Shown: positions 1-64,000 of the stretch, piece after piece
How positions within the stretch are numbered: position 1 is the stretch's first letter
Layout of the letters: each line of letters starts with the position of its first letter
Assembly (NCBI GenBank): GCA_021773035.1
Contig: JAJFKU010000061.1
Coordinates: 1 to 64,000, forward strand
Reading direction: 5' to 3'
DNA from: Woeseiaceae bacterium
GTDB lineage: Bacteria > Pseudomonadota > Gammaproteobacteria > Steroidobacterales > Woeseiaceae
Length of the DNA stretch: 64,000 nucleotides
Translations under genes and position numbers: made by a program
The notes under the pieces: generated by a model
What the model saw: the letters and a program-made list of their open reading frames with translations, nothing else
The model's database searches: none
Told to the model about the DNA's origin: nothing

Positions 1-531
1 CTGGGGGTCACGGGCTTAACGGTGTCGGCCGGGAACCGGGTGTACGTTTACGTGCACAGGCCGAGCGGCGGGCAATGGAAGTTCCAGAAGTGCTATACGT
101 CGAATAATCCGGGCTGCTCGTTCGATCTTCGCGACGCACCGGAGACGGGTGAGTACACGGTGACGGTGATGCCGTACACATCGGGTGCGCAGGCGAGTTA
201 CACGCTGACTTTGTCGCATGACGTGACAGGGACATTGGTACTGGATACGCCGCAGACGGTGGCGATGACGGTGCCGGGGCAGCACGCGTTGCTGGAGTTT
301 ACGGCGACGGCGGGACAGACGGTGGCGTTGGGGATGAGCTCGGTCTCGACGACGCCGACGGGCAAGAACGTGTACCTGCGGATTTACAACGCGAGTGGTA
401 CCCAGATCGCGACAACTCAAAGTACGAGCATGGCGGTTCTGAACTTAACCAACCTGGCAGCAGAAACGTACACGGTGTGGGTGTCACCCTACGAGGCGGC
501 CACCGGCTCAGTGGAGTTGTTGCTTGAATAG
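1..531 (+). CDS. C-terminal part of a secreted protein with pre-peptidase-type beta domains (partial)
   Basis: The reading frame is open from the first base and ends at a TAG at 529-531, so the gene begins upstream of the window. The visible 176 residues are Thr/Ser/Gly/Val-rich with alternating hydrophobic residues and two repeated beta modules. Each ends in a phrase of the type YTVTVMPY or YTVWVSPY, followed by acidic or aliphatic residues. That pattern is typical of bacterial pre-peptidase C-terminal (PPC) domains, which sit at the ends of exported proteases and other surface proteins and are often removed on maturation. No catalytic residues are visible. It is followed 122 bp downstream by an RHS-repeat protein gene on the same strand, so it may be a related surface protein. 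The PPC assignment is by pattern only; a generic bacterial Ig-like or jelly-roll repeat is the alternative. Confidence 0.6.
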   Translation: MGVTGLTVSAGNRVYVYVHRPSGGQWKFQKCYTSNNPGCSFDLRDAPETGEYTVTVMPYTSGAQASYTLTLSHDVTGTLVLDTPQTVAMTVPGQHALLEFTATAGQTVALGMSSVSTTPTGKNVYLRIYNASGTQIATTQSTSMAVLNLTNLAAETYTVWVSPYEAATGSVELLLE

Positions 532-653
532 GCATGCCACAGGTACAGCGATGTGTGCATGCGAGAGATGTTTGCGATGAGAACCAAAGCCGGTCGGACC
601 GTTTTTGTGATTGTTCCATGTAAGACATCAGTGGCTTTTGAAGAGAGCATGAA

Positions 654-3600
654 ATGAACCGTTTCACACTAGCAGCCGTAAAGCTTGTAATACTGGTCGC
701 ACTAGTCCTTACAGCTTCACCAAGCACCGCACAAACTTACCCAACGGAATGCAAGCCGGCCGGCGCCTATAGTTGTGCAGCGTATCGCGCGACGGATTTC
801 CGGTACGAATCCAAGGCTTGTACTTTTACGCCGTACTTCCCGACCGAGTACGAAGCGGCTGAGTATGCGAAGCCTACGATGGGCGGTAGCGATCCAGGTT
901 GCCCAGTGACGACCTGGGAATGGTCGCGGTGGGCCCAAGACGAAAAAAGCAACTGCTCCGGTGACGCGTGTACGCCGCCCGACGCAACCTTCAGCATTTG
1001 TTATCCTGGAACGGGCGCCGGTCCCTATCCGCGGTTTGAAGCCGGCTATGACATCCTGAACTATTCAATCTATACCCAGAAGGTGTATCGCGGACCGACT
1101 TGCGACCTTAGATCGACCGACTGGGGACTGGTGAGGCGCGATCGCTCTGTTGAATGTCCTGAGGGTCGGTGGTCTGGCGCTACCGGATCGCACTGCTATC
1201 GCCAGGACACCCGGCTGGATGTTGGTAAAAACCTGGGTTGTCCGAAGACAGATCAGGGTCAGTGCACAGTAGGTAACCCGATCAATATTGGCAGCGGTAA
1301 CAAGTACCAGGTTGAAACTGACTTCACCGGAACCGGACCGAATCCGTTGCAGTTCAGGCGGTTTTACAACAGCCTGGCGGGGCGAACCAACGGCTTGAAC
1401 AAGCTGTACCGGTTTAGTGGAGCTAATCATGCCTTGCCCGTGAGAGCGTCCATCGACCCGGACCAGGCTTCGGGTGTTCGTGTCATGGCGACCGACTCAA
1501 TTGGGGTGAACTGGCGTCACACTTACCACCGTGCGCTGGTCGAGTATAAAACGCCCAATATTCGCTCCGTGTCGATGTACCGTCAGGATGGTCGAGTTCT
1601 GATCTTCAATGAATACAGCGGAAGCTGGCACGCGGACGCAGACGTTAATCTTGTCTTGACTGAACTAACGAACGCCGGAACCACCACCGGTTGGACGGTC
1701 GTCACGCCGGGCGACGACACGGAAACTTACAGTGCCGAGGGCAAATTACTCTCCATCGTTGATCGCGCTGGTAATCCGTTGACGCTCGCTTACGATTCCG
1801 TGGGGCGCCTGGAAACGGTTACGGATGCGCATGGTCGCAGCCTGACGTTTGGCTACGACAGCGTTCCTCAGGTTGGCACTGAATGGTACGAGGATACGAC
1901 ACTCGTTAATCAGATCAAGACGATGACCGACCCGCTGGGTAATGTGTTCGCGTACGACTACGGCGCCGATGGCACGCTTATCAAGGTCACTAACCCGGAC
2001 CTGACGTTTCGTGAATTGGGGTACAACAATGCACAGGGGTGGTACCCCTATGCGCTGACGTCAATCAAAGACGAGAATGGCGATCAGTATGCCACCTACG
2101 ATTATCAGGGAGGTGGCCTCGCGAGCCTGTCCTATCACGGTGTGGGCGCTGATATCGTTGGCCGCGTAGATGTGACGTATAGCTTCCCGGGCTCGGCGCA
2201 GTACTACGACGTCAATGGCGCCAATGTTGTTCGGGCATCGGGCAGTGCGGAACAACGGAGCCACTCCATGACACCCGCGAACAAGTTGGGAGTCGCAAAA
2301 ATGCAGAGCGCGACCTACGGTACCACCAGCGAGGCGCGCACCTACGATGCCGCCGGCAATGTGCAGACGCACACCGACAAGAACGGCGTGGTGCTGTACC
2401 GGGAATACAACAGCCGAAATCTCGAAACGCTTCGCCGTGAGGCCAATGGCACGCCATTACAGCGTGAGACGACTACGACCTGGCATCCGACCTATCGACT
2501 ACCCGACGCCATTACTGAGCCGAACCGAATCACTGATTACGACTACTATCCAAATGGTGACTTGCAAACCGTCACAATAACGTCGCGCAATATATCCGGT
2601 ACCGAAGATCTGTCAACCGACGGCAATCGAACGCGGATCTCGAATTACACGTATAACACGCATGGCCAAGTGACCAGCATTGATGGGCCCCGAGTTGACG
2701 TATCGGATGTGACAACGCTGAATTACTACGACGAACCGGCCTGTCCTACAGGAAACGGTGAGTGCGGTCAGCTTGAATACATTATCAATGCCGAGGGGCA
2801 GCGCACCGACTTCAACGAGTACTACGCGGACGGCCGCCTTAAGAAAATGACCGATGCCAGTGGTTTGGTTACGGAGTACGAATACGACAGCCGGCGCGAG
2901 CTGACCAAGACCACCCTCTCGGATGGGCTAACGAGCCGAATTACACTCTACACCTACGACGCCGCTGGGCAGCTGGACCTGGTGATGTTCCCCAATGGGC
3001 TGATCCTTGACTACGATTGGACCACAGCGCACTTGCTGGACACTGTCACCGACAACTTCGGTAATAAGATTGACTACGACTATGATGCGCACGGCAATCA
3101 AAAAGAGGAACTCCGCGTAGATCCGAACAACGTCATCCGCAGGGCAGTCGCGACGACATTCGATGAATTCGATTTTGTCGACACCGTGACCAATGGCTCG
3201 CTTGTGTCGGGTAATGCCATTTCAACCAATTACGACTTCGATCCCTTGGGCAACCTCAAAAAGCTCACTGACGCCGATGCGAAAGAAACGAATTTCTCCG
3301 TCGATGAGCTGAATCGTACGTACAAGGTCACAGACGCACTGCTGAATGACACGGATTACGCGTTGGATGACATGGACAATACGAGTCTGGTCACAGCAGC
3401 AAACGATGCGGTAACGTCTATCGAGTACGACGGGCTCGGCAATCTCGATAAGGAAAGCAGTGCGGATCGAGGGTTGATCGACCTGGACTACGACGACGCG
3501 GGCAATGGCAAGACTCGACTAGACGCCCGTGGCAAACAGCTTAGCTACAGCTATGACTCGCTGAATCGGCTTACCAAGATTACGCTCGACGACGGTATTA

Positions 3601-5198
3601 CAGAAATCCTCTACGAGTACGATGATGTGCCGTCCAACGCGGTCGGCCGTCTGCACAGGATTACCGACAGCAGCGGCTCCACATCCTGGACCTACACCAA
3701 GTTCGGAGACGTAAAGACGAAGACGCACACAATAGGTTCGATCAACCTGGTAACCGTGTACGACTACCATCCAGATGGACGTCTCAACACGATTACGTTG
3801 CCATCGTCAAAGGTCGTGACTATCGGCTACAATGTATTTCAGCCGAACAGCATCAGCGTTGACTCGACCCCGGTGCTCTCCGGAGCAACCTACGACCCGT
3901 TCGGACCGGTGAATGGCTGGCTGTGGGGCAACGGCACATCCAATATTCGCAGCTACGATACGCGTGGATTCATGGACAGTCAGACACTTCTGACAGACTC
4001 GCGTGTGTTGGGCTACGATAGTGTTGGCAGGTTGAACTCGCTCGATGACGGACGACCGATTTCTGAAATCGACTACACCGAGTTGGTGCCGGTCACGGGA
4101 AGCTTCGATGTCACTGTCCTGCCATACTCCAACCAGGTCGATACCGTGGCCGGGCCGGTCGCCAAAGACTACGACTACGACGCCGCCGGCAACGTAACAA
4201 CCGACGGCATCCACAGCTATAGCTACGACGACCGGGGCCGGCTCATCACGGTCGACTCGGGTACCGTCGCGACGTACACGTACAATGGCCAGGGCCAACG
4301 GGTCAAGAAGGTGGTCAACAGCGCTACCACGTTGTTTGCCTACGACGAGCAGGGCCGCCTGATCGGCGAGTACAATCAGTCGGGCACGCCGATTAAGGAG
4401 CACATCTGGTTCAACGAGTTGCCGGTTGCTGTTCTTGAAGGGGCCAATATCTATTACGTACATGCCGATCACCTGGGTACGCCGCGTGTGATTTCCAACG
4501 GCAACACAGCGATCTGGGAGTGGCAGTCCAGCCCGTTTGGCCTCGGTGTGCCCGATAACGACCCAGATGGGGATTTGACCACGTTCGAGTATAATCGGAG
4601 GTTTCCTGGGCAGTATTTTGACGCGGAGACTGGGCTGCATTACAACTATTACCGCACTTACGATCCTTCGACTGGACGGTACCTGGAGAGTGATCCTATT
4701 GGGCTCATTGGAGGGCTGAACACCTACGGTTATGTTAGTGGGGATCCGATCGGAAGCGTTGACTCTTTCGGACTGGACGAAGACACTAGAAATCCGTGGA
4801 ACGTGTATCAGGAAATGAATCGCGGGCGGTCATCGACAGAAAATAGCCGATATTACCGTCAATATCGATTAGGCGAGATGGCGAAGAAGCGAAGATATAA
4901 GAAACGACGAGGTTTTAGCCCGTGGGAGACAACGGTATCCGAAGGCTGCTTTTTCGGTCCGAGATACAGTTATCAATGGAGCTGCAAGAATCCTCTTTGG
5001 ACGCCACCAGGGCCAAGTTCGTGCAGAAGCTCTGATTACGAAAGCGAGCGGACTACTGTATTTAGATCGCATCCGGGCTCGCCCGCAGGCGAATGTTCCT
5101 TTGTAAAATCAATATATGAAGATTTCGGATGGTATTGTCCAGACAGAGTGGAAATTGTTGAGTATCCAAGGCAACTATTATGGGAGGCCACTAAATGA
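654..5198 (+). CDS. Secreted RHS/YD-repeat protein with variable C-terminal tail
   Basis: 1514 residues. A signal peptide covers about residues 1-26 (basic start, hydrophobic core, cleavage near PSTAQT). A Cys-containing N-terminal region leads at about 200 into a DUF6531-like segment (NPINIGSGNKYQ). Many YD repeats follow (YDSVGRL, YDYDAAGN, YDDRGRL). The conserved RHS core lies at about 1268-1376, with DHLGTPRV, ETGLHYNYYRTYDPSTGRY and SDPIGL. RHS proteins form a hollow beta-cocoon that encloses a C-terminal effector. Here the tail after the core (about 1377-1514) is Lys/Arg- then Cys-rich, with five cysteines, and its DNA is visibly more AT-rich than the core, as expected for an exchangeable tip. 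I do not recognise the tail fold. The start at 654 gives a clean signal peptide. Its stop overlaps the start of the lipoprotein gene by 4 bases, so the two are co-translated. Confidence 0.9.
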   Translation: MNRFTLAAVKLVILVALVLTASPSTAQTYPTECKPAGAYSCAAYRATDFRYESKACTFTPYFPTEYEAAEYAKPTMGGSDPGCPVTTWEWSRWAQDEKSNCSGDACTPPDATFSICYPGTGAGPYPRFEAGYDILNYSIYTQKVYRGPTCDLRSTDWGLVRRDRSVECPEGRWSGATGSHCYRQDTRLDVGKNLGCPKTDQGQCTVGNPINIGSGNKYQVETDFTGTGPNPLQFRRFYNSLAGRTNGLNKLYRFSGANHALPVRASIDPDQASGVRVMATDSIGVNWRHTYHRALVEYKTPNIRSVSMYRQDGRVLIFNEYSGSWHADADVNLVLTELTNAGTTTGWTVVTPGDDTETYSAEGKLLSIVDRAGNPLTLAYDSVGRLETVTDAHGRSLTFGYDSVPQVGTEWYEDTTLVNQIKTMTDPLGNVFAYDYGADGTLIKVTNPDLTFRELGYNNAQGWYPYALTSIKDENGDQYATYDYQGGGLASLSYHGVGADIVGRVDVTYSFPGSAQYYDVNGANVVRASGSAEQRSHSMTPANKLGVAKMQSATYGTTSEARTYDAAGNVQTHTDKNGVVLYREYNSRNLETLRREANGTPLQRETTTTWHPTYRLPDAITEPNRITDYDYYPNGDLQTVTITSRNISGTEDLSTDGNRTRISNYTYNTHGQVTSIDGPRVDVSDVTTLNYYDEPACPTGNGECGQLEYIINAEGQRTDFNEYYADGRLKKMTDASGLVTEYEYDSRRELTKTTLSDGLTSRITLYTYDAAGQLDLVMFPNGLILDYDWTTAHLLDTVTDNFGNKIDYDYDAHGNQKEELRVDPNNVIRRAVATTFDEFDFVDTVTNGSLVSGNAISTNYDFDPLGNLKKLTDADAKETNFSVDELNRTYKVTDALLNDTDYALDDMDNTSLVTAANDAVTSIEYDGLGNLDKESSADRGLIDLDYDDAGNGKTRLDARGKQLSYSYDSLNRLTKITLDDGITEILYEYDDVPSNAVGRLHRITDSSGSTSWTYTKFGDVKTKTHTIGSINLVTVYDYHPDGRLNTITLPSSKVVTIGYNVFQPNSISVDSTPVLSGATYDPFGPVNGWLWGNGTSNIRSYDTRGFMDSQTLLTDSRVLGYDSVGRLNSLDDGRPISEIDYTELVPVTGSFDVTVLPYSNQVDTVAGPVAKDYDYDAAGNVTTDGIHSYSYDDRGRLITVDSGTVATYTYNGQGQRVKKVVNSATTLFAYDEQGRLIGEYNQSGTPIKEHIWFNELPVAVLEGANIYYVHADHLGTPRVISNGNTAIWEWQSSPFGLGVPDNDPDGDLTTFEYNRRFPGQYFDAETGLHYNYYRTYDPSTGRYLESDPIGLIGGLNTYGYVSGDPIGSVDSFGLDEDTRNPWNVYQEMNRGRSSTENSRYYRQYRLGEMAKKRRYKKRRGFSPWETTVSEGCFFGPRYSYQWSCKNPLWTPPGPSSCRSSDYESERTTVFRSHPGSPAGECSFVKSIYEDFGWYCPDRVEIVEYPRQLLWEATK

Positions 5199-5629
5199 CG
5201 CCAAGATTGATCGTCCTAATTGTTTGTTTTGGCCTGGCGATACTAAGTTTCGGGTGCGTCGCTGAGACTCCGACCTCGACCTTAGTACCTATGCCGACCG
5301 GCAACCAGGAAATGGAGCAAGAATTGCTTGTCGAATTGGATGATAGAGGTATTTGGTACAGAGAATTGGACGACTCTCACATTGAAGTTGAAAACAAGAA
5401 TACGGCTCAGATTGCTACTCTATTTGACAGTATTATTAGAAATACATTGCCCCGCGGAAGGTCATTTTCTCCAGCTCCGCGTGTGTTCGAGGAGCTAAGC
5501 CAATCACTAGAGAATCAGGGTGTGGTATGCAAACCTGTGAGCGCATTTGATAAAGAATGGTTGGTCTGCAGAAACGAAGATATGAAATTGGTTGACGACA
5601 CATTGACCGAAATCGTTACCAGGCCATAG
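5195..5629 (+). CDS. Small lipoprotein translationally coupled to the RHS gene (possible immunity protein)
   Basis: 144 residues. The start ATG overlaps the RHS stop in an ATGA junction and has a good ribosome site (GGGAGG) 7 bases upstream. Residues 1-21 form a lipoprotein signal ending in the lipobox LSFGC, so the mature protein should be a membrane-anchored periplasmic lipoprotein. The rest is acidic, with two further cysteines near the C-terminus (GVVCKP and WLVCRN). I do not recognise a family. A small AT-rich gene coupled to the variable tip of an RHS protein is the normal position of an immunity gene. A lipoprotein immunity factor would fit a tip that acts in the periplasm or envelope. 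That role is inferred from position only. Confidence 0.75.
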   Translation: MTPRLIVLIVCFGLAILSFGCVAETPTSTLVPMPTGNQEMEQELLVELDDRGIWYRELDDSHIEVENKNTAQIATLFDSIIRNTLPRGRSFSPAPRVFEELSQSLENQGVVCKPVSAFDKEWLVCRNEDMKLVDDTLTEIVTRP

Positions 5630-5690
5630 TTTGGGGATGAGCAAGCGCCTTTTGTACAGTAGCGGACATCGTTGTAGCGGTGGAAAAGTC

Positions 5691-5708
5691 GGAAAAGGTG
5701 TCAGGTTT
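5691..5708 (+). repeat. GGAAAAGGTG-type short repeat, left of the IS6 element
   Basis: GGAAAAGGTGTCAGGTTT lies about 35 bases left of the IS6-like element. A close variant, GGAAAAAGGTGCCGGGTCT, lies at 6531-6549, about 30 bases right of the element, in the same orientation. Motifs of this shape occur as dispersed intergenic repeats in some gammaproteobacteria. Whether the two copies belong together or flank the IS by chance cannot be decided here. Confidence 0.35.
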
Positions 5709-5743
5709 GTTTGTCGGTGGGTTCGTTTCAGAGCGAAAATGAA

Positions 5744-6498
5744 GGTACTGACAAGTTAACTGCTGCTGATCGATAATCTGGCTATGAATATCTATAAGCG
5801 TCACCGATTTCCTCCCGACATCATCAGTTACGCGGTTTGGCTGTACCATCGATTCAACCTAAGCAATCGTGATATCGAAGACCTGCTTGCCGAACGAGGC
5901 ATTAATGTCAGCTATGAAACGATCAGACTCTGGTGCATCAGGTTTGGTACTCGATACGCTCGTCGATTCAAACGTCGACATCGAGGCTACGGCGATACGT
6001 TCTACGTCGATGAGGTCTTCGTGAAGATCAATGGTCGGCAGCAATACCTGTGGCGTGCTGTGGACCAGGATGGAGAAGTGGTTGATGTCTATCTGCAGGC
6101 CCGCAGGGATAGTGCTGCAGCAAAGCGCTTCTTCAAGCGGCTTATGCGGAGTTGTGATGGTGAGCCCAGGAACATTGTGACGGATAAATTGGGAAGCTAC
6201 GGTGTGGCCCATCGAGAACTGATGCCTGATGTAAATCACAATACAGGGCAGAGCAGTCGCATGAATCGACCAGAGTACGAGAACGCGGGATGCGAAGATT
6301 CAAATCACCGCAGCAGGCACAGCGATTCCTGAGCGCACATGCCGCCGTTTACAATCTATTCAATCTTGGGAGACATCTCGCTAGGGCCGAGCACTACCGA
6401 AATTCTAGAATCACTGCGTTCAAGGAATGGAAAATAGCAGTGGCCTGAAGAAAGTTTGCTAAGTTACTTTTCTCCGATGGAGTTAACTTGTCAGTACC
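5744..6498 (+). mobile_element. IS6-family insertion sequence, 755 bp, perfect 18-bp inverted ends
   Basis: Left end GGTACTGACAAGTTAACT at 5744-5761; its exact reverse complement lies at 6481-6498. The enclosed gene is an IS6-family (IS26/IS240-like) DDE transposase, and the overall size is typical of the family. The eight bases outside each end (AAAATGAA left, CGCTGCTA right) do not match. There is therefore no target duplication, as happens after recombination between IS copies or cointegrate resolution. The transposase frame is broken, so this copy is probably not autonomous. Confidence 0.85.
5784..6448 (+). pseudogene. IS6-family transposase, frameshifted
   Basis: The first reading frame (5784-6332) carries the N-terminal helix-turn-helix (SYETIRLWC), the first catalytic Asp in FYVDEVFVKI and the second in VTDKLGSYG. 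Family similarity is lost after DVNHN. A neighbouring frame then continues with RAEQSHESTRVRERGMRRF and FKSPQQAQRFLSAHA up to a TGA at 6446-6448. That second piece carries the DDE glutamate and the conserved C-terminus. The break is at about 6236-6247 and may include a small deletion of the usual residues before RAE. The product of the uninterrupted frame would lack the third catalytic residue. Confidence 0.88.
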
Positions 6499-6856
6499 CG
6501 CTGCTAGATCGTTCGCGTGCGGGAATAACTGGAAAAAGGTGCCGGGTCTATTTTCGCGAGCATTCCGGAGGTGGACCGGTCGGGACGAAGTTTTTTCGAG
6601 AAGATGGCGCCGACTTCGCCCGCTCTGACGATCGATTCTGGCGTACAGTTATTTACACACGTCCGAGAAACGCTAACTCTGTTTAACGGCGTTTGATTCG
6701 GCAAACAGAGTCATGTCTTGACTGAGGTGTATGGGCGCTATGCGCCCAATTTGGACCGTTCGAATGCCATTATTTTCTGTATCGAAACAGTCTGCTTGTG
6801 ACCCGACGCCGGTTTCTGAACTAGATCGATTTGTAACAGTGCATCCGGAGGTGGAA
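6499..6856. other. Intergenic stretch with two hairpins, no gene recognised
   Basis: No convincing coding frame. It holds a 9-bp perfect inverted repeat (ACTCTGTTT at 6676-6684 with AAACAGAGT at 6703-6711, 18-base spacer). It also holds a tight 7-bp hairpin TGGGCGC-TAT-GCGCCCA at 6732-6748. Both lie in the leader of the following membrane-protein gene and lack a T-tract, so they look more like leader structure or operators than terminators. Confidence 0.4.
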
Positions 6857-7477
6857 ATGAAGACGCTACAGCAGATCTTAAAAGACCTTTTTGTGCGCCT
6901 ATTTGGCGAACCAATATTGAAACCAGTTTATGCAGGACTGGCGGTTGCGGGCGTGACTGTTGTGTTCGTAAAATTTGTGATCGTCGTGATTGCTTCGTTC
7001 ACAGATATTGAGATTTCGGGTGAATGGACTGGGCCACTTTTCTGGCAAGTATTTGTCGCCGTATTGCTAGCAGTGAGCCATGCTCAGCAGGATGAATCAA
7101 AGCTAGACCTGGGCACAGCTCGCTATTGGATATCCCTGATATTCGAAACCTTGGCGATTATCGCTAGTTTGGTATGTGTAGGGCTAATTTATTTCTACAA
7201 TAGAGAACTATTTCCGTTCACTTTCTGGGGTTTGTCTGTGATGCTTTTTATGATCATAATTAGACGTCTCGATACCGACAGCATCGTACCTAGTATTCAA
7301 ATATTGCGTTTTGTTTCTGCCTGCTGGTTTTGGGTAGTCGGGACTTGGATGTATTTACCCGGAAATGAAATGAATGTGAAAATTAGAATTTTTAGCCTGG
7401 CGTTACTCATTTTCTATTTCATTCTGGTAATTTGGAGGAAGCAGGGGCTGACTGAAGGTACGTCAACTGACTCCTAG
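6857..7477 (+). CDS. Small multi-pass membrane protein of unknown function
   Basis: 206 residues from the ATG at 6857, which is preceded by a strong ribosome site (GGAGGTGG) 4 bases upstream. The frame is open further upstream from 6731, but that extension contains the 6732-6748 hairpin and looks non-coding. About five hydrophobic segments are visible: AGLAVAGVTVVFVKFVIVVI, a segment around FWQVFVAVLLAV, LAIIASLVCVGLIYF, FWGLSVMLFMIII, and a C-terminal pair around ACWFWVVGTWMYL and LALLIFYFILVIW. No conserved motif or family is recognised. It stands alone between two IS elements; the base composition is AT-rich, suggesting acquired DNA. Confidence 0.65.
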   Translation: MKTLQQILKDLFVRLFGEPILKPVYAGLAVAGVTVVFVKFVIVVIASFTDIEISGEWTGPLFWQVFVAVLLAVSHAQQDESKLDLGTARYWISLIFETLAIIASLVCVGLIYFYNRELFPFTFWGLSVMLFMIIIRRLDTDSIVPSIQILRFVSACWFWVVGTWMYLPGNEMNVKIRIFSLALLIFYFILVIWRKQGLTEGTSTDS

Positions 7478-7662
7478 AACAGACATCGATAGCAGTATCT
7501 GCCTCATTACAGCGCCCGTTTGTGGGCGTAAGTCTGCGGCTAGAATCTCTGAAAACTGCTTTTGGGATGGTCGCTTTTGACGAAAGCGGACGTTCGAATC
7601 TAACTGAAGAACGTAGCCAAAACGTAGCGCTTCGGTGAGTCCTGGCGGGGTTCTACGGCACG

Positions 7663-7698
7663 TAACGGCGATAAAGGCGAGGGCGGGCCATCTAACTT
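7663..7698 (+). repeat. Diverged direct repeat, copy A (partner at 27999-28033)
   Basis: TAACGGCGATAAAGGCGAGG followed by GCGGGCCATCTAACTT nearly matches 27999-28033, with three small differences. Looser similarity continues on both sides (CCTGGC/CCTGAC upstream, TGTTTTT/TGTTCTT downstream). The two copies have the same orientation and bracket about 20 kb that includes the IS481 element, chemoreceptor, esterase locus and diguanylate cyclase. The stretch 7478-7662 before it contains no recognisable gene. Confidence 0.6.
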
Positions 7699-7741
7699 GA
7701 TGTTTTTATTAGGTTAGTTTTCTACTTCCACTTCTTCGAAC

Positions 7742-7778
7742 CAGGTGGTCGGAGGTTCGAATCTCTCCGGGCGCGCCA
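7742..7778 (+). pseudogene. Degenerate 3' fragment of a tRNA gene, probably tRNA-Arg
   Basis: The sequence contains a T-arm-like GGTTCGAATC followed by an acceptor-like GGGCGCGCCA, the usual end of a gammaproteobacterial tRNA-Arg (UCU type). The T-stem is imperfect (GGAGG against CTCTC). No D-arm, anticodon arm or 5' acceptor strand can be built upstream, so this is not a functional tRNA. Such 3' pieces are left by elements that integrate into tRNA genes. The fragment ends 10 bases before the IS481 left end. Confidence 0.6.
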
Positions 7779-7788
7779 TTTAAAACAA

Positions 7789-8802
7789 TGTAGGGTCTCA
7801 AGACCCCTGTGACACGTCAGCTCGAGATTTCTCGATGAGTCGTTCAAACGGGGTCTGACCCTGCAGTGCCCCGTGCGGACGATGATAGTTGTAGTAATCC
7901 TCCCATTCACGCACTTTTTTATTGAACAGGTGGATATCGTCTGAGATACCGTTCTGATCAATCAGTTGGTAGAACTCCTGGTTGCCAATACGGTGTGAGC
8001 GCTCGACCTTGCCGTTCAGGTGCGGCGATCGTGGGCGGATGTAGACATGCCGGATATCCAAGGATTCGGCGTGCCAATGGAATCGAGACTGGAACTCTGC
8101 GCCATTATCGGTCTGCAGGACGAGAATCTGGAATGGCAGCCGATTTCGAACCTCATTCAGGAATCGGATGGCCGTGCGCTGGTTGCAGGCGTCGTAGATC
8201 TTCAGGATGCGGATACGCGTGCAGTCATCGATAGCCGTGAACTGGTAGAGCCGTTTGCGAGTCCCAGGGATGCGCTCGAGGAACTTGACGTCCATCTGCA
8301 GTCGGTGGCCTGGCTGGGCTTTCTCATACCGCTTCCACCGTTTACGGTGCAGCCGGTGCTTTTGATTCGCCGGGAGCCGGCCCATTCCATGCTTGATCAA
8401 GATTCGATGCACGCTTGAGCGAGCGATCTCTATCTGGTGGAAGCGCTGCAGGTAGGCAGCGATTCGGCCTGCCCCGAAGTGATAGTTCTGGCGCAGATAC
8501 AAGATTTTGCTAACCACAGCAGATGGTGTTGCCCGTGGCGATCGATGAGGCGTGCGCGGCCGATCGGCCAAACCAGCCTCGCCGAACTCATCAAAGCGCT
8601 TCTTCCAGCGGTAGAACGCGGTACGTGAGATCCCAAAATATCGACAGGTTTGTGCGACGTAGCGAGGCTCATTCTCCGCATGTCGAAGTATCTTCAACCT
8701 CCAAGCTACGATCCTTGCTTGTTCTGCTTTTGTCATGCCGCTCTCCCTCAATAAGGCCTAGAGTAAAGAGCTGAATGTGTCACGCATCTGTTGGGATTTC
8801 AC
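7789..8802 (-). mobile_element. IS481-family insertion sequence
   Basis: The ends are imperfect inverted repeats. The left end begins TGTAGGGTCTC and reaches CTGTGACAC. The right end, read inward on the other strand, begins TGTGAAATCCC and reaches GCGTGACAC. Both start with TGT and share GTGACAC at the inner edge, as IS481 elements do. The single transposase gene inside is intact. No clear target duplication is seen. The element lies between a tRNA 3' fragment and a terminator-like hairpin, so it may have separated the two. Confidence 0.75.
7798..8751 (-). CDS. IS481-family DDE transposase
   Basis: 317 residues, a normal full length. An N-terminal helix-turn-helix region (YFGISRTAFYRWKKRF) is followed by an integrase core. 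The catalytic acidic residues are visible as D in LQMDVKFLE, D in LQTDNGAEF and E in GKVERSHR, and the family C-terminal YYNYHRPHGAL is present. It moves the 1-kb element that carries it by cut/copy-and-paste. No frameshift is visible, so it is probably active. The start at 8751 gives the usual IS481 N-terminus; MTKAEQ five residues in is an alternative. Confidence 0.92.
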   Translation of the reverse strand: MRESGMTKAEQARIVAWRLKILRHAENEPRYVAQTCRYFGISRTAFYRWKKRFDEFGEAGLADRPRTPHRSPRATPSAVVSKILYLRQNYHFGAGRIAAYLQRFHQIEIARSSVHRILIKHGMGRLPANQKHRLHRKRWKRYEKAQPGHRLQMDVKFLERIPGTRKRLYQFTAIDDCTRIRILKIYDACNQRTAIRFLNEVRNRLPFQILVLQTDNGAEFQSRFHWHAESLDIRHVYIRPRSPHLNGKVERSHRIGNQEFYQLIDQNGISDDIHLFNKKVREWEDYYNYHRPHGALQGQTPFERLIEKSRADVSQGS

Positions 8803-8838
8803 AAAGGGTTTACCGTTCCCGGTAGGCCCTTTATTTTT
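8803..8838 (+). terminator. Rho-independent terminator-like hairpin beside the IS481 element
   Basis: AAGGGtttACCG, a short loop, CCGGTaggCCCTT and then TATTTTTAT form an imperfect GC-rich stem with a T-rich tail, reading rightward. It has no gene directly upstream other than the IS481 right end. It may have been the terminator of the now fragmentary tRNA at 7742-7778, displaced by the IS. Confidence 0.5.
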
Positions 8839-9059
8839 ATCAACGAAGAGAAATCGTACCGTCGTTCTCTATGATTCCCCAACCCCGTTCGATTCGTGCT
8901 GCCGCTGTCGATAAACGCTCTGGTGCCATTTGACCACAAACCAAAAGGGCGAAATGTAAACTAGCAAGCAGCCCAGTGCAGCGATCAAAACTACCCGAGT
9001 TCGCGAAAGCGACGTTCACCCCGAGTCGTAGAGAGCCTGGAGAGGAACAAGCGGCGGCG

Positions 9060-9091
9060 GATTTTCATACGTATATATACGTATGAAAATC
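9060..9091. promoter_or_regulatory. 32-bp perfect palindrome upstream of the chemoreceptor gene
   Basis: The sequence is its own reverse complement across all 32 bases, centred between 9075 and 9076. The half-site is GATTTTCATACGTATA. It is AT-rich, with nested CATACGTATG-type cores, and a partial half-site (ATTTGCGTAT) follows at once. It lies 149 bp before the chemoreceptor start in a 438-bp gap (8803-9240) with no gene of its own. Such symmetry fits an operator for a dimeric or tetrameric regulator. There is no T-tract after it, so it is unlikely to be a terminator. Confidence 0.55.
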
Positions 9092-9240
9092 GTACATTTG
9101 CGTATAAACAAGCTGCACAGAAGGTCGACATACGTACTGAAGCGCGAGTATTCGAGCCGGCACGACGCGTATCGGCACTGTGTCGCGGTCCCAGGTGCTG
9201 TTGCGCAAACAAACTGTATGACGACGAAAGGTTCGGAATT

Positions 9241-11916
9241 ATGAAAAATCTCACGACTGCGTTTGCGAATTTAAACTTTGCGAAAAAACTTGCCTTCGGT
9301 TTCGGTGGTATGGCCCTCGTAATTACGTTGATCGTGGTAGTGATTAACCGTCAGGCGAACGTGACCGCGACAGTATCCGCGCGGGTAACCGAATTACGGG
9401 TGCCTACGGCAAACGCGAGCCTGCAGATGCTCAACGGCATCAATCATGCATTGGCGGCCCTGAGAGGTTGGATGCTGTTGGGTAAAGACGGTTTCGCAGC
9501 CGAACGTGACCAGGCCTGGACCGAGGAGATTTCGCCATCGTACGAGTTCATGCGAGAAGCCGCAAAACACTGGACCAATCCGGCGAATGTCGAGAGATTC
9601 AAACAGATCGAGAAGCTGTTGCCGGAGTTCGAGCGCATCCAGAAAGAAATCGAGGGGATCGCACAGACACGGGACAACGTTCCGTCGATAAAGCTGTTGT
9701 TCGATGAAGCCGCGCCTCAAGCGGCCATAATGGTGACAAAAATCACCGAAATGATCGATCTGGAAGCGAACGAAGCTGCAACACCTGAGCGTAAGGCGTT
9801 GCTGGGGATGATGGCGGATGTCAGGGGGAGCACCGGATTGGCATTAGCGAATATTCGTGCTTTTTTACTGGGCGGCGATAAGCAGTTTGAGATTGCGTTC
9901 GAGAAGTTCTGGGCTACCAACGAACGTCGTTTCGGCGACCTGTCTAACGCGGCACATCTGCTAACCCCCGAACAACGAGTCGCTTACCAGGAGTTCACCG
10001 GGGCTCGAGCGATATTTGCGCCGATTCCACCGAAGATGTTGGAGATGCGTGGCCAGCCTGACTGGAATCTCGCCAATCATTGGCTCGCGACCAGGGCGGC
10101 GCCTGTTGGAGCCCAGTTGGTGAGCTTGCTCAACGAAATGAGCGCAGACCAGGCGGTCCTGCTGAGTAACGACGGTGAGCAGGTGAAGAAAGAGTTGAAT
10201 ATGCTGACCGCGGCCGGTTGGGCCGCACTGGCTATTGGCGTGGGGCTTGCCGCGCTGCTGGGATTCATCATCAATCGCGCTATCACGCGACCGCTCGGGG
10301 AGGCGTTAGCTGCGGTGAACCGCATTGCCGACGGCAAGCTGGACGAGGTCATTGAAGTCAAGTCGACCGATGAGACCGGCCAGTTGCTGCAGGGCATGAA
10401 GGATATGCAGGCGAAGCTTAACGAAGTCGTCGAGCAGGACATACAGTTGATCGTGGACGCGGCCGGCAGCGGCGATCTGAGTCAGCGTATCAAACTCGAA
10501 GGTAAAGAAGGTTTCTACGAGAAGCTGAGCATCGGTATCAATGACCTGGTGGATGTAAGCGACCGGGTGGTGAACGATACCGTAGCGGTGTTTGCCGCGA
10601 TGGCGCGTGGCGATCTGACGACGACCATCGAGACGGAGTACCGGGGGTCGTTCGATCAACTCAAGCAGGACGCCAATGCAACAGTGAGGAAACTCTCAGA
10701 AGTCGTCGAGCAAGACATCCAGGCAATCGTCGACTCCGCACGCAGCGGTGATCTGAACCAGCGGATCGAGCTGGCGGGCAAAACGGGCTTTTACGAGAAA
10801 CTGAGTGCTGGCGTCAACGATCTTGTCGGCGCTGCCGAACAGGTTGTGACCGATACGATACGGGTGCTTAGCGCGATGGCGTCGGGTGACCTGACCAAGA
10901 CGATCGAGACCGAGTACGACGGTTCGTTCGGTCAACTCAAACAGGATGCGAATGCGACGGTGGCGAAGCTGACCGAGGTGGTCGGTGAGATCCAGAGTGC
11001 GTCGAAGTCGGTCAATACGGGTGCAGATGAAATCTCCCAGGGTAATGCCAACCTGTCGCAACGGACCGAGGAGCAGGCATCAAGCCTGGAAGAAACGGCT
11101 TCGAGTATGGAGGAAATGACCAGCACTGTCAGGCAGAACGCGGACAACGCCGTGGAGGCGACCAAGCTCGTAGGAGCTGCTCGCGAACAGGCCGAACAAG
11201 GTGGTGAAGTGGTCGGCCGCGCGGTGAGTGCGATGGACAAGATCAATGAATCGAGCAGGAAGATCTCCGACATTATCGGCGTGATAGACGAGATCGCATT
11301 TCAGACGAATCTGCTGGCACTAAACGCTTCGGTAGAGGCAGCCCGGGCCGGCGATCAGGGACGTGGCTTCGCTGTCGTGGCGAGCGAGGTACGCAATCTT
11401 GCCGGAAGAAGCGCGACGGCTGCCAAGGAAATCAAGGAACTGATTGAAGACAGCAGCGGCAAGGTCGACGAGGGCTCACGTCTGGTCAACGAGTCGGGTA
11501 AAACACTGCAGGAGATTGTTAGCAGAGTGACTGACGTTACGACTATTGTCGGTGAAATCGCGGCCGCCAGCCAGGAGCAGTCGGCAGGAATCGACGAGGT
11601 GAACAAAGCGGTTATGCAAATGGATGAGTTGACGCAGCAGAATGCTGCGCTGGTTGAGGAAGCCGCTGCGGCGAGCGAATCGATGGGCGAACAGGCGCAG
11701 GGTCTGCATCAGATGATGACATTCTTCACCGTCAAGGGTGGCGGCACGCCGGCTGCTGCCGCGATGCTCGATGTGCCGAGCAACAGCAAGCGACGTTCGG
11801 CTGAGCGGCCACAGACCGAATCGAAAAAGCTAGACGATGCCGGGCAGACGGACATGCCGGCACCGCAAATACGAGCCGTCGCGAACGGTGCTGATGCCGA
11901 GTGGACAGAGTTCTAG
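9241..11916 (+). CDS. Methyl-accepting chemotaxis protein with tandem HAMP-like units and CheR-docking tail
   Basis: 891 residues, a transmembrane chemoreceptor that controls the CheA kinase. TM1 is at about 20-37, followed by a large helical periplasmic sensor (about 38-315), TM2 at about 322-345 and a HAMP domain to about 390. Two near-identical 91-residue units then start at about 396 and 487 with EVVEQDIQ and contain GDLxQRI and GDLTxTIETEY; they read as poly-HAMP relay units. The kinase-control region follows (about 580-835), with the hairpin-tip motif [10 protein letters not shown]. The protein ends in EWTEF, a WxxF tail of the kind that docks CheR/CheB. No che genes are nearby. The ligand is unknown. 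The palindrome at 9060-9091 may control it. Confidence 0.93.
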
Positions 11917-11947
11917 TCGCGTTGCATTCGAACGTAGGACTGAGGTT

Positions 11948-12265
11948 TTATCCGGCGAGGTTGGGGAGGTTGCAGCTACCGTCGCGATGGAAACGAGTCT
12001 CGACATTTCCGAATAAGGACTGATAAGCAAACAGTCCAAAACTTCCGCCCGCGTACACAGGGTCGAGCAAAACACTCTCTTCGCGGGCATCAACTGTATG
12101 GCATCGCGCATTGCTGCTGTTGGGAGTCCATATCCAGAACCGCTTTGTTTCTTCCACCGGCGAGGCCGGTACAGTCGTCTCGCTATCCGTTTCTCGGGAT
12201 ATTAAGGGTTTGAAGTGTCCTGCCATCACATCCAAGCGTCGAAAAGCCTCGCAAACATCTTGCAT
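11948..12265 (-). pseudogene. Remnant of a D-cysteine desulfhydrase-like PLP enzyme gene
   Basis: Two pieces of the gene that is intact at 16200-17282 survive here in the same orientation. The 3' part encodes VLLDPVYAGG then FGLFAYQSLFGN, matching the C-terminus of the intact copy (VLLDPVYTGK and FGLFAYQSLFEN class). The 5' part (about 12150-12200) matches at DNA level the region encoding the PLP lysine loop, but out of frame. Roughly 230 central residues are missing. With the esterase gene that follows divergently, this forms a decayed copy of the 16.2-19.0 kb module. Confidence 0.8.
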
Positions 12266-12295
12266 AAAACATATTGTGATGTAATATTGGATCCA
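12260..12295 (+). promoter_or_regulatory. Promoter and putative GntR operator of esterase gene 1
   Basis: TTGCAT at 12260-12265 and TAATAT at 12282-12287 are 16 bases apart. The -10 runs into ATTGGATCCA at 12286-12295, which contains the palindrome TGGATCCA. The same hexamers, the same 16-base spacer and the same overlapping ATTGGATCCAGGAT occur at 17387-17422 before the second esterase gene. Conservation of this layout in two diverged copies argues for function. Confidence 0.6.
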
Positions 12296-12462
12296 GGATC
12301 ATGGATTATTAAATGGTAAAATACAATCAAATAATCCCGGATGTTCAAGGAGGTTCTTGAACTCACCCACAGCGTTTAGCTGAGGGGAAAACTACGTCGG
12401 CAGTCGAAGGGGAAAGGAGAGTGACAAGAATGCGGGTAAACAGTGTTGGCAGGAGTGGACGA

Positions 12463-13917
12463 ATGACGGCTTTGAAAACCTCTTGGTTTTTCTGCTGTGC
12501 GATTTACGCGCTGGCCCTGTTTCCAACAGTGTGTCATGCCGAAATCGAGCAAGCAGATACGAGTTCTACAGCCGAGATCCGCGAACAGGCGATTGCATGG
12601 ATACAGAAAAACGCCGTTCGCCTGACATCTATGACGGCCGGTTCGGGCTTTCAGGATCTCGAACCTGTTGCCGGGATGATTGGCGATGCGAAGGTGATCG
12701 GTCTTGGTGAGGCGAGCCATGGAACACGGGAATTTTTTCAGTTCAAACACAGAATGCTCGAATACCTGGTTGAACATCACGGTTTCAGGCTTTTCGGTAT
12801 CGAAGCGAATTTCGCCAGCTGTTTACCGATTTCAAACTACGTGTTGACAGGTGAGGGCGATCCGGAAGCGCTGGTCAACGGTATGGGGTTCTGGACCTGG
12901 GACACTGAGGAAGTCATCGAGCTTGTGAAATGGATGCGTACTTATAACCAGACACATGAAGACAAGGTTAACTTCTTCGGTTTCGATATTCAGTATGCGC
13001 CTCCGGGGTTGCAAATAGCGCTCGATTTCATAGCGCCGGTCGATGCCGCGAAACACAGCTATTTCCGTGAAGCACTTGGCGCTTATCTGCCGGGCGATAA
13101 GACCTACCTCGAGTCTGTAATGGAAATCTACAACGAGCCACCCGACAAACGGATGGTGCGGCACGATAACACGGCAGAGCTGCTGAGTTTCTTTGATCAA
13201 AACGAAGGCCGACTCGTCGCGGCGGGCGGAGCGGATCGTTATGACATTGCGCGGACGGCAGCATACGCCGTGGAGCGAACATTCGCCCGATCTCGTCCCA
13301 CCGAGGGAGAAACGCCCTCGGAGGCGGCTTATCGATCGTTCACTATCCGCGATCAGGCTATGGCAGACATGGCTGTGTGGGGCCTGGGTCACTACGGGCC
13401 CGATCAAAGAGCGGTGTTGTGGGCGCACAACGCGCATATCCAGACGGCGAGCTTCGAGTGGGGCGGTAAAGAAGCCCGGTACATGGGGCTTAACCTGGCC
13501 GATGCATTGGGGAGCCAGTACGTCAGTCTGGGTTTTGGATTTAGCGAAGGAGGCTTACAGGCACGCGCGATGCCGGGTCCCGGCTTTGACAAAACTTCAG
13601 AGCCCCCGCCTTTGCAGGAATTTACCGTACCACCGGCTGGGGGCATCTCGATCGGTGGAACTATGCGAGATTCCGGGATGGGCGATTTCCTGATCGACCT
13701 GCGTGAACTGGATGCCGACGAAAGCGCCAAGCGCTGGTTTTCGACACCGCATCCGATGCGGCAACCGGGCGCCGCCTATGTTGAGACTCCCGTTGAGCAA
13801 TGGAAAAAGCTGACCTTGTCCAGTTCCTTCGACTTGTTCGTTTTTGTCGAAAAGACGACTCGCGCCAGACCTTCGGAACTCAGCCGTCAACGTTTCGGAC
13901 TAGATAAAACCTGGTGA
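12463..13917 (+). CDS. Exported erythromycin-esterase-family hydrolase, copy 1
   Basis: 484 residues from the ATG at 12463, chosen because it has GGAG 8 bases upstream and gives a clean signal peptide ending CHA-EIEQ. The frame is open from GTG 12421. Family residues are present: His86 in GEASHGTREF, Glu114 in FGIEANF, and His322/His325 in WAHNAH. In the EreA/EreB family these correspond to the histidine and glutamate that open macrolactone esters using water. Resistance enzymes of this family are cytoplasmic, whereas this one should be periplasmic, so a nutritional or other esterase/amidohydrolase role is more likely than drug resistance. It has long stretches of identity with the protein at 17548-19041. 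The next gene (antiporter) follows after 111 bp. Confidence 0.85.
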   Translation: MTALKTSWFFCCAIYALALFPTVCHAEIEQADTSSTAEIREQAIAWIQKNAVRLTSMTAGSGFQDLEPVAGMIGDAKVIGLGEASHGTREFFQFKHRMLEYLVEHHGFRLFGIEANFASCLPISNYVLTGEGDPEALVNGMGFWTWDTEEVIELVKWMRTYNQTHEDKVNFFGFDIQYAPPGLQIALDFIAPVDAAKHSYFREALGAYLPGDKTYLESVMEIYNEPPDKRMVRHDNTAELLSFFDQNEGRLVAAGGADRYDIARTAAYAVERTFARSRPTEGETPSEAAYRSFTIRDQAMADMAVWGLGHYGPDQRAVLWAHNAHIQTASFEWGGKEARYMGLNLADALGSQYVSLGFGFSEGGLQARAMPGPGFDKTSEPPPLQEFTVPPAGGISIGGTMRDSGMGDFLIDLRELDADESAKRWFSTPHPMRQPGAAYVETPVEQWKKLTLSSSFDLFVFVEKTTRARPSELSRQRFGLDKTW

Positions 13918-14028
13918 CCTCAGCCGGTATGAGTTCGTCTATCCATGATAGTTATGCGTTTTCGGAATTGAGCGATACCGGTTATGATGCGGCTCGCATA
14001 ATTCGCCCGCCGGAGAATCGAGGAAATC

Positions 14029-15405
14029 ATGACTGCCGAATGGTTATCGGTGCTGCCGCCGATCGTAGCTGTCGTCATCGTATTGTGGCGCCGAGAAGTC
14101 ATACTCGCTCTTCTCCTTTCAGTGTTCACCGCTGAATTACTACTACAAACGTCGATGCTGGGCGGCTTGCCATTGGCGGGCCTGTTTACGCTCGAACGTA
14201 TCGTCGCGGTGTTTGAGGAAAAAGATAACGCCAGAATCCTCGTTTTCAGCCTGATGATCGGCGCTCTGCTGGCCTATATCCGTCATTCGGGCGGAGTAAC
14301 GGCCATGGTGAGTTCCATCATAAAACGTGGAATTGTCCGCGATGGGCGCCAGGCGGCGTTGTTGACAACCGGGGTCGGGGCGGCTGTTTTCGTCGAATCG
14401 AACCTCAGCGTCCTGACAGCCGGCATCCTGTCCCGCGGCATATTCGATCGATTTGGATTAAGTCGGGCAAAACTGGCTTATATCATTGACAGTACCTCCG
14501 CCCCGATATGCATACTCATCTTATTGAATGCATGGGGTGCATTCATACTGGCATTACTCAACAGCTATGAGTTCGAAATAACGGCTGCACAGGTGTTATG
14601 GGGTACGATTCCTCTGAATTTTTATGCTCTGGTCACACTCGTCATCGTTGTGGTCACGGCCTGGACGGGTAAGTACTTTGGCCCCATGGCGAGTAGCGCA
14701 GTCAAAGTACACGCTGACGGCGAAGAAGAAGTGCAGTTTGCGGCTACGCACCCGGCCTACATGCTGATACCACTTTTCGTGATGGTGGCAGGTATGGTCG
14801 GATTCATGTTCTGGACCGGGGATGGCGTATTGGCCAATGGCAGCGGTTCGCGTTCTGCGCTTTATTCGGTGTCGATGGCCTGCCTGGTTGCCTATTCCAT
14901 GATGCTTGCAGGTGGACGATTCACGCATGGCAAGCTGGTAAAGATCGGTTTTCAGGGGATGGGTGAACTGCTGCCGCTGGTCGCCATAGTATTGTTATCG
15001 CTGGCACTGGGCGCCAGTTTGAAAGACCTTGGAACCGGCATGTTCATAGCCGGGCTGGTGGGCGAATATCTGCCTCTGTACCTGCTCGTGCCGACGTTGT
15101 TTCTGGCCGGTGCCTTGATTTCTTTTTCGACCGGCACCTCCTGGGGGACTTTCGCCATCCTGATCCCGATTGGTGTTCCACTGATCCAGGTTTTCGATCT
15201 ACCGCCTTCACTGGTGATCTCGGCAATCCTGGGGGGAGGTATCTTTGGCGATCATTGTTCCCCGATATCGGATACCACCGCTATTTCGGCGATCGCATCG
15301 GGCTGTGATCTGCTTGAGCACGTAAGAACGCAGTTACCGTATGCGTTAGTCGCTGGCGCTATTACTCTGCTTTTGTATGTCGTTGTAAGCTTGGCATACC
15401 TGTAG
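14029..15405 (+). CDS. NhaC-type sodium/proton antiporter family membrane protein
   Basis: 458 residues with about 11-12 hydrophobic segments. The family signatures lie in the conserved halves: VGAAVFVESNLSVLTAG in the first, and SFSTGTSWGTFAILIPIG followed by GGGIFGDHCSPISDTT in the second. These are characteristic of the NhaC/ion-transporter superfamily, whose members exchange protons or sodium for cations or small organic acids and amino acids. The start has a GAGGA site 5 bases upstream. Its position between an esterase gene and a GntR regulator, in a locus with amino-acid and peptide enzymes, suggests sodium-linked handling of a nutrient, but the substrate cannot be read from the sequence. 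Confidence 0.85.
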   Translation: MTAEWLSVLPPIVAVVIVLWRREVILALLLSVFTAELLLQTSMLGGLPLAGLFTLERIVAVFEEKDNARILVFSLMIGALLAYIRHSGGVTAMVSSIIKRGIVRDGRQAALLTTGVGAAVFVESNLSVLTAGILSRGIFDRFGLSRAKLAYIIDSTSAPICILILLNAWGAFILALLNSYEFEITAAQVLWGTIPLNFYALVTLVIVVVTAWTGKYFGPMASSAVKVHADGEEEVQFAATHPAYMLIPLFVMVAGMVGFMFWTGDGVLANGSGSRSALYSVSMACLVAYSMMLAGGRFTHGKLVKIGFQGMGELLPLVAIVLLSLALGASLKDLGTGMFIAGLVGEYLPLYLLVPTLFLAGALISFSTGTSWGTFAILIPIGVPLIQVFDLPPSLVISAILGGGIFGDHCSPISDTTAISAIASGCDLLEHVRTQLPYALVAGAITLLLYVVVSLAYL

Positions 15406-15491
15406 GCCTTTTCATCACCTCTACGTCGACTGCGTTTCGCGGTCAAAAATTGACATGTCTGAACATATGGTCAATAGTGGTTTTCTAAATA

Positions 15492-16196
15492 ATGGATCCA
15501 AAATTCAATATGCCAGATAAAGCTAAAAATCGCCCAAAAACAACAAGTTCCTGGCTATTTGAGGAATTGAGAGCAGATATCATTGCAGGCCGCTATCCGG
15601 CCGGAAAAGCCATTCGGCAAGAAGAAATCGCAACACGTTTCGAGGTCAGCAGAATGCCGGTACGAGAGGTATTCAGACTCCTCGAGGCAGAAGGCTTGGT
15701 TGAACTGCGACCGCATAGAGGCGTCGTTGTAACGGAATTGGATGAGGACGAAGCGCTGGAAATTTTTGAGACTCGTGTGGCGCTGGAAATACTCGCCGTT
15801 CGCAGGTCGTTTCCACGCCTCACGGACGAACAGGTCAAGGCGATTGAAACGGCTCATGAAACGTTGCGAAATGCGGTACCGAAACATTCGGCAGATTTGC
15901 ACAGGGATTTTCATGTTTCGCTTTACGCCGGGGCGGGGCCTCGATTACGGCGCCTGGTCAGTGAACAACTCGATGCTGCCCAGAGGTATCATCTGAGATT
16001 CGGTCGTTTGGCGATGGAGGTTACTCAGCAAGATCGTGATGATCACGTTAGTCTCGCCGCCGCCGCCGTGAAGCGGAACACCAGAGAGGCCGTCAAAATC
16101 CTGAGAGCACATCTTTCGCGGGGTGCGGCGGAGATTACCAAATCAATTGAGAGCCACAAGAAAAAAACAGCGAAGAGCGCGGTGGAACAAGGGTGA
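15492..16196 (+). CDS. GntR-family transcriptional regulator with FCD ligand domain
   Basis: 234 residues. The N-terminal winged helix is at about 18-80 (REEIATRFEVSRMPVREVFRLLEAEGLVE pattern, seen here as QEEIATRFEVSRMPVREVF). The C-terminal all-helical FCD domain has the expected metal/ligand histidines in DFHVSLY, DDHVSLA and LRAHLSRG. FCD regulators sense small organic acids or amino-acid derivatives and usually repress a neighbouring catabolic operon. The first ATG (15492) has no ribosome site; ATG 15510 (MPDKAK) is equally possible. A TGGATCCA palindrome lies exactly at this start region. The same motif lies at both esterase promoters, so self-control plus control of the locus is likely (inferred). 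The gene ends 3 bases from the end of the convergent PLP gene. Confidence 0.9.
   Translation: MDPKFNMPDKAKNRPKTTSSWLFEELRADIIAGRYPAGKAIRQEEIATRFEVSRMPVREVFRLLEAEGLVELRPHRGVVVTELDEDEALEIFETRVALEILAVRRSFPRLTDEQVKAIETAHETLRNAVPKHSADLHRDFHVSLYAGAGPRLRRLVSEQLDAAQRYHLRFGRLAMEVTQQDRDDHVSLAAAAVKRNTREAVKILRAHLSRGAAEITKSIESHKKKTAKSAVEQG
15493..15500. promoter_or_regulatory. TGGATCCA palindrome at the regulator gene start
   Basis: The 8-bp palindrome TGGATCCA also occurs at the -10/+1 region of both esterase promoters (12288-12295 and 17415-17422), each time within ATTGGATCCA or AATGGATCCA. FadR/FCD-type GntR regulators bind short palindromes of the TGGTNNACCA kind, so this is a plausible autoregulatory operator. 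A TTGACA at 15450-15455 could be the -35 of the promoter. Confidence 0.45.
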
Positions 16197-16199
16197 GCT

Positions 16200-17282
16200 T
16201 TATGAGGGTACTTTCTGAATAGGAGTCGCAATATTTTCGAACAGTGACTGATAAGCAAAGAGCCCGAAAGTGCCGCCTGTGTGTAAAAATATGACGTGTT
16301 GCTCGTCTGAATAGGTCTTATTTCGAATATCGCTGACCAGGGCCGCCAGCGCTTTTCCCGTGTACACAGGGTCAAGTAAAATGCCTTCCTCGCGTGCCAT
16401 TAATTGTATGGCCTCACACATTTCCACGGTAGGAAGCCCGTAGCCGGGGCCTCCTTGTCCCAGCTGGACTTCAACGACATTTTCATCTGCTTGTCTACGG
16501 CCCAGTTGATGATAAACGTCCCTGATCGAATCCATGACGGCGTTTTGAAGCTCGTAGGGATTGGAATCCACGTCGACTCCGACGATTCGTGTGTTGCTGG
16601 CATTCATGATCCGCATTCCGGCGATGAGACCCGCCTGCGTTCCGCCGCTTGACGATGCCATAACGATAGCGTCGGGGTGGAATTGGCGCGTGGCACATTG
16701 CTCCAGAATTTCCTGGGCCGCATTGACATATCCCAGGCCACCGATGCCGTTGGATGCACCCAGTGGAATCATATAGGGGGTATGACCGGCGGCAGATAAT
16801 TCCTCGAATACCTGTTCCGCGATGGTATTCCGATCCGTGTCCAGCCCTATCTCAACGATCCTGTCGGCGAACAGATTGTCGATAAGCCGGTTTCCCGTCT
16901 GCAGGTAGTCGTGTTCCGTTCGGGCAACATTTTTTTGCAGAATCAGAGCGCATTTTACCCCTGCCCTCCGTGCAGCCGCTGCTGACTGGCGGGCATGATT
17001 CGACTGAATCCCGCCCATAGTGACAATCCAGTCTGCACCGCGTGCAAGGGCATGTCCGATCGAAAACTCAAGTTTGCGGGCCTTGTTTCCGCCACCGGCG
17101 AGGCCCGTGCAATCATCTCGCTTGATCCACAACTGGGGAACTTCCGAATCTTTGAGGCCCTGCTGCAATAGCGCGCTGCGCAGCCCGTCAAGTCGTTCCA
17201 ACGGAGTGGGTAAGTGGGCGAATAAAAAACGATCAAGGTCCTGCAGCGGACTCTTGATTGTCCTCTTCTGTGGTTCAGCCAT
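16200..17282 (-). CDS. PLP-dependent D-cysteine desulfhydrase / ACC-deaminase-family enzyme
   Basis: 360 residues, normal for the family. The PLP lysine is Lys67 in GGGNKARKLEF. The phosphate-binding segments follow, including SSSGGTQAGLIAGM, and the C-terminal HTGGTFGLFAYQ is present. Members deaminate or desulfhydrate small D-amino acids (D-cysteine, 3-chloro-D-alanine) or 1-aminocyclopropane-1-carboxylate to keto acids, ammonia and, for cysteine, H2S. Substrate preference is not decidable here; the D-cysteine branch is favoured by general similarity. It is a soluble cytoplasmic enzyme without signal peptide. It is divergent from the esterase operon at 17548 and convergent with the GntR gene, and a wrecked second copy lies at 11948-12265. 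Confidence 0.88.
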   Translation of the reverse strand: MAEPQKRTIKSPLQDLDRFLFAHLPTPLERLDGLRSALLQQGLKDSEVPQLWIKRDDCTGLAGGGNKARKLEFSIGHALARGADWIVTMGGIQSNHARQSAAAARRAGVKCALILQKNVARTEHDYLQTGNRLIDNLFADRIVEIGLDTDRNTIAEQVFEELSAAGHTPYMIPLGASNGIGGLGYVNAAQEILEQCATRQFHPDAIVMASSSGGTQAGLIAGMRIMNASNTRIVGVDVDSNPYELQNAVMDSIRDVYHQLGRRQADENVVEVQLGQGGPGYGLPTVEMCEAIQLMAREEGILLDPVYTGKALAALVSDIRNKTYSDEQHVIFLHTGGTFGLFAYQSLFENIATPIQKVPS

Positions 17283-17386
17283 AAATTGATCTCAATGAAA
17301 ATTCAGCTCATACCGCTTGTTTATCGACACGGGCATTCTGATAGCCGGCCATCGCATGTCTATTTAAGACGGCTCGAATTATTTTC

Positions 17387-17422
17387 TTGCATTGCTTTCA
17401 ATGCCATGTAAAATTGGATCCA
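17387..17422 (+). promoter_or_regulatory. Promoter and putative GntR operator of the esterase-TonB-peptidase operon
   Basis: TTGCAT at 17387-17392 and TAAAAT at 17409-17414 are 16 bases apart. ATTGGATCCA at 17413-17422 overlaps the -10 end. A second half-like ATTGGATTTTA follows at once. The arrangement is the same as at 12260-12295. It lies in the 265-bp divergent gap between the PLP gene and esterase 2, so binding here could affect both directions. Confidence 0.62.
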
Positions 17423-17547
17423 GGATATTGGATTTTATATGACAGGTAAGAAATAATCCATGTATTCGAGGAATTTTTTCGCGGGTACTCGAACCGGACG
17501 GTCGTATGAAAAAGACAAATCCATTGGTGAATTGTCAGGAGTAAGCA

Positions 17548-19041
17548 ATGAGTTCTTTTAGATCCCTGTGGTGCGTAACTGCCGCGCTGGCGATGTTTGC
17601 GCTTGAATGCCACGCCGAAACTGAACAGACAGCGCCTCAGCCACCGAATAAGCAGGCAGACGACATCGTTGCCGAAGAAGTCCGCGAAGACGCGATCTCA
17701 TGGATGCAGAAGAACGCGGTTCGCCTGAAATCCATGACAGCCGGATCGGGCTTTGAGGATATGCAGCCCATTGCGGAAATGATCGGCGATGCGAAAATTG
17801 TCGGTCTCGGTGAGGCGAGTCACGGGACACGCGAATTCTTCCAGTTCAAACACCGAATGCTCGAATACCTCGTCGAGAATCACGGCTTCCGGCTTTTCGG
17901 TATTGAAGCGAATTTTCCCGATTGCATACCGCTCAGCAATTATGTGACGACAGGTGAGGGGGACCCGGAGGCCCTTGTCCATGGTATGCGGTTCTGGACC
18001 TGGGACACGGAAGAGGTCCTTGAGCTGGTGAAATGGATGCGTTCTTATAATGAAAGCCATGAGGAAAAACTGATTTTCTTCGGCTTCGACGCACAATATG
18101 CACCTCCGGCATTACAACTCGCTCTTGACTTCATCAGACCTCTGAACGTCGACAAGCACGCCCATTTCCACGAAGCGCTCGAAGCTTATCTACCTGGCGA
18201 TAAGTCGTACTCCGAATCCGCGGAACACATCTTTGGCGAGTCCGCTGAACAGAAAAATCTGCGCCACGAAAACGCACTGGAACTACTGCAGTTCTTCGAC
18301 CGCAACGAATCCCGTTTCGTCAAGGCGAAGGGAGAAAAGGCCTATGGCCTTGCGCGGACGGCAGCTTTTACAGCAGAACGTGCGTTCGCCATGTATCGGC
18401 CGGAAGAGGGAGAGGAAGCTTCGCTGGCCGGCCTGAGGTCTTTCAACACTCGTGACCAGGCCATGGCGGATATTGCTCTGTGGGCACTGGACCATTATGG
18501 GGTCAATCAGAAAGCAGTGTTGTGGGCACACAATGCGCATGTCCAGAGTTCGGCTTTCATATGGGACGGCAGGGAAGCACGGGTTATGGGCTTGAACCTG
18601 GCCGCCGCATTGGGAGATCAGTATCTCAATCTGGGCTTCGGCTTTGCTGAAGGTGGTCTGCAGGCGCGTGGCGCACCCAGTGAACTCGAAACGCCGGGTG
18701 CAGATAACAAGAGACAAGAACTTCCGCCGTTACAAGAGTTTATCGCCCCGCCTGCGCCGGCTAACACGATAGGGGGAACGATGCGAGACACCGGTTTGGG
18801 AGATTTTCTGATTGACCTTCGTGCTCTATCTCTGGACGGGGGCGGGACAAGCTGGTTTACAACTTCGCAAGCTATGCGACTACCCGGCGCAGTGTATCTC
18901 GAAGAACCCGTTGAGAAATGGCCCAGAGTGACCTTATCGGGTTCTTTCGATCTATTCGTTTTCGTCGAAAAAACCACACGTGCAAGACCTTTGGAACGCA
19001 CACGCAAGCGTTTCGGAATAACGAAAACCTGGGAACGCTAG
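17548..19041 (+). CDS. Exported erythromycin-esterase-family hydrolase, copy 2
   Basis: 497 residues with a signal peptide (about 1-24, ending ECHA-ETEQ). The same catalytic pattern as copy 1 is visible: His92 in GEASHGTREF, the glutamate in FGIEANF, and the two histidines in WAHNAHVQ. The copies are alignable over their whole length, including the C-terminal FDLFVFVEKTTRARP, so they arose by duplication and then diverged. The start ATG at 17548 has GGAG about 8 bases upstream. This copy leads a tight operon with a TonB receptor (gap of 3-36 bp), an M16 peptidase and a serine hydrolase. That context points to envelope processing of an imported ester or peptide compound; the substrate is unknown. 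Confidence 0.87.
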   Translation: MSSFRSLWCVTAALAMFALECHAETEQTAPQPPNKQADDIVAEEVREDAISWMQKNAVRLKSMTAGSGFEDMQPIAEMIGDAKIVGLGEASHGTREFFQFKHRMLEYLVENHGFRLFGIEANFPDCIPLSNYVTTGEGDPEALVHGMRFWTWDTEEVLELVKWMRSYNESHEEKLIFFGFDAQYAPPALQLALDFIRPLNVDKHAHFHEALEAYLPGDKSYSESAEHIFGESAEQKNLRHENALELLQFFDRNESRFVKAKGEKAYGLARTAAFTAERAFAMYRPEEGEEASLAGLRSFNTRDQAMADIALWALDHYGVNQKAVLWAHNAHVQSSAFIWDGREARVMGLNLAAALGDQYLNLGFGFAEGGLQARGAPSELETPGADNKRQELPPLQEFIAPPAPANTIGGTMRDTGLGDFLIDLRALSLDGGGTSWFTTSQAMRLPGAVYLEEPVEKWPRVTLSGSFDLFVFVEKTTRARPLERTRKRFGITKTWER

Positions 19042-19077
19042 ATCATGAAAATGGCAATGATACGGAAGGGAAGAAAC

Positions 19078-21450
19078 ATGAGTACAACATCGCGACAATT
19101 GGCTGAAAACGAGCGCTCTGACAGGAACGAAAGACAATCTCGTCGGGCGCAGACTTTTCCGAAAAAGCTTATTTGTGCTTCTATTTCGATTTTCGCGGCT
19201 GCGACAGCGCAGGGAATGGCTGTTGAAACAAGCAGCGTAAGGGGCGACTCGGACAACAAATCGGATGAGGCAGCCAGTGCAAGCGGCGAAACGGCAATTG
19301 AGGAAATCATTGTAACCGGCTCACACATCCGGGGGGTAACACCCGCCGGATCGCCTGTGATTACATTTGACCGCGAAGAAATCGAAAAATCAGGCCAGCC
19401 GACCATTGAGGGTTTCTTCCGCACGCTGACACAGAACTTTCAGGTTGAGGGTGGCGGGGGGCTTACAAGTCTCGACCTGAGAGGGCTCGGACAGGATGCG
19501 ACGCTGGTATTGGTGAATGGGCGACGCATGATGTACTCGGCCTATTCTAACGGTGGCTCCGATATCAGCTCCATCCCGATTGCTATGGTGGAGCGTATCG
19601 AAGTGTTGACCGACGGAGCGTCGGCACTGTACGGCTCTGACGCGGTGGGCGGTGTTGTCAATATCATCCTGAGACGCGATTTTAGCGGTGCGGAAACCAC
19701 CGTTAAGTATGGTGGCACGACACGGGGCGACGGACAACAACTCGGTCTGGCCCAGAGCTTTGGTAAGAGCTGGGACAGCGGTAGCGCCAGCCTTGCCTAT
19801 AGCTACGAAGATCGCGATCACGTCGACGAAGCTGACCGACAGGCGACCGAAGCAAGGGGCAGCTTTTTTGCACCCAGTTACATCACGCCGGATCAGGAAA
19901 CACATAGTTTTATGCTGGGTCTCCAGCAGGAACTGTCCGATTCATACGAGATTTATCTGGACACGCTCTATGACCGGGATAGCACGGATATGGCGGATAT
20001 CGGGACGGTAGTTATCAATTTAGCGGAAAATCTCAACCTCGCAACTGGCCTTCGTGTGGATCTGACGACCGACTGGACGGCGAATATCGAGCTGTCCCAC
20101 AGTGAGTTTTCGCAATCCGCAAAAATTCCGGATTATGACCGTAAGGATCTCTATGATTTCCAGACTCAGACTGCCGCTCTTAAAATAAACGGGACACTGT
20201 TCGATATGCGAGGCGGGGCGGTACGCATGGCTGTCGGCGGTGAAATGCAGAACGAGGACATGAACACGAAGGCGTTCATGGGCGATATACAGGCATTCAC
20301 CAGGGATGCCGATCGCACAATCAAGGCAGTCTACGGAGAGGTCTATGTTCCTCTGGTGGGGGAGAGTAATCGGATGCCCGGTATTGAGACACTGAGTTTC
20401 AGTCTTGCAGGGCGTTATACGGACTACAGTAATCTCGGCGGTGAGTTCGTTCCAAAAATCGGTTTCGTCTGGGCACCGACTCAAGGTTTCAAATTTCGCG
20501 GCACCTGGGGTGAATCTTACCGGGCACCGTCTTTGAACGAATCACTGAGCGCCGGAATCTTAAGTGCTGCGCGTACTTTTACGAGTACCGACCCCATGTC
20601 TCCGACCGGTACGTCGACGGTGATGTATTTGTACGGTTCGCAAGAAGTGTATGCCGAAAACTCCACCAACATAACGTTCGGCTTCGACTTTCAGCCAACG
20701 TCAATTCCAGGACTGAACCTGTCCTTGACCTACTACGATATTGATTTTACCGACAAGATCGGAGTTCCAGTCGTTACTCTCGAGGACGAAGCTATATTCA
20801 CGTCGTTCATAACCCGCCGCCCTGCTGACGCGGCCGGCAGCGCAGCTTTCCAGGCAGAAGTTGATCGCCTCAGGGCTGAGGCCACTTCACTGAGAGATAC
20901 CACGGGAGGTTCGCCGGTAGATGTCATCGCCGATCGTCAGGTCATTAACCTGGCGGAAACAAGGAGCGAGGGTATCGACATTAATCTGGCTTACGATTTC
21001 GAAACGGATATGGGCCAGTTCGGTGTCAATATCGGTGGCACCTATATCATCGACCAGGGCCAGCGCCCGGTGCCCGGAGTGGCGTACACAACGGACATTA
21101 ACAAAGTCAACAGACAGGTCGATTTCAAGTTACGCAATAACCTGAGCTGGCGCCGGGATAATCTGAGTGCCGACTTGTGGATAAACTATGTGGACAGTTA
21201 TCCAAACGGTCAGGCTGGCTTTGAAACGGAAACCATAGACAGCTGGACTACGTTTGATGCGATAGTGAGATATGAGGTCAACACACGCGGTTGGCTGGAT
21301 GGCACAAGAGTCTCCCTGAGTGCTCTCAACCTGTTCGACGAGGAACCCCCATTCGTAACGCCGAGTAGTTTTTTTGCTACGGACTACGACGCCGCGAATG
21401 CGGGTGCGATAGGTCGTTCTATTACTGTGAGTCTGACAAGAGCCTGGTGA
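19078..21450 (+). CDS. TonB-dependent outer-membrane receptor
   Basis: 790 residues from ATG 19078, preferred for its GGAAGGGA ribosome site; the frame is open from ATG 19045 (801 residues). The N-terminus is long and basic before a hydrophobic export segment. A plug domain (about 70-190) follows, with the TonB-box-like EEIIVTG, then LDLRGLGQDATLVLVNGRRM and DGASALYGSDAVGGVVNI. The remainder is a 22-strand-type barrel ending in the aromatic SLTRAW. It takes up large or scarce solutes using ExbBD-TonB energy. No siderophore genes are near; the neighbours are hydrolases, so a peptide, depsipeptide or macrocycle is a reasonable guess. Translationally it sits 3-36 bp after esterase 2 and 13 bp before the M16 peptidase gene. 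Confidence 0.92.
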   Translation: MSTTSRQLAENERSDRNERQSRRAQTFPKKLICASISIFAAATAQGMAVETSSVRGDSDNKSDEAASASGETAIEEIIVTGSHIRGVTPAGSPVITFDREEIEKSGQPTIEGFFRTLTQNFQVEGGGGLTSLDLRGLGQDATLVLVNGRRMMYSAYSNGGSDISSIPIAMVERIEVLTDGASALYGSDAVGGVVNIILRRDFSGAETTVKYGGTTRGDGQQLGLAQSFGKSWDSGSASLAYSYEDRDHVDEADRQATEARGSFFAPSYITPDQETHSFMLGLQQELSDSYEIYLDTLYDRDSTDMADIGTVVINLAENLNLATGLRVDLTTDWTANIELSHSEFSQSAKIPDYDRKDLYDFQTQTAALKINGTLFDMRGGAVRMAVGGEMQNEDMNTKAFMGDIQAFTRDADRTIKAVYGEVYVPLVGESNRMPGIETLSFSLAGRYTDYSNLGGEFVPKIGFVWAPTQGFKFRGTWGESYRAPSLNESLSAGILSAARTFTSTDPMSPTGTSTVMYLYGSQEVYAENSTNITFGFDFQPTSIPGLNLSLTYYDIDFTDKIGVPVVTLEDEAIFTSFITRRPADAAGSAAFQAEVDRLRAEATSLRDTTGGSPVDVIADRQVINLAETRSEGIDINLAYDFETDMGQFGVNIGGTYIIDQGQRPVPGVAYTTDINKVNRQVDFKLRNNLSWRRDNLSADLWINYVDSYPNGQAGFETETIDSWTTFDAIVRYEVNTRGWLDGTRVSLSALNLFDEEPPFVTPSSFFATDYDAANAGAIGRSITVSLTRAW

Positions 21451-21463
21451 TCTACTCGTCAAC

Positions 21464-24415
21464 GTGACACTCGACATGGTTCACGCTGTGTTAACGCTTA
21501 TCCAGAGATCGCTCTGGATAGTTCTCAGTCTTGCGCTTTTCTCCACGTCGGGGCTTGCGGGCGATAACGCCCCCGGCAATGTCGACGAGACATTGCCGCT
21601 CTTACCCCGGGGCGTGGAGTTCTTGGAAGCTGTCGCGCCGGAACCGGGCACGTTTGCCATCGGGTATCGGAAATACCGGTTGCTCAACGGACTGACAGTG
21701 ATCCTGCATGAAGACAAATCCGACCCGCTGGTGCATGTGGACGTCTCTTATCATGTGGGGTCCGGCAGGGAGGAAATGGGTAAGTCCGGGTTCGCGCATT
21801 TTTTTGAACACATGATGTTTCAGGGCTCAGAGCATGTGGGGGATGAGCAGCATTTCAAAATTGTCGCTGAGGCCGGGGGCACCCTCAATGGCAGCACCAA
21901 CATGGATCGCAGCAACTACTATCAAACGATACCGTCCAATCAGCTGGAGAAAATTCTGTGGCTGGAAGCGGACCGTATGGGCTTCCTGTTGCCTGCCGTA
22001 ACTCAGAAGAAGTTCGAAGTGCAACGCGAGACAGTAAAAAGCGAGCGCGGCCAGCGGGTGGATAACAAACCCTATGGCCTACTCAAAGAGAGAATCGGAG
22101 AGGCCCTGTATCCGCAGGGCCATCCCTACAGTTGGCCGGTCCTGGGCTATCTCGAAGATCTCGACGGAGCGGACGTCAACGATCTAAAGAATTTCTTTCT
22201 GCGTTGGTATGGCCCGAATAACGCAACCCTCACGATTGGCGGTGACTTTGATAGCAAGGAAGTTCTGTCCTGGGTAGCGAAATACTTCGCTCCGATTTCC
22301 AGAGGACCGGAAGTGACTATGCCTTTGAAGTCCCCGGCCAAACTGGAAAAATCCCGCTATATCTCAATGCAGGACAACGTGGCTTTGCCGATGCTTCATA
22401 TCAGCTATCCCACGGTCTTTGCCCGTCACGAAGACGAGGCGGCTCTGGGTGTGTTGATGAGCGTAATTGGACAAGGTAAAACATCCTTGCTCTACAAAAA
22501 ACTGATAAAGACCGGTTACGCAACAGAGGCTGGTGCCGTGCATGACTGCCGGGAACTGTCCTGCAGCTTTGCTATCAAAATTCTGGCCAACCCAGGGGCG
22601 AAGGGCAACAAAGCCAAGAGCCTGGCGGAACTCGAAACGATTCTTCAGGATTCTTTCAGAGAATTCGAAGCCCAGGGTGTGGAAGACGACGACCTGATGC
22701 AGGTGAAAGCGGGTATTGTCTCCAGCGTGATCTATGCACTGGGAAGCGTTAGAGGCAGGGTCAGCCAGTTGGCATACCATGAAATCTTTACCCAGAACCC
22801 GAACTACCTGAGCCGGGATATCGCTCACTTTGAGCAGGTCAGCAAAGAGGATGTGATGCGGGTTTATCGCAACTACATCAAAGACAAGCCGGCGCTGGTC
22901 ATGAGCATCGTACCCACGGGCGAAAAGAACTCGATCGCTCGTACCGATACCTGGCACAGACAAGACCGCAGGCCGCCGAGCCGTATCCCGATAGAGGAAA
23001 AAGACCTGGCTTACCGGGTCGTGAAAGATAGTTTCGATCGCGGCTCGATGCCGGCGGCACAGGCGGCCCCCGATATCAGCTTGCCGGTCATCTGGCGAGA
23101 CAGTCTGGCTAACGAAGTCAAGATATTGGGCGCCGTAAATACTGAAACTCCAACCACAACGCTGAATCTCGTCATCAGCGCCGGTCAGAAAGATGAGCCC
23201 CTCGATAAACTGGGTCTGGCGAGTCTGACGGCGGCCATGATGAATGAAGCTACCACGAACTCCAGTGGTGAAGAACTCAGTAAGCGCCTGGGTAAGTTGG
23301 GTTCGTTTGTCAGCTTTAGCGCTGACGATGAGAGCAGTTCGGTTCAGGTGCGCAGTTTGACCCGGAATCTGGGAGCCACACTGGACCTGGTAGCGGAGAA
23401 ACTGTTATCGCCGAGCTTCGATGCGGCTGACTTCGAGCGGGTCAAGGCCCAACAGATGCAATCCATCGGGCGAAGCGGGAAGCAGGCCAGGGCCATGGCC
23501 GATACGGTCTACAGTCAACTTCTGTTCGGGAACAATAACAGCCACGCCTATCCGGACAGCGGTACGAAAGAGACGGTGAGCAAACTCACTATTGAAGATG
23601 TAAAGCAATTTTATCGGACCTATTATTCTCCGAAGATCGCGCATATTGTGGTTGTTAGTGACCTGGCGTCAGCGGAGCTTCGGGATAAGCTGGCGGTCTT
23701 TGACAGTTGGCGCGGCAGTCTGCCGCCGGGAACAGTTCTGAATAGTTATCCCAATCTTTATGAACCCGGCGAGGAGTTAAAACGCAAACTTTATCTTGTG
23801 GATAAACCCGGTGCGGCCCAAGCGGAGATCCGAATTGGATACCGCTCACTGCCCTTTGACGCCACGGGAGACTATTTCCGTTTAGGTATCATGAACTATG
23901 CTCTGGGCGGAACGTTTAACAGCCGAATCAATCTGAATTTACGTGAAGACAAAGGATATGCCTATGCCGCACGATCGAGATTCAGGGGACAGAAAGACTA
24001 CGGCTACTTCACCGCCTCTGCGGGAGTCCAGTCCGACGTCACAGCGCAGGCGTTGATTGAGTTCGACAAGGAAATCGAAGACTTTGCTGCCTCAGGCCCG
24101 ACGGCGGAGGAACTGGCTTTCACAAAGAACTCCATCCGGCAACGCAATGCGCTGTTGTATGAGACTCCAGCGCTGAAACTTCGTTTTCTTGGTGAGATAC
24201 AAACCCATGATCTGGCAGAAGACTTTATGAATCTGCAAGCTGAAGTCCTTTCCGATATAGGTCGGGGAGAACTCAAAGAACTGGCGGCACGTTATTTGAG
24301 ACGTAGACAAATGATTACGGTAGTGGTGGGTGATCGTTCGTCTCTCCTGCCGGAGCTGAAGAAGCTTGAGTATGAGATCATCTCAATGGGAAATACAGAA
24401 AGCGCGGGTGAGTGA
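21464..24415 (+). CDS. M16-family zinc metallopeptidase, two fused M16 halves, exported
   Basis: 983 residues. A signal peptide lies at the start (GTG 21464; ATG 21476 is the alternative and gives a cleaner leader). The first half carries the inverted zinc motif H112-F-F-E-H116 (HFFEHMMFQG), with the downstream glutamate region ETVKSERGQRVDN. The second half lacks a zinc motif but keeps the substrate-holding segment around LREDKGYAYAARS. Pitrilysin-class enzymes of this layout degrade short peptides in a closed chamber. Being in an operon with a TonB receptor, it probably trims an imported peptide in the periplasm. The stop overlaps the GTG 24412 alternative start of the next gene. Confidence 0.92.
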   Translation: MTLDMVHAVLTLIQRSLWIVLSLALFSTSGLAGDNAPGNVDETLPLLPRGVEFLEAVAPEPGTFAIGYRKYRLLNGLTVILHEDKSDPLVHVDVSYHVGSGREEMGKSGFAHFFEHMMFQGSEHVGDEQHFKIVAEAGGTLNGSTNMDRSNYYQTIPSNQLEKILWLEADRMGFLLPAVTQKKFEVQRETVKSERGQRVDNKPYGLLKERIGEALYPQGHPYSWPVLGYLEDLDGADVNDLKNFFLRWYGPNNATLTIGGDFDSKEVLSWVAKYFAPISRGPEVTMPLKSPAKLEKSRYISMQDNVALPMLHISYPTVFARHEDEAALGVLMSVIGQGKTSLLYKKLIKTGYATEAGAVHDCRELSCSFAIKILANPGAKGNKAKSLAELETILQDSFREFEAQGVEDDDLMQVKAGIVSSVIYALGSVRGRVSQLAYHEIFTQNPNYLSRDIAHFEQVSKEDVMRVYRNYIKDKPALVMSIVPTGEKNSIARTDTWHRQDRRPPSRIPIEEKDLAYRVVKDSFDRGSMPAAQAAPDISLPVIWRDSLANEVKILGAVNTETPTTTLNLVISAGQKDEPLDKLGLASLTAAMMNEATTNSSGEELSKRLGKLGSFVSFSADDESSSVQVRSLTRNLGATLDLVAEKLLSPSFDAADFERVKAQQMQSIGRSGKQARAMADTVYSQLLFGNNNSHAYPDSGTKETVSKLTIEDVKQFYRTYYSPKIAHIVVVSDLASAELRDKLAVFDSWRGSLPPGTVLNSYPNLYEPGEELKRKLYLVDKPGAAQAEIRIGYRSLPFDATGDYFRLGIMNYALGGTFNSRINLNLREDKGYAYAARSRFRGQKDYGYFTASAGVQSDVTAQALIEFDKEIEDFAASGPTAEELAFTKNSIRQRNALLYETPALKLRFLGEIQTHDLAEDFMNLQAEVLSDIGRGELKELAARYLRRRQMITVVVGDRSSLLPELKKLEYEIISMGNTESAGE

Positions 24416-24423
24416 GAATAAAG

Positions 24424-25617
24424 ATGTTAAGAGCGATAATTTTAGTATGTGGCTTATTGGGATGGTCGATTTCAGCCAATTCGAGCGAGACAGGTGCCTT
24501 CGACCTTGCATGGAAGGAAGTCGTCAGTGCGTTCAAAACACAGATCGACTCAGAAGCGGTCGTCGGCGCCAGTCTCTATTTTATCCATGATGGCGAAACA
24601 CTGGGTAGTGAGCACTTCGGATACGCGGATTGGGCCTCGAAAACAGCGGTAGACGAGAGAACGATTTATCACTGGGCATCTGTGACCAAGAGCTTCACGG
24701 CCGTTGCGCTGATGCAACTCGTGGAAAGTGGCAAAGTGGATCTTGACGACCCGGTTGTGAAATATCTGCCCGAACTTTACAAGGTCCACAATCTTTTCGG
24801 CGATATGGAGGAGATCAGACTCCGGCACCTTCTCAACCATACTTCGGGATTTCGGCGGCCAACCTGGCCCTGGGGCGGTGACGAAGACTGGCACCCGTTC
24901 GAGCCGACTGAATGGAGTCAGATTGTGGCGATGCTGCCCTATACGAAAATCCTTTTCGAACCGGGCAGTAGATACGATTATTCGAATCCCGGCATGTCGA
25001 TCGTGGGCCGCATCGTGGAAGTAGTGACCGGTGACGATATTGAAGTTTACATTGATAAGAACATCCTGAAACCACTCGAAATGCACCACAGTTATTTCGA
25101 TACCACACCGCGACATTTGCTGAAATACCGCTCGAACAACTACCTGGTAAAAGAGGACGTGATTGAAGAAGGTGGGCTCGACTTCGATACGGGTATAACA
25201 ACCGCGAATGGCGGCCTGAATGCACCGCTTACCGATATGAGTAAATTTCTTAACTTTCTGCTGGGCAGCGGTGACGCGGAGCAATATGAAGTCGTTCTTC
25301 GGCGTGAAACCCTGGAGTTCATGTTTCAACCTGGCCCACTGGTATCCAAGGAGGAAGGCGTCGAGGAGAAGATGGGCATGGGTTTTTTCGTTCTGCAGCA
25401 CATGAAGGATGGAGAAATGCCGCCAAACCGCTTTGTCGGTCACACCGGTTCTCAAAAATCTTTTCGAACTTTTATCTACATCCACCCGGAATCGAGATCA
25501 GCAGCCATAATGGCGACAAATACTTCGCCGGAACGTGATCAGCGCAAGTTGTACAGTCAAACACGGCTGCAGATGTTTGATGAATTATTTCCCGTTTTTT
25601 TCAAGAAAGCCCCTTAA
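24424..25617 (+). CDS. Exported serine hydrolase of the beta-lactamase / penicillin-binding family (class C-like)
   Basis: 397 residues from ATG 24424; GTG 24412, overlapping the previous stop, is also possible. A short signal peptide leads in (LVCGLLGWSISANS). The catalytic pattern is S86-V-T-K89, then Y186-S-N188, then HTGS near residue 340, standing for the usual KTG/HTG triad element. Family members include D-aminopeptidases, DD-peptidases, esterases and class C beta-lactamases. In this operon a D-peptidase or esterase acting after the M16 peptidase is more plausible than drug resistance, but sequence alone cannot separate these. It is the last gene of the esterase 2 operon and converges on the diguanylate cyclase gene with a 28-bp gap. 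Confidence 0.88.
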   Translation: MLRAIILVCGLLGWSISANSSETGAFDLAWKEVVSAFKTQIDSEAVVGASLYFIHDGETLGSEHFGYADWASKTAVDERTIYHWASVTKSFTAVALMQLVESGKVDLDDPVVKYLPELYKVHNLFGDMEEIRLRHLLNHTSGFRRPTWPWGGDEDWHPFEPTEWSQIVAMLPYTKILFEPGSRYDYSNPGMSIVGRIVEVVTGDDIEVYIDKNILKPLEMHHSYFDTTPRHLLKYRSNNYLVKEDVIEEGGLDFDTGITTANGGLNAPLTDMSKFLNFLLGSGDAEQYEVVLRRETLEFMFQPGPLVSKEEGVEEKMGMGFFVLQHMKDGEMPPNRFVGHTGSQKSFRTFIYIHPESRSAAIMATNTSPERDQRKLYSQTRLQMFDELFPVFFKKAP

Positions 25618-25645
25618 CGGCTACGAATTCCTATTTTCCGTTATT

Positions 25646-27304
25646 TCACTCTGCAGAGGTTTCTCCATTTGCTACGGTTGCAGGAATTCGGGCCATCGAC
25701 GGATCGACGGCACTGTGTACCTGATCGCGGCCGTTTTCCTTTGCGATGAACAGTGCGCGGTCGGCTGCGGCCAGTAGTTCGTCGACAGTTTCACCGCTTT
25801 CCGGGAAAGATGAAACACCGATGGATACGGTGACGAAGCCGATCGACTGGCCGCCGTATTCAAACGTTCGGGAGCGAATTCGTTCCAGCACTTCTTCGGC
25901 TCTTCTAACCGTCACGTCGACTTCCGAGTCAACATTGATCAGCGTAAATTCTTCTCCGCCGTAGCGACAAGCGATATCTTCGCCACGCATCGATTTGGCC
26001 ATGATCGACGCAATTTCGCGCAGCACATAATCGCCGGCCTTGTGGCCGAAGTTGGTGTTGAAGTCTTTGAAATGATCGACATCGACCATCATGACTCCGA
26101 AGCTGCCGTCTTTTCTGAGCGCACGCTGAACTTCCTGATTGAGCGATTCCTCCAGATAGCGACGGTTGAACAGTCCGGTCAACGGATCGCGAATCGCCTG
26201 AAATTGCAGGCTTTCGCGCAGTCCAATATTTGCAAGCGAAAGACCGATATTTTCAGCAAGTGTGTCGATGGTTGCGGACGTGTTGGCGTTCGCCACCTCG
26301 TCGTGGGATCCGGCAATATGCAGAACGCCCAGGGTAGTCCCTTGCGCCACCAGCGGGATGCAGATCTCCGATGCCGACGGATGACCATGTTTGCAACGCA
26401 ATCCTTCGTGTTGGGCATCTGACACATGGATTTGACCTCGCCGCAGGCCCCAGCAGTCCTTGGGTGAGTAGCTGGTACTGCTGGCCTGGTCGGTTCCCCA
26501 TTCAGCGACTACATCGAGCTGATTCAGGGACGGCTTGAGAATTGCGAGTGCGCCCGATGCTGTCCCGCTCAGAGATTTACCGGCACTGGACAGGCATTCT
26601 CCGATTTCCTCGACGGTTTCACAGGCCGTCATCATATGGCAGAAGTTCTGAATTTGCTCGATCTCACGGGTCCGTTCCCGCACCCGGTTTTCAAGTTCGA
26701 GGAGTGGCGCATTGGCCAATCTGGACAGATATCTGGCGGCGAATATGCTGAACAGTATCGCCGTGACTAACATGACTATGCCTACCATACTGATGACCGA
26801 TTTCTGCTGCGCGACCATGGATTGGAGTTCATTCATCGGCATCGATGCGCGAAGATAACCGTCGAAAGTCGGCGACTGATGGCGATTGGCGATATAACGA
26901 AAATCGACTTTCATCGAATTGCTGAAACGGGTCGACACACCCGTTCCGGTGGCGCTTGCTGCAACGACTTCCGGACGATCGAGGTGATTGTCGAGGGCGA
27001 AAACCTGATCGACCGAGAGAGAGGAGTCGCCCAGAACGGCCCCGTCCTCGTCAATGATCGTAATGCGGATGGGATCGCCGGCGCCAATGAGATCTGCCAA
27101 GCGATCCATGGCTTCGATCGTCGCATCCGGCAAACCGGAGTCAATTGCATGGCTGAGATTGTTCAGCCGCCACTCGATTTCGACGTCCCCGCGAGCGATG
27201 ACCCATCGTTGTATTCCCTGAAGTAGGAGGACTCCGCCGATGATGCCGATGACGCCCAGGATCAGTAGTGGGACTGCGAAGAGGTGGAGGCGAAATGATT
27301 TCAA
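25646..27304 (-). CDS. Membrane diguanylate cyclase with GAF and GGDEF domains
   Basis: 552 residues. TM1 is at about 5-35, then an extracytoplasmic sensor region (about 36-185), TM2 at about 190-212, a coiled coil, a GAF-like domain (about 235-385) and GGDEF (about 390-540). The active site reads GGEEF at about 446-450 in RYGGEEF, and an RxxD inhibitory site (RGED) lies just before it. It should therefore make c-di-GMP with product inhibition. DPLTGLFNRRYL marks the domain start. The only start in frame at the N-terminus is TTG at 27304. The IS6 remnant begins 28 bp upstream, so the original start or promoter may have been lost. No EAL partner is nearby. Confidence 0.9.
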   Translation of the reverse strand: MKSFRLHLFAVPLLILGVIGIIGGVLLLQGIQRWVIARGDVEIEWRLNNLSHAIDSGLPDATIEAMDRLADLIGAGDPIRITIIDEDGAVLGDSSLSVDQVFALDNHLDRPEVVAASATGTGVSTRFSNSMKVDFRYIANRHQSPTFDGYLRASMPMNELQSMVAQQKSVISMVGIVMLVTAILFSIFAARYLSRLANAPLLELENRVRERTREIEQIQNFCHMMTACETVEEIGECLSSAGKSLSGTASGALAILKPSLNQLDVVAEWGTDQASSTSYSPKDCWGLRRGQIHVSDAQHEGLRCKHGHPSASEICIPLVAQGTTLGVLHIAGSHDEVANANTSATIDTLAENIGLSLANIGLRESLQFQAIRDPLTGLFNRRYLEESLNQEVQRALRKDGSFGVMMVDVDHFKDFNTNFGHKAGDYVLREIASIMAKSMRGEDIACRYGGEEFTLINVDSEVDVTVRRAEEVLERIRSRTFEYGGQSIGFVTVSIGVSSFPESGETVDELLAAADRALFIAKENGRDQVHSAVDPSMARIPATVANGETSAE

Positions 27305-27331
27305 AGATTATTCCGTTGGGTAGAGGAGGAA

Positions 27332-27594
27332 GGTACTGTGCTCTTGCTGTTCACGCTCACTGCACTGTATCGACCACATGCGGTCAGACTTTAGGCTTGA
27401 GTGGTACTGACGAACACCAGGGGTACGGCGATACCCTCTTCATCGATGAGGTTTTCGTGAAGATCCAAGGGATACGGCACTATCTTTGGCGGGCTGTCGA
27501 TCAGGACGGTGAAGTGGTTGATGTGTTTCTACAACGCAGCCGCGATGGCAGAGCCGCTAAGCGCTTCTTCAGGCGCCTCCGGACTGAGAATTGA
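27332..27594 (+). pseudogene. IS6-family transposase remnant
   Basis: GGTACTG at 27332-27338 and again at 27403-27409 matches the outer bases of the IS6 element ends at 5744 and 6498. From about 27418 the frame encodes GYGDTLFIDEVFVKI and YLWRAVDQDGEVVDVFLQ, very close to the 5784 transposase. It stops after FFRRLR. Only the first catalytic Asp region remains; the N-terminal and C-terminal thirds are missing. Confidence 0.85.
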
Positions 27595-27679
27595 ATTTCT
27601 GGCACAAATTTTGAAGCCTTTGATTGCCACAACGCCGGTCCGACGTGAGAGTTCCCCGTGTTAGTTTCTCGGATTCCTA

Positions 27680-27945
27680 ACTCAAGCGACTGGTCGTATT
27701 GCCAAGCATCATGACGAGGAATACGATTTTAGTAAGTTTCGATATGGCTATTACTTCTGGGGGCCGAACTGACTATTGGCAAAAAGAAATACGATGCGAA
27801 ACTCGCCTGGGGAGGAGGCGGCCAATATGTGATGGTGTTGGATGAACTAGGTTTGGTTATTGCAATAACTGCCCATGCCCGCGGTGTAGACGACAAGGCT
27901 CTTGAGCTGGTGGAAGAGCGCATATCGCCAACGTTTGCCAATTAG
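27680..27945 (+). pseudogene. C-terminal remnant of a beta-lactamase-family serine hydrolase
   Basis: Two frames together give a recognisable C-terminus. First comes KFRYGYYFWGPN ending at a stop near 27771. Then comes AWGGGGQYVMVLDELGLV and VITAHARG-like residues to a TAG at 27943-27945. The GYxFW phrase followed by a GGGGQY turn and a VxxTA strand is the usual end of this family. Upstream sequence back to the IS6 remnant shows no more of the gene. It does not match the C-terminus of the intact hydrolase at 24424, so it comes from another paralogue. Confidence 0.65.
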
Positions 27946-27998
27946 CCAGAAACGAAACCGTGGCTTCTCTCCTGACCTCAACGGTTCTTAACGGTAGA

Positions 27999-28033
27999 TA
28001 ACGGCGAGTAGGCGAGGGCAGGCCATCTAACTT
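27999..28033 (+). repeat. Diverged direct repeat, copy B (partner at 7663-7698)
   Basis: TAACGGCGAGTAGGCGAGG followed by GCAGGCCATCTAACTT, in the same orientation as copy A 20 kb to the left. The remaining 268 bp to the next gene (28034-28301) contain no gene I can support. Confidence 0.6.
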
Positions 28034-28301
28034 ACTGTTCTTCGTTAACGTTCCTGGCGGTGTCTCTGCACATCCCGATGCCTCAGAACTCTTCGACGTT
28101 GTTCAGGGCGCTGGATGTCCGGACGACTTTTTAATACAGTGATAGCAGCATGTCAGATAGCACATGGACAGATTCTCATTCAGAGCGCGGCGTATAGCAC
28201 TCCTCGTCGTATATCTGGTCAGGTTGAAACGTACGCGTGTGTGAATTCACATCTGATGTTTTGACCAGGGCAAATAACTGCTATCAGGGTAATACCTAGC
28301 C

Positions 28302-29045
28302 GTGACCGAACTTGTTGACCCAATAAAGCTAATCACTAAAAGCGTTCATCCCGTTAACGAGACGATGATCTCGTTGGGAGAAACCGTTCCTAATGCTCAT
28401 AATGATGGATATTGGAGTACGGGAACGCTGCTAAAGCTGCCCGTCGGGTATACCGAAGGCATATTCTCGCGTGATCTGCACACCTGTCGTTTTTGCGGGT
28501 TTCATAGTAAAAAATACCAAAGCGTAATCGTCAAAAATGGTAGCGAATGGTTGCTTGACTCGGTTTTGACTGCTTGCATATTTTGCGCACAGAGTTTTTC
28601 GATCCAGGAAGTTCCTGACATGAAATCTGGAGCGATTATCTATTCGCCAGAAATTTCTCAAGTTCAGCTGAATCAAATTGTGAAAATTATCTACGTATGT
28701 CGGCTTTCGAATCACTCCAATGCGGAAAAAGCCAAGCAGGCTTTAGATAAGCTAATGGGGAGGCGAAAGAAGGCCTTAAGTATGCTCACAGACAATCCAG
28801 AGATCCTTATTAAGGAACTTGGCCGTCATCAAACCAGAGAGTCCCATGAAAAACTATGCCAGGATATTGGCGGCTTTCGCTTGCTGTCGCTTGATCGAAG
28901 GATAGTTAGTGAAGCGGAGTTGGAGTTCAATCAGTTTCCGCAGATATTGGCTTATTGGCGTTCTAAAGATGGGCCTTTCGCAGGAGTAAAGCCAGAAAGA
29001 ATGGACTTGACCGAATTTGATGCGCTGATGGACGTTCTTGATTGA
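28302..29045 (+). CDS. IcmJ/DotN-like zinc-binding protein
   Basis: 247 residues from GTG 28302. A four-cysteine zinc site is formed by CRFC (in TCRFCGFHSKK) and CIFC (in LTACIFCAQSF). It is followed by a phrase of the type GxIIYSPEISQxQLNQIVKIIYV. This layout is what I associate with IcmJ (DotN), a component of the Dot/Icm type IVB coupling complex, and with HNH-like treble-clef proteins related to it. No other Dot/Icm gene is visible here. It converges with the ankyrin gene (27-bp gap) and the DNA is AT-rich like the operon opposite. It could be a repurposed relative acting with that operon. Family assignment is from remembered motifs only. Confidence 0.5.
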   Translation: MTELVDPIKLITKSVHPVNETMISLGETVPNAHNDGYWSTGTLLKLPVGYTEGIFSRDLHTCRFCGFHSKKYQSVIVKNGSEWLLDSVLTACIFCAQSFSIQEVPDMKSGAIIYSPEISQVQLNQIVKIIYVCRLSNHSNAEKAKQALDKLMGRRKKALSMLTDNPEILIKELGRHQTRESHEKLCQDIGGFRLLSLDRRIVSEAELEFNQFPQILAYWRSKDGPFAGVKPERMDLTEFDALMDVLD

Positions 29046-29072
29046 GCCGTAAATCGACCGACCTGGCAATAG

Positions 29073-32000
29073 CTATGCGATTGGGGCATCAATTCTGATG
29101 GGAAGATCAGCAGCGATGGGTTCGTCATCCAGCATTTCAACCATTCCAGTTTTGTGAACCGCATAATTGGCAATAAATAGAGCGTTTGAATAGGAGATCA
29201 CGGCATCAACTTCAAAATGACCGTCCTTATTCAAGCCGACAAAATGCGCGGGCCTGGCGGTACCTTCGATAACGGATTTTGTGGTTTCGTCAAGAGTTTC
29301 GACGCCACCAAGGGCAGTATCCCTGCCATCTTCAAGTATATAGAACGGACCTTCTTCACCTCTCACAAAAAAGCCGAAAAAGCGTACATAGCTCAGCACA
29401 TTATCCGGGCTTAGATTAATAGGAGATTTGGCGTTGACTTCGTGTATGGGGGGAGACGTCCCGTTCAAACGATACACATTTTGTGTAACAGAGTTTCTTA
29501 GATAGAAGATGCACAATCTGGGATTTCTCCAGTGGCTATCACGTACCCTCAGTAGTTGGACATCTTTGTAAAACGGCGGGAACGTTATCAGCACTTGCGT
29601 CGACTCACTAGCCACCCGGTGTTTACCATCAATGGGGTCTAATTCTTCCAAGAATCTGCTCCGATTCTCGGCGGTAACGACGTGCCAGGGAATAGGTACC
29701 TCGTCATCGGGGCTTGAAAATTGAATGTTCTGCAGCGGCCTCAACGACCATTCATCGGCGCGGCCTTTTTCCAGAAAACTCTTCGAAGCCTCGCTGGCTG
29801 GAATAACGCGCTGTTCGCCTCTTACGGTAGCAGGCCGCGTCTCTTTTGCGGGTCTGCTTGCTTTCGCGGCTGCCTTGGAGGGTCGCGTCGCAAGCAGTTG
29901 CTCGTCGGACTTACGTTTTTCCTGAATTTGATCGAGATCGATTGTGCCTGAGTCAGAGCTGGTAACCCGGGAAGCTCCGATGGCTAGCAGATAACTCACT
30001 ATTTCAGTGTGGCCGTTTTTTGCGGCTAAAAATACAGCGGGCAGCCTGTCTCCAGTTGAATAGTCGATCTCAGTATCCTCGTACTCAGCCAATAATCGAC
30101 ACGCTTTCGCGGCGCCGATTTCTGCTGCGGCTTGTAGCGGGGTTATGGACGGCGTGTCGGCAGCAAGGTTCAGAAAACTCGGTGCTTTTCGTATCAGCAG
30201 ATTCATCGTATCGACCAGGTCATACAGTGCGGCAAAATGTAGTGCCGTCCAGCCATCTACCGTCGTGAGCGAAACGTCGGCGCCCATCTTGATGAGTCTG
30301 ATCGCCAAGTCACTGTCGCGTAGTCGAATTGCCAGGAGCAGGGCGGTCAAGCCGTTTTCGTCTTGAGCATCCCAGTTTCCGCCATTCCTGGTTAATATCT
30401 CCATAATCGTACGGTCGCCACATTCTGTTGCATCATGCAGTGGTGAGCGCTGTTTGTTGTCGCGACTATCAAGTGACAGGTCGTTTTCGATAAGGTACTC
30501 AACTATATCGCCCCGGCCTTTCATGCCTGCAGCTTGATGCAGCAGCGACTTACCGCCTGCGTTTCTTTCTTGAATATCTGCACCGGCGTCGCAGAGCATT
30601 CTCAGGAAAATCACTGAGCCGGCTCTTACTGCTTCCTCCAATGGGCTCGTTTTGGCTGCAGCTGGGTATCTGTGCGAGTAAGCGCCGGCATCTAACAAAT
30701 GTTGCACTAATTCGTGCTTTCCTAGCCGAATTGCCAGGATCAACGGCGTTTCTTTCTTTCCGTTACTGGTGTCAATACTGAAGCCTCGATCCAACAATGC
30801 GTCGACAGCCTTCAAGGGGCATTTCTCAATAAGCTCGTGCAGCAATGATGCGCCATTCTCATCATTGTCGACGATAGAAACTAACGAGTCGGAGCAGAGC
30901 TCACAAAATATATCCCATTGCTGCGTTTTTGCTGCTCGCCAAACTGGCAGAGAGGTCACTTTATCGTCGTGACGGTGGTTTCGATCGATTCTTGAACTTG
31001 CGAGTAAGGCCGATACGGTAGCTAAGGATCTCGCTTCGACCGCAAGAACCAAAGCCTGTTTACCATCATCCGATTGCGCATCGAAGTCCACGTGCGCAAG
31101 TTGCGTCAACGCTGCGACGCCGGCGGACTTGCCGTCTGAAGCAGCATACAACAGAGCAGTATTGCCGCTATCGTCTTTGGCGTTTAGATCGATACCGGGC
31201 TGAGCCCCGAGGATGCCCACAATATCGTAGGCGTTGTGCCCTGCCGATATATGCAGTGCTGTCCAGCCACCGTTTACCTTACAGTTAATGTGCAAGTCCT
31301 GTTTCAATAAGTACTGAATCAGTTCAGCAAAATCGGGTTCGACCGAGTGGTCTTTTAAGGAGCTACCTTGGCAGCAAATATGTAGCAGATTCCACCCTTT
31401 ATGCACGGTGTTTACATCGTCCCCCCGGTCCACCAGGTACTTAACAACGTGGCTGTACCCTCGCAGGGCGGCCAGGCGAATTGGTGTCCATTGAAACGCG
31501 TTTGACAAGAGTGGTTTGTCGATTGCCTCTTCGAACGACGGATAAAGGCCGAGAATGTGCTTAAGTAGATCGAGGTGTCCAGCTTCGGCCGCAAGGTGCA
31601 TTGGTGACTGTCCGCTGTCGGTTGTTTGATCGTATCTCTCTTCCAGTTTAAGCAAATAGTTAAACGCGTCAGTTTTTCCACTGAACGCCGCAAACATGAT
31701 GGGTGTATACTGTCGCCTGTTCGCCGCGCCGGCGTTGCAACCAAATTCTAACAAGAGTTCTATGATCTTTGGACTACCGCCTATACACGCGTAAGCCAAT
31801 GCGCCGGTACCCTCGCTGTTTACAAAATCCGTGTGTGCACCGTTTCTGATTAGCAGGTCAACAGTTTTGTAGCGCCCGGCTTTGAGAGCTATAGCCAGTG
31901 GGGGGGCTGCCTTCCCAGCATACAGATTGACATCTCCTTGTTGTTCCAAAAACAAGCCGGCTAACGACAGGTGCCCATTTCTTGTACTTTCATGAAGGAA

Positions 32001-33203
32001 ACCCTCACCTCGGATATTCAGGTGCGACAACGTCGCGCCTTTCCTGAGAAGCAGCTTTGCGATAGACACACAGCCGTTTTCTGCTGCGTAAATTAAGGGC
32101 GTATTGTTTTCTCCGTCTTCAATATCTATCGTCGCGGTGTTGTTACAAAGTAACTCGGCAACATCTTCAAAGTCGCGTTCTACGGCAAGGTGAAGCGCTG
32201 ACTTCGCGTCGGGGCCGAGTTCATCAACCAGGCTTCTATCGTTGGTTAATAGCTGCTCAATACGCTGTATATCGTGACCTTTAACCGCTCTGTGCAGCGG
32301 TGTTTCAGGTTGATTCAGTGAGGTCGGCTTGTGGGTCGTTAGCTGATTGAGAGTCGAGACGGGAGATGCAAAATCTGGCTCTACGTGGGTTTCGTTAACT
32401 ACAGCCTCTTGGCTTGCAGCGGCCCTATAACTCATTCGATGTGCGCCGAGTAATTCATAGCGTTTGACCACTGAGTTCGGAGCCGGCAGGTGTACTCCGC
32501 AGACGTCGATTTCATCATCCGACATATGAGAAGCTATTCTTCTGGCATTTTCAAAGTCTTCCAGTGAAATGGCTTCTATCATTCGCGCATAATTCAATAC
32601 GTTTACGTATGGCGCGATCGGTAGTTCGATTAGTGGTCGAATTCTCGAAAATTTTAGAAAGTCGGCAGAGATGTTGTTACTTATTGATGCGTCAACCATT
32701 CCCTCAGCGAGCGATTTCGCCGCCTTGTCTGGTTGATGATAGGCCAACGCGACCCAGTCTATTCGGTTGAGGTACTCGTGCTCTTCTTTACCGGTCGCCG
32801 GCAGTTTGCGTTTTCGGTGGACATAAGTCCTGACAAAGTGGGCAACCTGATTGGCACGGTTTTCTTCTACAGTTCCTGTTCTCTCGACATGCCAGGCATT
32901 CAGCATGTTGATCAGGTAGCGGCGAACCTGCCGGTCCATCTTGAAATAGCCGGCGCCCAATTCGTAAGTGAGTGACCCGTACAACACATCTGCATCGAGC
33001 GCCACATTGTGCCTGTCTTCTCTGGGCATGAAATTGATGCGAACCAGGGACGTAATATCGACCCGCAGTTGTTCCACAACCGCAAGGTGGGCGATTAGTA
33101 GCAGTGATCGTGGACCATAGGTATGGGCAAATTCAAGAATCTTCTGATTCGCTTCCGTCGGTGTTAGCCGACTGCCGTCCCATCGATAGACGACGGCATT
33201 CAT
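29073..33203 (-). CDS. Giant ankyrin-repeat protein, third component of a MoxR-vWA type system
   Basis: 1376 residues, no signal peptide, so cytoplasmic. Residues 1-290 form a helical domain with SLLLIAHLAVVEQL, VALDADVLYGSL and VALAYHQPDKAAKSLAE. This matches the pattern of the N-terminal domain of the third protein in MoxR-vWA ternary conflict systems, where it is usually fused to a sulfatase-modifying, WD40 or peptidase module. Residues 298-1110 are about two dozen ankyrin repeats (TPLHxA, GxTALHxAA). A basic, Lys/Arg/Ala-rich linker follows. Residues about 1160-1376 form an unassigned beta-rich domain containing VRFFGFFVRGEEGPFY. The start overlaps the vWA stop by 4 bases. No nuclease or protease motif is seen, so the effector activity is open. 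Confidence 0.85.
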   Translation of the reverse strand: MNAVVYRWDGSRLTPTEANQKILEFAHTYGPRSLLLIAHLAVVEQLRVDITSLVRINFMPREDRHNVALDADVLYGSLTYELGAGYFKMDRQVRRYLINMLNAWHVERTGTVEENRANQVAHFVRTYVHRKRKLPATGKEEHEYLNRIDWVALAYHQPDKAAKSLAEGMVDASISNNISADFLKFSRIRPLIELPIAPYVNVLNYARMIEAISLEDFENARRIASHMSDDEIDVCGVHLPAPNSVVKRYELLGAHRMSYRAAASQEAVVNETHVEPDFASPVSTLNQLTTHKPTSLNQPETPLHRAVKGHDIQRIEQLLTNDRSLVDELGPDAKSALHLAVERDFEDVAELLCNNTATIDIEDGENNTPLIYAAENGCVSIAKLLLRKGATLSHLNIRGEGFLHESTRNGHLSLAGLFLEQQGDVNLYAGKAAPPLAIALKAGRYKTVDLLIRNGAHTDFVNSEGTGALAYACIGGSPKIIELLLEFGCNAGAANRRQYTPIMFAAFSGKTDAFNYLLKLEERYDQTTDSGQSPMHLAAEAGHLDLLKHILGLYPSFEEAIDKPLLSNAFQWTPIRLAALRGYSHVVKYLVDRGDDVNTVHKGWNLLHICCQGSSLKDHSVEPDFAELIQYLLKQDLHINCKVNGGWTALHISAGHNAYDIVGILGAQPGIDLNAKDDSGNTALLYAASDGKSAGVAALTQLAHVDFDAQSDDGKQALVLAVEARSLATVSALLASSRIDRNHRHDDKVTSLPVWRAAKTQQWDIFCELCSDSLVSIVDNDENGASLLHELIEKCPLKAVDALLDRGFSIDTSNGKKETPLILAIRLGKHELVQHLLDAGAYSHRYPAAAKTSPLEEAVRAGSVIFLRMLCDAGADIQERNAGGKSLLHQAAGMKGRGDIVEYLIENDLSLDSRDNKQRSPLHDATECGDRTIMEILTRNGGNWDAQDENGLTALLLAIRLRDSDLAIRLIKMGADVSLTTVDGWTALHFAALYDLVDTMNLLIRKAPSFLNLAADTPSITPLQAAAEIGAAKACRLLAEYEDTEIDYSTGDRLPAVFLAAKNGHTEIVSYLLAIGASRVTSSDSGTIDLDQIQEKRKSDEQLLATRPSKAAAKASRPAKETRPATVRGEQRVIPASEASKSFLEKGRADEWSLRPLQNIQFSSPDDEVPIPWHVVTAENRSRFLEELDPIDGKHRVASESTQVLITFPPFYKDVQLLRVRDSHWRNPRLCIFYLRNSVTQNVYRLNGTSPPIHEVNAKSPINLSPDNVLSYVRFFGFFVRGEEGPFYILEDGRDTALGGVETLDETTKSVIEGTARPAHFVGLNKDGHFEVDAVISYSNALFIANYAVHKTGMVEMLDDEPIAADLPIRIDAPIA

Positions 33204-34498
33204 CGGCGAATTGACCTGATTAGGTCAACGGTCTGAAATAGCGCCTCTTTTTTTAGTTCACTCGTGTACACAAATGAAAATCGATTGCACAAGTTAACCC
33301 AATGCTCAATCCAGCGCGCCTTTGGCATGGGGTTTAACCAGACAAGTGGTCTCATTCCGTGAATTTGCGCACGCCGATAGAAGCTGTCCACGCGCTGTGA
33401 AACCCGATTCGTCATCCGGTTCCCGGCAGCTCCGGCGTCACTGTAAATGATAACCGGCGAGGTGCTGTTGTCTCTAAACAGAGTATCGACGGTAACCCTC
33501 TTATGAAGGTCCGGGAATTCGTAAACGTGTTTTCCCGGCGCTTCATTGAAGTAGTAGATATTGGCTTTCTTAAGGCCGCTCAGTTTTGAGTTAAGCGATT
33601 TAAGTAGGATATCCTCAAAGCCCTTCCAGGGCGACATGTTTTTCCCGGCATCAATGAACACTAACAAGCTTGATGCATTGACACGCTTTTCCATCATTAC
33701 CGGTGTTAGCAGGTAACCGGTCTTACAAAGTCGTCCTACTGTCTTGCGTACATCTATTCTATTGTGATCCAGCTTCTTTTTGGGAACAAATAAACGTCGC
33801 CAGAGTGACAGTAACCACAGTTCAGAGACCTCCGGCGCCGTCAAAAACAGGTAGTTTGAGTCGGGCTTTTCATCAAACGCCGGTGGTTCCGGCATAGGGA
33901 TATCGTATTTTCTCTCAAGCTCTGTATTTCTGTGTGCTGGATCGTACTCAGGGTTAACACCAAAGTGTGAGTCGCTTCCGCCCGCCGTTGCATTCATGAG
34001 TTCGCGTGTACGAAAGTCTGAAGTCTTTTGCTTTTCACCTGTTAATTGCTTTGCCGCCTTCGATGAGTCGATCTGGAGATTTTCGTCCATTTTGTTTTGG
34101 AACGGGTATACAGGCTCCGGCTCTATGAAGTCGAATTCGATATCGCTGATCGGATTCGGCGCATCCATCAGTTCGAGTAAGGCAAACGTTAACTCATTGT
34201 CGGCCGGCCGAATTTCTTCGGTGATTACACGGGCTATTGTGCTCTTTTCAGCTTCGCTCTTGGCCCATAGTGCCTGACAGATCCAGATGAGTGCGTTTCT
34301 TCTTCGAAAGATGTAGTGCCCGGTTCCCGTAGATAGACGTTGTGGGGAGATTGAACCATCGTGCAGGTCTTGCAACCTGAAGAGTTTGTCACGACAATAC
34401 CAAACCGCTCGGAGTCCATCAACATAGTCCCTGGTGCCGAGCGGAATTCCCGCCTCTTTCAGTCTCGTAAACAAACCATACAGTACTTTCGTGTTCAT
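33200..34498 (-). CDS. CoxE-like von Willebrand factor A protein with altered metal site
   Basis: 432 residues. The N-terminal region (LFTRLKEAGIPLGTRDYVDGLRAV) is the one found in CoxE-type vWA proteins that partner MoxR ATPases. A charged, probably disordered stretch at about 100-215 follows. The vWA fold is at about 270-432. The metal-ion-dependent adhesion site, normally DxSxS, reads D-A-G-K-N in VFIDAGKNM (280-288), and the later acidic loop is YSDAGAAG. Metal-bound ligand contact may therefore be weakened or changed. In this family the vWA protein acts as the adaptor through which MoxR remodels a third partner. It lies 17 bp after moxR and overlaps the ankyrin gene by 4 bases. Confidence 0.85.
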   Translation of the reverse strand: MNTKVLYGLFTRLKEAGIPLGTRDYVDGLRAVWYCRDKLFRLQDLHDGSISPQRLSTGTGHYIFRRRNALIWICQALWAKSEAEKSTIARVITEEIRPADNELTFALLELMDAPNPISDIEFDFIEPEPVYPFQNKMDENLQIDSSKAAKQLTGEKQKTSDFRTRELMNATAGGSDSHFGVNPEYDPAHRNTELERKYDIPMPEPPAFDEKPDSNYLFLTAPEVSELWLLSLWRRLFVPKKKLDHNRIDVRKTVGRLCKTGYLLTPVMMEKRVNASSLLVFIDAGKNMSPWKGFEDILLKSLNSKLSGLKKANIYYFNEAPGKHVYEFPDLHKRVTVDTLFRDNSTSPVIIYSDAGAAGNRMTNRVSQRVDSFYRRAQIHGMRPLVWLNPMPKARWIEHWVNLCNRFSFVYTSELKKEALFQTVDLIRSIRR

Positions 34499-34515
34499 GG
34501 TATTTACGTTCGATC

Positions 34516-35469
34516 CTAGCTAGCCGTGGCTTGGCTATACTTTTGCCGATCTTCCATCGTCTTGAACAGTAAATTCCACCAGGGCGGTTGGCTACCACTT
34601 ACGTCGTGGTGTTTCACGTCCCGAAGATGCAGTGCATGAACCCAATCGATCAGTTCTGCGGTGGCGGGTTTTTTTGCAGCAGCCTGATCTTTCGCGCTTG
34701 AACGTATTTCAAGAAATGTATCGACGGCCGATTCAATCAGATCGTTGGAAATGCTATCCAATCCTCCGAACCTGCCAGAACTGTGTTTTTCCCTAAGGTT
34801 GTTTTCAACGATCTCCGCCAACAACGCGGGGTTGTCGGGAAAATTCAACTCCAAGTACATGCAGCGTCGCAGAAACGGGTTCGACAGAGGGTTCTTTCTG
34901 TTGCTCGTAAAAATGATAATGGGTCTTAAGCCGCTCTCAGGAGCTTTTACGTGGGCTCCGTACTTACCGGCATCTCTTGCGATTTTGTCTTCTTCACTGG
35001 GAATTTCATCGATATGGAAGGAAAAATCATCGATTACATTGAGCAAGTCATCAGGGAAGTCTATGTCAGCCTTGTCAACTTCATCCAGTAAAATGACACT
35101 CTTCTTACCTTCATGAATGGCTTCGCCCAGGCTCTCAAGGGATATGTAATTAAAAGAATGTTCCGCCTTCGCGAGCCTTTGGGGGTCGCTGGCCTGGCTG
35201 TCTTGCAACCTGCGCAGGGCGTCAAATCGATATAGCAGATCGTTTGCGTGTGAAGTACTCTTAACGGGAACTTTCCTGAAGAAGTCGATCCCGAGGTCTT
35301 CTGCAATAGCCGCTCCCAGCGCAGTCTTTCCACAGCCCGGTTCACCCTCAACAACGATAGGCTTGCCAAGTTCTATAGCCAAATTGACGAATTCCATATT
35401 TTCGCGCGTTATTACGTATGTGCTGCAGTTTTTGCCCGTAAACTCCGGGTACTCTGTAGTGGTTTCCAT
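34516..35469 (-). CDS. MoxR-family AAA+ ATPase
   Basis: 317 residues, the usual MoxR length. Walker A is at 42-50 (GEPGCGKTA), Walker B at 125-133 (VILLDEVDK), sensor 1 in FTSNRKNPL at 187-195, and an arginine pair at about 201-202 can serve as the finger. The chain ends in a helical lid with Ala-rich sequence. MoxR enzymes act as ATP-driven remodelling chaperones, usually with a vWA protein encoded next to them, as here. All nucleotide-binding residues are intact, so it should be active. It is the second gene of the leftward operon, 80 bp after the DUF4062-like gene. Confidence 0.93.
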   Translation of the reverse strand: METTTEYPEFTGKNCSTYVITRENMEFVNLAIELGKPIVVEGEPGCGKTALGAAIAEDLGIDFFRKVPVKSTSHANDLLYRFDALRRLQDSQASDPQRLAKAEHSFNYISLESLGEAIHEGKKSVILLDEVDKADIDFPDDLLNVIDDFSFHIDEIPSEEDKIARDAGKYGAHVKAPESGLRPIIIFTSNRKNPLSNPFLRRCMYLELNFPDNPALLAEIVENNLREKHSSGRFGGLDSISNDLIESAVDTFLEIRSSAKDQAAAKKPATAELIDWVHALHLRDVKHHDVSGSQPPWWNLLFKTMEDRQKYSQATAS

Positions 35470-35549
35470 ATGTTTTACTCCGCTATTGAAGCGATTTTTA
35501 GACCTGTTGTCGGTGGTCGATAGTGCATAGAAAAAGTATCATGAGGTTG

Positions 35550-37217
35550 CTAATTGCGAATCCGGAGGCACACATATTTTTCGTAGTCGAGTTCCTTTTT
35601 CTTAGTATCCTTATTGCAAAGATCGCCAAGGACATCATCGACTCTTTCGCCAGTTATGCAGAAAACGATATTGATGATTGCCCACCGCTCTCTATTGCAG
35701 GTCTTGAGTTTTTCTTCAATAGCCTTGTAGAGCGGACGCCAGAACTTCTCATGGAACGATACTAACGGCTTTGGATCAGGCAGGTCCTTGAGTACCAGCA
35801 TGCATGATCTTTCACCGGCGACCAGAAACTCAGCTAACTGATCAATGCTATCGTTGGCTGCATTTTCGCCGAATTCCCCGAACTTCCTACGTAGCATATT
35901 GAAAACTCTTTTTTCGGCAGGGATTTTTTCCAGCCTCCAATCTTCACAGTCGGGGGTCGTCTCTTGCCAATACAATTCTTCGTTGAAATGGTTGGCGGCA
36001 CGATGTACCAAGCGTCTTTCTTCGCTATGCATGACCAGGCAGAGTCCGGGTTTGGTGTTCTTGTTCGAGAGATATCTAAACCGATCATAAAGCTTCTTGG
36101 TTCTTCCGGTATCGTCTTTGAGGGTTTGGTCGTGTGTGCGTACTTCATTGTTTGCTTCTATCGAGTCCTTGTCTTCGTGAAAAAGCCCCTTATTTTCGAA
36201 CGACTGCAAACCTTGTTCTACATCGACGAGTAATCCGTCAACGGTCTCCGGGTTCTCTATTCCCAGAAGGACGCTAGGCGGCCTGAGTTGGAGCATTTCA
36301 TCAATTCGGGATAGCTTTCGCCGGTCTTCACGAATCATCTCCAGATCGTTGTCATAACGTTGTTCCAGAATTCTCTTGCCTGCCTTCTTGAAGTGTTCGT
36401 CAAGCTCACTGCCGGGATCAGCTCTGATAACTAGTACCGGATTTTCATTTCGGATAGATGCAATAAAGGCCTTTGCCATTTCATGGTGTCGGATGGAGTT
36501 TGGATCGTCACCGTCAATATTTAGGGGAACACCGTAGGTTCTCCCGACTACAACTACATAGGCATCACGGGTTGACCGAAGTATCGTTTCGTCGATGCTT
36601 CTTAGTGTTAATTCTGGGTCTGATCTATTCCTGTAAGTCGGATGTCTTGGGATGTGATTCAGATCCCCCAATCGATTTCGCAGGCTATCTAGACAAATCT
36701 CGACATCGTCGTGCATTCCCAGCAGCAATACTTTCAATGTTCTTCTGCACATTGAAATTTCGCCGGTGGTGTTGAGCTCTTGGGTTCCCGATAGACCCTG
36801 TCGTCTATCGAATTGATATCTTGGGCTCGCCTTCACGACACGTTTTAGGCATTCATAAGGATCCGAGCGCAAGGAATAAAACGGGTCGTGCTCTGCACAA
36901 AGATATTGGATCATTGAGTCGATAGTAGCTGCTTGAGGGCCCGTCACATTGCTCTCAACGTCTGGTGCCCATTCGTTTTTGATGAATTTGATCGTGTTCG
37001 AGCGTTTAATGCCAAAAGGCTCCATGAGCTTCGTCAAGTGTTCTTGGTCTTGTAACTTCGGATCGTCTTTCAAACGCTGAACAAGAAGTTCTCCGAACCC
37101 GAACTTAATATCGAGCTTTATCGTATTTTCTTTTAGCCCCTCTTCGTCGACTAAGCGCTGGATCAAGGTAGCTACCGTGTCATCGGACAAATAGCGGTTG
37201 TCGGGTTCGTTACTCAT
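35550..37217 (-). CDS. DUF4062-like signalling protein, possible sensor of the MoxR system
   Basis: 555 residues, cytoplasmic. Residues 1-110 are charged and helical and could be a small death-like or effector-associated adaptor domain (inferred). Residues about 157-270 resemble DUF4062: a strand (LKVLLLGMHDD), then DETILRSTRDAYVVVVGRTYG, then an HHEMAKAF helix and a final strand PVLVIRAD. That domain is Rossmann-like, distantly related to TIR, and common next to STAND and other conflict proteins. Residues about 390-555 start with GLCLVMHSEERRLVHR and look like an inactive-STAND type module, without Walker motifs. It is the first gene of the operon, so it may be the signal-input protein. Domain calls are moderate to weak. 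Confidence 0.6.
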   Translation of the reverse strand: MSNEPDNRYLSDDTVATLIQRLVDEEGLKENTIKLDIKFGFGELLVQRLKDDPKLQDQEHLTKLMEPFGIKRSNTIKFIKNEWAPDVESNVTGPQAATIDSMIQYLCAEHDPFYSLRSDPYECLKRVVKASPRYQFDRRQGLSGTQELNTTGEISMCRRTLKVLLLGMHDDVEICLDSLRNRLGDLNHIPRHPTYRNRSDPELTLRSIDETILRSTRDAYVVVVGRTYGVPLNIDGDDPNSIRHHEMAKAFIASIRNENPVLVIRADPGSELDEHFKKAGKRILEQRYDNDLEMIREDRRKLSRIDEMLQLRPPSVLLGIENPETVDGLLVDVEQGLQSFENKGLFHEDKDSIEANNEVRTHDQTLKDDTGRTKKLYDRFRYLSNKNTKPGLCLVMHSEERRLVHRAANHFNEELYWQETTPDCEDWRLEKIPAEKRVFNMLRRKFGEFGENAANDSIDQLAEFLVAGERSCMLVLKDLPDPKPLVSFHEKFWRPLYKAIEEKLKTCNRERWAIINIVFCITGERVDDVLGDLCNKDTKKKELDYEKYVCLRIRN

Positions 37218-37565
37218 GGTTTGCGAGAAAAAACTCCCTGGTCGCGCATAGGCTGTTACTGCTGCTGATCTTACAGGTTACCTGAAAGTAAAGGCGCTGC
37301 ACTCTTGTTGAATATTTTTCTAAATATTTTTTAAAAACAACGAATTACACCCGTTCTTGAAACCTTTAAAAAGACGTTGCAACACTTTCGTCTCGCCCTA
37401 GTATCGGCCGTAAGTCCTCAGATATTGACGCGGTTTTCTTCGGTTCACTTCGAACTCAGTTACCCATTTCATTGCCTGGGGGCCGGAAGCGAAGTAATCG
37501 CTGCGGCAGGGCCTGATCAACCCACTTCGCTTGCTTCACACATCTATTGCCTGGAGTAAGCACAT
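37218..37565. other. Divergent intergenic region between the MoxR operon and the mutase operon
   Basis: 348 bp. The left half is strongly AT-rich (37305-37345, with AATATTTTTCTAAATATTT-like symmetry) and is the likely promoter zone of the leftward operon. The right half is GC-richer; a 60-codon frame at 37377-37559 has no good start or ribosome site and is not called. I looked for a cobalamin riboswitch box before the B12 genes and did not find one. Confidence 0.4.
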
Positions 37566-38018
37566 ATGAAAACCGAAACACAAACCGTGGGGTATAAGCC
37601 CCTTGCGCTCTTAACGGGCGTGAGATCTGACTCTCATACCTGGAATCTGGCGTATCTCAATCTCCATTTGGAAGAGCACGGATTCGACGTGTGTAACCTA
37701 GGAGCCACAGTTTCCCATGAAGACATTTTGCAACAGGTCAAGCGACTGAGTCCAGACCTGCTGGTGGTTTCGTCTGTCAACGGCCATGGATTCATTGAAG
37801 GGCGCGAAATCGCATCCGCACTGAGCGCGAACCTTTCCTATCTACCTAAAGTAATAGGCGGTCTGCTATCGACCGATCCGAGGGAAGAACCCTCGGTTAA
37901 GGCTGTCTTGCAGGCTGATGGCTTTGACGCCGTATTTGTCGGCCCCGGTTCTATCGATGAGTTTAGTACGTTTCTCGACAGTGTCGCGCGCGGCGTATGC
38001 AAGGAGGCGGCATCATGA
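37566..38018 (+). CDS. B12-binding small subunit of a glutamate-mutase-like enzyme
   Basis: 150 residues, the length of the sigma subunit of glutamate (methylaspartate) mutase. The cobalamin-binding signatures are DSH in VRSDSHTWN, SSVNGHG at about 77 and the late GG in VIGGLLS. The classical DxHxxG has its glycine replaced by asparagine (D-S-H-T-W-N), while the Asp and the cobalt-ligand His are kept. Glutamate mutase shifts a carbon radically to interconvert glutamate and 3-methylaspartate. GGAG lies about 8 bases before the ATG. The stop overlaps the next start (ATGA at 38015-38018). The large subunit is two genes downstream. Confidence 0.82.
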   Translation: MKTETQTVGYKPLALLTGVRSDSHTWNLAYLNLHLEEHGFDVCNLGATVSHEDILQQVKRLSPDLLVVSSVNGHGFIEGREIASALSANLSYLPKVIGGLLSTDPREEPSVKAVLQADGFDAVFVGPGSIDEFSTFLDSVARGVCKEAAS

Positions 38019-39091
38019 ACAGGGATATCCGTACATGCCTTGGCGAGTTTTTCGCGGACTCACCCTTACTGCAACTTGCTTTGACCTGGTTATCTGGAAA
38101 ACCACTCCACGATCAAATGTTACCGAAGCTGTCTGCCTGGGGACATTTCGCTCGTGCAACGATGTGGCTGTCATCGGGCGTCGGTTTAGCGTGGTTTAGT
38201 TGCTCCTCAGGTAATCTGGAACTCCTGCCGGCAGCTTGGACCATGAGCCTGTACGGCATGCGTTTCTTGCAACTGGTCGTCGTGCACAATGCTGCGCATC
38301 AGAACTTCGTACGTAATCGCTTCATTGACAAGAACGTGGGGTTTTGGGTGTCTGCACTGCTAATGATCGAGAATTTCGAGTTCTATCGAGACAATCACAG
38401 CAGAGTGCACCATAGCTGGAAATTGCTTTCCACGTATACGGATCCGACGGTGATGTCGTTGGAGAAGGCGGGGATGGTGTCAGGACGATCGGTCTGGCGG
38501 CTCAGGCTCAGCTTGGTCATCGCATTGTTTTCGCCTGTGTACCATCTGCGTACCTTCTATCAGCGTATTCGCAGCTATTGGGTAGCTAGTTCATTGCACG
38601 CGAAGCTTACGATCCTGTTCGTGATTATTTGCCAGATTGTGATCGTCGTTTGGTCAGAAACGACGTTCACTTTCACCGTCGCCTGGCTCATACCTGTGAC
38701 GGTTCTCTATCAGCAGGCGGCGTTGCTACGGCTTGTTGTTGAGCATAGCAGGGATGAACCGACTACAAAGAGATGCACAAGGGAAGACGCAGCTCCTCTC
38801 ACGACAGCAGTCTTCCTGGGTGTAGCTCCGCCACAAACCCAGGGCGTGTTCAGCTGGCTGCTCTGGGTTGTCCAGATGTTTGGTGCCTTGATAGTGCGGC
38901 TGGTTATTCTGCCGGGGGATTCCGGCGCCGCCCACGACTGGCACCACATGCACCCACGTGGCGATTGGCCTAACTACTTGGAGGAAAGACGTAAGGAAGT
39001 GTTGCTGCGACCAGAGCGCTATGACGAAGTCTGGGGCTATTGGGCCGCACTGGAAAAAAGCCTGTGCTCGATTGCCCGCGAGAACCGCTAG
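38015..39091 (+). CDS. Membrane fatty-acid desaturase/hydroxylase-like diiron protein
   Basis: 358 residues. The start at 38015 is chosen for AAGGAGG 8 bases upstream and the ATGA overlap with the B12 gene; ATG 37997 in frame is less likely. Three histidine boxes are visible: HNAAHQNF, NHSRVHHSW and HDWHHMHPRG, the last followed by DWPNYLEER. Several TM segments lie between boxes 2 and 3. This is the diiron scaffold of membrane desaturases, hydroxylases and ketolases. Being translationally fused between the two mutase subunits is unusual. The partner context suggests it acts on, or attaches to, the mutase product, perhaps on a lipid or carrier-bound form. The substrate is unknown. Confidence 0.8.
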   Translation: MNRDIRTCLGEFFADSPLLQLALTWLSGKPLHDQMLPKLSAWGHFARATMWLSSGVGLAWFSCSSGNLELLPAAWTMSLYGMRFLQLVVVHNAAHQNFVRNRFIDKNVGFWVSALLMIENFEFYRDNHSRVHHSWKLLSTYTDPTVMSLEKAGMVSGRSVWRLRLSLVIALFSPVYHLRTFYQRIRSYWVASSLHAKLTILFVIICQIVIVVWSETTFTFTVAWLIPVTVLYQQAALLRLVVEHSRDEPTTKRCTREDAAPLTTAVFLGVAPPQTQGVFSWLLWVVQMFGALIVRLVILPGDSGAAHDWHHMHPRGDWPNYLEERRKEVLLRPERYDEVWGYWAALEKSLCSIARENR

Positions 39092-39124
39092 CCTGAAAAG
39101 TCTCACTTTAACCTGGAGATATTC

Positions 39125-40417
39125 ATGATTATCAAAGATCCGTTTAACGAGTTTATTCTGCAACATTCCAGCGACTGCCTTGTCGTGCAACCGCGAATGG
39201 GGTTCAGTGATATTGGAACCATGCGCCAAGGCCTGGAGGCAGTTAAAGACCTGAATTTTCCCACGATAGGCACTATTACCGTAGATGCTATGACCAGACA
39301 GGGCCTTGTGGAAAAGGCCCGGCTAGCCGTGGCACGTGGTGACAAACTCAATGGCTTTCCTTTGGCATCTTATGACGATGCAGATGTCAGTGCCTTGTTG
39401 AGCTCCGTTGTTGGCGACCAGTTTCCGGTACAGGTACGTCACGGGACACCCTTACCAAAGCATGTATTCGACGCCGCGAGGGAGGCCGGATTAATTGCTA
39501 TAGAAGGTGGCCCGGTATCCTACGCGTTACCCTATGGTAAGACTCCGCTGCGCGAGACATTTCCAGCGTGGCGAGAAAGTGTGACGTCATGGGTTAAGTA
39601 CGGAAATGCAATCGGTGTCGATACACATATCGAGAGTTTTGCGGGTTGCATGATGGGGCAATTGTGTCCACCGCAGTTATTGCTGGCGTTGAATATTCTC
39701 GAAGGACTGTTTCTTAAATCGCTTGGCCTGCGAAGCCTCTCGTTGTCGATGGCGCAAGGAACAAATACGGATCAGGACGTGGCGTCGTTGTTGGCATTGC
39801 GCTACTTGGCGGATAATTATCTCGGGGAAGTGTCCAAGCATATCGTCGCGTATACATGGATGGGCGTTTTTCCGGATACGAGTCACGGTGCAGAACTGAT
39901 TATTAAGGAGAGCGCTAAAGTTGCGAGCATTGGTGGTGCTGAACGACTGATCGTCAAAACAGTCGATGAAGCAAGAGGGATTCCGTCCATTGAAAGTAAT
40001 TTGCAGGCAATGGAGTGGTGCCACAATGTTTCGTCAGCATTCAGGAGCTGTCCACCAAGTGTTGTGCAAAATACCCTGTCCTATCAGCTGGTAGAGGAAT
40101 CACAGCTAATCATTGAGTCGGTACTGTCAGGGCACCCTGATATTTCGACGGCAATTCAGCGGGCGTTTTCAAAGGGCGTGCTCGATGTGCCATTTTGTTC
40201 GCACCCCGACAATCTCAATCGTTCGAGGCCCGTACTGGATCAACACGGATTTCTTGGCTGGGCCGATCCAGGGAGTATTCCTGTGTTGGGGAATAGAAAG
40301 AGTATCAGCGCAGTATCGTTGACATCTGGTGGACTGCTCAAGGCGCTTGGTTTTAACAGAGAGAAATACGACTACCGTCGCAGCACAGAGGCCACCGAGG
40401 AACCGGCATGTAGCTAG
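39125..40417 (+). CDS. Large subunit of a glutamate-mutase-like (methylaspartate mutase) enzyme
   Basis: 430 residues, somewhat shorter than the usual 480-residue epsilon subunit. Family segments are visible: QPRMGF near 22, QVRHGTPLP (one of the substrate-carboxylate arginines) near 101, SYALPYGKTPLRE, an active-site barrel with QGTNTDQDVASL, WMGVFP and VKTVDEARGIPS. It should bind substrate and, with the B12 subunit at 37566, run the radical carbon-skeleton shift. No methylaspartase gene is near, so the cassette does not look like glutamate fermentation; making 3-methylaspartate as a building block is likelier (inferred). CTGGAG lies 6 bases before the ATG. The 155 bp after it hold no gene. 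Confidence 0.85.
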   Translation: MIIKDPFNEFILQHSSDCLVVQPRMGFSDIGTMRQGLEAVKDLNFPTIGTITVDAMTRQGLVEKARLAVARGDKLNGFPLASYDDADVSALLSSVVGDQFPVQVRHGTPLPKHVFDAAREAGLIAIEGGPVSYALPYGKTPLRETFPAWRESVTSWVKYGNAIGVDTHIESFAGCMMGQLCPPQLLLALNILEGLFLKSLGLRSLSLSMAQGTNTDQDVASLLALRYLADNYLGEVSKHIVAYTWMGVFPDTSHGAELIIKESAKVASIGGAERLIVKTVDEARGIPSIESNLQAMEWCHNVSSAFRSCPPSVVQNTLSYQLVEESQLIIESVLSGHPDISTAIQRAFSKGVLDVPFCSHPDNLNRSRPVLDQHGFLGWADPGSIPVLGNRKSISAVSLTSGGLLKALGFNREKYDYRRSTEATEEPACS

Positions 40418-40572
40418 CGCGTTCTTGGGTAGCCGTTCAGGCCTGTATGCCAATTCGTCAGTACTCCCGGTAACGCGATAGCCCGGATCGAAGCAACGTT
40501 TTGCGGCTGCTCAACTATAATTACGGTCATAACTGTTAAGTGTCGAGTAATCGATATGGTCGAGACTAAAAA

Positions 40573-41061
40573 TCATTCGTTGTCACGCTCCATTTTTCCG
40601 GGCCATGGCCAGCCGTACCCCCAGCGCCAGGGTGTCGGAAACACTCGACTTCCCGACACCCGGATAACACCGGACATCAATGCGCCGATCACCGGGTGCC
40701 CTGTTTCTGCGACGCAGCGCCGAATTTCCGCGTCCGATTCCTTTCTTTCTTCGGAGCTGCCGCCACACCAATACGTCATATCGTGCTCGACGCAGCAGCT
40801 CTGCCACTGGGAGTCGGGCCACAAAGTGCAGCCGTCTGTCCGAAACGCGTTCTGTGGCAAGAAAGCCTCGCTGCCACGACGTTCTACGCAACGCAGTTCT
40901 GCCTCTTTTTGTGGGTCGTCCGGAAACCTGGAATCCGCAAGTGGCGCGATGTCATGCGCGCAGGCTGCGCAGGTTAAGAGGATGGCGGTCGCCAGCATCG
41001 ATATCCCGAACCGAAACAACGGTTCACGTCGACGACGGTTCAGCGCGGCGGCCTCAATCAT
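40573..41061 (-). CDS. Putative lipoprotein with secretory phospholipase A2-like motif
   Basis: 162 residues. After a basic N-terminus a hydrophobic stretch ends in the lipobox CAAC, so it is probably a lipoprotein. The core carries DGCTLWPDS and then CCVEHDMTYWCGG, which matches the Ca-binding loop and catalytic His-Asp of secreted PLA2 folds (CCxxHDxxY), plus paired cysteines. It probably cleaves or binds phospholipids at the outer membrane. The start at 41061 leaves only 17 bp before the divergent gene. An internal Met at 40998, just before the hydrophobic stretch, is the alternative and would leave about 80 bp for promoters. Confidence 0.7.
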   Translation of the reverse strand: MIEAAALNRRRREPLFRFGISMLATAILLTCAACAHDIAPLADSRFPDDPQKEAELRCVERRGSEAFLPQNAFRTDGCTLWPDSQWQSCCVEHDMTYWCGGSSEERKESDAEIRRCVAETGHPVIGALMSGVIRVSGSRVFPTPWRWGYGWPWPGKMERDNE

Positions 41062-41078
41062 AGTCCAGAGTTTAGCCG

Positions 41079-42833
41079 ATGTTCACTAAGAAGAGAATGA
41101 TCGCATTCCTGTGTTTAGCAGGATTGAGTTTCGATAGCGCGGCGCTTGACGGTATGGAGCACGAACGGCTTGCCGATAGCGCCATCGTTCTTGGGCTTAG
41201 TTATTGGCTGCAAGATGGTGACCTAGCCCATGTGGACGGATCATCCACGCAGTTCGATCTTTGCACAGAACTGACGAATCGTTTCGGTACCGAGGGCGTC
41301 GTCACGTTGGTGCGCCACTGCATGGAAGAGAACGCGAAGCCAATCACCTACGGCGGTACCGCGCGTGTTGTCGACGAACTCCATTTCCCGCAGCAGATAT
41401 TCGTGCGTGAGGGTCGACCGGGCGCCAATCGCGACCCTGTGCGAAACCTCCTGCCGCGTACCTACGAAGAACTGAATCATCGTTACAACGTGAGGCGCGA
41501 GTTACGGCGAAAATTTCGGAGCACGAACGCGGTGCTGGAAGGTTATCGAGCGTTGTCGTTCAACCAGGTTCATTTCCAGAATGACCTGCTTCAAAAGATG
41601 CAGAGCCTGAGGCTGCTCGCGCATTATACGGCCGAGGAAGAAATCTACTATTCGCTGATCGCAAACGCGCTCAGCGATCATTTTCTGCAGGATTACCTCG
41701 CGCCCGGCCACATTCTGTGGCCACGGAACCACTCGCACGACAGCGTTGCAACGTCAGTACACGACGGCACGAACCAAAAAGGTGCCTGGTTCGAAGTCAA
41801 TACGCAATTTTGGGACGATAACCTTCGCGCGCTGGCGGATTACGCGCAGGACTTAGCCGAAACGTCGCAGACCAATCAGATAATGAACCAATACTGGTTG
41901 AAGCGACGCGCCGATGCCGACTACATTTGCCCCGGAGGCGGTTTGGTGCGGGAGCATACGGGTGATATCGAGGAAGGTCTGCGTTGTCTGTTCGCAGCAG
42001 TACAAACAGACCATCGAATATTCCTGTATGGCGACGGTCTGGTATCAAAGTCGCCAGCCCAGCAAATGCTAATGATCCTGGTCCAGGCAGAGCGAATCGT
42101 CGAGTTGATGCGTGCACACGAGGGCGTTGCGCCACGGGTATTGCGACGTTATGAGGATATCGTGTCATTCGACGAAAACTACAAAGAACTGATGGTTCCG
42201 ACCACTGGCTTGAGTTTCGGCGACTATCGTTTTGTTTGTGAAAACTGTGGTGGCAGATACAACAACGAGCAAGAAGCATTCGAAGGGACCGTTCGGGGCG
42301 TCCTGTTGTTTGGCATCGGTGGACAATCGCCTTTTCGCAACGTTGGCTCGGCTCGCTACCAGCTTGCGCTCGAGTATCTCCCACTCGGGTTCATGGCCAA
42401 CAACGCGCGTGTCAGGAACGCGACTATACACCGGCCACCCGGCGGCTGTCGTACATGGTCGTATTGCAATACAGGTATCGCATTCGGCATGGACTATGTC
42501 CACGATGGCGAATTCACGGCACCGGGGTTCGGTTTGCGATTCATTAAGGCGATCCCAAGTGTCAATCTGCAGGTGAGTCCCTACGCCAAATTTCTCAACT
42601 ATCGATTTGCGCAGCAAACTGACTGGAATCTGTCCTGGGGCGTGCGCGCAGACTGGGGGTTCAGTATAGGCTCCTTCTATATATCGGCCGGTAAGGAGTA
42701 TTTCGTCAATGACCGGAGAGCGCTGGAGTCGACCGGAATGGTTTCCTTCGGCATCGGTGTTGGCTTGCCGGTGTCTCGTGTTCGCAAGTGGACGGTCGAC
42801 AACAGGCGCTATAAACCGGAGGACGACTATTAA
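41079..42833 (+). CDS. Exported zinc-phospholipase-C/S1-P1-like protein with C-terminal beta-rich region
   Basis: 584 residues with a short signal peptide (SFDSAALD). The N-terminal two-thirds are helical. Histidines occur in positions typical of the zinc-dependent phospholipase C / P1 nuclease fold: MEHERLAD at the mature N-terminus, LLAHYTAEEE, then SDHFLQDYLAPGH and NHSHD. The last 170 residues alternate hydrophobic and polar residues (FGLRFIKAIP, ISAGKEYFV) and resemble an outer-membrane barrel or beta domain. It is likely a periplasmic or outer-membrane phospholipid or phosphoester hydrolase. ATG 41097 is a possible alternative start. The neighbours are three other lipid-hydrolase-like genes. 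Confidence 0.65.
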   Translation: MFTKKRMIAFLCLAGLSFDSAALDGMEHERLADSAIVLGLSYWLQDGDLAHVDGSSTQFDLCTELTNRFGTEGVVTLVRHCMEENAKPITYGGTARVVDELHFPQQIFVREGRPGANRDPVRNLLPRTYEELNHRYNVRRELRRKFRSTNAVLEGYRALSFNQVHFQNDLLQKMQSLRLLAHYTAEEEIYYSLIANALSDHFLQDYLAPGHILWPRNHSHDSVATSVHDGTNQKGAWFEVNTQFWDDNLRALADYAQDLAETSQTNQIMNQYWLKRRADADYICPGGGLVREHTGDIEEGLRCLFAAVQTDHRIFLYGDGLVSKSPAQQMLMILVQAERIVELMRAHEGVAPRVLRRYEDIVSFDENYKELMVPTTGLSFGDYRFVCENCGGRYNNEQEAFEGTVRGVLLFGIGGQSPFRNVGSARYQLALEYLPLGFMANNARVRNATIHRPPGGCRTWSYCNTGIAFGMDYVHDGEFTAPGFGLRFIKAIPSVNLQVSPYAKFLNYRFAQQTDWNLSWGVRADWGFSIGSFYISAGKEYFVNDRRALESTGMVSFGIGVGLPVSRVRKWTVDNRRYKPEDDY

Positions 42834-42859
42834 CACCGAGGTTGATCGCGAGGATTGCT

Positions 42860-43744
42860 GTGAACGGTGAATTCGAGGCCGGCGACGGACTGATGCTCAA
42901 ATACACTAACCGTGAGGCCGAGATTCCGAAGGGCATCGTCGTCATTGTTCACGGCGTAAGCGAGCATATGCAGCGATATGCGGATACTATCCGCTTCCTT
43001 TCCAAATCGGGCTTTTCATGCAGGATATTTGATCAGCGCGGCTTCGGAACATCAGCGGGTCCGCGCGGCCACGTAGAGAGCTTTCACGAGTACGTTGCCG
43101 ACCTCGCTGTGTTTGTGGACGCCATAGCTGACGACGATCAGGGCAAGCCGTTGTTCGTTCTGGCACACAGTATGGGGTCGCTGGTCGCGTTGCTCTATGC
43201 CGCCCAACGCCCGCCTAAACTGTCCGGGCTGATATCCCTGTCCACACCACTGGAGTCCAACAGTATCGTGAAATGGGTATTGCCATTGACCGCCCGACTC
43301 GCAGGCCCGCTTCCCAATTTGTCGCTGCCCAACTTTCTGAATGTCGATCATCTCTCGCATGATGAAGAAGTCACCCGCGCGTACGCGCATGATGCACTCA
43401 TCGTCCGAACCGTGACAACAAGCTGGCTCGGCGCGTTAGCGGCCGCCCGCAAGAGAGTTCTGGACCAGGCGAACCGGATAACCGTTCCGGTCTTTATAGG
43501 TCACGGTAGCGACGACCAGATCGCATCCGTGGGAGGAGCAGGTATGCTTGCCGAGGAACTGCAGGCTGCTGCTACAACGCTAAAAGTCTACGAGGGCCTC
43601 CGGCATGAGTTATTAAACGAATCCGAGCCTGGTCGCTCACGAGTCAGGCAGGATATCCTCACCTGGTTGGATGAAAAAACGTCACAATACATGTCCCATA
43701 CGGTTACCGAGACGACCGATTTGCTGAACGGAGAAGGCCGGTGA
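42860..43744 (+). CDS. Alpha/beta-hydrolase, monoacylglycerol-lipase-like
   Basis: 294 residues from GTG 42860, chosen for GAGG 6 bases upstream; TTG 42842 in frame is weaker. The oxyanion segment VIVHGVSEHMQRY, the nucleophile elbow AHSMGS, a late acidic residue in GSDDQI and the catalytic His in GLRHELLNE follow the monoacylglycerol-lipase/lysophospholipase order. No signal peptide is present, so it acts in the cytoplasm, probably on monoacylglycerols or lysophospholipids. It overlaps the patatin start (TGATG), so both are translationally coupled. The order exported phospholipase, lysolipase, patatin suggests stepwise breakdown of membrane lipid. Confidence 0.87.
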   Translation: MNGEFEAGDGLMLKYTNREAEIPKGIVVIVHGVSEHMQRYADTIRFLSKSGFSCRIFDQRGFGTSAGPRGHVESFHEYVADLAVFVDAIADDDQGKPLFVLAHSMGSLVALLYAAQRPPKLSGLISLSTPLESNSIVKWVLPLTARLAGPLPNLSLPNFLNVDHLSHDEEVTRAYAHDALIVRTVTTSWLGALAAARKRVLDQANRITVPVFIGHGSDDQIASVGGAGMLAEELQAAATTLKVYEGLRHELLNESEPGRSRVRQDILTWLDEKTSQYMSHTVTETTDLLNGEGR

Positions 43745-46700
43745 TGAAAAAACACATCTCCCGAATGACGATCAACTTCATCATCTGCGCGGTGACCGCC
43801 GCCGCAATGATGGCTGCGAGTCCTGATGCGAACGCAGATACTGATTTGCTCGCTGAATGCAGGAGTCAGGAAAAACCAGTTATCAATGTCGGGGCTCCTT
43901 ACTCATACCGTCGCGCTTTTGACGAGATGATCGATACAGGGCAGGATATTGCTCCGCAGATCGCGGACTGGTCTGCCTGCCCGGCATTCGCTTACGGCAA
44001 TGACTATCAGGTGCTGGATTGGCTAGAGAACGGTCAATTAGACGCCGCCATAATGTCTGAATTTGCAGCTGCCGTTCTCGACTCCGGACAGGTGGGCCGC
44101 ACGACGAAGCTCTACCACATAGCGAAACGACTGCCGTTCCCGGATTCGGAATTGGCCACCTATGACGTTCGCCTTACTTTGTCAGATCAGAGCATTGATT
44201 CCGAAAATGCCGCGGCGGAAATCAGGGCCATGCTGTCACCAGGCGCGAACGGCAAATCGCCAAGGGACAAAAAGATAGTAATCGACTCCCACCTTTCGCC
44301 GGCGTTTCCGGTATTGCTGCAATACGTGTCCGAGCAGGTGACCGATGCGGTGCTAATGTCAGACGCGGAAAAGGAACGTGAATTCTGGAACGCTTTTCTC
44401 GAGACGCTGGAGTTTCGCATCGCGGGCAATAGCGGTGTCAGTAAACCTGGCTTCGCGAGCGTGCACGCGTCGCTGGATCCGAACGCGCAAGGCGCAATAC
44501 TAACGAACCCGGGCACCACGTTTCAGGATGTATTCGTCTACGATGCGCGACTGGGTGATTCGCTCTTCGGTTCGCGTGTCAACGAAGGGCGAACGATTTT
44601 TCCAATGCGCGAAATCGAAGACTGGCTTGCTGGCAGAAACAGCACGATTGCCAGTGCGGGCAACGTTGTAATTGCGGATTACCTGGACACGAACTTCGGC
44701 ATCCACGAGACCGGTTTCCGTCAGCAACGTTTCTTTCGTTTCAATCTTGACGAGTTATGGCGTGTGCTGCACGAAATCGACAATGAATCGACCGCGCTTG
44801 TTCTTACTGGCGGTGGTGTCAAAGCTGCCTACCAAACAACGTTGATTGACCATCTTTACGGCGAGTCATTGCTCGCGAATAAGACCGACGGGGAGCCCGC
44901 CGACGAAAATATCGTACCCGTCGATTACATTATAGGTACGTCAGGCGGTGCCCTACTGGGAATTTTCGTCTCCGCGATTGAAGACTCCGCGGATATCGAT
45001 CTGACGAACAGGATTTGGTGGAAGCCTGATCCTGGGCGATACATGGAGAGCTATGACGTATTCCCGGTAATAGAGATGCCGCGTTATCTGACGTTGATAG
45101 TAGCAGCGTGGATTCTGACACTATTTCTATTCCTGGTCCGCCGCTTCAAGTGGGGCCGGAAAATGACGGCGATTCAAACCATCGACACGAGCATTCTGGA
45201 TCATGAGAAAACCGTGAAGCCGCTCCAACCTAGGCTGATCTGGTTGTTGTTCCTGGTGACAATGCCTTGGTTTATCAAGAAAGTTTCGGGAATCGAGGGA
45301 ATGCAACACGTCCCCGCAATCACGGGCATTTTCTATTTTCTAATCGCCTTGATCGCTGCTTACTCCGACAACAGAATCATATTTAAGAAAAGCTTCAGTA
45401 TTCGGGACCTGGAATTTAGAGGCATGGCCCTGGTGGCTTTAATCGGCGGTCTGCTGCTAATTACCGCGTCGCTCGTCAGCGTTGCACTCAAAGAAGCGTC
45501 GGACGACTCGGTCCCGCTGCTCGGCACTATCGGTCTCGCGTCTCTCGTGTGCTGTATTGGTTTTTCGACGCTGGCGATTACTTTCCATCGCGCATTTGTG
45601 AAGCAAAGCGACCATCTGAAACTGGTGCCACGAGCCTACATCGGAAAGGGGTTTCTGGTGCTGGTTTTGGTCCCTGTGCTGGCTTACCTTGGTCTGACGC
45701 TTACAAATAGCTCGTTGTTTGAGTTAACGCTTGTCTTCTGGAAAAACTTCCTGCTTTGGTCGGCCGGCGCATCTCTACTCGTTCTCGCACTCGGATACGC
45801 CAAATTCTGGCCCAAAGAAAAGAATTTCCTCCGTCATGGCATCGACTTTCTGGTTTCCGATCCGTCGACGAGGACCTACTTTCGACGCTCGAAGCGCTAT
45901 ACGCGGGTGATCCTGTATTTCATCGGCGTGTTCTTTTGGTGGAACCTGATCATGGCACCCGGTATCTACGGCAATGAACAGGCGAGGCGCTATTTCGAGG
46001 GTCTGTATAAGGACGAAATCTGCCTGCAGAATAGTCTCGACGAGACAGCATGCAAAGAACTCAATCTTGCGAGCGTCGAATCTATTCAACCCGTAACACC
46101 CTTCGTGATCTCCGCGACATCGCTGGAAAAACACAAGGAACGCTATTTTGTTCTGCACCCCGACGCCTACAGGCGGGAATGCGTTTCGGGTAAGAGTCTC
46201 GACGAACGCGGTGTCATTTACAGATTGCTAAAAACTGATCCGCGTTGGCAAACTATGGATTGCCACCCGTCGAGTCAAAGCGTCATCAACAAAGCGTTTG
46301 CATCCGGGTCCCCGTTTCCGGTTTTTCCGGCGACGTTGGTAAGTATCGCAAGCGTGGACCGGGAGGAGACGGAGAACAACGAAATCGGTAAGAATATGGA
46401 GTGGCTGGTCGATGGCGGTTATGCGCATAACATACCGATCGAAGCGGCGAATGCCCTCGGCGCTGAAACGATCCTGGTAATTAGTTCGTCACCATTACAC
46501 CAGGCTGTTGTCAAAAAGGACGGCTTCATGCGCAATGTGTTCGGTAACCTGAGTCGTAACCTGACGCGATTGTTTCCGTACTTATTTGAACGTTCCCAGG
46601 TCGAAGATGCGGTTCGAGCGCAACAGTCGTTGGTAATAACGCTGTCGCCGGCGGGCGATACTGACAACTGGCCGGGGCTGACAGACTTTCGGGGAGTAAC

Positions 46701-46848
46701 AGTCAAGAATATGATCGAACACGCCCAAGAGGATATCTTTCGACGAATCGGTACCGTTGAAAGCTGGGGTCCACCCGACTGCACGATCGGTGGTGTGATT
46801 TATCGTTGCGACGCGATTGACGGTATACGGTGGAGCCAGGATCGCTAG
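43744..46848 (+). CDS. Patatin-like phospholipase with PBP-like N-terminus and multi-TM insertion
   Basis: 1034 residues from ATG 43744 (GTG 43741 possible). Signal peptide at about 1-30. Residues about 35-340 resemble a PhnD-like periplasmic solute-binding fold (VINVGAPYSYRRAF, FQDVFVYDARLGDSLFGS). The patatin elements follow: GGGVK at 356-360, GTSGG with nucleophile Ser400, and the catalytic Asp890 in VDGGYAHN. Ser and Asp are normally under 200 residues apart. Here about 490 residues with roughly eight TM helices (first LTLIVAAWILTLFLFLV, last VILYFIGVFFWWNLI) are inserted between them. An even helix count would put both halves of the active site on the periplasmic side. No terminator is visible; it ends the lipid-hydrolase run. 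Confidence 0.83.
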   Translation: MKKHISRMTINFIICAVTAAAMMAASPDANADTDLLAECRSQEKPVINVGAPYSYRRAFDEMIDTGQDIAPQIADWSACPAFAYGNDYQVLDWLENGQLDAAIMSEFAAAVLDSGQVGRTTKLYHIAKRLPFPDSELATYDVRLTLSDQSIDSENAAAEIRAMLSPGANGKSPRDKKIVIDSHLSPAFPVLLQYVSEQVTDAVLMSDAEKEREFWNAFLETLEFRIAGNSGVSKPGFASVHASLDPNAQGAILTNPGTTFQDVFVYDARLGDSLFGSRVNEGRTIFPMREIEDWLAGRNSTIASAGNVVIADYLDTNFGIHETGFRQQRFFRFNLDELWRVLHEIDNESTALVLTGGGVKAAYQTTLIDHLYGESLLANKTDGEPADENIVPVDYIIGTSGGALLGIFVSAIEDSADIDLTNRIWWKPDPGRYMESYDVFPVIEMPRYLTLIVAAWILTLFLFLVRRFKWGRKMTAIQTIDTSILDHEKTVKPLQPRLIWLLFLVTMPWFIKKVSGIEGMQHVPAITGIFYFLIALIAAYSDNRIIFKKSFSIRDLEFRGMALVALIGGLLLITASLVSVALKEASDDSVPLLGTIGLASLVCCIGFSTLAITFHRAFVKQSDHLKLVPRAYIGKGFLVLVLVPVLAYLGLTLTNSSLFELTLVFWKNFLLWSAGASLLVLALGYAKFWPKEKNFLRHGIDFLVSDPSTRTYFRRSKRYTRVILYFIGVFFWWNLIMAPGIYGNEQARRYFEGLYKDEICLQNSLDETACKELNLASVESIQPVTPFVISATSLEKHKERYFVLHPDAYRRECVSGKSLDERGVIYRLLKTDPRWQTMDCHPSSQSVINKAFASGSPFPVFPATLVSIASVDREETENNEIGKNMEWLVDGGYAHNIPIEAANALGAETILVISSSPLHQAVVKKDGFMRNVFGNLSRNLTRLFPYLFERSQVEDAVRAQQSLVITLSPAGDTDNWPGLTDFRGVTVKNMIEHAQEDIFRRIGTVESWGPPDCTIGGVIYRCDAIDGIRWSQDR

Positions 46849-46938
46849 TCAGCCAAGCTGCTTTTTCGAGCCACGAGTGCTGAAGCCCCACTGCGCGTCA
46901 ATACGAGCAGCGACGGACTGCGCAACATCAATTAGTTC

Positions 46939-47235
46939 CTAAAACGTCACGATTGGATACCATTCTATCTGGATGATTGAGACGTACAGTTTGTTCGCGT
47001 TGTCATCGTCCGGGCCCCTGCTGAACGCCAGTCGCTGATTGTCGTCGGACCAGGCAAAGTCAACGACTTCCTCTCCGTTCAGACCCAGGGAAACCTGCGT
47101 GTTGCTGCTGCTAGTTGCATTACTCACGTATAAGTCGATGAAGGTGTTGCTGGTTTGATCCGCAAGGTATGCAACGCTGCCGCCGTGCGGGGCCCAGGCG
47201 AACTTGAAGACATCGCCGTCGGACACCAATGCCCC
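46939..47235 (-). pseudogene. C-terminal fragment of a TolB/WD40-like beta-propeller protein
   Basis: About 98 residues with two propeller blades. Each shows the FAWxPxGxxVAYLAD or FAWSDDNQRLAFSRG pattern, ending in a stop near 46939. Upstream of about 47235 (in the gene direction) the similarity ends abruptly and unrelated coding sequence on the other strand begins. No start or ribosome site belongs to it, so it is a decayed 3' end. Confidence 0.6.
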
Positions 47236-47409
47236 GCTGAGACCTATGCAGAATGGCTGGATGTGTTGCAAGGGCCTGAGCTGGCGGTCAAGATTCGAGA
47301 GGAATGTGCGGAGCAGATCGAATTTGGTCAAAACTACATCGATGGGCTGACGCAGGAAGAAGAAAGGCGCTTCGAGAATGCGGAAAAGGAGCGCAGCAAG
47401 GACCCGTAG
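47230..47409 (+). pseudogene. 3' fragment of an unrecognised gene
   Basis: The frame reads AETYAEWLDVLQGPELAV, then a charged helical end with GLTQEEERRFENAEKER, to a stop at 47409. It has natural codon bias and composition but no start of its own. It meets the oppositely oriented propeller fragment at about 47.23 kb. The family is unknown. Confidence 0.4.
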
Positions 47410-47906
47410 AAAGCTGGTGTTGGCAGCTTGATGGGCAGTAACAGAGAGAGGATTCCCGCGGTGGGGCTCTAAACTACAGGCTCGTTCAGCCCGTGAATCT
47501 GAACGATTCGCAATTGCAGAAACAGCGTATTTTGCGCAGATCCGTAAAACCACATTTGGTTGAAAAGAACTCGAACGTCGAAAGCGACGTCATTATCTGA
47601 ACACTTTGTTCCAGTTTTTTGCCGAGACACGATGCAGTGATCAGCCGGGTAACTAAGGCAAATCAACCGATCAGAGTAGCCGAGTTTTCGTACATGGGCT
47701 AGATAGCCGGATTCCCGATTGCCTCCGGCACGGGTAATCAAACACCTGCATTTGATACTTACTGTGATACTGGAACCGAATTGGTTTCTTGTGCGTAATT
47801 AATGGGCATAAGAAACCGAGCCGAATGTTCCAGGTGGTTGATTACCATATTTGACTCAGAAGGCCGCTTCGATTCCTAATTCTTCCAAATCTTGGGGAGA
47901 TGTCAG
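47410..47906. other. Intergenic region upstream of the giant RHS gene
   Basis: 497 bp with no supportable gene. A 90-codon frame on the minus strand (47469-47741) lacks a ribosome site and recognisable motifs and is left out. The end of the stretch carries the ribosome site for the RHS gene (GGGGAG at 47894-47899). The composition becomes AT-richer at 47730-47850, which may hold the promoter. Confidence 0.35.
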
Positions 47907-50900
47907 ATGTTCGGGATCGTGAATTCTCGGCGAGTGTCGTCGACGTGGGCTGTAGGTGTTTGGGCCAGAGTTGCCGTGGCGCTGTTGCTCATCGGGGCGA
48001 GTTCGTCGGCGATGGCAGGGATTTCCATCTCGCCGTCGCCGAGTACGGGCGACTACACGGTGTCCTGGACGTCCGTTTCCAACTCGATCAACTACACGCT
48101 CTATGAAAGTACCAACGGGGGTAGCACCTGGAGTGCTTCCTACTATACGTCTCTGACGCGAAGCAAGAGCTTCACGGGTAAATCGAGCGGGACGTATACC
48201 TACAAAGTCCATCGTTGCCAAGAGGTAATGGCAGGGCCACCCGGTGAGCGGGAACTGGTGGTGATCTGCGGAAATACCTGGTTCACCAATACTTCGATCG
48301 TCGTACAGGTGCCCATTCCACCGGTTCCCGGCGGACTAACCGGGCCCACGACCGACTACAACGGTTCGTACACGATCAGCTGGAATACGAGTTCGGGCGC
48401 AGCGTCGTACAAGCTGCAACAAAAATTGGGGTCGGGATCCTGGGCACAAGTTTACTCAGGGGCGTCGACGAGCAAGGCGCTGTCGGGTAACGCAGCCGGC
48501 ACTTACTATTATCGAGTACAGGCGTGCAATTCGTCCTCAGAATGCAGTAGCTGGTCGTCGACCAAGACCGTGACGGTGCAGGCTGCGCCATCGACGCCGG
48601 CGACGCCGAGTGGACCGACGACAGACTATAACGGTGCGTACACGGTTTCGTGGAGCGCATCGACGAACTCGACCAGCTACCGCCTGCAAGAACGGGTAGG
48701 TTCAGGAAGCTGGACGCAGGTTTACTCCGGCTCGTCGTTGAGCCGGGCGGTCAGCGGTAAGTCGGCGGGCACGTATTCATATCGGGTGAGAGGTTGCAAC
48801 ACGGAGTCGGTCTGCAGCGGCTGGTCGGGGACCCGGACGGTGACGGTGCAGGCTGCGCCATCGACGTCGGCGACGCCGAGCGGACCGACGACGGACTACA
48901 ATGGTGCGTACACGATTAGTTGGAGTTCGTCGACGAACTCGACGAGCTATCGGCTGGAAGAGAAGGTGGGTTCCGGCGCGTGGACGCAGGTTTACTCGGG
49001 CTCGTCGTTGAGTCGGCCCGTTAGCGGTAAGTCGGCGGGCACGTATTCGTATCGGGTTAGGGGCTGCAATACGGAGTCTGTCTGCAGCGGCTGGTCGGGG
49101 ACCCGGACGGTGACGGTGCAGGCGGCGCCATCGACGCCAGCGACGCCGACGGGCCCGACGAGCGATTATGACGGTTCGTACACCATTGCCTGGAGCGCGT
49201 CGGCGAACTCGAGCAGCTACCGTTTGGAAGAAAAGGTCGGTTCCGGGAGTTGGGCGCAAGTGTATTTCGGCTCGTCGCTGAGCCGGGCGGTCAGCGGTAA
49301 GGGTGTCGGCACGTACTCGTACCGGGTTGAGGGTTGTAACGCGGAATCGGTTTGCAGTGGTTGGTCGGGAACCAAGACTGTCACGGTGCTGGCGGTCCCG
49401 TCACCGCTGACGGGCCCCAGCAGCGACACCGATGGTTCTTTCGCGCTCAGCTGGGTCAGTATCGCGACCGCTACCTACTACAAACTCGAACGTCGCGTAG
49501 ACGGCGGGGGCTGGGCCACGATTCTGCCGAATCCTACGACGACGACTCACAGTGAAACCGCGTTGCTCGACGGTGAGTGGGAGTACCGCGTTAGCGCCTG
49601 TGACGGCAGCGGCTGCAGTGCGCCGACTGCGACGAAATCCGTTGACATTGCACGCCAGCCGGGCACGCCCGCGTCACTCACCGGTCCGGATGTCGTTGCT
49701 GCCAACGTGGGGACATATACACTCAATTGGGGCGCTGCGGCAGGGAACGTGAGTTCTTACGAACTGCAGGAAAGCGTCCATAACTCCAGCAGCTACTCTA
49801 CTATCCAGAACACTGCGGCGATGAGCCGCTCTTTCTCGCCGAAGCCGACAGCGTATTACTACTACCGTGTCCGGGCCTGCAATACGGTCGGTTCGTTGAC
49901 GAGCTGCGGCAATTGGACTTCCTCGATAGTCGTTCACGCCGCAGTCATCATCGACGTGAATCTGACCGCGCCGGCCCAGAGTCTTACCGGCGCTTACACG
50001 GTAACGTGGACCCAGGCGCCCGTCGGCTCGTATAACGCACTGCAAGAAAGCATGGACGGCGGGCCTTGGGGCGACATTTATTACGGTGTTGGCGGCTCCT
50101 TTGCTGTCAGCGGGCGCCTCGACGGCAGCCACAGGTATCGTGTGAGACTTGAGACTACGGTTGGTCCGCCGCATGAACCGATTGACATCGTAAAGTACTC
50201 GGAGGCAGTAACGACCGTCGTGGGGCAGATCCCGGAACCACCCATCACGTTTACAACGGTAGCCGGTAGTCAGCCTTACGAGACCGGCGTAACGAAAGGC
50301 GGAAACGGCTACATTCACGTACCCATCGAAGCGGCACCGGGTGTGAATGGCTTCCAGCCGAGTTTGACGTTCGTGTACAACAGCGGTCGTGATCGTCAAC
50401 GCGCCAGCGAGCAGTTGGCCGGGGACTTTCTTGGCTATGGCTGGAGTTTAGGTGGATTCTCAACTATCCGCCGATGCGTAAAGGGTCAGGCCAATTCGAA
50501 CTCGATCGATCTGGATACCAGCGACCGCCTGTGCCTGAACGGCGAGCCGATGATTCTGGTCTCCGGTTCCTGGTGGCAGCCCGGGTCCGAGTATCGAACC
50601 TATCGCGAGAGCTTTCACAAGATCGTGATGCAGGGCAGTGTAAGCGAGCCCTGGTTCAGGGTTTACGGACCTGACGGCAGCATCAGTGAGTTCGGAAATA
50701 CCTCTGATAGCCAGCTCCGCAGTATCAACTATGTAACCCAGGGCAACCAGACGACTGCTGTACCTACGGACTCCTATCTCTGGTCGATCAACCGCCAGCA
50801 GGATCCCTTCGGCAACGTGATGGATTTCGTCTACTACGAGGATGAAGCGGCGGGCGTCAGGCATCCCGCGTCGATCAGGTACGGAAATAACCAGGATGCA

Positions 50901-53900
50901 GAAATCGAGTTCCAGTATGTGGGTCGCGGTGATCTGGAACCGGTAACGCTTGGTGCGGCCACTCTTAATCAGAATCTGCTCCTGCACACGGTTCGCGTCG
51001 TGCTGGCAACGAAGACAGTGCGAGAGTACCGGCTGGACAGTGAAACGGCGCCATTTAGCCCACCCAACAACTGGCGACGTCTTAATCGAATGCAACTGTG
51101 CGGCTTTGACGAGAACGGCATCACTACCGAATGCCTGACACCGTTGGACTTTGACTGGGCGGAACCGTCGGCGTCGCTCCCCTACCTCAAAACCTTTGTA
51201 GAACGCGTAACGGATTCGCTCGGCATGGTTACTGAGTTCACTCAACAAGTCGTAGAAACAAACGAAAATCCCTTCGTTTTCTCCGAGCAGCCGTTTGGAG
51301 CAATTGTTACCGCGCCGGATACCCAGGCGATACCGAGCAACGGCAGTGGCGATCACGGGTCCGTAGTCACTGAAATTCGTCGCAGCGACGGGATTGGCGG
51401 GTGGCACAGGATGAGTTACGCCTACTCGGACATCGGTCGCACCAGCACGAAGAACTGGGGATATCTCGGTTTTTATGCGAGCCGCGTAACCGATGAACAA
51501 TCAGGGATAGTCACTTACTACCAGTATCGCCTGGACGCGCCGCACTTTGCGCAGGTTAGTGCCATGCATCAGTACAATGCACCGTTCGGCGCTGCGACTG
51601 AGATGCTCACCAGGACGGAAACGGCTTTCGCAACCAAGGTAGGCGCGAACTCAAGCATCGTAATTCCCTATCGCTCCAAGATTACCAGCATGTTGCATGA
51701 ATCGACTGCGCCGGGCGGAACCCCAATTGGAGCTGTTCAGATTACGGCGAATCCGGTTGTTAGCGGCGGTCTGATCACCGACGTCAATAGTACGACGCAG
51801 GTCGCCGGAACGGTCAGCGTTTCAAGCGCTGGGGGCACGTTCTGGGGAGAGGTTCCGACCTATGCTCTCTCCAATGTCGAAAGAAGCGTGGAGGCGGACA
51901 AAACGTATGCCAACAACACCACGGGGTCCAATTGGCTGATTGGATTTCAGGATTCGTATATCACACGTCACTACGACGGTACTCCGACATCGGGTTCTTT
52001 GGACCAGGTTCAGGATTCGGTGTTTACTCGATATGGGAACACCAACCGAGTTGGATCGCAAACAAGTTTTCAGGCGCACTCCGACTATACGCTAACTACG
52101 ACATTCGGCTATACGGCTACAGGGCTCATGGAAAGCCAAACGACGGTCGGCGATAACGTCGCATCACGAACCAGTTCGGCGCTGAACTTTACGCAAGGTC
52201 GATATCCAGCCGTATTCAGGAATGCGCTGAACCACGACACGAGCGTCGCATTCGACCAGCGATTCGGGGCGATCAAGAGTTCAACAGACCCCAACAACCG
52301 GCAGACGACTGCCTTGTTCGATGGCTTTGGTCGCGAAGTAAGTCGAACCACGCCTGACGGGATCGTTATTACCACAACCTATGATCTCTGTTCTTCAGTG
52401 GGTTGCACCGTTGTTGGTACGGTCGCACCAGTCAGTCGCGTAAGAACGGTGACGCAAAAGGGGGCGGCAAAAGTTTCACCAACAAGAATATCGTACGTCG
52501 ACAAGCTCAGCCGGGTGATTCGAACAGAGGTCGAATCGTTCAACGGCACAATGGTGCGCCAGGATGTTGAATACGATTCGCAGGGTCGCGTCAGCCGGGT
52601 TAGTCAACCTTATCTTGCGACGGGGACAGCCTATTTCGTTGACTATGATTACGATATCCGAAACAGGCTCGAAAAAGAGACAAGACCGGACGGGAGCTAC
52701 ACCGAAATAACGCATGCGATTGAAGCCGGCGTCGGAGTGAGGCGAACGGTAAAAGACCGTGTTTTGAAGGCCGATAGCACTTTGCTGGAAGTTCAGGAGC
52801 GCTATGAGATTTATGACCGATTAGGCCAAGTTGTTGAGAGCGTAGATGACTCGGACACGACTGACGGTCTGGCAGTTAAGACCGCGTACTCCTACTTCGC
52901 TTCCGGGCGGCCCAAGACCGTCGCCGTCGACCCGGATGGTGCAAATCTGGTCACCAGTTTCTTATTCGACGACGGAGGCTATCGTACTTCGATTACCGGT
53001 CCCGATATCGGGATAGTGAAGTCCAAATACACTGCATTGGGAGAACTCCGCGAACAGGGTTACGGGTCTTCGGGGACGGATCTTCTTACGACTTACGGCT
53101 ACGACTTGCTGGGTCGCCTCAAAACAAGAGTCGATCAGGACGATACGGCGAGTTGGGGCTACGATACTGCCGCCAGCGGCATTGGCCTTTTGCATACTCG
53201 CAGTTACGGCACAGGCTTTACGGAGACCCTGTCGTACAACTCGGATGCCCGCGTCTCGAGCATCAGCACGCAGCTCGTCGCGGGTGGCTACAACAAGACG
53301 TTCAATCATAGCTACATCTATGACACGAACGGCCGGGTCGACAAGGCGACCTATCCGTCCGGGATTCAGGTACAGCATTCCTACAATGCCTACGGCTATA
53401 TCGACTCCGTAACCGATACTTCATCCAGTACGGCCTTGAAGACGTTCTCGGCGATCGACGCGTTTGGCAACGTTACGCAGGAGTCATACGGAAATGGAAT
53501 ACAGACTGCACGCCTGTTCGATCCGAAAACGGGACGAATAACGGATATCGATACGACCCTCGGAAGCGTCGTCTATCAGGATAACCACTACAAGTGGCAG
53601 AGCAACGGAATACTGGAGAGCCGTCGTAAGATGGTTGGGGCAACTGCCCGTGAAGAGTCATTCGTTCACGATGGACTGAACCGTCTGACGACGGCTACAA
53701 CGAACGTGAGTCCGACCGCACGAACGCTGTCGACGAATTATGATGACCGCGGCAACCTGCTGTCGAAGACCAGCTCCGTTGCGGCAGATACGGACGTGAC
53801 CAGCTACCAGTACACGTCCGGTACAAATCGCCTGAGCAGCGTTACCATTGGCAGCGATGTCTACACGCTAAGCTACGACGCATACGGCAACATAAGGACA

Positions 53901-55439
53901 TACGATCGCCCCAGCGGCAGCGACAAGTTTATCGACTGGAACGCGCGCAATAAGCCGTCGCGTATCACCATTGGCAGCACTCGCGACACAACGTCGCCGA
54001 CCGCACGAGACGAATTCGAGTATGGGCCGAACGGTCAGCGTTTCTACAAGAAGACCACGTGGCAAGACGGCGTAGACCAGTGGATAGAGCACACGTTCTA
54101 TGTCGGCGCGTTTGAGGAGCGCATCACCGATACGAAAGATACTACTCACAAAGCTGTTCAGAAAAGTCGCATCGGCCCGAACGTCCTTCACGTGAAGACA
54201 ATTGACTACCTCAATATCGGGGATTCGTCTATCGAGTATCTGCATCGGGATCATTTGGGATCGGTTGAAGCGGTAACTGACGAGCAGGGGAATCAACTTC
54301 GGGTGCTCGCGTACGATCCATTCGGTGAGCGTCGCAAAGATGACTGGACGAGGCTTCTTAATCAGAGCGAGGTAACTACGCTGGCCGATGATCAGCGTAA
54401 GAGTACGAGCCGGGGATACACGGGTCACGAAGGCCTCGATCGTACCGGCTTCGTTCATATGAACGGCCGCGTATACGATCCGCAGGTGGGTCGCTTCTTA
54501 AACCCGGACCCGGTTGTTCAGGCGCCAACCTACAGCCAGAACTGGAATCGCTACAGCTACGTCATGAACAGTCCGGTTAGTTATACGGACCCGAGCGGGT
54601 TTATCGTTCAAGGACCGATTTGCGGTGGGCTGGTCATGTGCTCGAACCCGCAGTTCGGTGGGGCCGGCGGAAATGCCAGATCGATTCATGTGCACCAGGA
54701 AATTCCGACCGAGACAACGACAATCATAATTGTCGTTGAAATTTCCTGGGGCTACGAATCCACAATTGTTTATGGCCGTGACGGCATCGAGTTTCGCCGG
54801 GAACCGTTTGTCGATGTCTACGTTTCCATACGAGAAGTAACGAGGCACGGAAACAAGAAGGTCGCGATTCCAGATACGGGCCAATCGGACTCACCCATAG
54901 GAATCGGTGATATCCTGGGGATGGTGGCTGATTTCACGCCAATTCTTGGGGATATGAAGGGGTTTTACGAAGCCTATAAAGATCCTACACCAGTCAATAT
55001 AGCGGCCGCCTTCCTCGGGGTCCTCGGCCCGCTGGGCGATGTGGCTGGTAAGGTCCTGAAAACCGCTGATAGAATAGGCGACGCGGCGGATACGGTTTCG
55101 GATCTGGTGAAGGCCGATGTTCCAAACGGAGCAGGTGGAACGTTGGACGAATTCGCGGGCTCGGTAACTGAACCAAATCGAATTTACTCTAGCCGAGAAC
55201 TGCAGAGGAGAGCGGAGAATCCACGCGCAAATGGCTCTCCAAATCCAAATCACAATTTCCCTGAGTCGTTTAATGATGAAATTTTCAAGGGAACTAGAAC
55301 AGTGGTATCAGATGATTATGTCCTCTACACGAAGCGTGGAGTTCTTAACGGAAAGGAAGGAACCTACGAAATAGGTGTAAGGCCGTCCGCATCTGGAAGA
55401 AACGAAGTTATCACTCACCGATTCTTTAGACCCGACTAA
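47907..55439 (+). CDS. Giant secreted FnIII-SpvB-RHS protein with C-terminal toxin-like domain
   Basis: 2510 residues from ATG 47907 (GGGGAG 7 bases upstream; the frame is open from TTG 47892). Signal peptide at about 1-37 ending AMAG. Residues about 40-770 are seven or eight fibronectin-III-like domains (SYTISW, SYRLEEKVGSG, YSYRVRGCN). SpvB-like region from about 784 (GYIHVPIEAAPG, GYGWSLGG), then YD repeats. The RHS core is at about 2110-2230 (HRDHLGSVEAV, GRVYDPQVGRFLNPDP). After the core come a hydrophobic pre-toxin segment (GIGDILGMVADFTPILGD) and a terminal domain of about 90 residues with HNFPESF, TYEIGV and EVITHRFF. The tail looks like a polymorphic-toxin tip, possibly of the small RNase (BECR) class; that is a guess. 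Small genes follow at once. Confidence 0.88.
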   Translation: MFGIVNSRRVSSTWAVGVWARVAVALLLIGASSSAMAGISISPSPSTGDYTVSWTSVSNSINYTLYESTNGGSTWSASYYTSLTRSKSFTGKSSGTYTYKVHRCQEVMAGPPGERELVVICGNTWFTNTSIVVQVPIPPVPGGLTGPTTDYNGSYTISWNTSSGAASYKLQQKLGSGSWAQVYSGASTSKALSGNAAGTYYYRVQACNSSSECSSWSSTKTVTVQAAPSTPATPSGPTTDYNGAYTVSWSASTNSTSYRLQERVGSGSWTQVYSGSSLSRAVSGKSAGTYSYRVRGCNTESVCSGWSGTRTVTVQAAPSTSATPSGPTTDYNGAYTISWSSSTNSTSYRLEEKVGSGAWTQVYSGSSLSRPVSGKSAGTYSYRVRGCNTESVCSGWSGTRTVTVQAAPSTPATPTGPTSDYDGSYTIAWSASANSSSYRLEEKVGSGSWAQVYFGSSLSRAVSGKGVGTYSYRVEGCNAESVCSGWSGTKTVTVLAVPSPLTGPSSDTDGSFALSWVSIATATYYKLERRVDGGGWATILPNPTTTTHSETALLDGEWEYRVSACDGSGCSAPTATKSVDIARQPGTPASLTGPDVVAANVGTYTLNWGAAAGNVSSYELQESVHNSSSYSTIQNTAAMSRSFSPKPTAYYYYRVRACNTVGSLTSCGNWTSSIVVHAAVIIDVNLTAPAQSLTGAYTVTWTQAPVGSYNALQESMDGGPWGDIYYGVGGSFAVSGRLDGSHRYRVRLETTVGPPHEPIDIVKYSEAVTTVVGQIPEPPITFTTVAGSQPYETGVTKGGNGYIHVPIEAAPGVNGFQPSLTFVYNSGRDRQRASEQLAGDFLGYGWSLGGFSTIRRCVKGQANSNSIDLDTSDRLCLNGEPMILVSGSWWQPGSEYRTYRESFHKIVMQGSVSEPWFRVYGPDGSISEFGNTSDSQLRSINYVTQGNQTTAVPTDSYLWSINRQQDPFGNVMDFVYYEDEAAGVRHPASIRYGNNQDAEIEFQYVGRGDLEPVTLGAATLNQNLLLHTVRVVLATKTVREYRLDSETAPFSPPNNWRRLNRMQLCGFDENGITTECLTPLDFDWAEPSASLPYLKTFVERVTDSLGMVTEFTQQVVETNENPFVFSEQPFGAIVTAPDTQAIPSNGSGDHGSVVTEIRRSDGIGGWHRMSYAYSDIGRTSTKNWGYLGFYASRVTDEQSGIVTYYQYRLDAPHFAQVSAMHQYNAPFGAATEMLTRTETAFATKVGANSSIVIPYRSKITSMLHESTAPGGTPIGAVQITANPVVSGGLITDVNSTTQVAGTVSVSSAGGTFWGEVPTYALSNVERSVEADKTYANNTTGSNWLIGFQDSYITRHYDGTPTSGSLDQVQDSVFTRYGNTNRVGSQTSFQAHSDYTLTTTFGYTATGLMESQTTVGDNVASRTSSALNFTQGRYPAVFRNALNHDTSVAFDQRFGAIKSSTDPNNRQTTALFDGFGREVSRTTPDGIVITTTYDLCSSVGCTVVGTVAPVSRVRTVTQKGAAKVSPTRISYVDKLSRVIRTEVESFNGTMVRQDVEYDSQGRVSRVSQPYLATGTAYFVDYDYDIRNRLEKETRPDGSYTEITHAIEAGVGVRRTVKDRVLKADSTLLEVQERYEIYDRLGQVVESVDDSDTTDGLAVKTAYSYFASGRPKTVAVDPDGANLVTSFLFDDGGYRTSITGPDIGIVKSKYTALGELREQGYGSSGTDLLTTYGYDLLGRLKTRVDQDDTASWGYDTAASGIGLLHTRSYGTGFTETLSYNSDARVSSISTQLVAGGYNKTFNHSYIYDTNGRVDKATYPSGIQVQHSYNAYGYIDSVTDTSSSTALKTFSAIDAFGNVTQESYGNGIQTARLFDPKTGRITDIDTTLGSVVYQDNHYKWQSNGILESRRKMVGATAREESFVHDGLNRLTTATTNVSPTARTLSTNYDDRGNLLSKTSSVAADTDVTSYQYTSGTNRLSSVTIGSDVYTLSYDAYGNIRTYDRPSGSDKFIDWNARNKPSRITIGSTRDTTSPTARDEFEYGPNGQRFYKKTTWQDGVDQWIEHTFYVGAFEERITDTKDTTHKAVQKSRIGPNVLHVKTIDYLNIGDSSIEYLHRDHLGSVEAVTDEQGNQLRVLAYDPFGERRKDDWTRLLNQSEVTTLADDQRKSTSRGYTGHEGLDRTGFVHMNGRVYDPQVGRFLNPDPVVQAPTYSQNWNRYSYVMNSPVSYTDPSGFIVQGPICGGLVMCSNPQFGGAGGNARSIHVHQEIPTETTTIIIVVEISWGYESTIVYGRDGIEFRREPFVDVYVSIREVTRHGNKKVAIPDTGQSDSPIGIGDILGMVADFTPILGDMKGFYEAYKDPTPVNIAAAFLGVLGPLGDVAGKVLKTADRIGDAADTVSDLVKADVPNGAGGTLDEFAGSVTEPNRIYSSRELQRRAENPRANGSPNPNHNFPESFNDEIFKGTRTVVSDDYVLYTKRGVLNGKEGTYEIGVRPSASGRNEVITHRFFRPD
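48331..49390 (+). repeat. 270-bp tandem DNA repeats encoding fibronectin-III-like domains
   Basis: Four units with period 270 bp, with boundaries at about 48331, 48601, 48871 and 49141; each unit encodes 90 residues. Units 2 and 3 are nearly identical at DNA level (CGACGCCGAG then GGACCGACGAC at the same offset; CTGGTCGGGGACCCGGACGG shared). Units 1 and 4 are more diverged. The high DNA identity implies recent expansion or homogenisation and makes copy-number change likely. Confidence 0.8.
54715..54738. other. 10-bp perfect inverted repeat at the RHS core/tip junction
   Basis: CAACGACAAT, a 4-base loop, then ATTGTCGTTG, inside the coding sequence just after the conserved RHS core end. A stable hairpin here could mark a recombination point for tip exchange or slow translation between core and tip. 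No T-tract follows, so it is not an ordinary terminator. Confidence 0.4.
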
Positions 55440-55453
55440 GCAAGGCACAAGCG

Positions 55454-56032
55454 ATGTCCGAAATTCAAATAATTGACAATGGATTGCGACCGAATTTTGA
55501 CTTCAGGATTTTGTCTGAGATTCCGTCAACGCCGAGCCCTTGCCACTATTTTCCGGAGAATTCGTCTAGCATCGGTCGAGATGGCGTGATGATATGGTTC
55601 CAAGCGAAGAATCAGGACCCCTGGATCGGTATTTTTGCCTTTGGGGATGGTGGGGTTAACAACAAAGATGCTGTTTATCTGGGTCCTGACGAGGATCATC
55701 TTGCGGTCCTGAGCAGAGGTGCGGCCTACGTTGTACGCGTGCAGGATCACTCAGCCATCGAAGTTGAGGCGACGCCTGTTTTCCCAGCTGTCGGGGCGCC
55801 GAGCAAGCAACTGCTGATTTTTCACGACTATACGAAACTCGTCGCATATGGCGTCGCAGGCCTAGTGTGGAAGTCGAAGCGTGTTTCTTGGGATGGAATC
55901 GAAATAGAGGCGCTGATGGGTGACGGTACATTGAAGGGAAGAGCTTGGGATGCGCCGCACGAACGGTGGGTGGAATTCTCTGTCGATATCGAGACCGGAC
56001 GGCATCGAGGCGGTTCTGCACCGCCCTGCTAG
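55454..56032 (+). CDS. Small protein next to the RHS tip, probable immunity protein
   Basis: 192 residues, no signal peptide, no family recognised. It is rich in beta-type segments (WIGIFAFGDGG, AAYVVRVQDHS, KLVAYGVAGLVW) and acidic overall. It starts 14 bp after the RHS stop in the same direction, the position held by the immunity gene in RHS toxin loci. A cytoplasmic immunity protein would fit a tip delivered to the cytoplasm of a rival. The assignment rests on context only. Confidence 0.65.
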   Translation: MSEIQIIDNGLRPNFDFRILSEIPSTPSPCHYFPENSSSIGRDGVMIWFQAKNQDPWIGIFAFGDGGVNNKDAVYLGPDEDHLAVLSRGAAYVVRVQDHSAIEVEATPVFPAVGAPSKQLLIFHDYTKLVAYGVAGLVWKSKRVSWDGIEIEALMGDGTLKGRAWDAPHERWVEFSVDIETGRHRGGSAPPC

Positions 56033-56117
56033 AATGAGAGCGTGTCAAAACGAATTCTGGTCGCTTAACATGGAGGTAAGAACATGATCCACCTGCTTAT
56101 ATGACCGTGTCACGAAA

Positions 56118-56552
56118 ATGACGCTAGATCAGAATACAGAAGATGATGCTTCTGCGGATGCGATCGAAGCATTTGCAAGCACTTGTGAGCGACTCAATGA
56201 CTTCGCGAGAGAGTTGCGTGAAAAGTCTGGTTTTGGCGATGTACGTACTGGCGCGGACATAAGGGAATACAAGCACGGTTGGCGGCTGGAAAAATACGTT
56301 GAAGCAGACGTAGACTCGCAAAAGGGCCAGGTAGCTGCATGGTGGATTGAGATGGGGCGGTTAGGAACTGGATGGCTTGTGTCATCAAGCGTGAGTATTA
56401 GCCACACCGACATCCATGTTGAATTGCCAGAACGAAATGCAAAAAATTCATCCGAGCTTCGCAGCGCCCTTCGTTCCGCAGTTGATGAGCTAGTTCGTAT
56501 GGGATACGGAGAGAATTCTTTTGCAGAAAGCGTGAGAGGCATCCAGAAATAG
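56118..56552 (+). CDS. Small unknown protein in the post-RHS gene array
   Basis: 144 residues, ATG 56118. An acidic N-terminus (NTEDDASADAIEAF) and a helix (ERLNDFARELREKSGF) precede a central beta sheet (WWIEMGRLGTGWLVSSSVSI), and a helix follows. No signal peptide and no known motif. It sits in the run of small same-strand genes after the RHS gene, so it may be an orphan immunity gene for an alternative tip. Confidence 0.6.
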   Translation: MTLDQNTEDDASADAIEAFASTCERLNDFARELREKSGFGDVRTGADIREYKHGWRLEKYVEADVDSQKGQVAAWWIEMGRLGTGWLVSSSVSISHTDIHVELPERNAKNSSELRSALRSAVDELVRMGYGENSFAESVRGIQK

Positions 56553-56614
56553 CGCAAGGAAGTGTCTAAATTGGAGCCGCACCGTCAATCGTCACGGGAA
56601 AGACAAACTAGAGC

Positions 56615-56920
56615 GTGGAAGTACTGGACTGTGTTGAAATTTGGTCACGTTCTCTTTGCGATTTTCTTGAATCGCGAGGGGTGGTAATCATATTCGAGCG
56701 AACAACCGACGATCGATCGAAACATTCTTGTGCTCTGAATTTGAGAAGCAAGAGGAGTGAAGTTGATTTCCTGGTTTGGGATTCGGGCGAGTCTGAGTTA
56801 GCCATTCTAGAGTCAGGCCGGGTGGTTCTTGAGGAGCACTTTGATGATCTGCGAGATAATAGAGTTCTAGCTGATGTACTAGCCAAAATACTGGGAAGTT
56901 TGTTGTTTCGAAGCACCTGA
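56615..56920 (+). CDS. Small unknown protein in the post-RHS gene array
   Basis: 101 residues from GTG 56615; the ribosome site is weak. Beta strands VVIIFERTTD, EVDFLVWDSGESELAIL and RVVLEEHFD, then a C-terminal helix, give a compact alpha/beta protein like many immunity folds. No family is recognised. The AT-rich composition matches the neighbouring small genes and differs from the RHS core. Confidence 0.5.
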   Translation: MEVLDCVEIWSRSLCDFLESRGVVIIFERTTDDRSKHSCALNLRSKRSEVDFLVWDSGESELAILESGRVVLEEHFDDLRDNRVLADVLAKILGSLLFRST

Positions 56921-57003
56921 CTAACTCGTATCAACTCCGGTTGAATCAAGCCGTCGTCGGTGACCGTAGGGAGTTATCCACCAACGTATACTGGGGAAAG
57001 AAC

Positions 57004-57909
57004 ATGATTCGCCTGATCGCTGTGTTGATTGTATTGACGCCAGCGTTGTCCAACGTAGACGAACAATCTGAAATTCTGCTTCAAGCCAAGCGCGCGCTCT
57101 TCGAAACCATTTCTGAAGAAAGTTCCGAGGAGATGGTGAAAATCGCTAGGTATCTGGGCTCGCCAGACTCAGAGATTGACAGCTTGGTTACATCGTCTCT
57201 AAAGGCATTGTCAGACTGCATTATTACTGAGGTACATGCCCAGGCACTCAAGCAGGGCTTGCCTGTTGACATAGTCCTGCCTGCATTCGCGGGTGGTACC
57301 GTCGATAATGACGTAATGGACGTGTTGTTGCAGCTCGATAATGAGGCGATTAATGTCAGAACAGAGAGATGCGATGGCATGATGATGGCCGGCATCGAAA
57401 AAGCGTCAAGCGCTGAGCAAGTTACGGTCGGAAGTTCACCCGGGGGTATCGAACTGGCCGACACGGGCATTACGTTCACGCCGCCGGAAGGTTTTGAACG
57501 GCTACCGAAAAATCTAATTGATCTGAAATGGCCAGGTAAGAATGCGCCAAGGTACGTCGTGGCTAATGCTGGAGCTACGACCACGGTCGCATTCGACGTG
57601 AAGAACAAGGATCTTTCAGTGATGAATATGGAGGATCTGCGGGTATCGTTTGAGCAGATGTTCAACGTCGCAATTCCTGGTATCCAGTGGAAGCAGAACA
57701 AAGTAGTCAGTCACGACGGAAAGAAGTGGATACTTCTGGAAATGACGTCGAGCGCAATTGATACCGATATCCATAACATCATGTTCATTACTAGTTTCCA
57801 GAAGCGGATGGTCATCTTCAATTTCAACTCAACAAAGCAGGATTTTCCTCTGTATGAGGAAGTACTCAGAGCAAGTATGGAGTCGATTCGATTTCCGAGC
57901 GCTGATTGA
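57004..57909 (+). CDS. Exported protein of unknown function
   Basis: 301 residues from ATG 57004, chosen for GGGGAAAG about 6 bases upstream and a signal peptide (LIAVLIVLTPALSNV); the frame is open from 56941. The N-terminal half is helical with two cysteines (SDCII and ERCDGMM). The C-terminal half (about 155-300) is a beta domain starting GITFTPPEGFERLPKNL, with strands VAFDVKN, WILLEMTS and HNIMFITSF. It resembles small periplasmic lipoprotein-like domains of the PsbP/DcrB style, but no family is claimed. Confidence 0.65.
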   Translation: MIRLIAVLIVLTPALSNVDEQSEILLQAKRALFETISEESSEEMVKIARYLGSPDSEIDSLVTSSLKALSDCIITEVHAQALKQGLPVDIVLPAFAGGTVDNDVMDVLLQLDNEAINVRTERCDGMMMAGIEKASSAEQVTVGSSPGGIELADTGITFTPPEGFERLPKNLIDLKWPGKNAPRYVVANAGATTTVAFDVKNKDLSVMNMEDLRVSFEQMFNVAIPGIQWKQNKVVSHDGKKWILLEMTSSAIDTDIHNIMFITSFQKRMVIFNFNSTKQDFPLYEEVLRASMESIRFPSAD

Positions 57910-58047
57910 AGTTCGCTTTCAAGTAGCGCCATTCATCCGGGTGCACGACTCCGCCGGAATCGACGTAAAAACCTGCTGTTGATTTGCCTGGGCTGGAGAT
58001 ATAGCGTTGTTCTTTCTATATGTCTCCCTATCTGGGTTCTTACGATC

Positions 58048-58722
58048 ATGACTCACCAGAATTGTATGTTTCGTGCCGCGGTTCTTCCGGCTATGTTGCT
58101 GATATCACTCACAGGCTGCGTGTCAGGCACCCAAACGGTGCAGACTGGCCCGTCGGCTGAGGTCACGTTCGACGGCCTTCACCGTGTCGACAATACGGGG
58201 CGCATTGACGCCTGGGTGACGCCGGACATTTCGCTCGCGAAGTACTCGAAGATTCTTCCGATCGATACCGGCGTTAAATACCGCACGGTTCGTTCCGGGT
58301 TGCGGAGTGCGACCGAATTTGAGATCAGTGAGCGGCAGCGGTCGCGACTGGAGGAAGTGCTGCGGGAGGCGTTCAGTGACGAACTGCGCGCCAGTAAGTA
58401 CTTCACTTTTACCGATAAACCGGGGCCGGATGTCGTGATACTTCGTGCAGGTCTGATCGATGTCGTTTCGAACGTGCCGGAGGAGGGCCCGGGCCCGGAG
58501 CGCAACTATATTCGTACGATCGGCACGGCGACGCTTGTGATTGAACTTCAGGATTCGATGAGTGGAGAGGTGTTGGCACGGGCGACGGAAAGGCGAACCG
58601 CGGAGCCGCTGGACGATCTGCAACTGAGCACGAGGGCTTCCAATCTGGCGACGGTCCGGCGAGAGGCAAAACGATGGGCGCGGTCATTGCGCGAGGCGCT
58701 GGACGAGCTGCACGAGTTGTGA
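58048..58722 (+). CDS. DUF3313-family lipoprotein
   Basis: 224 residues from ATG 58048; ATG 58066 gives the tighter lipoprotein signal and is equally possible (the frame is open from 57979). The lipobox is LTGC, making a periplasm-facing lipoprotein. The mature part begins with a TFDGLHRVDNTGRIDAW-type segment and has VILRAGLIDVVSNVP and TLVIELQDSMSGEVLARA, the pattern of DUF3313 proteins. The function of that family is unknown. It is 48 bp before the HtrA-type protease gene, so an envelope-stress context is possible. Confidence 0.75.
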   Translation: MTHQNCMFRAAVLPAMLLISLTGCVSGTQTVQTGPSAEVTFDGLHRVDNTGRIDAWVTPDISLAKYSKILPIDTGVKYRTVRSGLRSATEFEISERQRSRLEEVLREAFSDELRASKYFTFTDKPGPDVVILRAGLIDVVSNVPEEGPGPERNYIRTIGTATLVIELQDSMSGEVLARATERRTAEPLDDLQLSTRASNLATVRREAKRWARSLREALDELHEL

Positions 58723-58770
58723 GTACGGCATCAGTTATTCACCACAAACACAATCATTGAGGCTAAACGC

Positions 58771-59796
58771 ATGGGTATGAGAGTTACAGTCAGTGTTTTC
58801 CTGTCGCTGGTGATGTCGTCGATCGCGTTTGCCGCAGACTACAGAAAGCTATTTCGCGAAGCTGACCCTGCGGTCGTCGTTATCTACACGGTTGAGCGCC
58901 AGATTGCGCCGGGAAGCAGGCTGGGCGAAGTCGCGCTGCCCGGGCTTGGGTCCGGCTTCCTGATCGACAAGGACGGTCATGTCATAACCGCGGCGCACGT
59001 CGTTCAGACAGCGGACCTGGTGCAGGTCGAGTTTGTGGACGGTGCCAAGGTGACCGCCGCGGTCATTGCGTCCGACCCCGTCAAGGATGTTGCTCTGATC
59101 AAGCTGGATAAGATTCCCGAGAATATCGAGCCGGCACGACTTGGTCATTCGGACAAGGTCAGCATTGGCGAGGAGGTTTTTGTTATCGGTGCACCGTATG
59201 GCCTTTCTCATACCCTGTCGGTGGGTCATATTTCGGCACGCCATGCCAATGACCAGGGAACGCTCGGTGGCGTGCAGGCAGAGACTTTTCAGACCGATGC
59301 GGCGATAAACCAGGGGAATTCCGGAGGCCCCATGTTCAATCAGCGGGGAGAGGTTATCGGTGTTGTCAGTCACATTCGCAGCCAGTCAGGCGGGTCCGAG
59401 GGCCTGGGATTTGCGGTTACGTCCAATGCGGCCCGGGATGCATTGTTCGTGAGTCGGATGGCGTGGTCCGGTATGAGCGGAACCCTGCTTACCGGGCAGC
59501 TTGCCGAAGCGCTGAATGTGCCGCAGGAATCAGGCTACCTGGTACAAAAGGTCGCCTCGAATTCGCCCGCGTCGAGAATGGGTTTGCGGCAAAGTAGATT
59601 GCCAGCCTCCATCGCGGGCCAGGAGCTGTTAATCGGCGGCGACATCATTCTCTCGGTAGGCGGCGTGAAGATATCGCCGGGGATGATGGTCGAGTTTCGC
59701 GAAAAATCGAAAGATATGGAAAGTGGCGAGCTCATACTCCTGAAAGTGCTGCGGGGCGGCAAAATCATTGCTTTGACAGCGCCGTTCGGTAAATAG
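58771..59796 (+). CDS. HtrA/DegP-type serine protease with C-terminal PDZ domain
   Basis: 341 residues with a signal peptide (about 1-21, IAFAADYRK). The trypsin-like domain has the triad His76 (TAAHVV), Asp106 (PVKDVALIKL) and Ser184 (QGNSGGP). A single PDZ-like domain follows at about 235-335 (GYLVQKVASNSPASRMGL). It is a periplasmic quality-control or signalling protease of family S1C, shorter than DegP (which has two PDZ domains) and close to DegS in layout but without an obvious TM anchor. Confidence 0.92.
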   Translation: MGMRVTVSVFLSLVMSSIAFAADYRKLFREADPAVVVIYTVERQIAPGSRLGEVALPGLGSGFLIDKDGHVITAAHVVQTADLVQVEFVDGAKVTAAVIASDPVKDVALIKLDKIPENIEPARLGHSDKVSIGEEVFVIGAPYGLSHTLSVGHISARHANDQGTLGGVQAETFQTDAAINQGNSGGPMFNQRGEVIGVVSHIRSQSGGSEGLGFAVTSNAARDALFVSRMAWSGMSGTLLTGQLAEALNVPQESGYLVQKVASNSPASRMGLRQSRLPASIAGQELLIGGDIILSVGGVKISPGMMVEFREKSKDMESGELILLKVLRGGKIIALTAPFGK

Positions 59797-59983
59797 GAGC
59801 GCTGACTTACAATCTGTTGGCCGTTTCCAGGTAGCAAAAGAACGTCACAACCAACTCCTGAGTGGAAATATCTATTCTTTCGTCTATACCTATAGTGATA
59901 GCGGCCAAAACAGGATGCCCGTCGTACTGATCTGAGCAACGGCCTGTTTTGTAAGATCACTGCAGAGTCGGAGGGGTACGGTC

Positions 59984-61450
59984 ATGCCGAAGAAAGCCAC
60001 GTCAGCGTCACGAAAGAAACGACGTAAGCCCGATACCGGGTATTTAGTGTCAAAAATCGAATCACCGCGTACTCCGGACTATGTTGTGATCGAGTTAAAG
60101 CACGATAGCCGAGTAGGATACTCCGCGTCCGGCTTCGAAGGGGCGGCCGATACAGAGACGAGTAGACAAGCGATTAACCGGATCCTCGAACGGTTTGGTG
60201 CACGCGGTGTTCAGTCGCACTTTGGGTGTAGTAAGCAAGAGGTGGCGCAACGCATAACACAGGCACCGCCACGGCTGGGTGTTAACGTTAGTGCAGATTT
60301 CGCTCACGGCGGGTTCGCACAGGTGAAGCCGCGGCGAAAAAAGGACATCGGTGCGCTCGTCAAGTCACTTAATACCGCAGATGCGGTTTGGACGGCCTAC
60401 GAGGCACCAAAACCCGTTCCGGCAGCCATAGCGGATGGTGCTTCTGCGAGCAGTCGAAACTTTGAACCGACGCAGGGTTATCTTATGTCTGCGCCAAACG
60501 GCATCGGGGCAATGGGTGTATGGCCGCTTAAAGGTGCGCGTGGTGAGAAGATCCGCATCGTCGATATCGAGGGTAATTGGAATCGCAAGCATGAGGACCT
60601 GCCGAAAAACATTCCGTTACTTGGCGGCAGTCTGATCCCGGGCATCGGATGGAAAAACCATGGAACGGCTGTGTTGGGAGAAATGGTCAGTCGACCCAAC
60701 GATTTTGGTACCGTGGGCATCTCAAACCGTGCACGTGCAGCGGTGCATTCGGCGGTAATCAATGGCGTATTCAATACCGGACAGGCTATTCGCAATGCGA
60801 CGAAGAAACTAAAACCTGGTGATGCCATTCTGATTGAACTGCAGGGAACGGGTCCGAATGGTAAGTACGTGGCGATGCAGTTCTGGCCAGATATTTTCTC
60901 TGCCATCCGAGCCGCAACGGCTAAAGGCATAACTGTAGTGGAGGCGGCAGGGAATGGTAACGAGAACTTTCAGCTGCCGATATTCAACAATACTGGTCTG
61001 CAAAAGGATTCAGGCGCCATCGTTGTAGGCGCCGGTGTGCCACCGACGGACTACTTCGATAATGATGGTGCCGGAGGTGGAACGGCTTATAAGAAGATCG
61101 GCGTGCCACGATCGCGTATCTGGTTCTCCAACTACGGAAAGATCGTTAACGTGCAGGCTTGGGGCTGGCACGTCACCACCCTTGGCTACGGCGATGCGCA
61201 GGGCGGGGCGCAGAATCGTTGGTATACGCTCCGGTTTTCCGGCACTTCGAGCGCATCACCTATCGTGACGGGTGCGGTCGCCTGCGTACAAGGTCGTGCG
61301 AAGTTCAAGCGCGGCAAACCACTGACACCCGCGCAGGTTCGAAAGCTCCTGATCCAAACAGGAACCCCACAAAAACCAGGCCCTGGTGTTCCGTTGAGTC
61401 AGAAAATTGGTCCGCAGCCGAATTTGGAGAAAGCCATAAGGAAAATATAG
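59984..61450 (+). CDS. Cytoplasmic subtilisin-like (S8) serine protease
   Basis: 488 residues, no signal peptide, with a strongly basic N-terminus (KKATSASRKKRRKP). The catalytic triad is readable: Asp194 (IVDIE), His226 (NHGTAVLGEM) and Ser422 (GTSSASP), with the oxyanion Asn region EAAGNGNEN between. Residues 1-150 are an N-terminal region without an obvious inhibitor-propeptide motif. GGAGGGG lies 7 bases before the ATG. The next gene begins 10 bp after it. Cytoplasmic subtilases paired with small genes occur in bacterial defence and regulatory settings; the role here is open. Confidence 0.85.
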   Translation: MPKKATSASRKKRRKPDTGYLVSKIESPRTPDYVVIELKHDSRVGYSASGFEGAADTETSRQAINRILERFGARGVQSHFGCSKQEVAQRITQAPPRLGVNVSADFAHGGFAQVKPRRKKDIGALVKSLNTADAVWTAYEAPKPVPAAIADGASASSRNFEPTQGYLMSAPNGIGAMGVWPLKGARGEKIRIVDIEGNWNRKHEDLPKNIPLLGGSLIPGIGWKNHGTAVLGEMVSRPNDFGTVGISNRARAAVHSAVINGVFNTGQAIRNATKKLKPGDAILIELQGTGPNGKYVAMQFWPDIFSAIRAATAKGITVVEAAGNGNENFQLPIFNNTGLQKDSGAIVVGAGVPPTDYFDNDGAGGGTAYKKIGVPRSRIWFSNYGKIVNVQAWGWHVTTLGYGDAQGGAQNRWYTLRFSGTSSASPIVTGAVACVQGRAKFKRGKPLTPAQVRKLLIQTGTPQKPGPGVPLSQKIGPQPNLEKAIRKI

Positions 61451-61460
61451 ACTATCGAGC

Positions 61461-61850
61461 ATGGTTTATAGGAACAAACGGGGAAAGAAGGCGATTCGCG
61501 GCGTAGCTCCCAGCATCGCAGCGAGCATCGCTCCAGGCTGGCGTTATGTCCCGGATCGCGGCGGCTTCCTGCACCTCAAGAGCAAGAAATTTTTCTCCAT
61601 CGGAGGATTGCCTCCCAGTACCCGTACGCAAGCGCGATATCCGGATCTTATTGGAATGGAACCGGGTAGCATGACCGATGACGAGAAGGAAATGTCACGC
61701 TACATTCAGTTCGTCTTTCATCCGCGCGCCAAGCTCGAGGAACATTTGAAACGCATCGAAGGCTGCGCTGCGATCGCGAACGCCTATATCGTGCCAACCC
61801 CGGACCTGCCTTTCGTTACCGGCCCTGAGAGATACAAAGAACGCGGTTGA
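61461..61850 (+). CDS. Small basic protein paired with the subtilisin-like protease
   Basis: 129 residues, 10 bp after the protease gene, so surely co-transcribed. It opens with RNKRGKKAIRGVAPSI, has GWRYVPDRGGFLHLKSKKFFSIGGLPP in its middle (read in parts) and ends PERYKERG. No family, TM or signal peptide is recognised. It could be a regulator, substrate or cofactor of the protease. Confidence 0.65.
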   Translation: MVYRNKRGKKAIRGVAPSIAASIAPGWRYVPDRGGFLHLKSKKFFSIGGLPPSTRTQARYPDLIGMEPGSMTDDEKEMSRYIQFVFHPRAKLEEHLKRIEGCAAIANAYIVPTPDLPFVTGPERYKERG

Positions 61851-62395
61851 GCAATCCCGGATTGGGCCTTCCCCAGTCACTTCCGACAGTTTTCCGATAG
61901 TTTTCCGAGACCAGCCTGAGCGTTTCCAGTCGGCAGCGCTGATGAGTTCGCTAAGCGCTGCCGCTGGCGAACTGGGCAACCGTGGGGCTGCACTTAACAG
62001 ATCACTTCGGCCGTTGCCCACAAGGCGAATTGACACAATTTAAAAATGTAAAAATTTACAATTTTCCTATCAAGTTGCCGCATTTACTGGCCTTATACGC
62101 GAAATAAATCCATCAGTAATTCAGCTTTATATTTTTATGACGAAAATTATAGATATTTTTCAATTAGTTATGAATATCATTCTCTTTCTGTTTTTACAAT
62201 TTTGGAAATTCCCTGCATCGACAATCTTTGTAAAAATAATCAAATCTACCTTGACTCCGGATCACGAGTCCGTACACTACATAATCCTCATTTGCCTTCC
62301 GTTTGGTGACCTGCGCCAGCCAAGAAGCGTTTTGGCCAAACCTGCGGCTGCACTCCGATGCTTACGTTCGTAACACTTGAATAGAGGAAAAACCT
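61851..62395. other. AT-rich intergenic region upstream of the amylase gene
   Basis: 545 bp with no gene supported. The portion 62035-62240 is very AT-rich with A/T runs, then the amylase promoter at 62251-62278 follows. A 78-codon frame at 62137-62373 has no ribosome site and repetitive hydrophobic sequence and is left out. Confidence 0.5.
62251..62278 (+). promoter_or_regulatory. Putative sigma-70 promoter with internal dyad before the amylase gene
   Basis: TTGACT at 62251-62256 and TACACT at 62273-62278, 16 bases apart. GACTC at 62253-62257 and GAGTC at 62266-62270 form an inverted repeat inside the promoter, where a repressor could sit. The start codon is 117 bp downstream. Confidence 0.45.
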
Positions 62396-64000
62396 ATGAA
62401 ACTTCAGTGGCTTTGCAGGGCGGTACCATGCGCGCTCTTGATTTCTTCTGCATGGATGACAAACGCGTATGCGCAAACATCCTTAGGGCCCGTTAACGGT
62501 AGAGACGTGGTTTATCAGATTCTGACCGATCGATTTGTTGATGGTGACGCTACGAATAACGTTCCATCAGGTTCGCCACCGGCGATCTTCGACGGCACCG
62601 GCGCCGATCTGAAACTCTATCAGGGTGGCGACTGGCAGGGGATTACCGACAAGATTACTTATCTAAAGAATATGGGCATAACCACCGTGTGGATTTCCGC
62701 GCCATACGCCAATCGCGACGAAGCCATTATTGATTACAACGGTGGCGGTAATCTTACCTGGTCCAGCTATCACGGCTATCACGCCAGCAACTATTTCCGT
62801 ACCAATTCACATTTCGGCGATATGAAAGATTTCACCGACATGATTACTGCGCTGCACGACGAAGATATTAAAGTCGTTATCGACTTCGTTTCAAACCATA
62901 CCAGTCGCTGGCAGAACCCAACAGACAGCTTTTCGGCCGAAAACGGGAGGTTGTACGAGCCCGATCGCAACGGCAGTGGCGACTTTGAATTCGATGTCGA
63001 TGGCGACCCGAAGGATCTGAACTCCGACGGCAGCTCCGATAATCTGCTGGCCGACCCGAACGGTACACAAAATCCGGGATGGTTTCACAGCCTTGGCGAT
63101 CGCGGCAGCGATTCAAGCCGATACGGTTTTCGTTACAAAGAACTCGGTTCATTGGCGGACTTTACGCACGAACTGCCGGAAGTCGCGGAATACCTGGAAG
63201 AAGCGGCGATATTCTGGAAGGGTAAAGGCATCGATGGTTTTCGGCATGACGCCACCTTGCATATGAATCCCGCCTTCGCAAAATCTTTCCGAGACGCCAT
63301 TGACTCCAGCAGCGGCGGCGCAGTGACACATTTCGGCGAGTTTTTTATTGGAAAACCCGATTCCAAGTACGGGGAGTACACCACTTTTCCAGACCGTACA
63401 GGCATTAACAATCTCGATTTCGAATATTTCCGAACGCTGACCAACGTCATTGGCAACGGCACGGACGATATGATTGACCTCGCTAACTTCTATGACTACA
63501 CAGATGACGACTATATCTACGAAAATCAGACTGTAACCTTCATCGACAACCATGACGTCTCACGTTTTCTGCGCGTCAACAGCGACACGCGCAGCCTGGA
63601 TGTCGCTCTGGCAATCACGCTGGTTTCGAGAGGCATTCCCAACATCTACTACGGCACCGAGCAATATGTTGACGGCGATGACGCCACAGAGAATGGTGGG
63701 CGCGTCTTTATGGAAACCGACACCACTTTTGACGAGACGAAGCGAGCCTTCAAGATCATCAAGAAATTGTCGGATGTGCGCCAATCGAACGATGCCGTCG
63801 CTTTCGGTCAGACGAGCGTTCTCTACTCGACCGCCGATGTGATGGTGATGTCGCGTAAATTCTATGACAAGGAAGTGATTATCGCTGTTAATCGCAGTCC
63901 CTTTAACTCCTACAACCTGCCTGCAATTTCGACGACGCTTCCTGCTGGAACTTATACAGACGAGCTCGATGCAGAACTGGATGGCGCCAGCATCACGGTC
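62396..64000 (+). CDS. Exported GH13 alpha-amylase / cyclodextrin-glucanotransferase-like enzyme (partial)
   Basis: The frame runs to the window edge (535 residues seen) without a stop. Signal peptide at about 1-27, ending NAYAQTS. The (beta/alpha)8 catalytic order is complete: NHT in DFVSNHTS, nucleophile Asp285 in FRHDATLHM, acid/base Glu315 in HFGEFF and transition-state Asp387 in DNHDVSRF. The N-terminal VYQILTDRFVDGD opening and the NYFRTNSHFGDMKDF loop resemble cyclomaltodextrin glucanotransferases and related maltogenic amylases. It should act on starch or glycogen outside the cytoplasm. GAGGA lies 7 bases before the ATG. Domains C, D and E, which would separate CGTase from amylase, are only beginning at the edge. 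Confidence 0.9.
   Translation, partial: MKLQWLCRAVPCALLISSAWMTNAYAQTSLGPVNGRDVVYQILTDRFVDGDATNNVPSGSPPAIFDGTGADLKLYQGGDWQGITDKITYLKNMGITTVWISAPYANRDEAIIDYNGGGNLTWSSYHGYHASNYFRTNSHFGDMKDFTDMITALHDEDIKVVIDFVSNHTSRWQNPTDSFSAENGRLYEPDRNGSGDFEFDVDGDPKDLNSDGSSDNLLADPNGTQNPGWFHSLGDRGSDSSRYGFRYKELGSLADFTHELPEVAEYLEEAAIFWKGKGIDGFRHDATLHMNPAFAKSFRDAIDSSSGGAVTHFGEFFIGKPDSKYGEYTTFPDRTGINNLDFEYFRTLTNVIGNGTDDMIDLANFYDYTDDDYIYENQTVTFIDNHDVSRFLRVNSDTRSLDVALAITLVSRGIPNIYYGTEQYVDGDDATENGGRVFMETDTTFDETKRAFKIIKKLSDVRQSNDAVAFGQTSVLYSTADVMVMSRKFYDKEVIIAVNRSPFNSYNLPAISTTLPAGTYTDELDAELDGASITV

Follow-up and report, generated by a model that had tools for sequence, protein, structure and literature searches.

Organisation of the cassette

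We analysed a 64,000-nucleotide stretch (the window) of contig JAJFKU010000061.1 from a Woeseiaceae bacterium. Three consecutive genes on the forward strand encode a B12-binding small subunit, a membrane oxygenase and a large mutase subunit, in the order small-oxygenase-large:

37566..38018, + strand, B12-binding small (sigma/S-like) mutase subunit of the biosynthetic branch, 150 aa (ORF and Pfam PF02310, E 3e-14)
38002..38018, + strand, AGGAGG and ATGA start/stop overlap (read from the sequence)
38015..39091, + strand, nine-histidine membrane oxygenase, 358 aa from the ATG at 38015 (nine invariant histidines and the GntB model)
39125..40417, + strand, large (epsilon/E) mutase subunit of the biosynthetic branch, 430 aa (PF06368, E 1e-78)

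The mechanical ORF of the oxygenase starts 18 bases before the ATG at 38015. The small-subunit and oxygenase genes share an ATGA (38015-38018) with AGGAGG immediately upstream, an overlap that makes their translational coupling likely, and 33 bases separate the oxygenase stop from the large-subunit start. ORFs, Pfam and NCBIfam all agree with the gene order, the identities (small subunit, desaturase-like protein, large subunit) and the ATGA overlap reported in an earlier note on this DNA. The same note called the mutase split. Two genes are indeed present, but separate genes are also found for ordinary glutamate mutases (for example L002 and L003); the unusual feature is the oxygenase gene placed between the mutase subunit genes.

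A sister branch of glutamate mutase

The large subunit passed PF06368 (MutE) in the Pfam scan with 265 bits (cut-off 26.6) and matched GlmE in the PDB (1cb7, E 5e-34), and the small subunit matched GlmS (1be1, E 2e-8). Scores against the NCBIfam equivalogs were below cut-off for both the E chain (166.5 vs 390.1) and the S chain (54.1 vs 110 and 39 vs 135.8). Judged by sequence, the window mutase is a member of a sister, biosynthetic branch and not of the NCBIfam glutamate mutase equivalogs. Its large subunit is about 28-30% identical to ordinary large subunits. It was unplaced in the mutase tree, where a common group with the Pseudomonas large subunits was neither shown nor rejected.

Residues R24, R58, R105, E127, Y133, Y137, K278 and E282 of the large subunit are kept in all 105 aligned rows of the branch. 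In clostridial glutamate mutase, R66, R100, R149, E171 and Y177 have been described as holding the substrate (PMC10947579). The three arginines (the arginine claw), E171 and Y177 correspond to window R24, R58, R105, E127 and Y133, and retention of these tested contacts supports glutamate as the putative substrate. Among the contacts tested, no large-subunit residues incompatible with glutamate, which the earlier note had named as a possible objection to its own reading, were found. The branch also has features of its own. Cys 175 occurs in 105/105 branch rows and Cys 181 in 103/105, and both are absent from the two ordinary rows covering those columns. In the small subunit, D22-x-H24-x-x-N27 replaces DxHxxG; the D, the H and the final N are each present in 103/103 branch rows, and two ordinary small chains in the alignment (L002, L003) have A at the final position.

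Glutamate fermentation through the methylaspartate pathway was rejected, as neither the methylaspartase C-domain (MAAL_C) nor the MutL reactivase was matched in the window genome (G000). The MAAL_C model matched 11 of 14 controls, two of them over cut-off. This result agrees with the earlier statement that methylaspartase is lacking, and a methylaspartase elsewhere in the genome, which that note had also raised against itself, did not appear by C-domain search. Absence of methylaspartase alone does not set the window genome apart, because MAAL_C was over cut-off in none of four other mutase-bearing genomes compared. MutL was over cut-off in all four. The N-domain model (MAAL_N) gave no match in the window genome, but its positive control was equally silent. 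Two adenosyltransferase families are encoded in the window genome, which we count as cofactor supply in favour of the two-step pathway discussed below. Of 59 other relatives, 36 of which belong to the same genus, none has the mutase, which leaves no close case for comparison.

A membrane oxygenase related to GntB

The middle gene product has three hydrophobic stretches and the motifs H91xxxH95, H128xxxH132H133, E243H244 and H307xxH310H311, which are invariant in 21/21 rows, window included. Three histidine boxes with a further histidine are the diiron pattern of fatty-acid-desaturase-like membrane enzymes. No Pfam family, PF00487 included, was matched over cut-off, and the sole NCBIfam match was GntB (NF041365, E 4e-12), at 46.1 bits against a cut-off of 380. 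GntB was also the best NCBIfam model for each of the eight oxygenase relatives scanned. The PF00487 cut-off (29.7 bits) was passed by the relatives L154 (58.4), L123 (48.5) and L010 (37.7), and PF00487 was unmatched by the window protein, L031 and L009. The predicted structure of the oxygenase (window, with L031 and L040) reached a pLDDT of only 40.8.

The window oxygenase shares only 27-29% identity with those of Pseudomonas. In the oxygenase tree it sits on a long branch and forms one group with the 11 mutase-linked Pseudomonas oxygenases (support 97/93).

Recurrence of the mutase-oxygenase linkage

Oxygenase relatives were present in 13 of 104 other loci of the mutase branch. Our survey of the genus Pseudomonas (the genus of G643) covered 23 mutase-bearing genomes, of which the contexts of 21 were read and the two that gave fragments (G1025, G1000) left out. 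At all 11 loci with a close mutase, the oxygenase, small-subunit and large-subunit genes are contiguous on one strand. Recurrence of the trio is therefore not accidental, and the adjacency is beyond chance. A genome-context search for the three-gene order, which the earlier note had proposed, recovered the contiguous trio but in a different order (oxygenase-small-large). Because the window and Pseudomonas orders differ, the adjacency was either retained through a rearrangement or established on two occasions. Searching 358 genomes with the oxygenase only, we found full-length copies (63-100% identity) in exactly the 11 mutase-linked genomes; in G1041 (L195) only an oxygenase fragment is left, with no mutase gene in the 13 kb around it. 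A third arrangement was seen in two near-identical Streptomyces clusters, where the oxygenase lies about 5 kb upstream of small-large. These clusters also hold genes of the amino-acid kinase and semialdehyde dehydrogenase families, and their oxygenase falls elsewhere in the oxygenase tree.

As to the source of the genes, a phage or close plasmid cassette was rejected: the oxygenase has no phage match, the Pseudomonas cassette has no close copy on a plasmid, and there is no tRNA in the window.

Gene neighbourhoods of the oxygenase relatives

Of the seven oxygenase relatives found away from mutase loci, five have amino-acid-type exporters nearby; the types seen near several relatives are LysE, AzlC/AzlD and EamA. 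A LysE-type gene is near all 11 Pseudomonas cassettes; this gene, an ADH-like gene and a LysR gene are candidate members of the Pseudomonas cassette or ordinary neighbours in the genus. No exporter was recognised by L125 or L126, the latter adjoining an NRPS module that contains the only carrier protein seen near oxygenase relatives. Beside eight distant oxygenases from Pseudomonas genomes (27-31% identity, no mutase match), a search for nine partner and exporter genes (one exemplar each) found none, a result that does not help the exporter argument. Some ORFs listed at some loci are false, as ORFs there were picked by a rough rule of length and GC.

At L123, the genes after the oxygenase code for a HilB-like dioxygenase (E 3e-40), an EamA exporter and threonine deaminase; the HilB match is below the curated cut-off (137.7 vs 350 bits). 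HilB is reported to work after HilA, an isoleucine 4'-dioxygenase (PMC3684760), so the oxygenase of L123 would occupy the place of HilA. By our own reading, C4' of isoleucine is the methyl on C3. The regiochemistry of oxidation at a methyl branch rests on this one neighbourhood with its sub-cut-off HilB match.

A proposed two-step pathway and its alternatives

Taking the residue, family and neighbourhood evidence together, we consider it fairly probable that the three genes form a two-step route from glutamate through 3-methylaspartate to a product hydroxylated on the methyl branch, which is then exported. An adenosylcobalamin-dependent mutase (the first and third genes) would turn L-glutamate into (2S,3S)-3-methylaspartate, as the conserved residues suggest. 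The membrane diiron oxygenase, probably co-translated with the small subunit, would then oxidise 3-methylaspartate using O2. Hydroxylation of the C3-methyl is the most likely oxidation, giving 3-(hydroxymethyl)aspartate, from which a lactone could form by ring closure. Going by the relatives, the product, still a free amino acid, would be exported and might serve as an antimetabolite or signal. The recurrent linkage in Pseudomonas and Streptomyces speaks for the compact pathway to a modified methylaspartate that the earlier note envisaged. We also count in favour of the two-step route the NRPS or PKS motifs at 48 of 80 loci of the same mutase branch and the published vinI disruption (PMC11284099).

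There is a minor though appreciable chance that the pathway is the same and the oxidation another, namely desaturation to 3-methyleneaspartate or C3 hydroxylation to 3-hydroxy-3-methylaspartate. Both desaturases and hydroxylases belong to the desaturase-like fold family, the sequence does not separate the two outcomes, and the mutase-oxygenase linkage fits either equally well. Methyl hydroxylation is favoured by the best model, GntB, being a hydroxylase and by the HilB neighbourhood, which points to the methyl branch.

We judge it improbable that the oxygenase works on lipids and that an acylated or lipid-linked methylaspartate is the product of the cassette. Kinship to fatty acid desaturases, with three relatives over the PF00487 cut-off, and the hydrophobic stretches would suit such a role. 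Against it, PF00487 does not match the window protein or two of its relatives, GntB is the better model for the window protein and all eight relatives scanned, and the neighbours read are mostly amino-acid exporters and enzymes, the lone carrier protein belonging to an NRPS module. The lipid-linked product offered in the earlier note is unsupported: the nearest curated model is an amino-acid hydroxylase, and several relatives have amino-acid-type exporters nearby.

It is similarly improbable that methylaspartate from the mutase goes into a peptide or polyketide assembly line encoded at another site in the genome, with the oxygenase catalysing an unrelated reaction. For this reading, NRPS or PKS motifs are carried by 48 of 80 loci of the window mutase branch; against it, the 27 flanking window ORFs scanned with Pfam gave neither an NRPS nor a PKS domain, and the oxygenase linkage is constant in the Pseudomonas clade. 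Slightly less probable again is the reverse sequence of steps, in which the oxygenase hydroxylates glutamate or some other free amino acid and the mutase then rearranges the product. The oxygenase does head the gene order in Pseudomonas, but the tested mutase pocket residues are identical across branch rows whether or not an oxygenase is nearby.

If the methyl-hydroxylation pathway is right, this three-gene cassette makes an amino acid, hydroxymethylaspartate, that we did not find named in the literature searched, and membrane amino-acid oxygenases gain a second substrate class beside that of GntB. It would also offer compact, clonable parts, and the Pseudomonas copies bring the reading within reach of tests in laboratory strains. 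Our literature search found no published report of a B12 radical mutase joined with an oxygen-dependent membrane diiron oxygenase; the cassette is a new variation on known biosynthetic logic. A broader proposal, which we hold tentatively and regard as doubtful, is that membrane diiron oxygenases dedicated to free amino acids form a family whose reaction is hydroxylation of the C3-methyl branch in (2S,3S)-3-methyl amino acids. Pairing with the mutase would then make a minimal O2-dependent pathway from glutamate through 3-methylaspartate to 3-(hydroxymethyl)aspartate; the product would be exported as an antimetabolite or lactone signal, and gammaproteobacteria and Streptomyces would have put the pathway together on more than one occasion.

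Comparison with known systems

As is proposed for the window mutase, VinH/VinI of vicenistatin biosynthesis are described as a mutase of one large and one small subunit giving (2S,3S)-3-methylaspartate for a natural product, and disruption of vinI, the glutamate mutase E subunit gene, is reported to abolish vicenistatin (PMC11284099). The likeness is by description; the vicenistatin route sends the amino acid to a polyketide line, whereas the partner of the window mutase is a membrane oxygenase, and the window showed no assembly line. The window mutase shares protein families and substrate residues with clostridial GlmS/GlmE; it differs in its low identity to ordinary large subunits, in having DxHxxN for DxHxxG, in Cys 175 and Cys 181, and in belonging to a genome where neither MutL nor the methylaspartase C-domain was matched.

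GntB is a transmembrane L-arginine gamma-hydroxylase of guanitoxin biosynthesis (PMC10367076). It resembles the window oxygenase as a transmembrane enzyme of amino-acid oxidation, and at 46 bits against 380 it belongs to the same broad family without being the same enzyme. In the Hil operon HilA and HilB dihydroxylate isoleucine; a LysR-type regulator is part of the operon core, and some hosts add an RhtA exporter (PMC3684760). Both it and the window cassette are compact and oxidise a 3-methyl-branched amino acid, an oxidation that is proposed for the window. Hil uses dioxygenases (PF13640 for HilA, PF10014 for HilB) where the window has a desaturase-like membrane enzyme, and in the window, unlike in Hil, a B12 mutase of the cassette itself would supply the amino acid.

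Surroundings of the cassette

Neither PF13640 nor PF10014 matched the three cassette proteins or the 27 flanking ORFs, and no recognised exporter, ligase or regulator was found beside the window cassette. Promoter and terminator scans gave counts close to those of shuffled sequence (2 sites vs a mean of 3.0, and 5 vs 4.1, respectively). The neighbouring ORFs at 35550-37217, 40573-41061 and 41079-42833 match no Pfam family, and an ORF of a transposase family lies at 5784-6332, 31 kb from the cassette.

Gene content of the cassette

The three genes of the cassette are:

37566-38018, plus strand: B12-binding small subunit of glutamate mutase (PF02310, E 3e-14)
38015-39091, plus strand: desaturase-like membrane oxygenase (no Pfam match over cut-off; weak match to the model of the arginine hydroxylase GntB, 46 bits against a cut-off of 380)
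39125-40417, plus strand: MutE-type large subunit (PF06368, E 1e-78)

ORFs, Pfam and GntB matches and the sequence itself bear out the order, identities and ATGA overlap described in the earlier note. ATGA is the shared stop and start of the small-subunit and oxygenase genes, with AGGAGG upstream, and 33 bases separate the oxygenase stop from the large-subunit start. Among solved structures, the small and large subunits matched glutamate mutase (1be1, E 2e-8, and 1cb7, E 5e-34, respectively); the best match of the oxygenase reached only E 1.6. The surrounding genes look unrelated to the cassette. Upstream, all on the minus strand, lie one gene without a match and genes for an AAA ATPase, a weakly CoxE-like product and an ankyrin protein; downstream come two unmatched genes, the first on the minus strand and the second encoding 584 aa, and then genes for a hydrolase and a patatin. 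A Pfam scan of 27 flanking window ORFs found no NRPS or PKS domains.

A biosynthetic branch of glutamate mutase

The large subunit is the sole one detected in its genome, and none was found in 59 other relatives, 36 of them of the same genus. Of 369 genomes sampled from the class, 5 matched, the window genome included; the two best other matches share about 30% identity and are accompanied by small-subunit and MutL-like (mutase reactivase) genes. Nearer kin, at about 40-47% identity, make up 17 of 30 matching records and come from plasmids of Streptomyces, Streptantibioticus, Kitasatospora and Methylobacter; identity in the remaining 13 records is 27-32%. A scan of named genomes yielded 492 large-subunit relatives among 582 candidate stretches. 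Among the best 80 of these 492, an NRPS or PKS motif lies in the fetched flanks of 48, and 74 have one or more of a set of ten biosynthetic markers chosen by us and detected by simple pattern or tblastn. We call these kin the biosynthetic branch.

Equivalents of R66, R100, R149, E171 and Y177 of the clostridial enzyme are invariant across 105 branch rows (the window, named genomes, plasmids and Pseudomonas genomes, some near-identical), and the same holds for three further residues, Y137, K278 and E282 in window numbering. Roles for the five clostridial residues are described in PMC10947579. Compared with ordinary mutases, represented by the loci L002 and L003 only, the branch has Cys 175 (105/105) and Cys 181 (103/105); its small chain, set against the same two loci only, has DxHxxN in 103/103. 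Both cobalamin adenosyltransferase families searched occur in the window genome, where neither the methylaspartase C-domain (MAAL_C) nor MutL was detected. MutL exceeded its cut-off in all four other genomes compared and MAAL_C in none of them, so the absence of MAAL_C is the weaker evidence. According to PMC11284099, vicenistatin is lost on disruption of the gene for VinI, a glutamate mutase E subunit. Taken together, these findings point to glutamate to 3-methylaspartate as the likely reaction of the window mutase.

Linkage of oxygenase and mutase

With oxygenase alignment A2, 74 of 398 phylum genomes gave some match and only six reached E < 1e-40: the window genome (G000), G751, G761, G643, G424 and G699. 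One of the five new strong genomes, G643, holds contiguous oxygenase-small-large genes. In an equal-sized phylum sample, only G000 (609 bits) and G643 (559 bits) gave strong matches to the biosynthetic-branch large subunit, and four further genomes matched at 211-231 bits. Within Pseudomonas, the genus of G643, 23 of 398 genomes had a mutase match, and contexts were covered for 21 of these 23. The genus was assigned from L166, a locus of this set whose large subunit is identical to that of L070, a named Pseudomonas contig. In the close clade (75-100% identity), all 11 loci carry oxygenase-small-large on one strand, near a LysE-type gene (11/11), a divergent LysR gene (11/11) and an ADH-like gene (9/11). 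All ten loci of a second clade (43-44%) have a PP-loop-like gene preceding the large subunit and an asparagine-synthetase-A-like gene, and none of the ten has an oxygenase match.

An oxygenase-only search of 358 Pseudomonas genomes returned 20 matches: 11 full-length (63-100%), from the same 11 close-clade mutase genomes; eight distant (27-31% identity), in genomes without a mutase match; and one fragment of 73 residues in G1041 (L195:3405-6252), flanked by LysE-type, ADH-like and LysR genes. The 13 kb fetched around this fragment yielded no mutase gene; the locus resembles joint loss, an apparent remnant of the Pseudomonas cassette.

Overall, the oxygenase occurs in 13 of 104 other branch-mutase loci, namely the 11 in Pseudomonas plus two among the 80 named ones. 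The latter, L031 and L040, are near-identical Streptomyces clusters with the oxygenase about 5 kb upstream of small-large. The L031 cluster (359-14030) also has three ATP-grasp genes, one of them with an L-amino acid ligase domain, alongside genes for a class III aminotransferase, amino-acid kinase, luciferase-like monooxygenase, flavin reductase and semialdehyde dehydrogenase. It reads like a route via methylaspartate semialdehyde to a methyl-diaminobutyrate peptide.

The context search suggested in the earlier note recovered a contiguous trio in 11/11 close-clade Pseudomonas loci, but in the order oxygenase-small-large rather than that of the window. Recurrence of the linkage supports the compact route to a modified methylaspartate proposed there; the lipid-linked product offered as an alternative was not supported.

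In the oxygenase tree, the window and 11 Pseudomonas oxygenases form a starred group (97/93), and the Streptomyces oxygenases fall elsewhere with L009, L122 and L123 (88/87). This grouping appears good but not final, since long branches lead to the window row (1.5) and to several others. In the large-subunit tree the window row stays unplaced; constraining it to group with Pseudomonas carries a penalty of 1.96 log units (AU p 0.4). One origin with altered gene order and two separate assemblies would both be possible histories.

Oxygenase family and proposed target

All 21 aligned rows, the window included, share nine histidines arranged as HxxxH, HxxxHH, EH, HxxHH, the arrangement of membrane diiron desaturases and hydroxylases. 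Three hydrophobic stretches exceed a simple hydropathy cut-off. The kinship to fatty acid desaturases appears distant but real, because the relatives L154, L123 and L010 exceed the PF00487 cut-off (L031 and L009 do not). Among NCBIfam models, GntB scores best for the window oxygenase and for 8/8 relatives scanned; PMC10367076 describes GntB as a transmembrane enzyme en route to enduracididine. Seven relatives lie outside mutase loci (L008, L009, L010, L122, L123, L125 and L126). Exporter genes are found near five, AzlC with AzlD in L122 and L009, AzlC in L010 and EamA in L008 and L123; none was recognised in the L125 or L126 neighbourhoods. An NRPS module adjoins the oxygenase in L126, and L123 also holds a HilB-like dioxygenase (E 3e-40, under its cut-off) and a threonine deaminase.

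In the Hil operon (PMC3684760), HilA is an isoleucine 4'-dioxygenase and HilB acts afterwards. We read C4' of isoleucine as the methyl on C3, which fits the NCBIfam name of HilB, 3(1)-hydroxy-L-isoleucine 4-dioxygenase. Relative to its HilB-like gene, the L123 oxygenase stands where HilA would. Isoleucine and 3-methylaspartate have a (2S,3S)-3-methyl pattern in common. Because of this shared pattern and the HilA-like place, our guess, with support from one neighbourhood, L123, is that the oxygenase may target the methyl branch of 3-methylaspartate. No report of the mutase-oxygenase pair was found among open-licence PMC papers, which is weak evidence of novelty; the enzyme types are already known, and what would be new is their combination and the proposed product.

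Other observations

A sister arrangement (L007:6898-12258, L049:328-4866, L161-L170; hosts Methylobacter, Pseudogulbenkiania and Pseudomonas) has the order asparagine-synthetase-A-like gene, B12 small subunit, PP-loop-like GGGKDS protein (about 500 aa, without Pfam match) and mutase large subunit, and looks like a route to amidated or ligated methylaspartate. L049 has a class II tRNA-synthetase-like gene (PF00152) at the asparagine-synthetase-A-like position. The Pseudomonas locus L070, whose large subunit is identical to that of L166, has ATP-grasp and PanB-like genes in addition. Plasmid-borne clusters of Streptomyces/Streptantibioticus (L011:7471-17230, from annotation, and L006, by inspection by eye) combine the mutase with a solute-binding protein, a DMT exporter, aspartate kinase, semialdehyde dehydrogenase and a TauD-like dioxygenase; L011 also has LeuC/LeuD.

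Within the window, the minus-strand set at 29073-37217 comprises an ankyrin-repeat giant (PADLOC PDC-M72A, E 3e-78), a weakly CoxE-like protein, an AAA ATPase and a 555 aa protein with no Pfam or PADLOC match, and resembles conflict or defence systems of the MoxR-vWA type. Giant ORFs with RHS repeats lie at 47892-55439 (2515 aa) and 654-5198 (1514 aa), and two erythromycin-esterase-family genes (PF05139) sit close to each other at 12421-13917 (E 5e-62) and 17548-19041 (E 1e-60).
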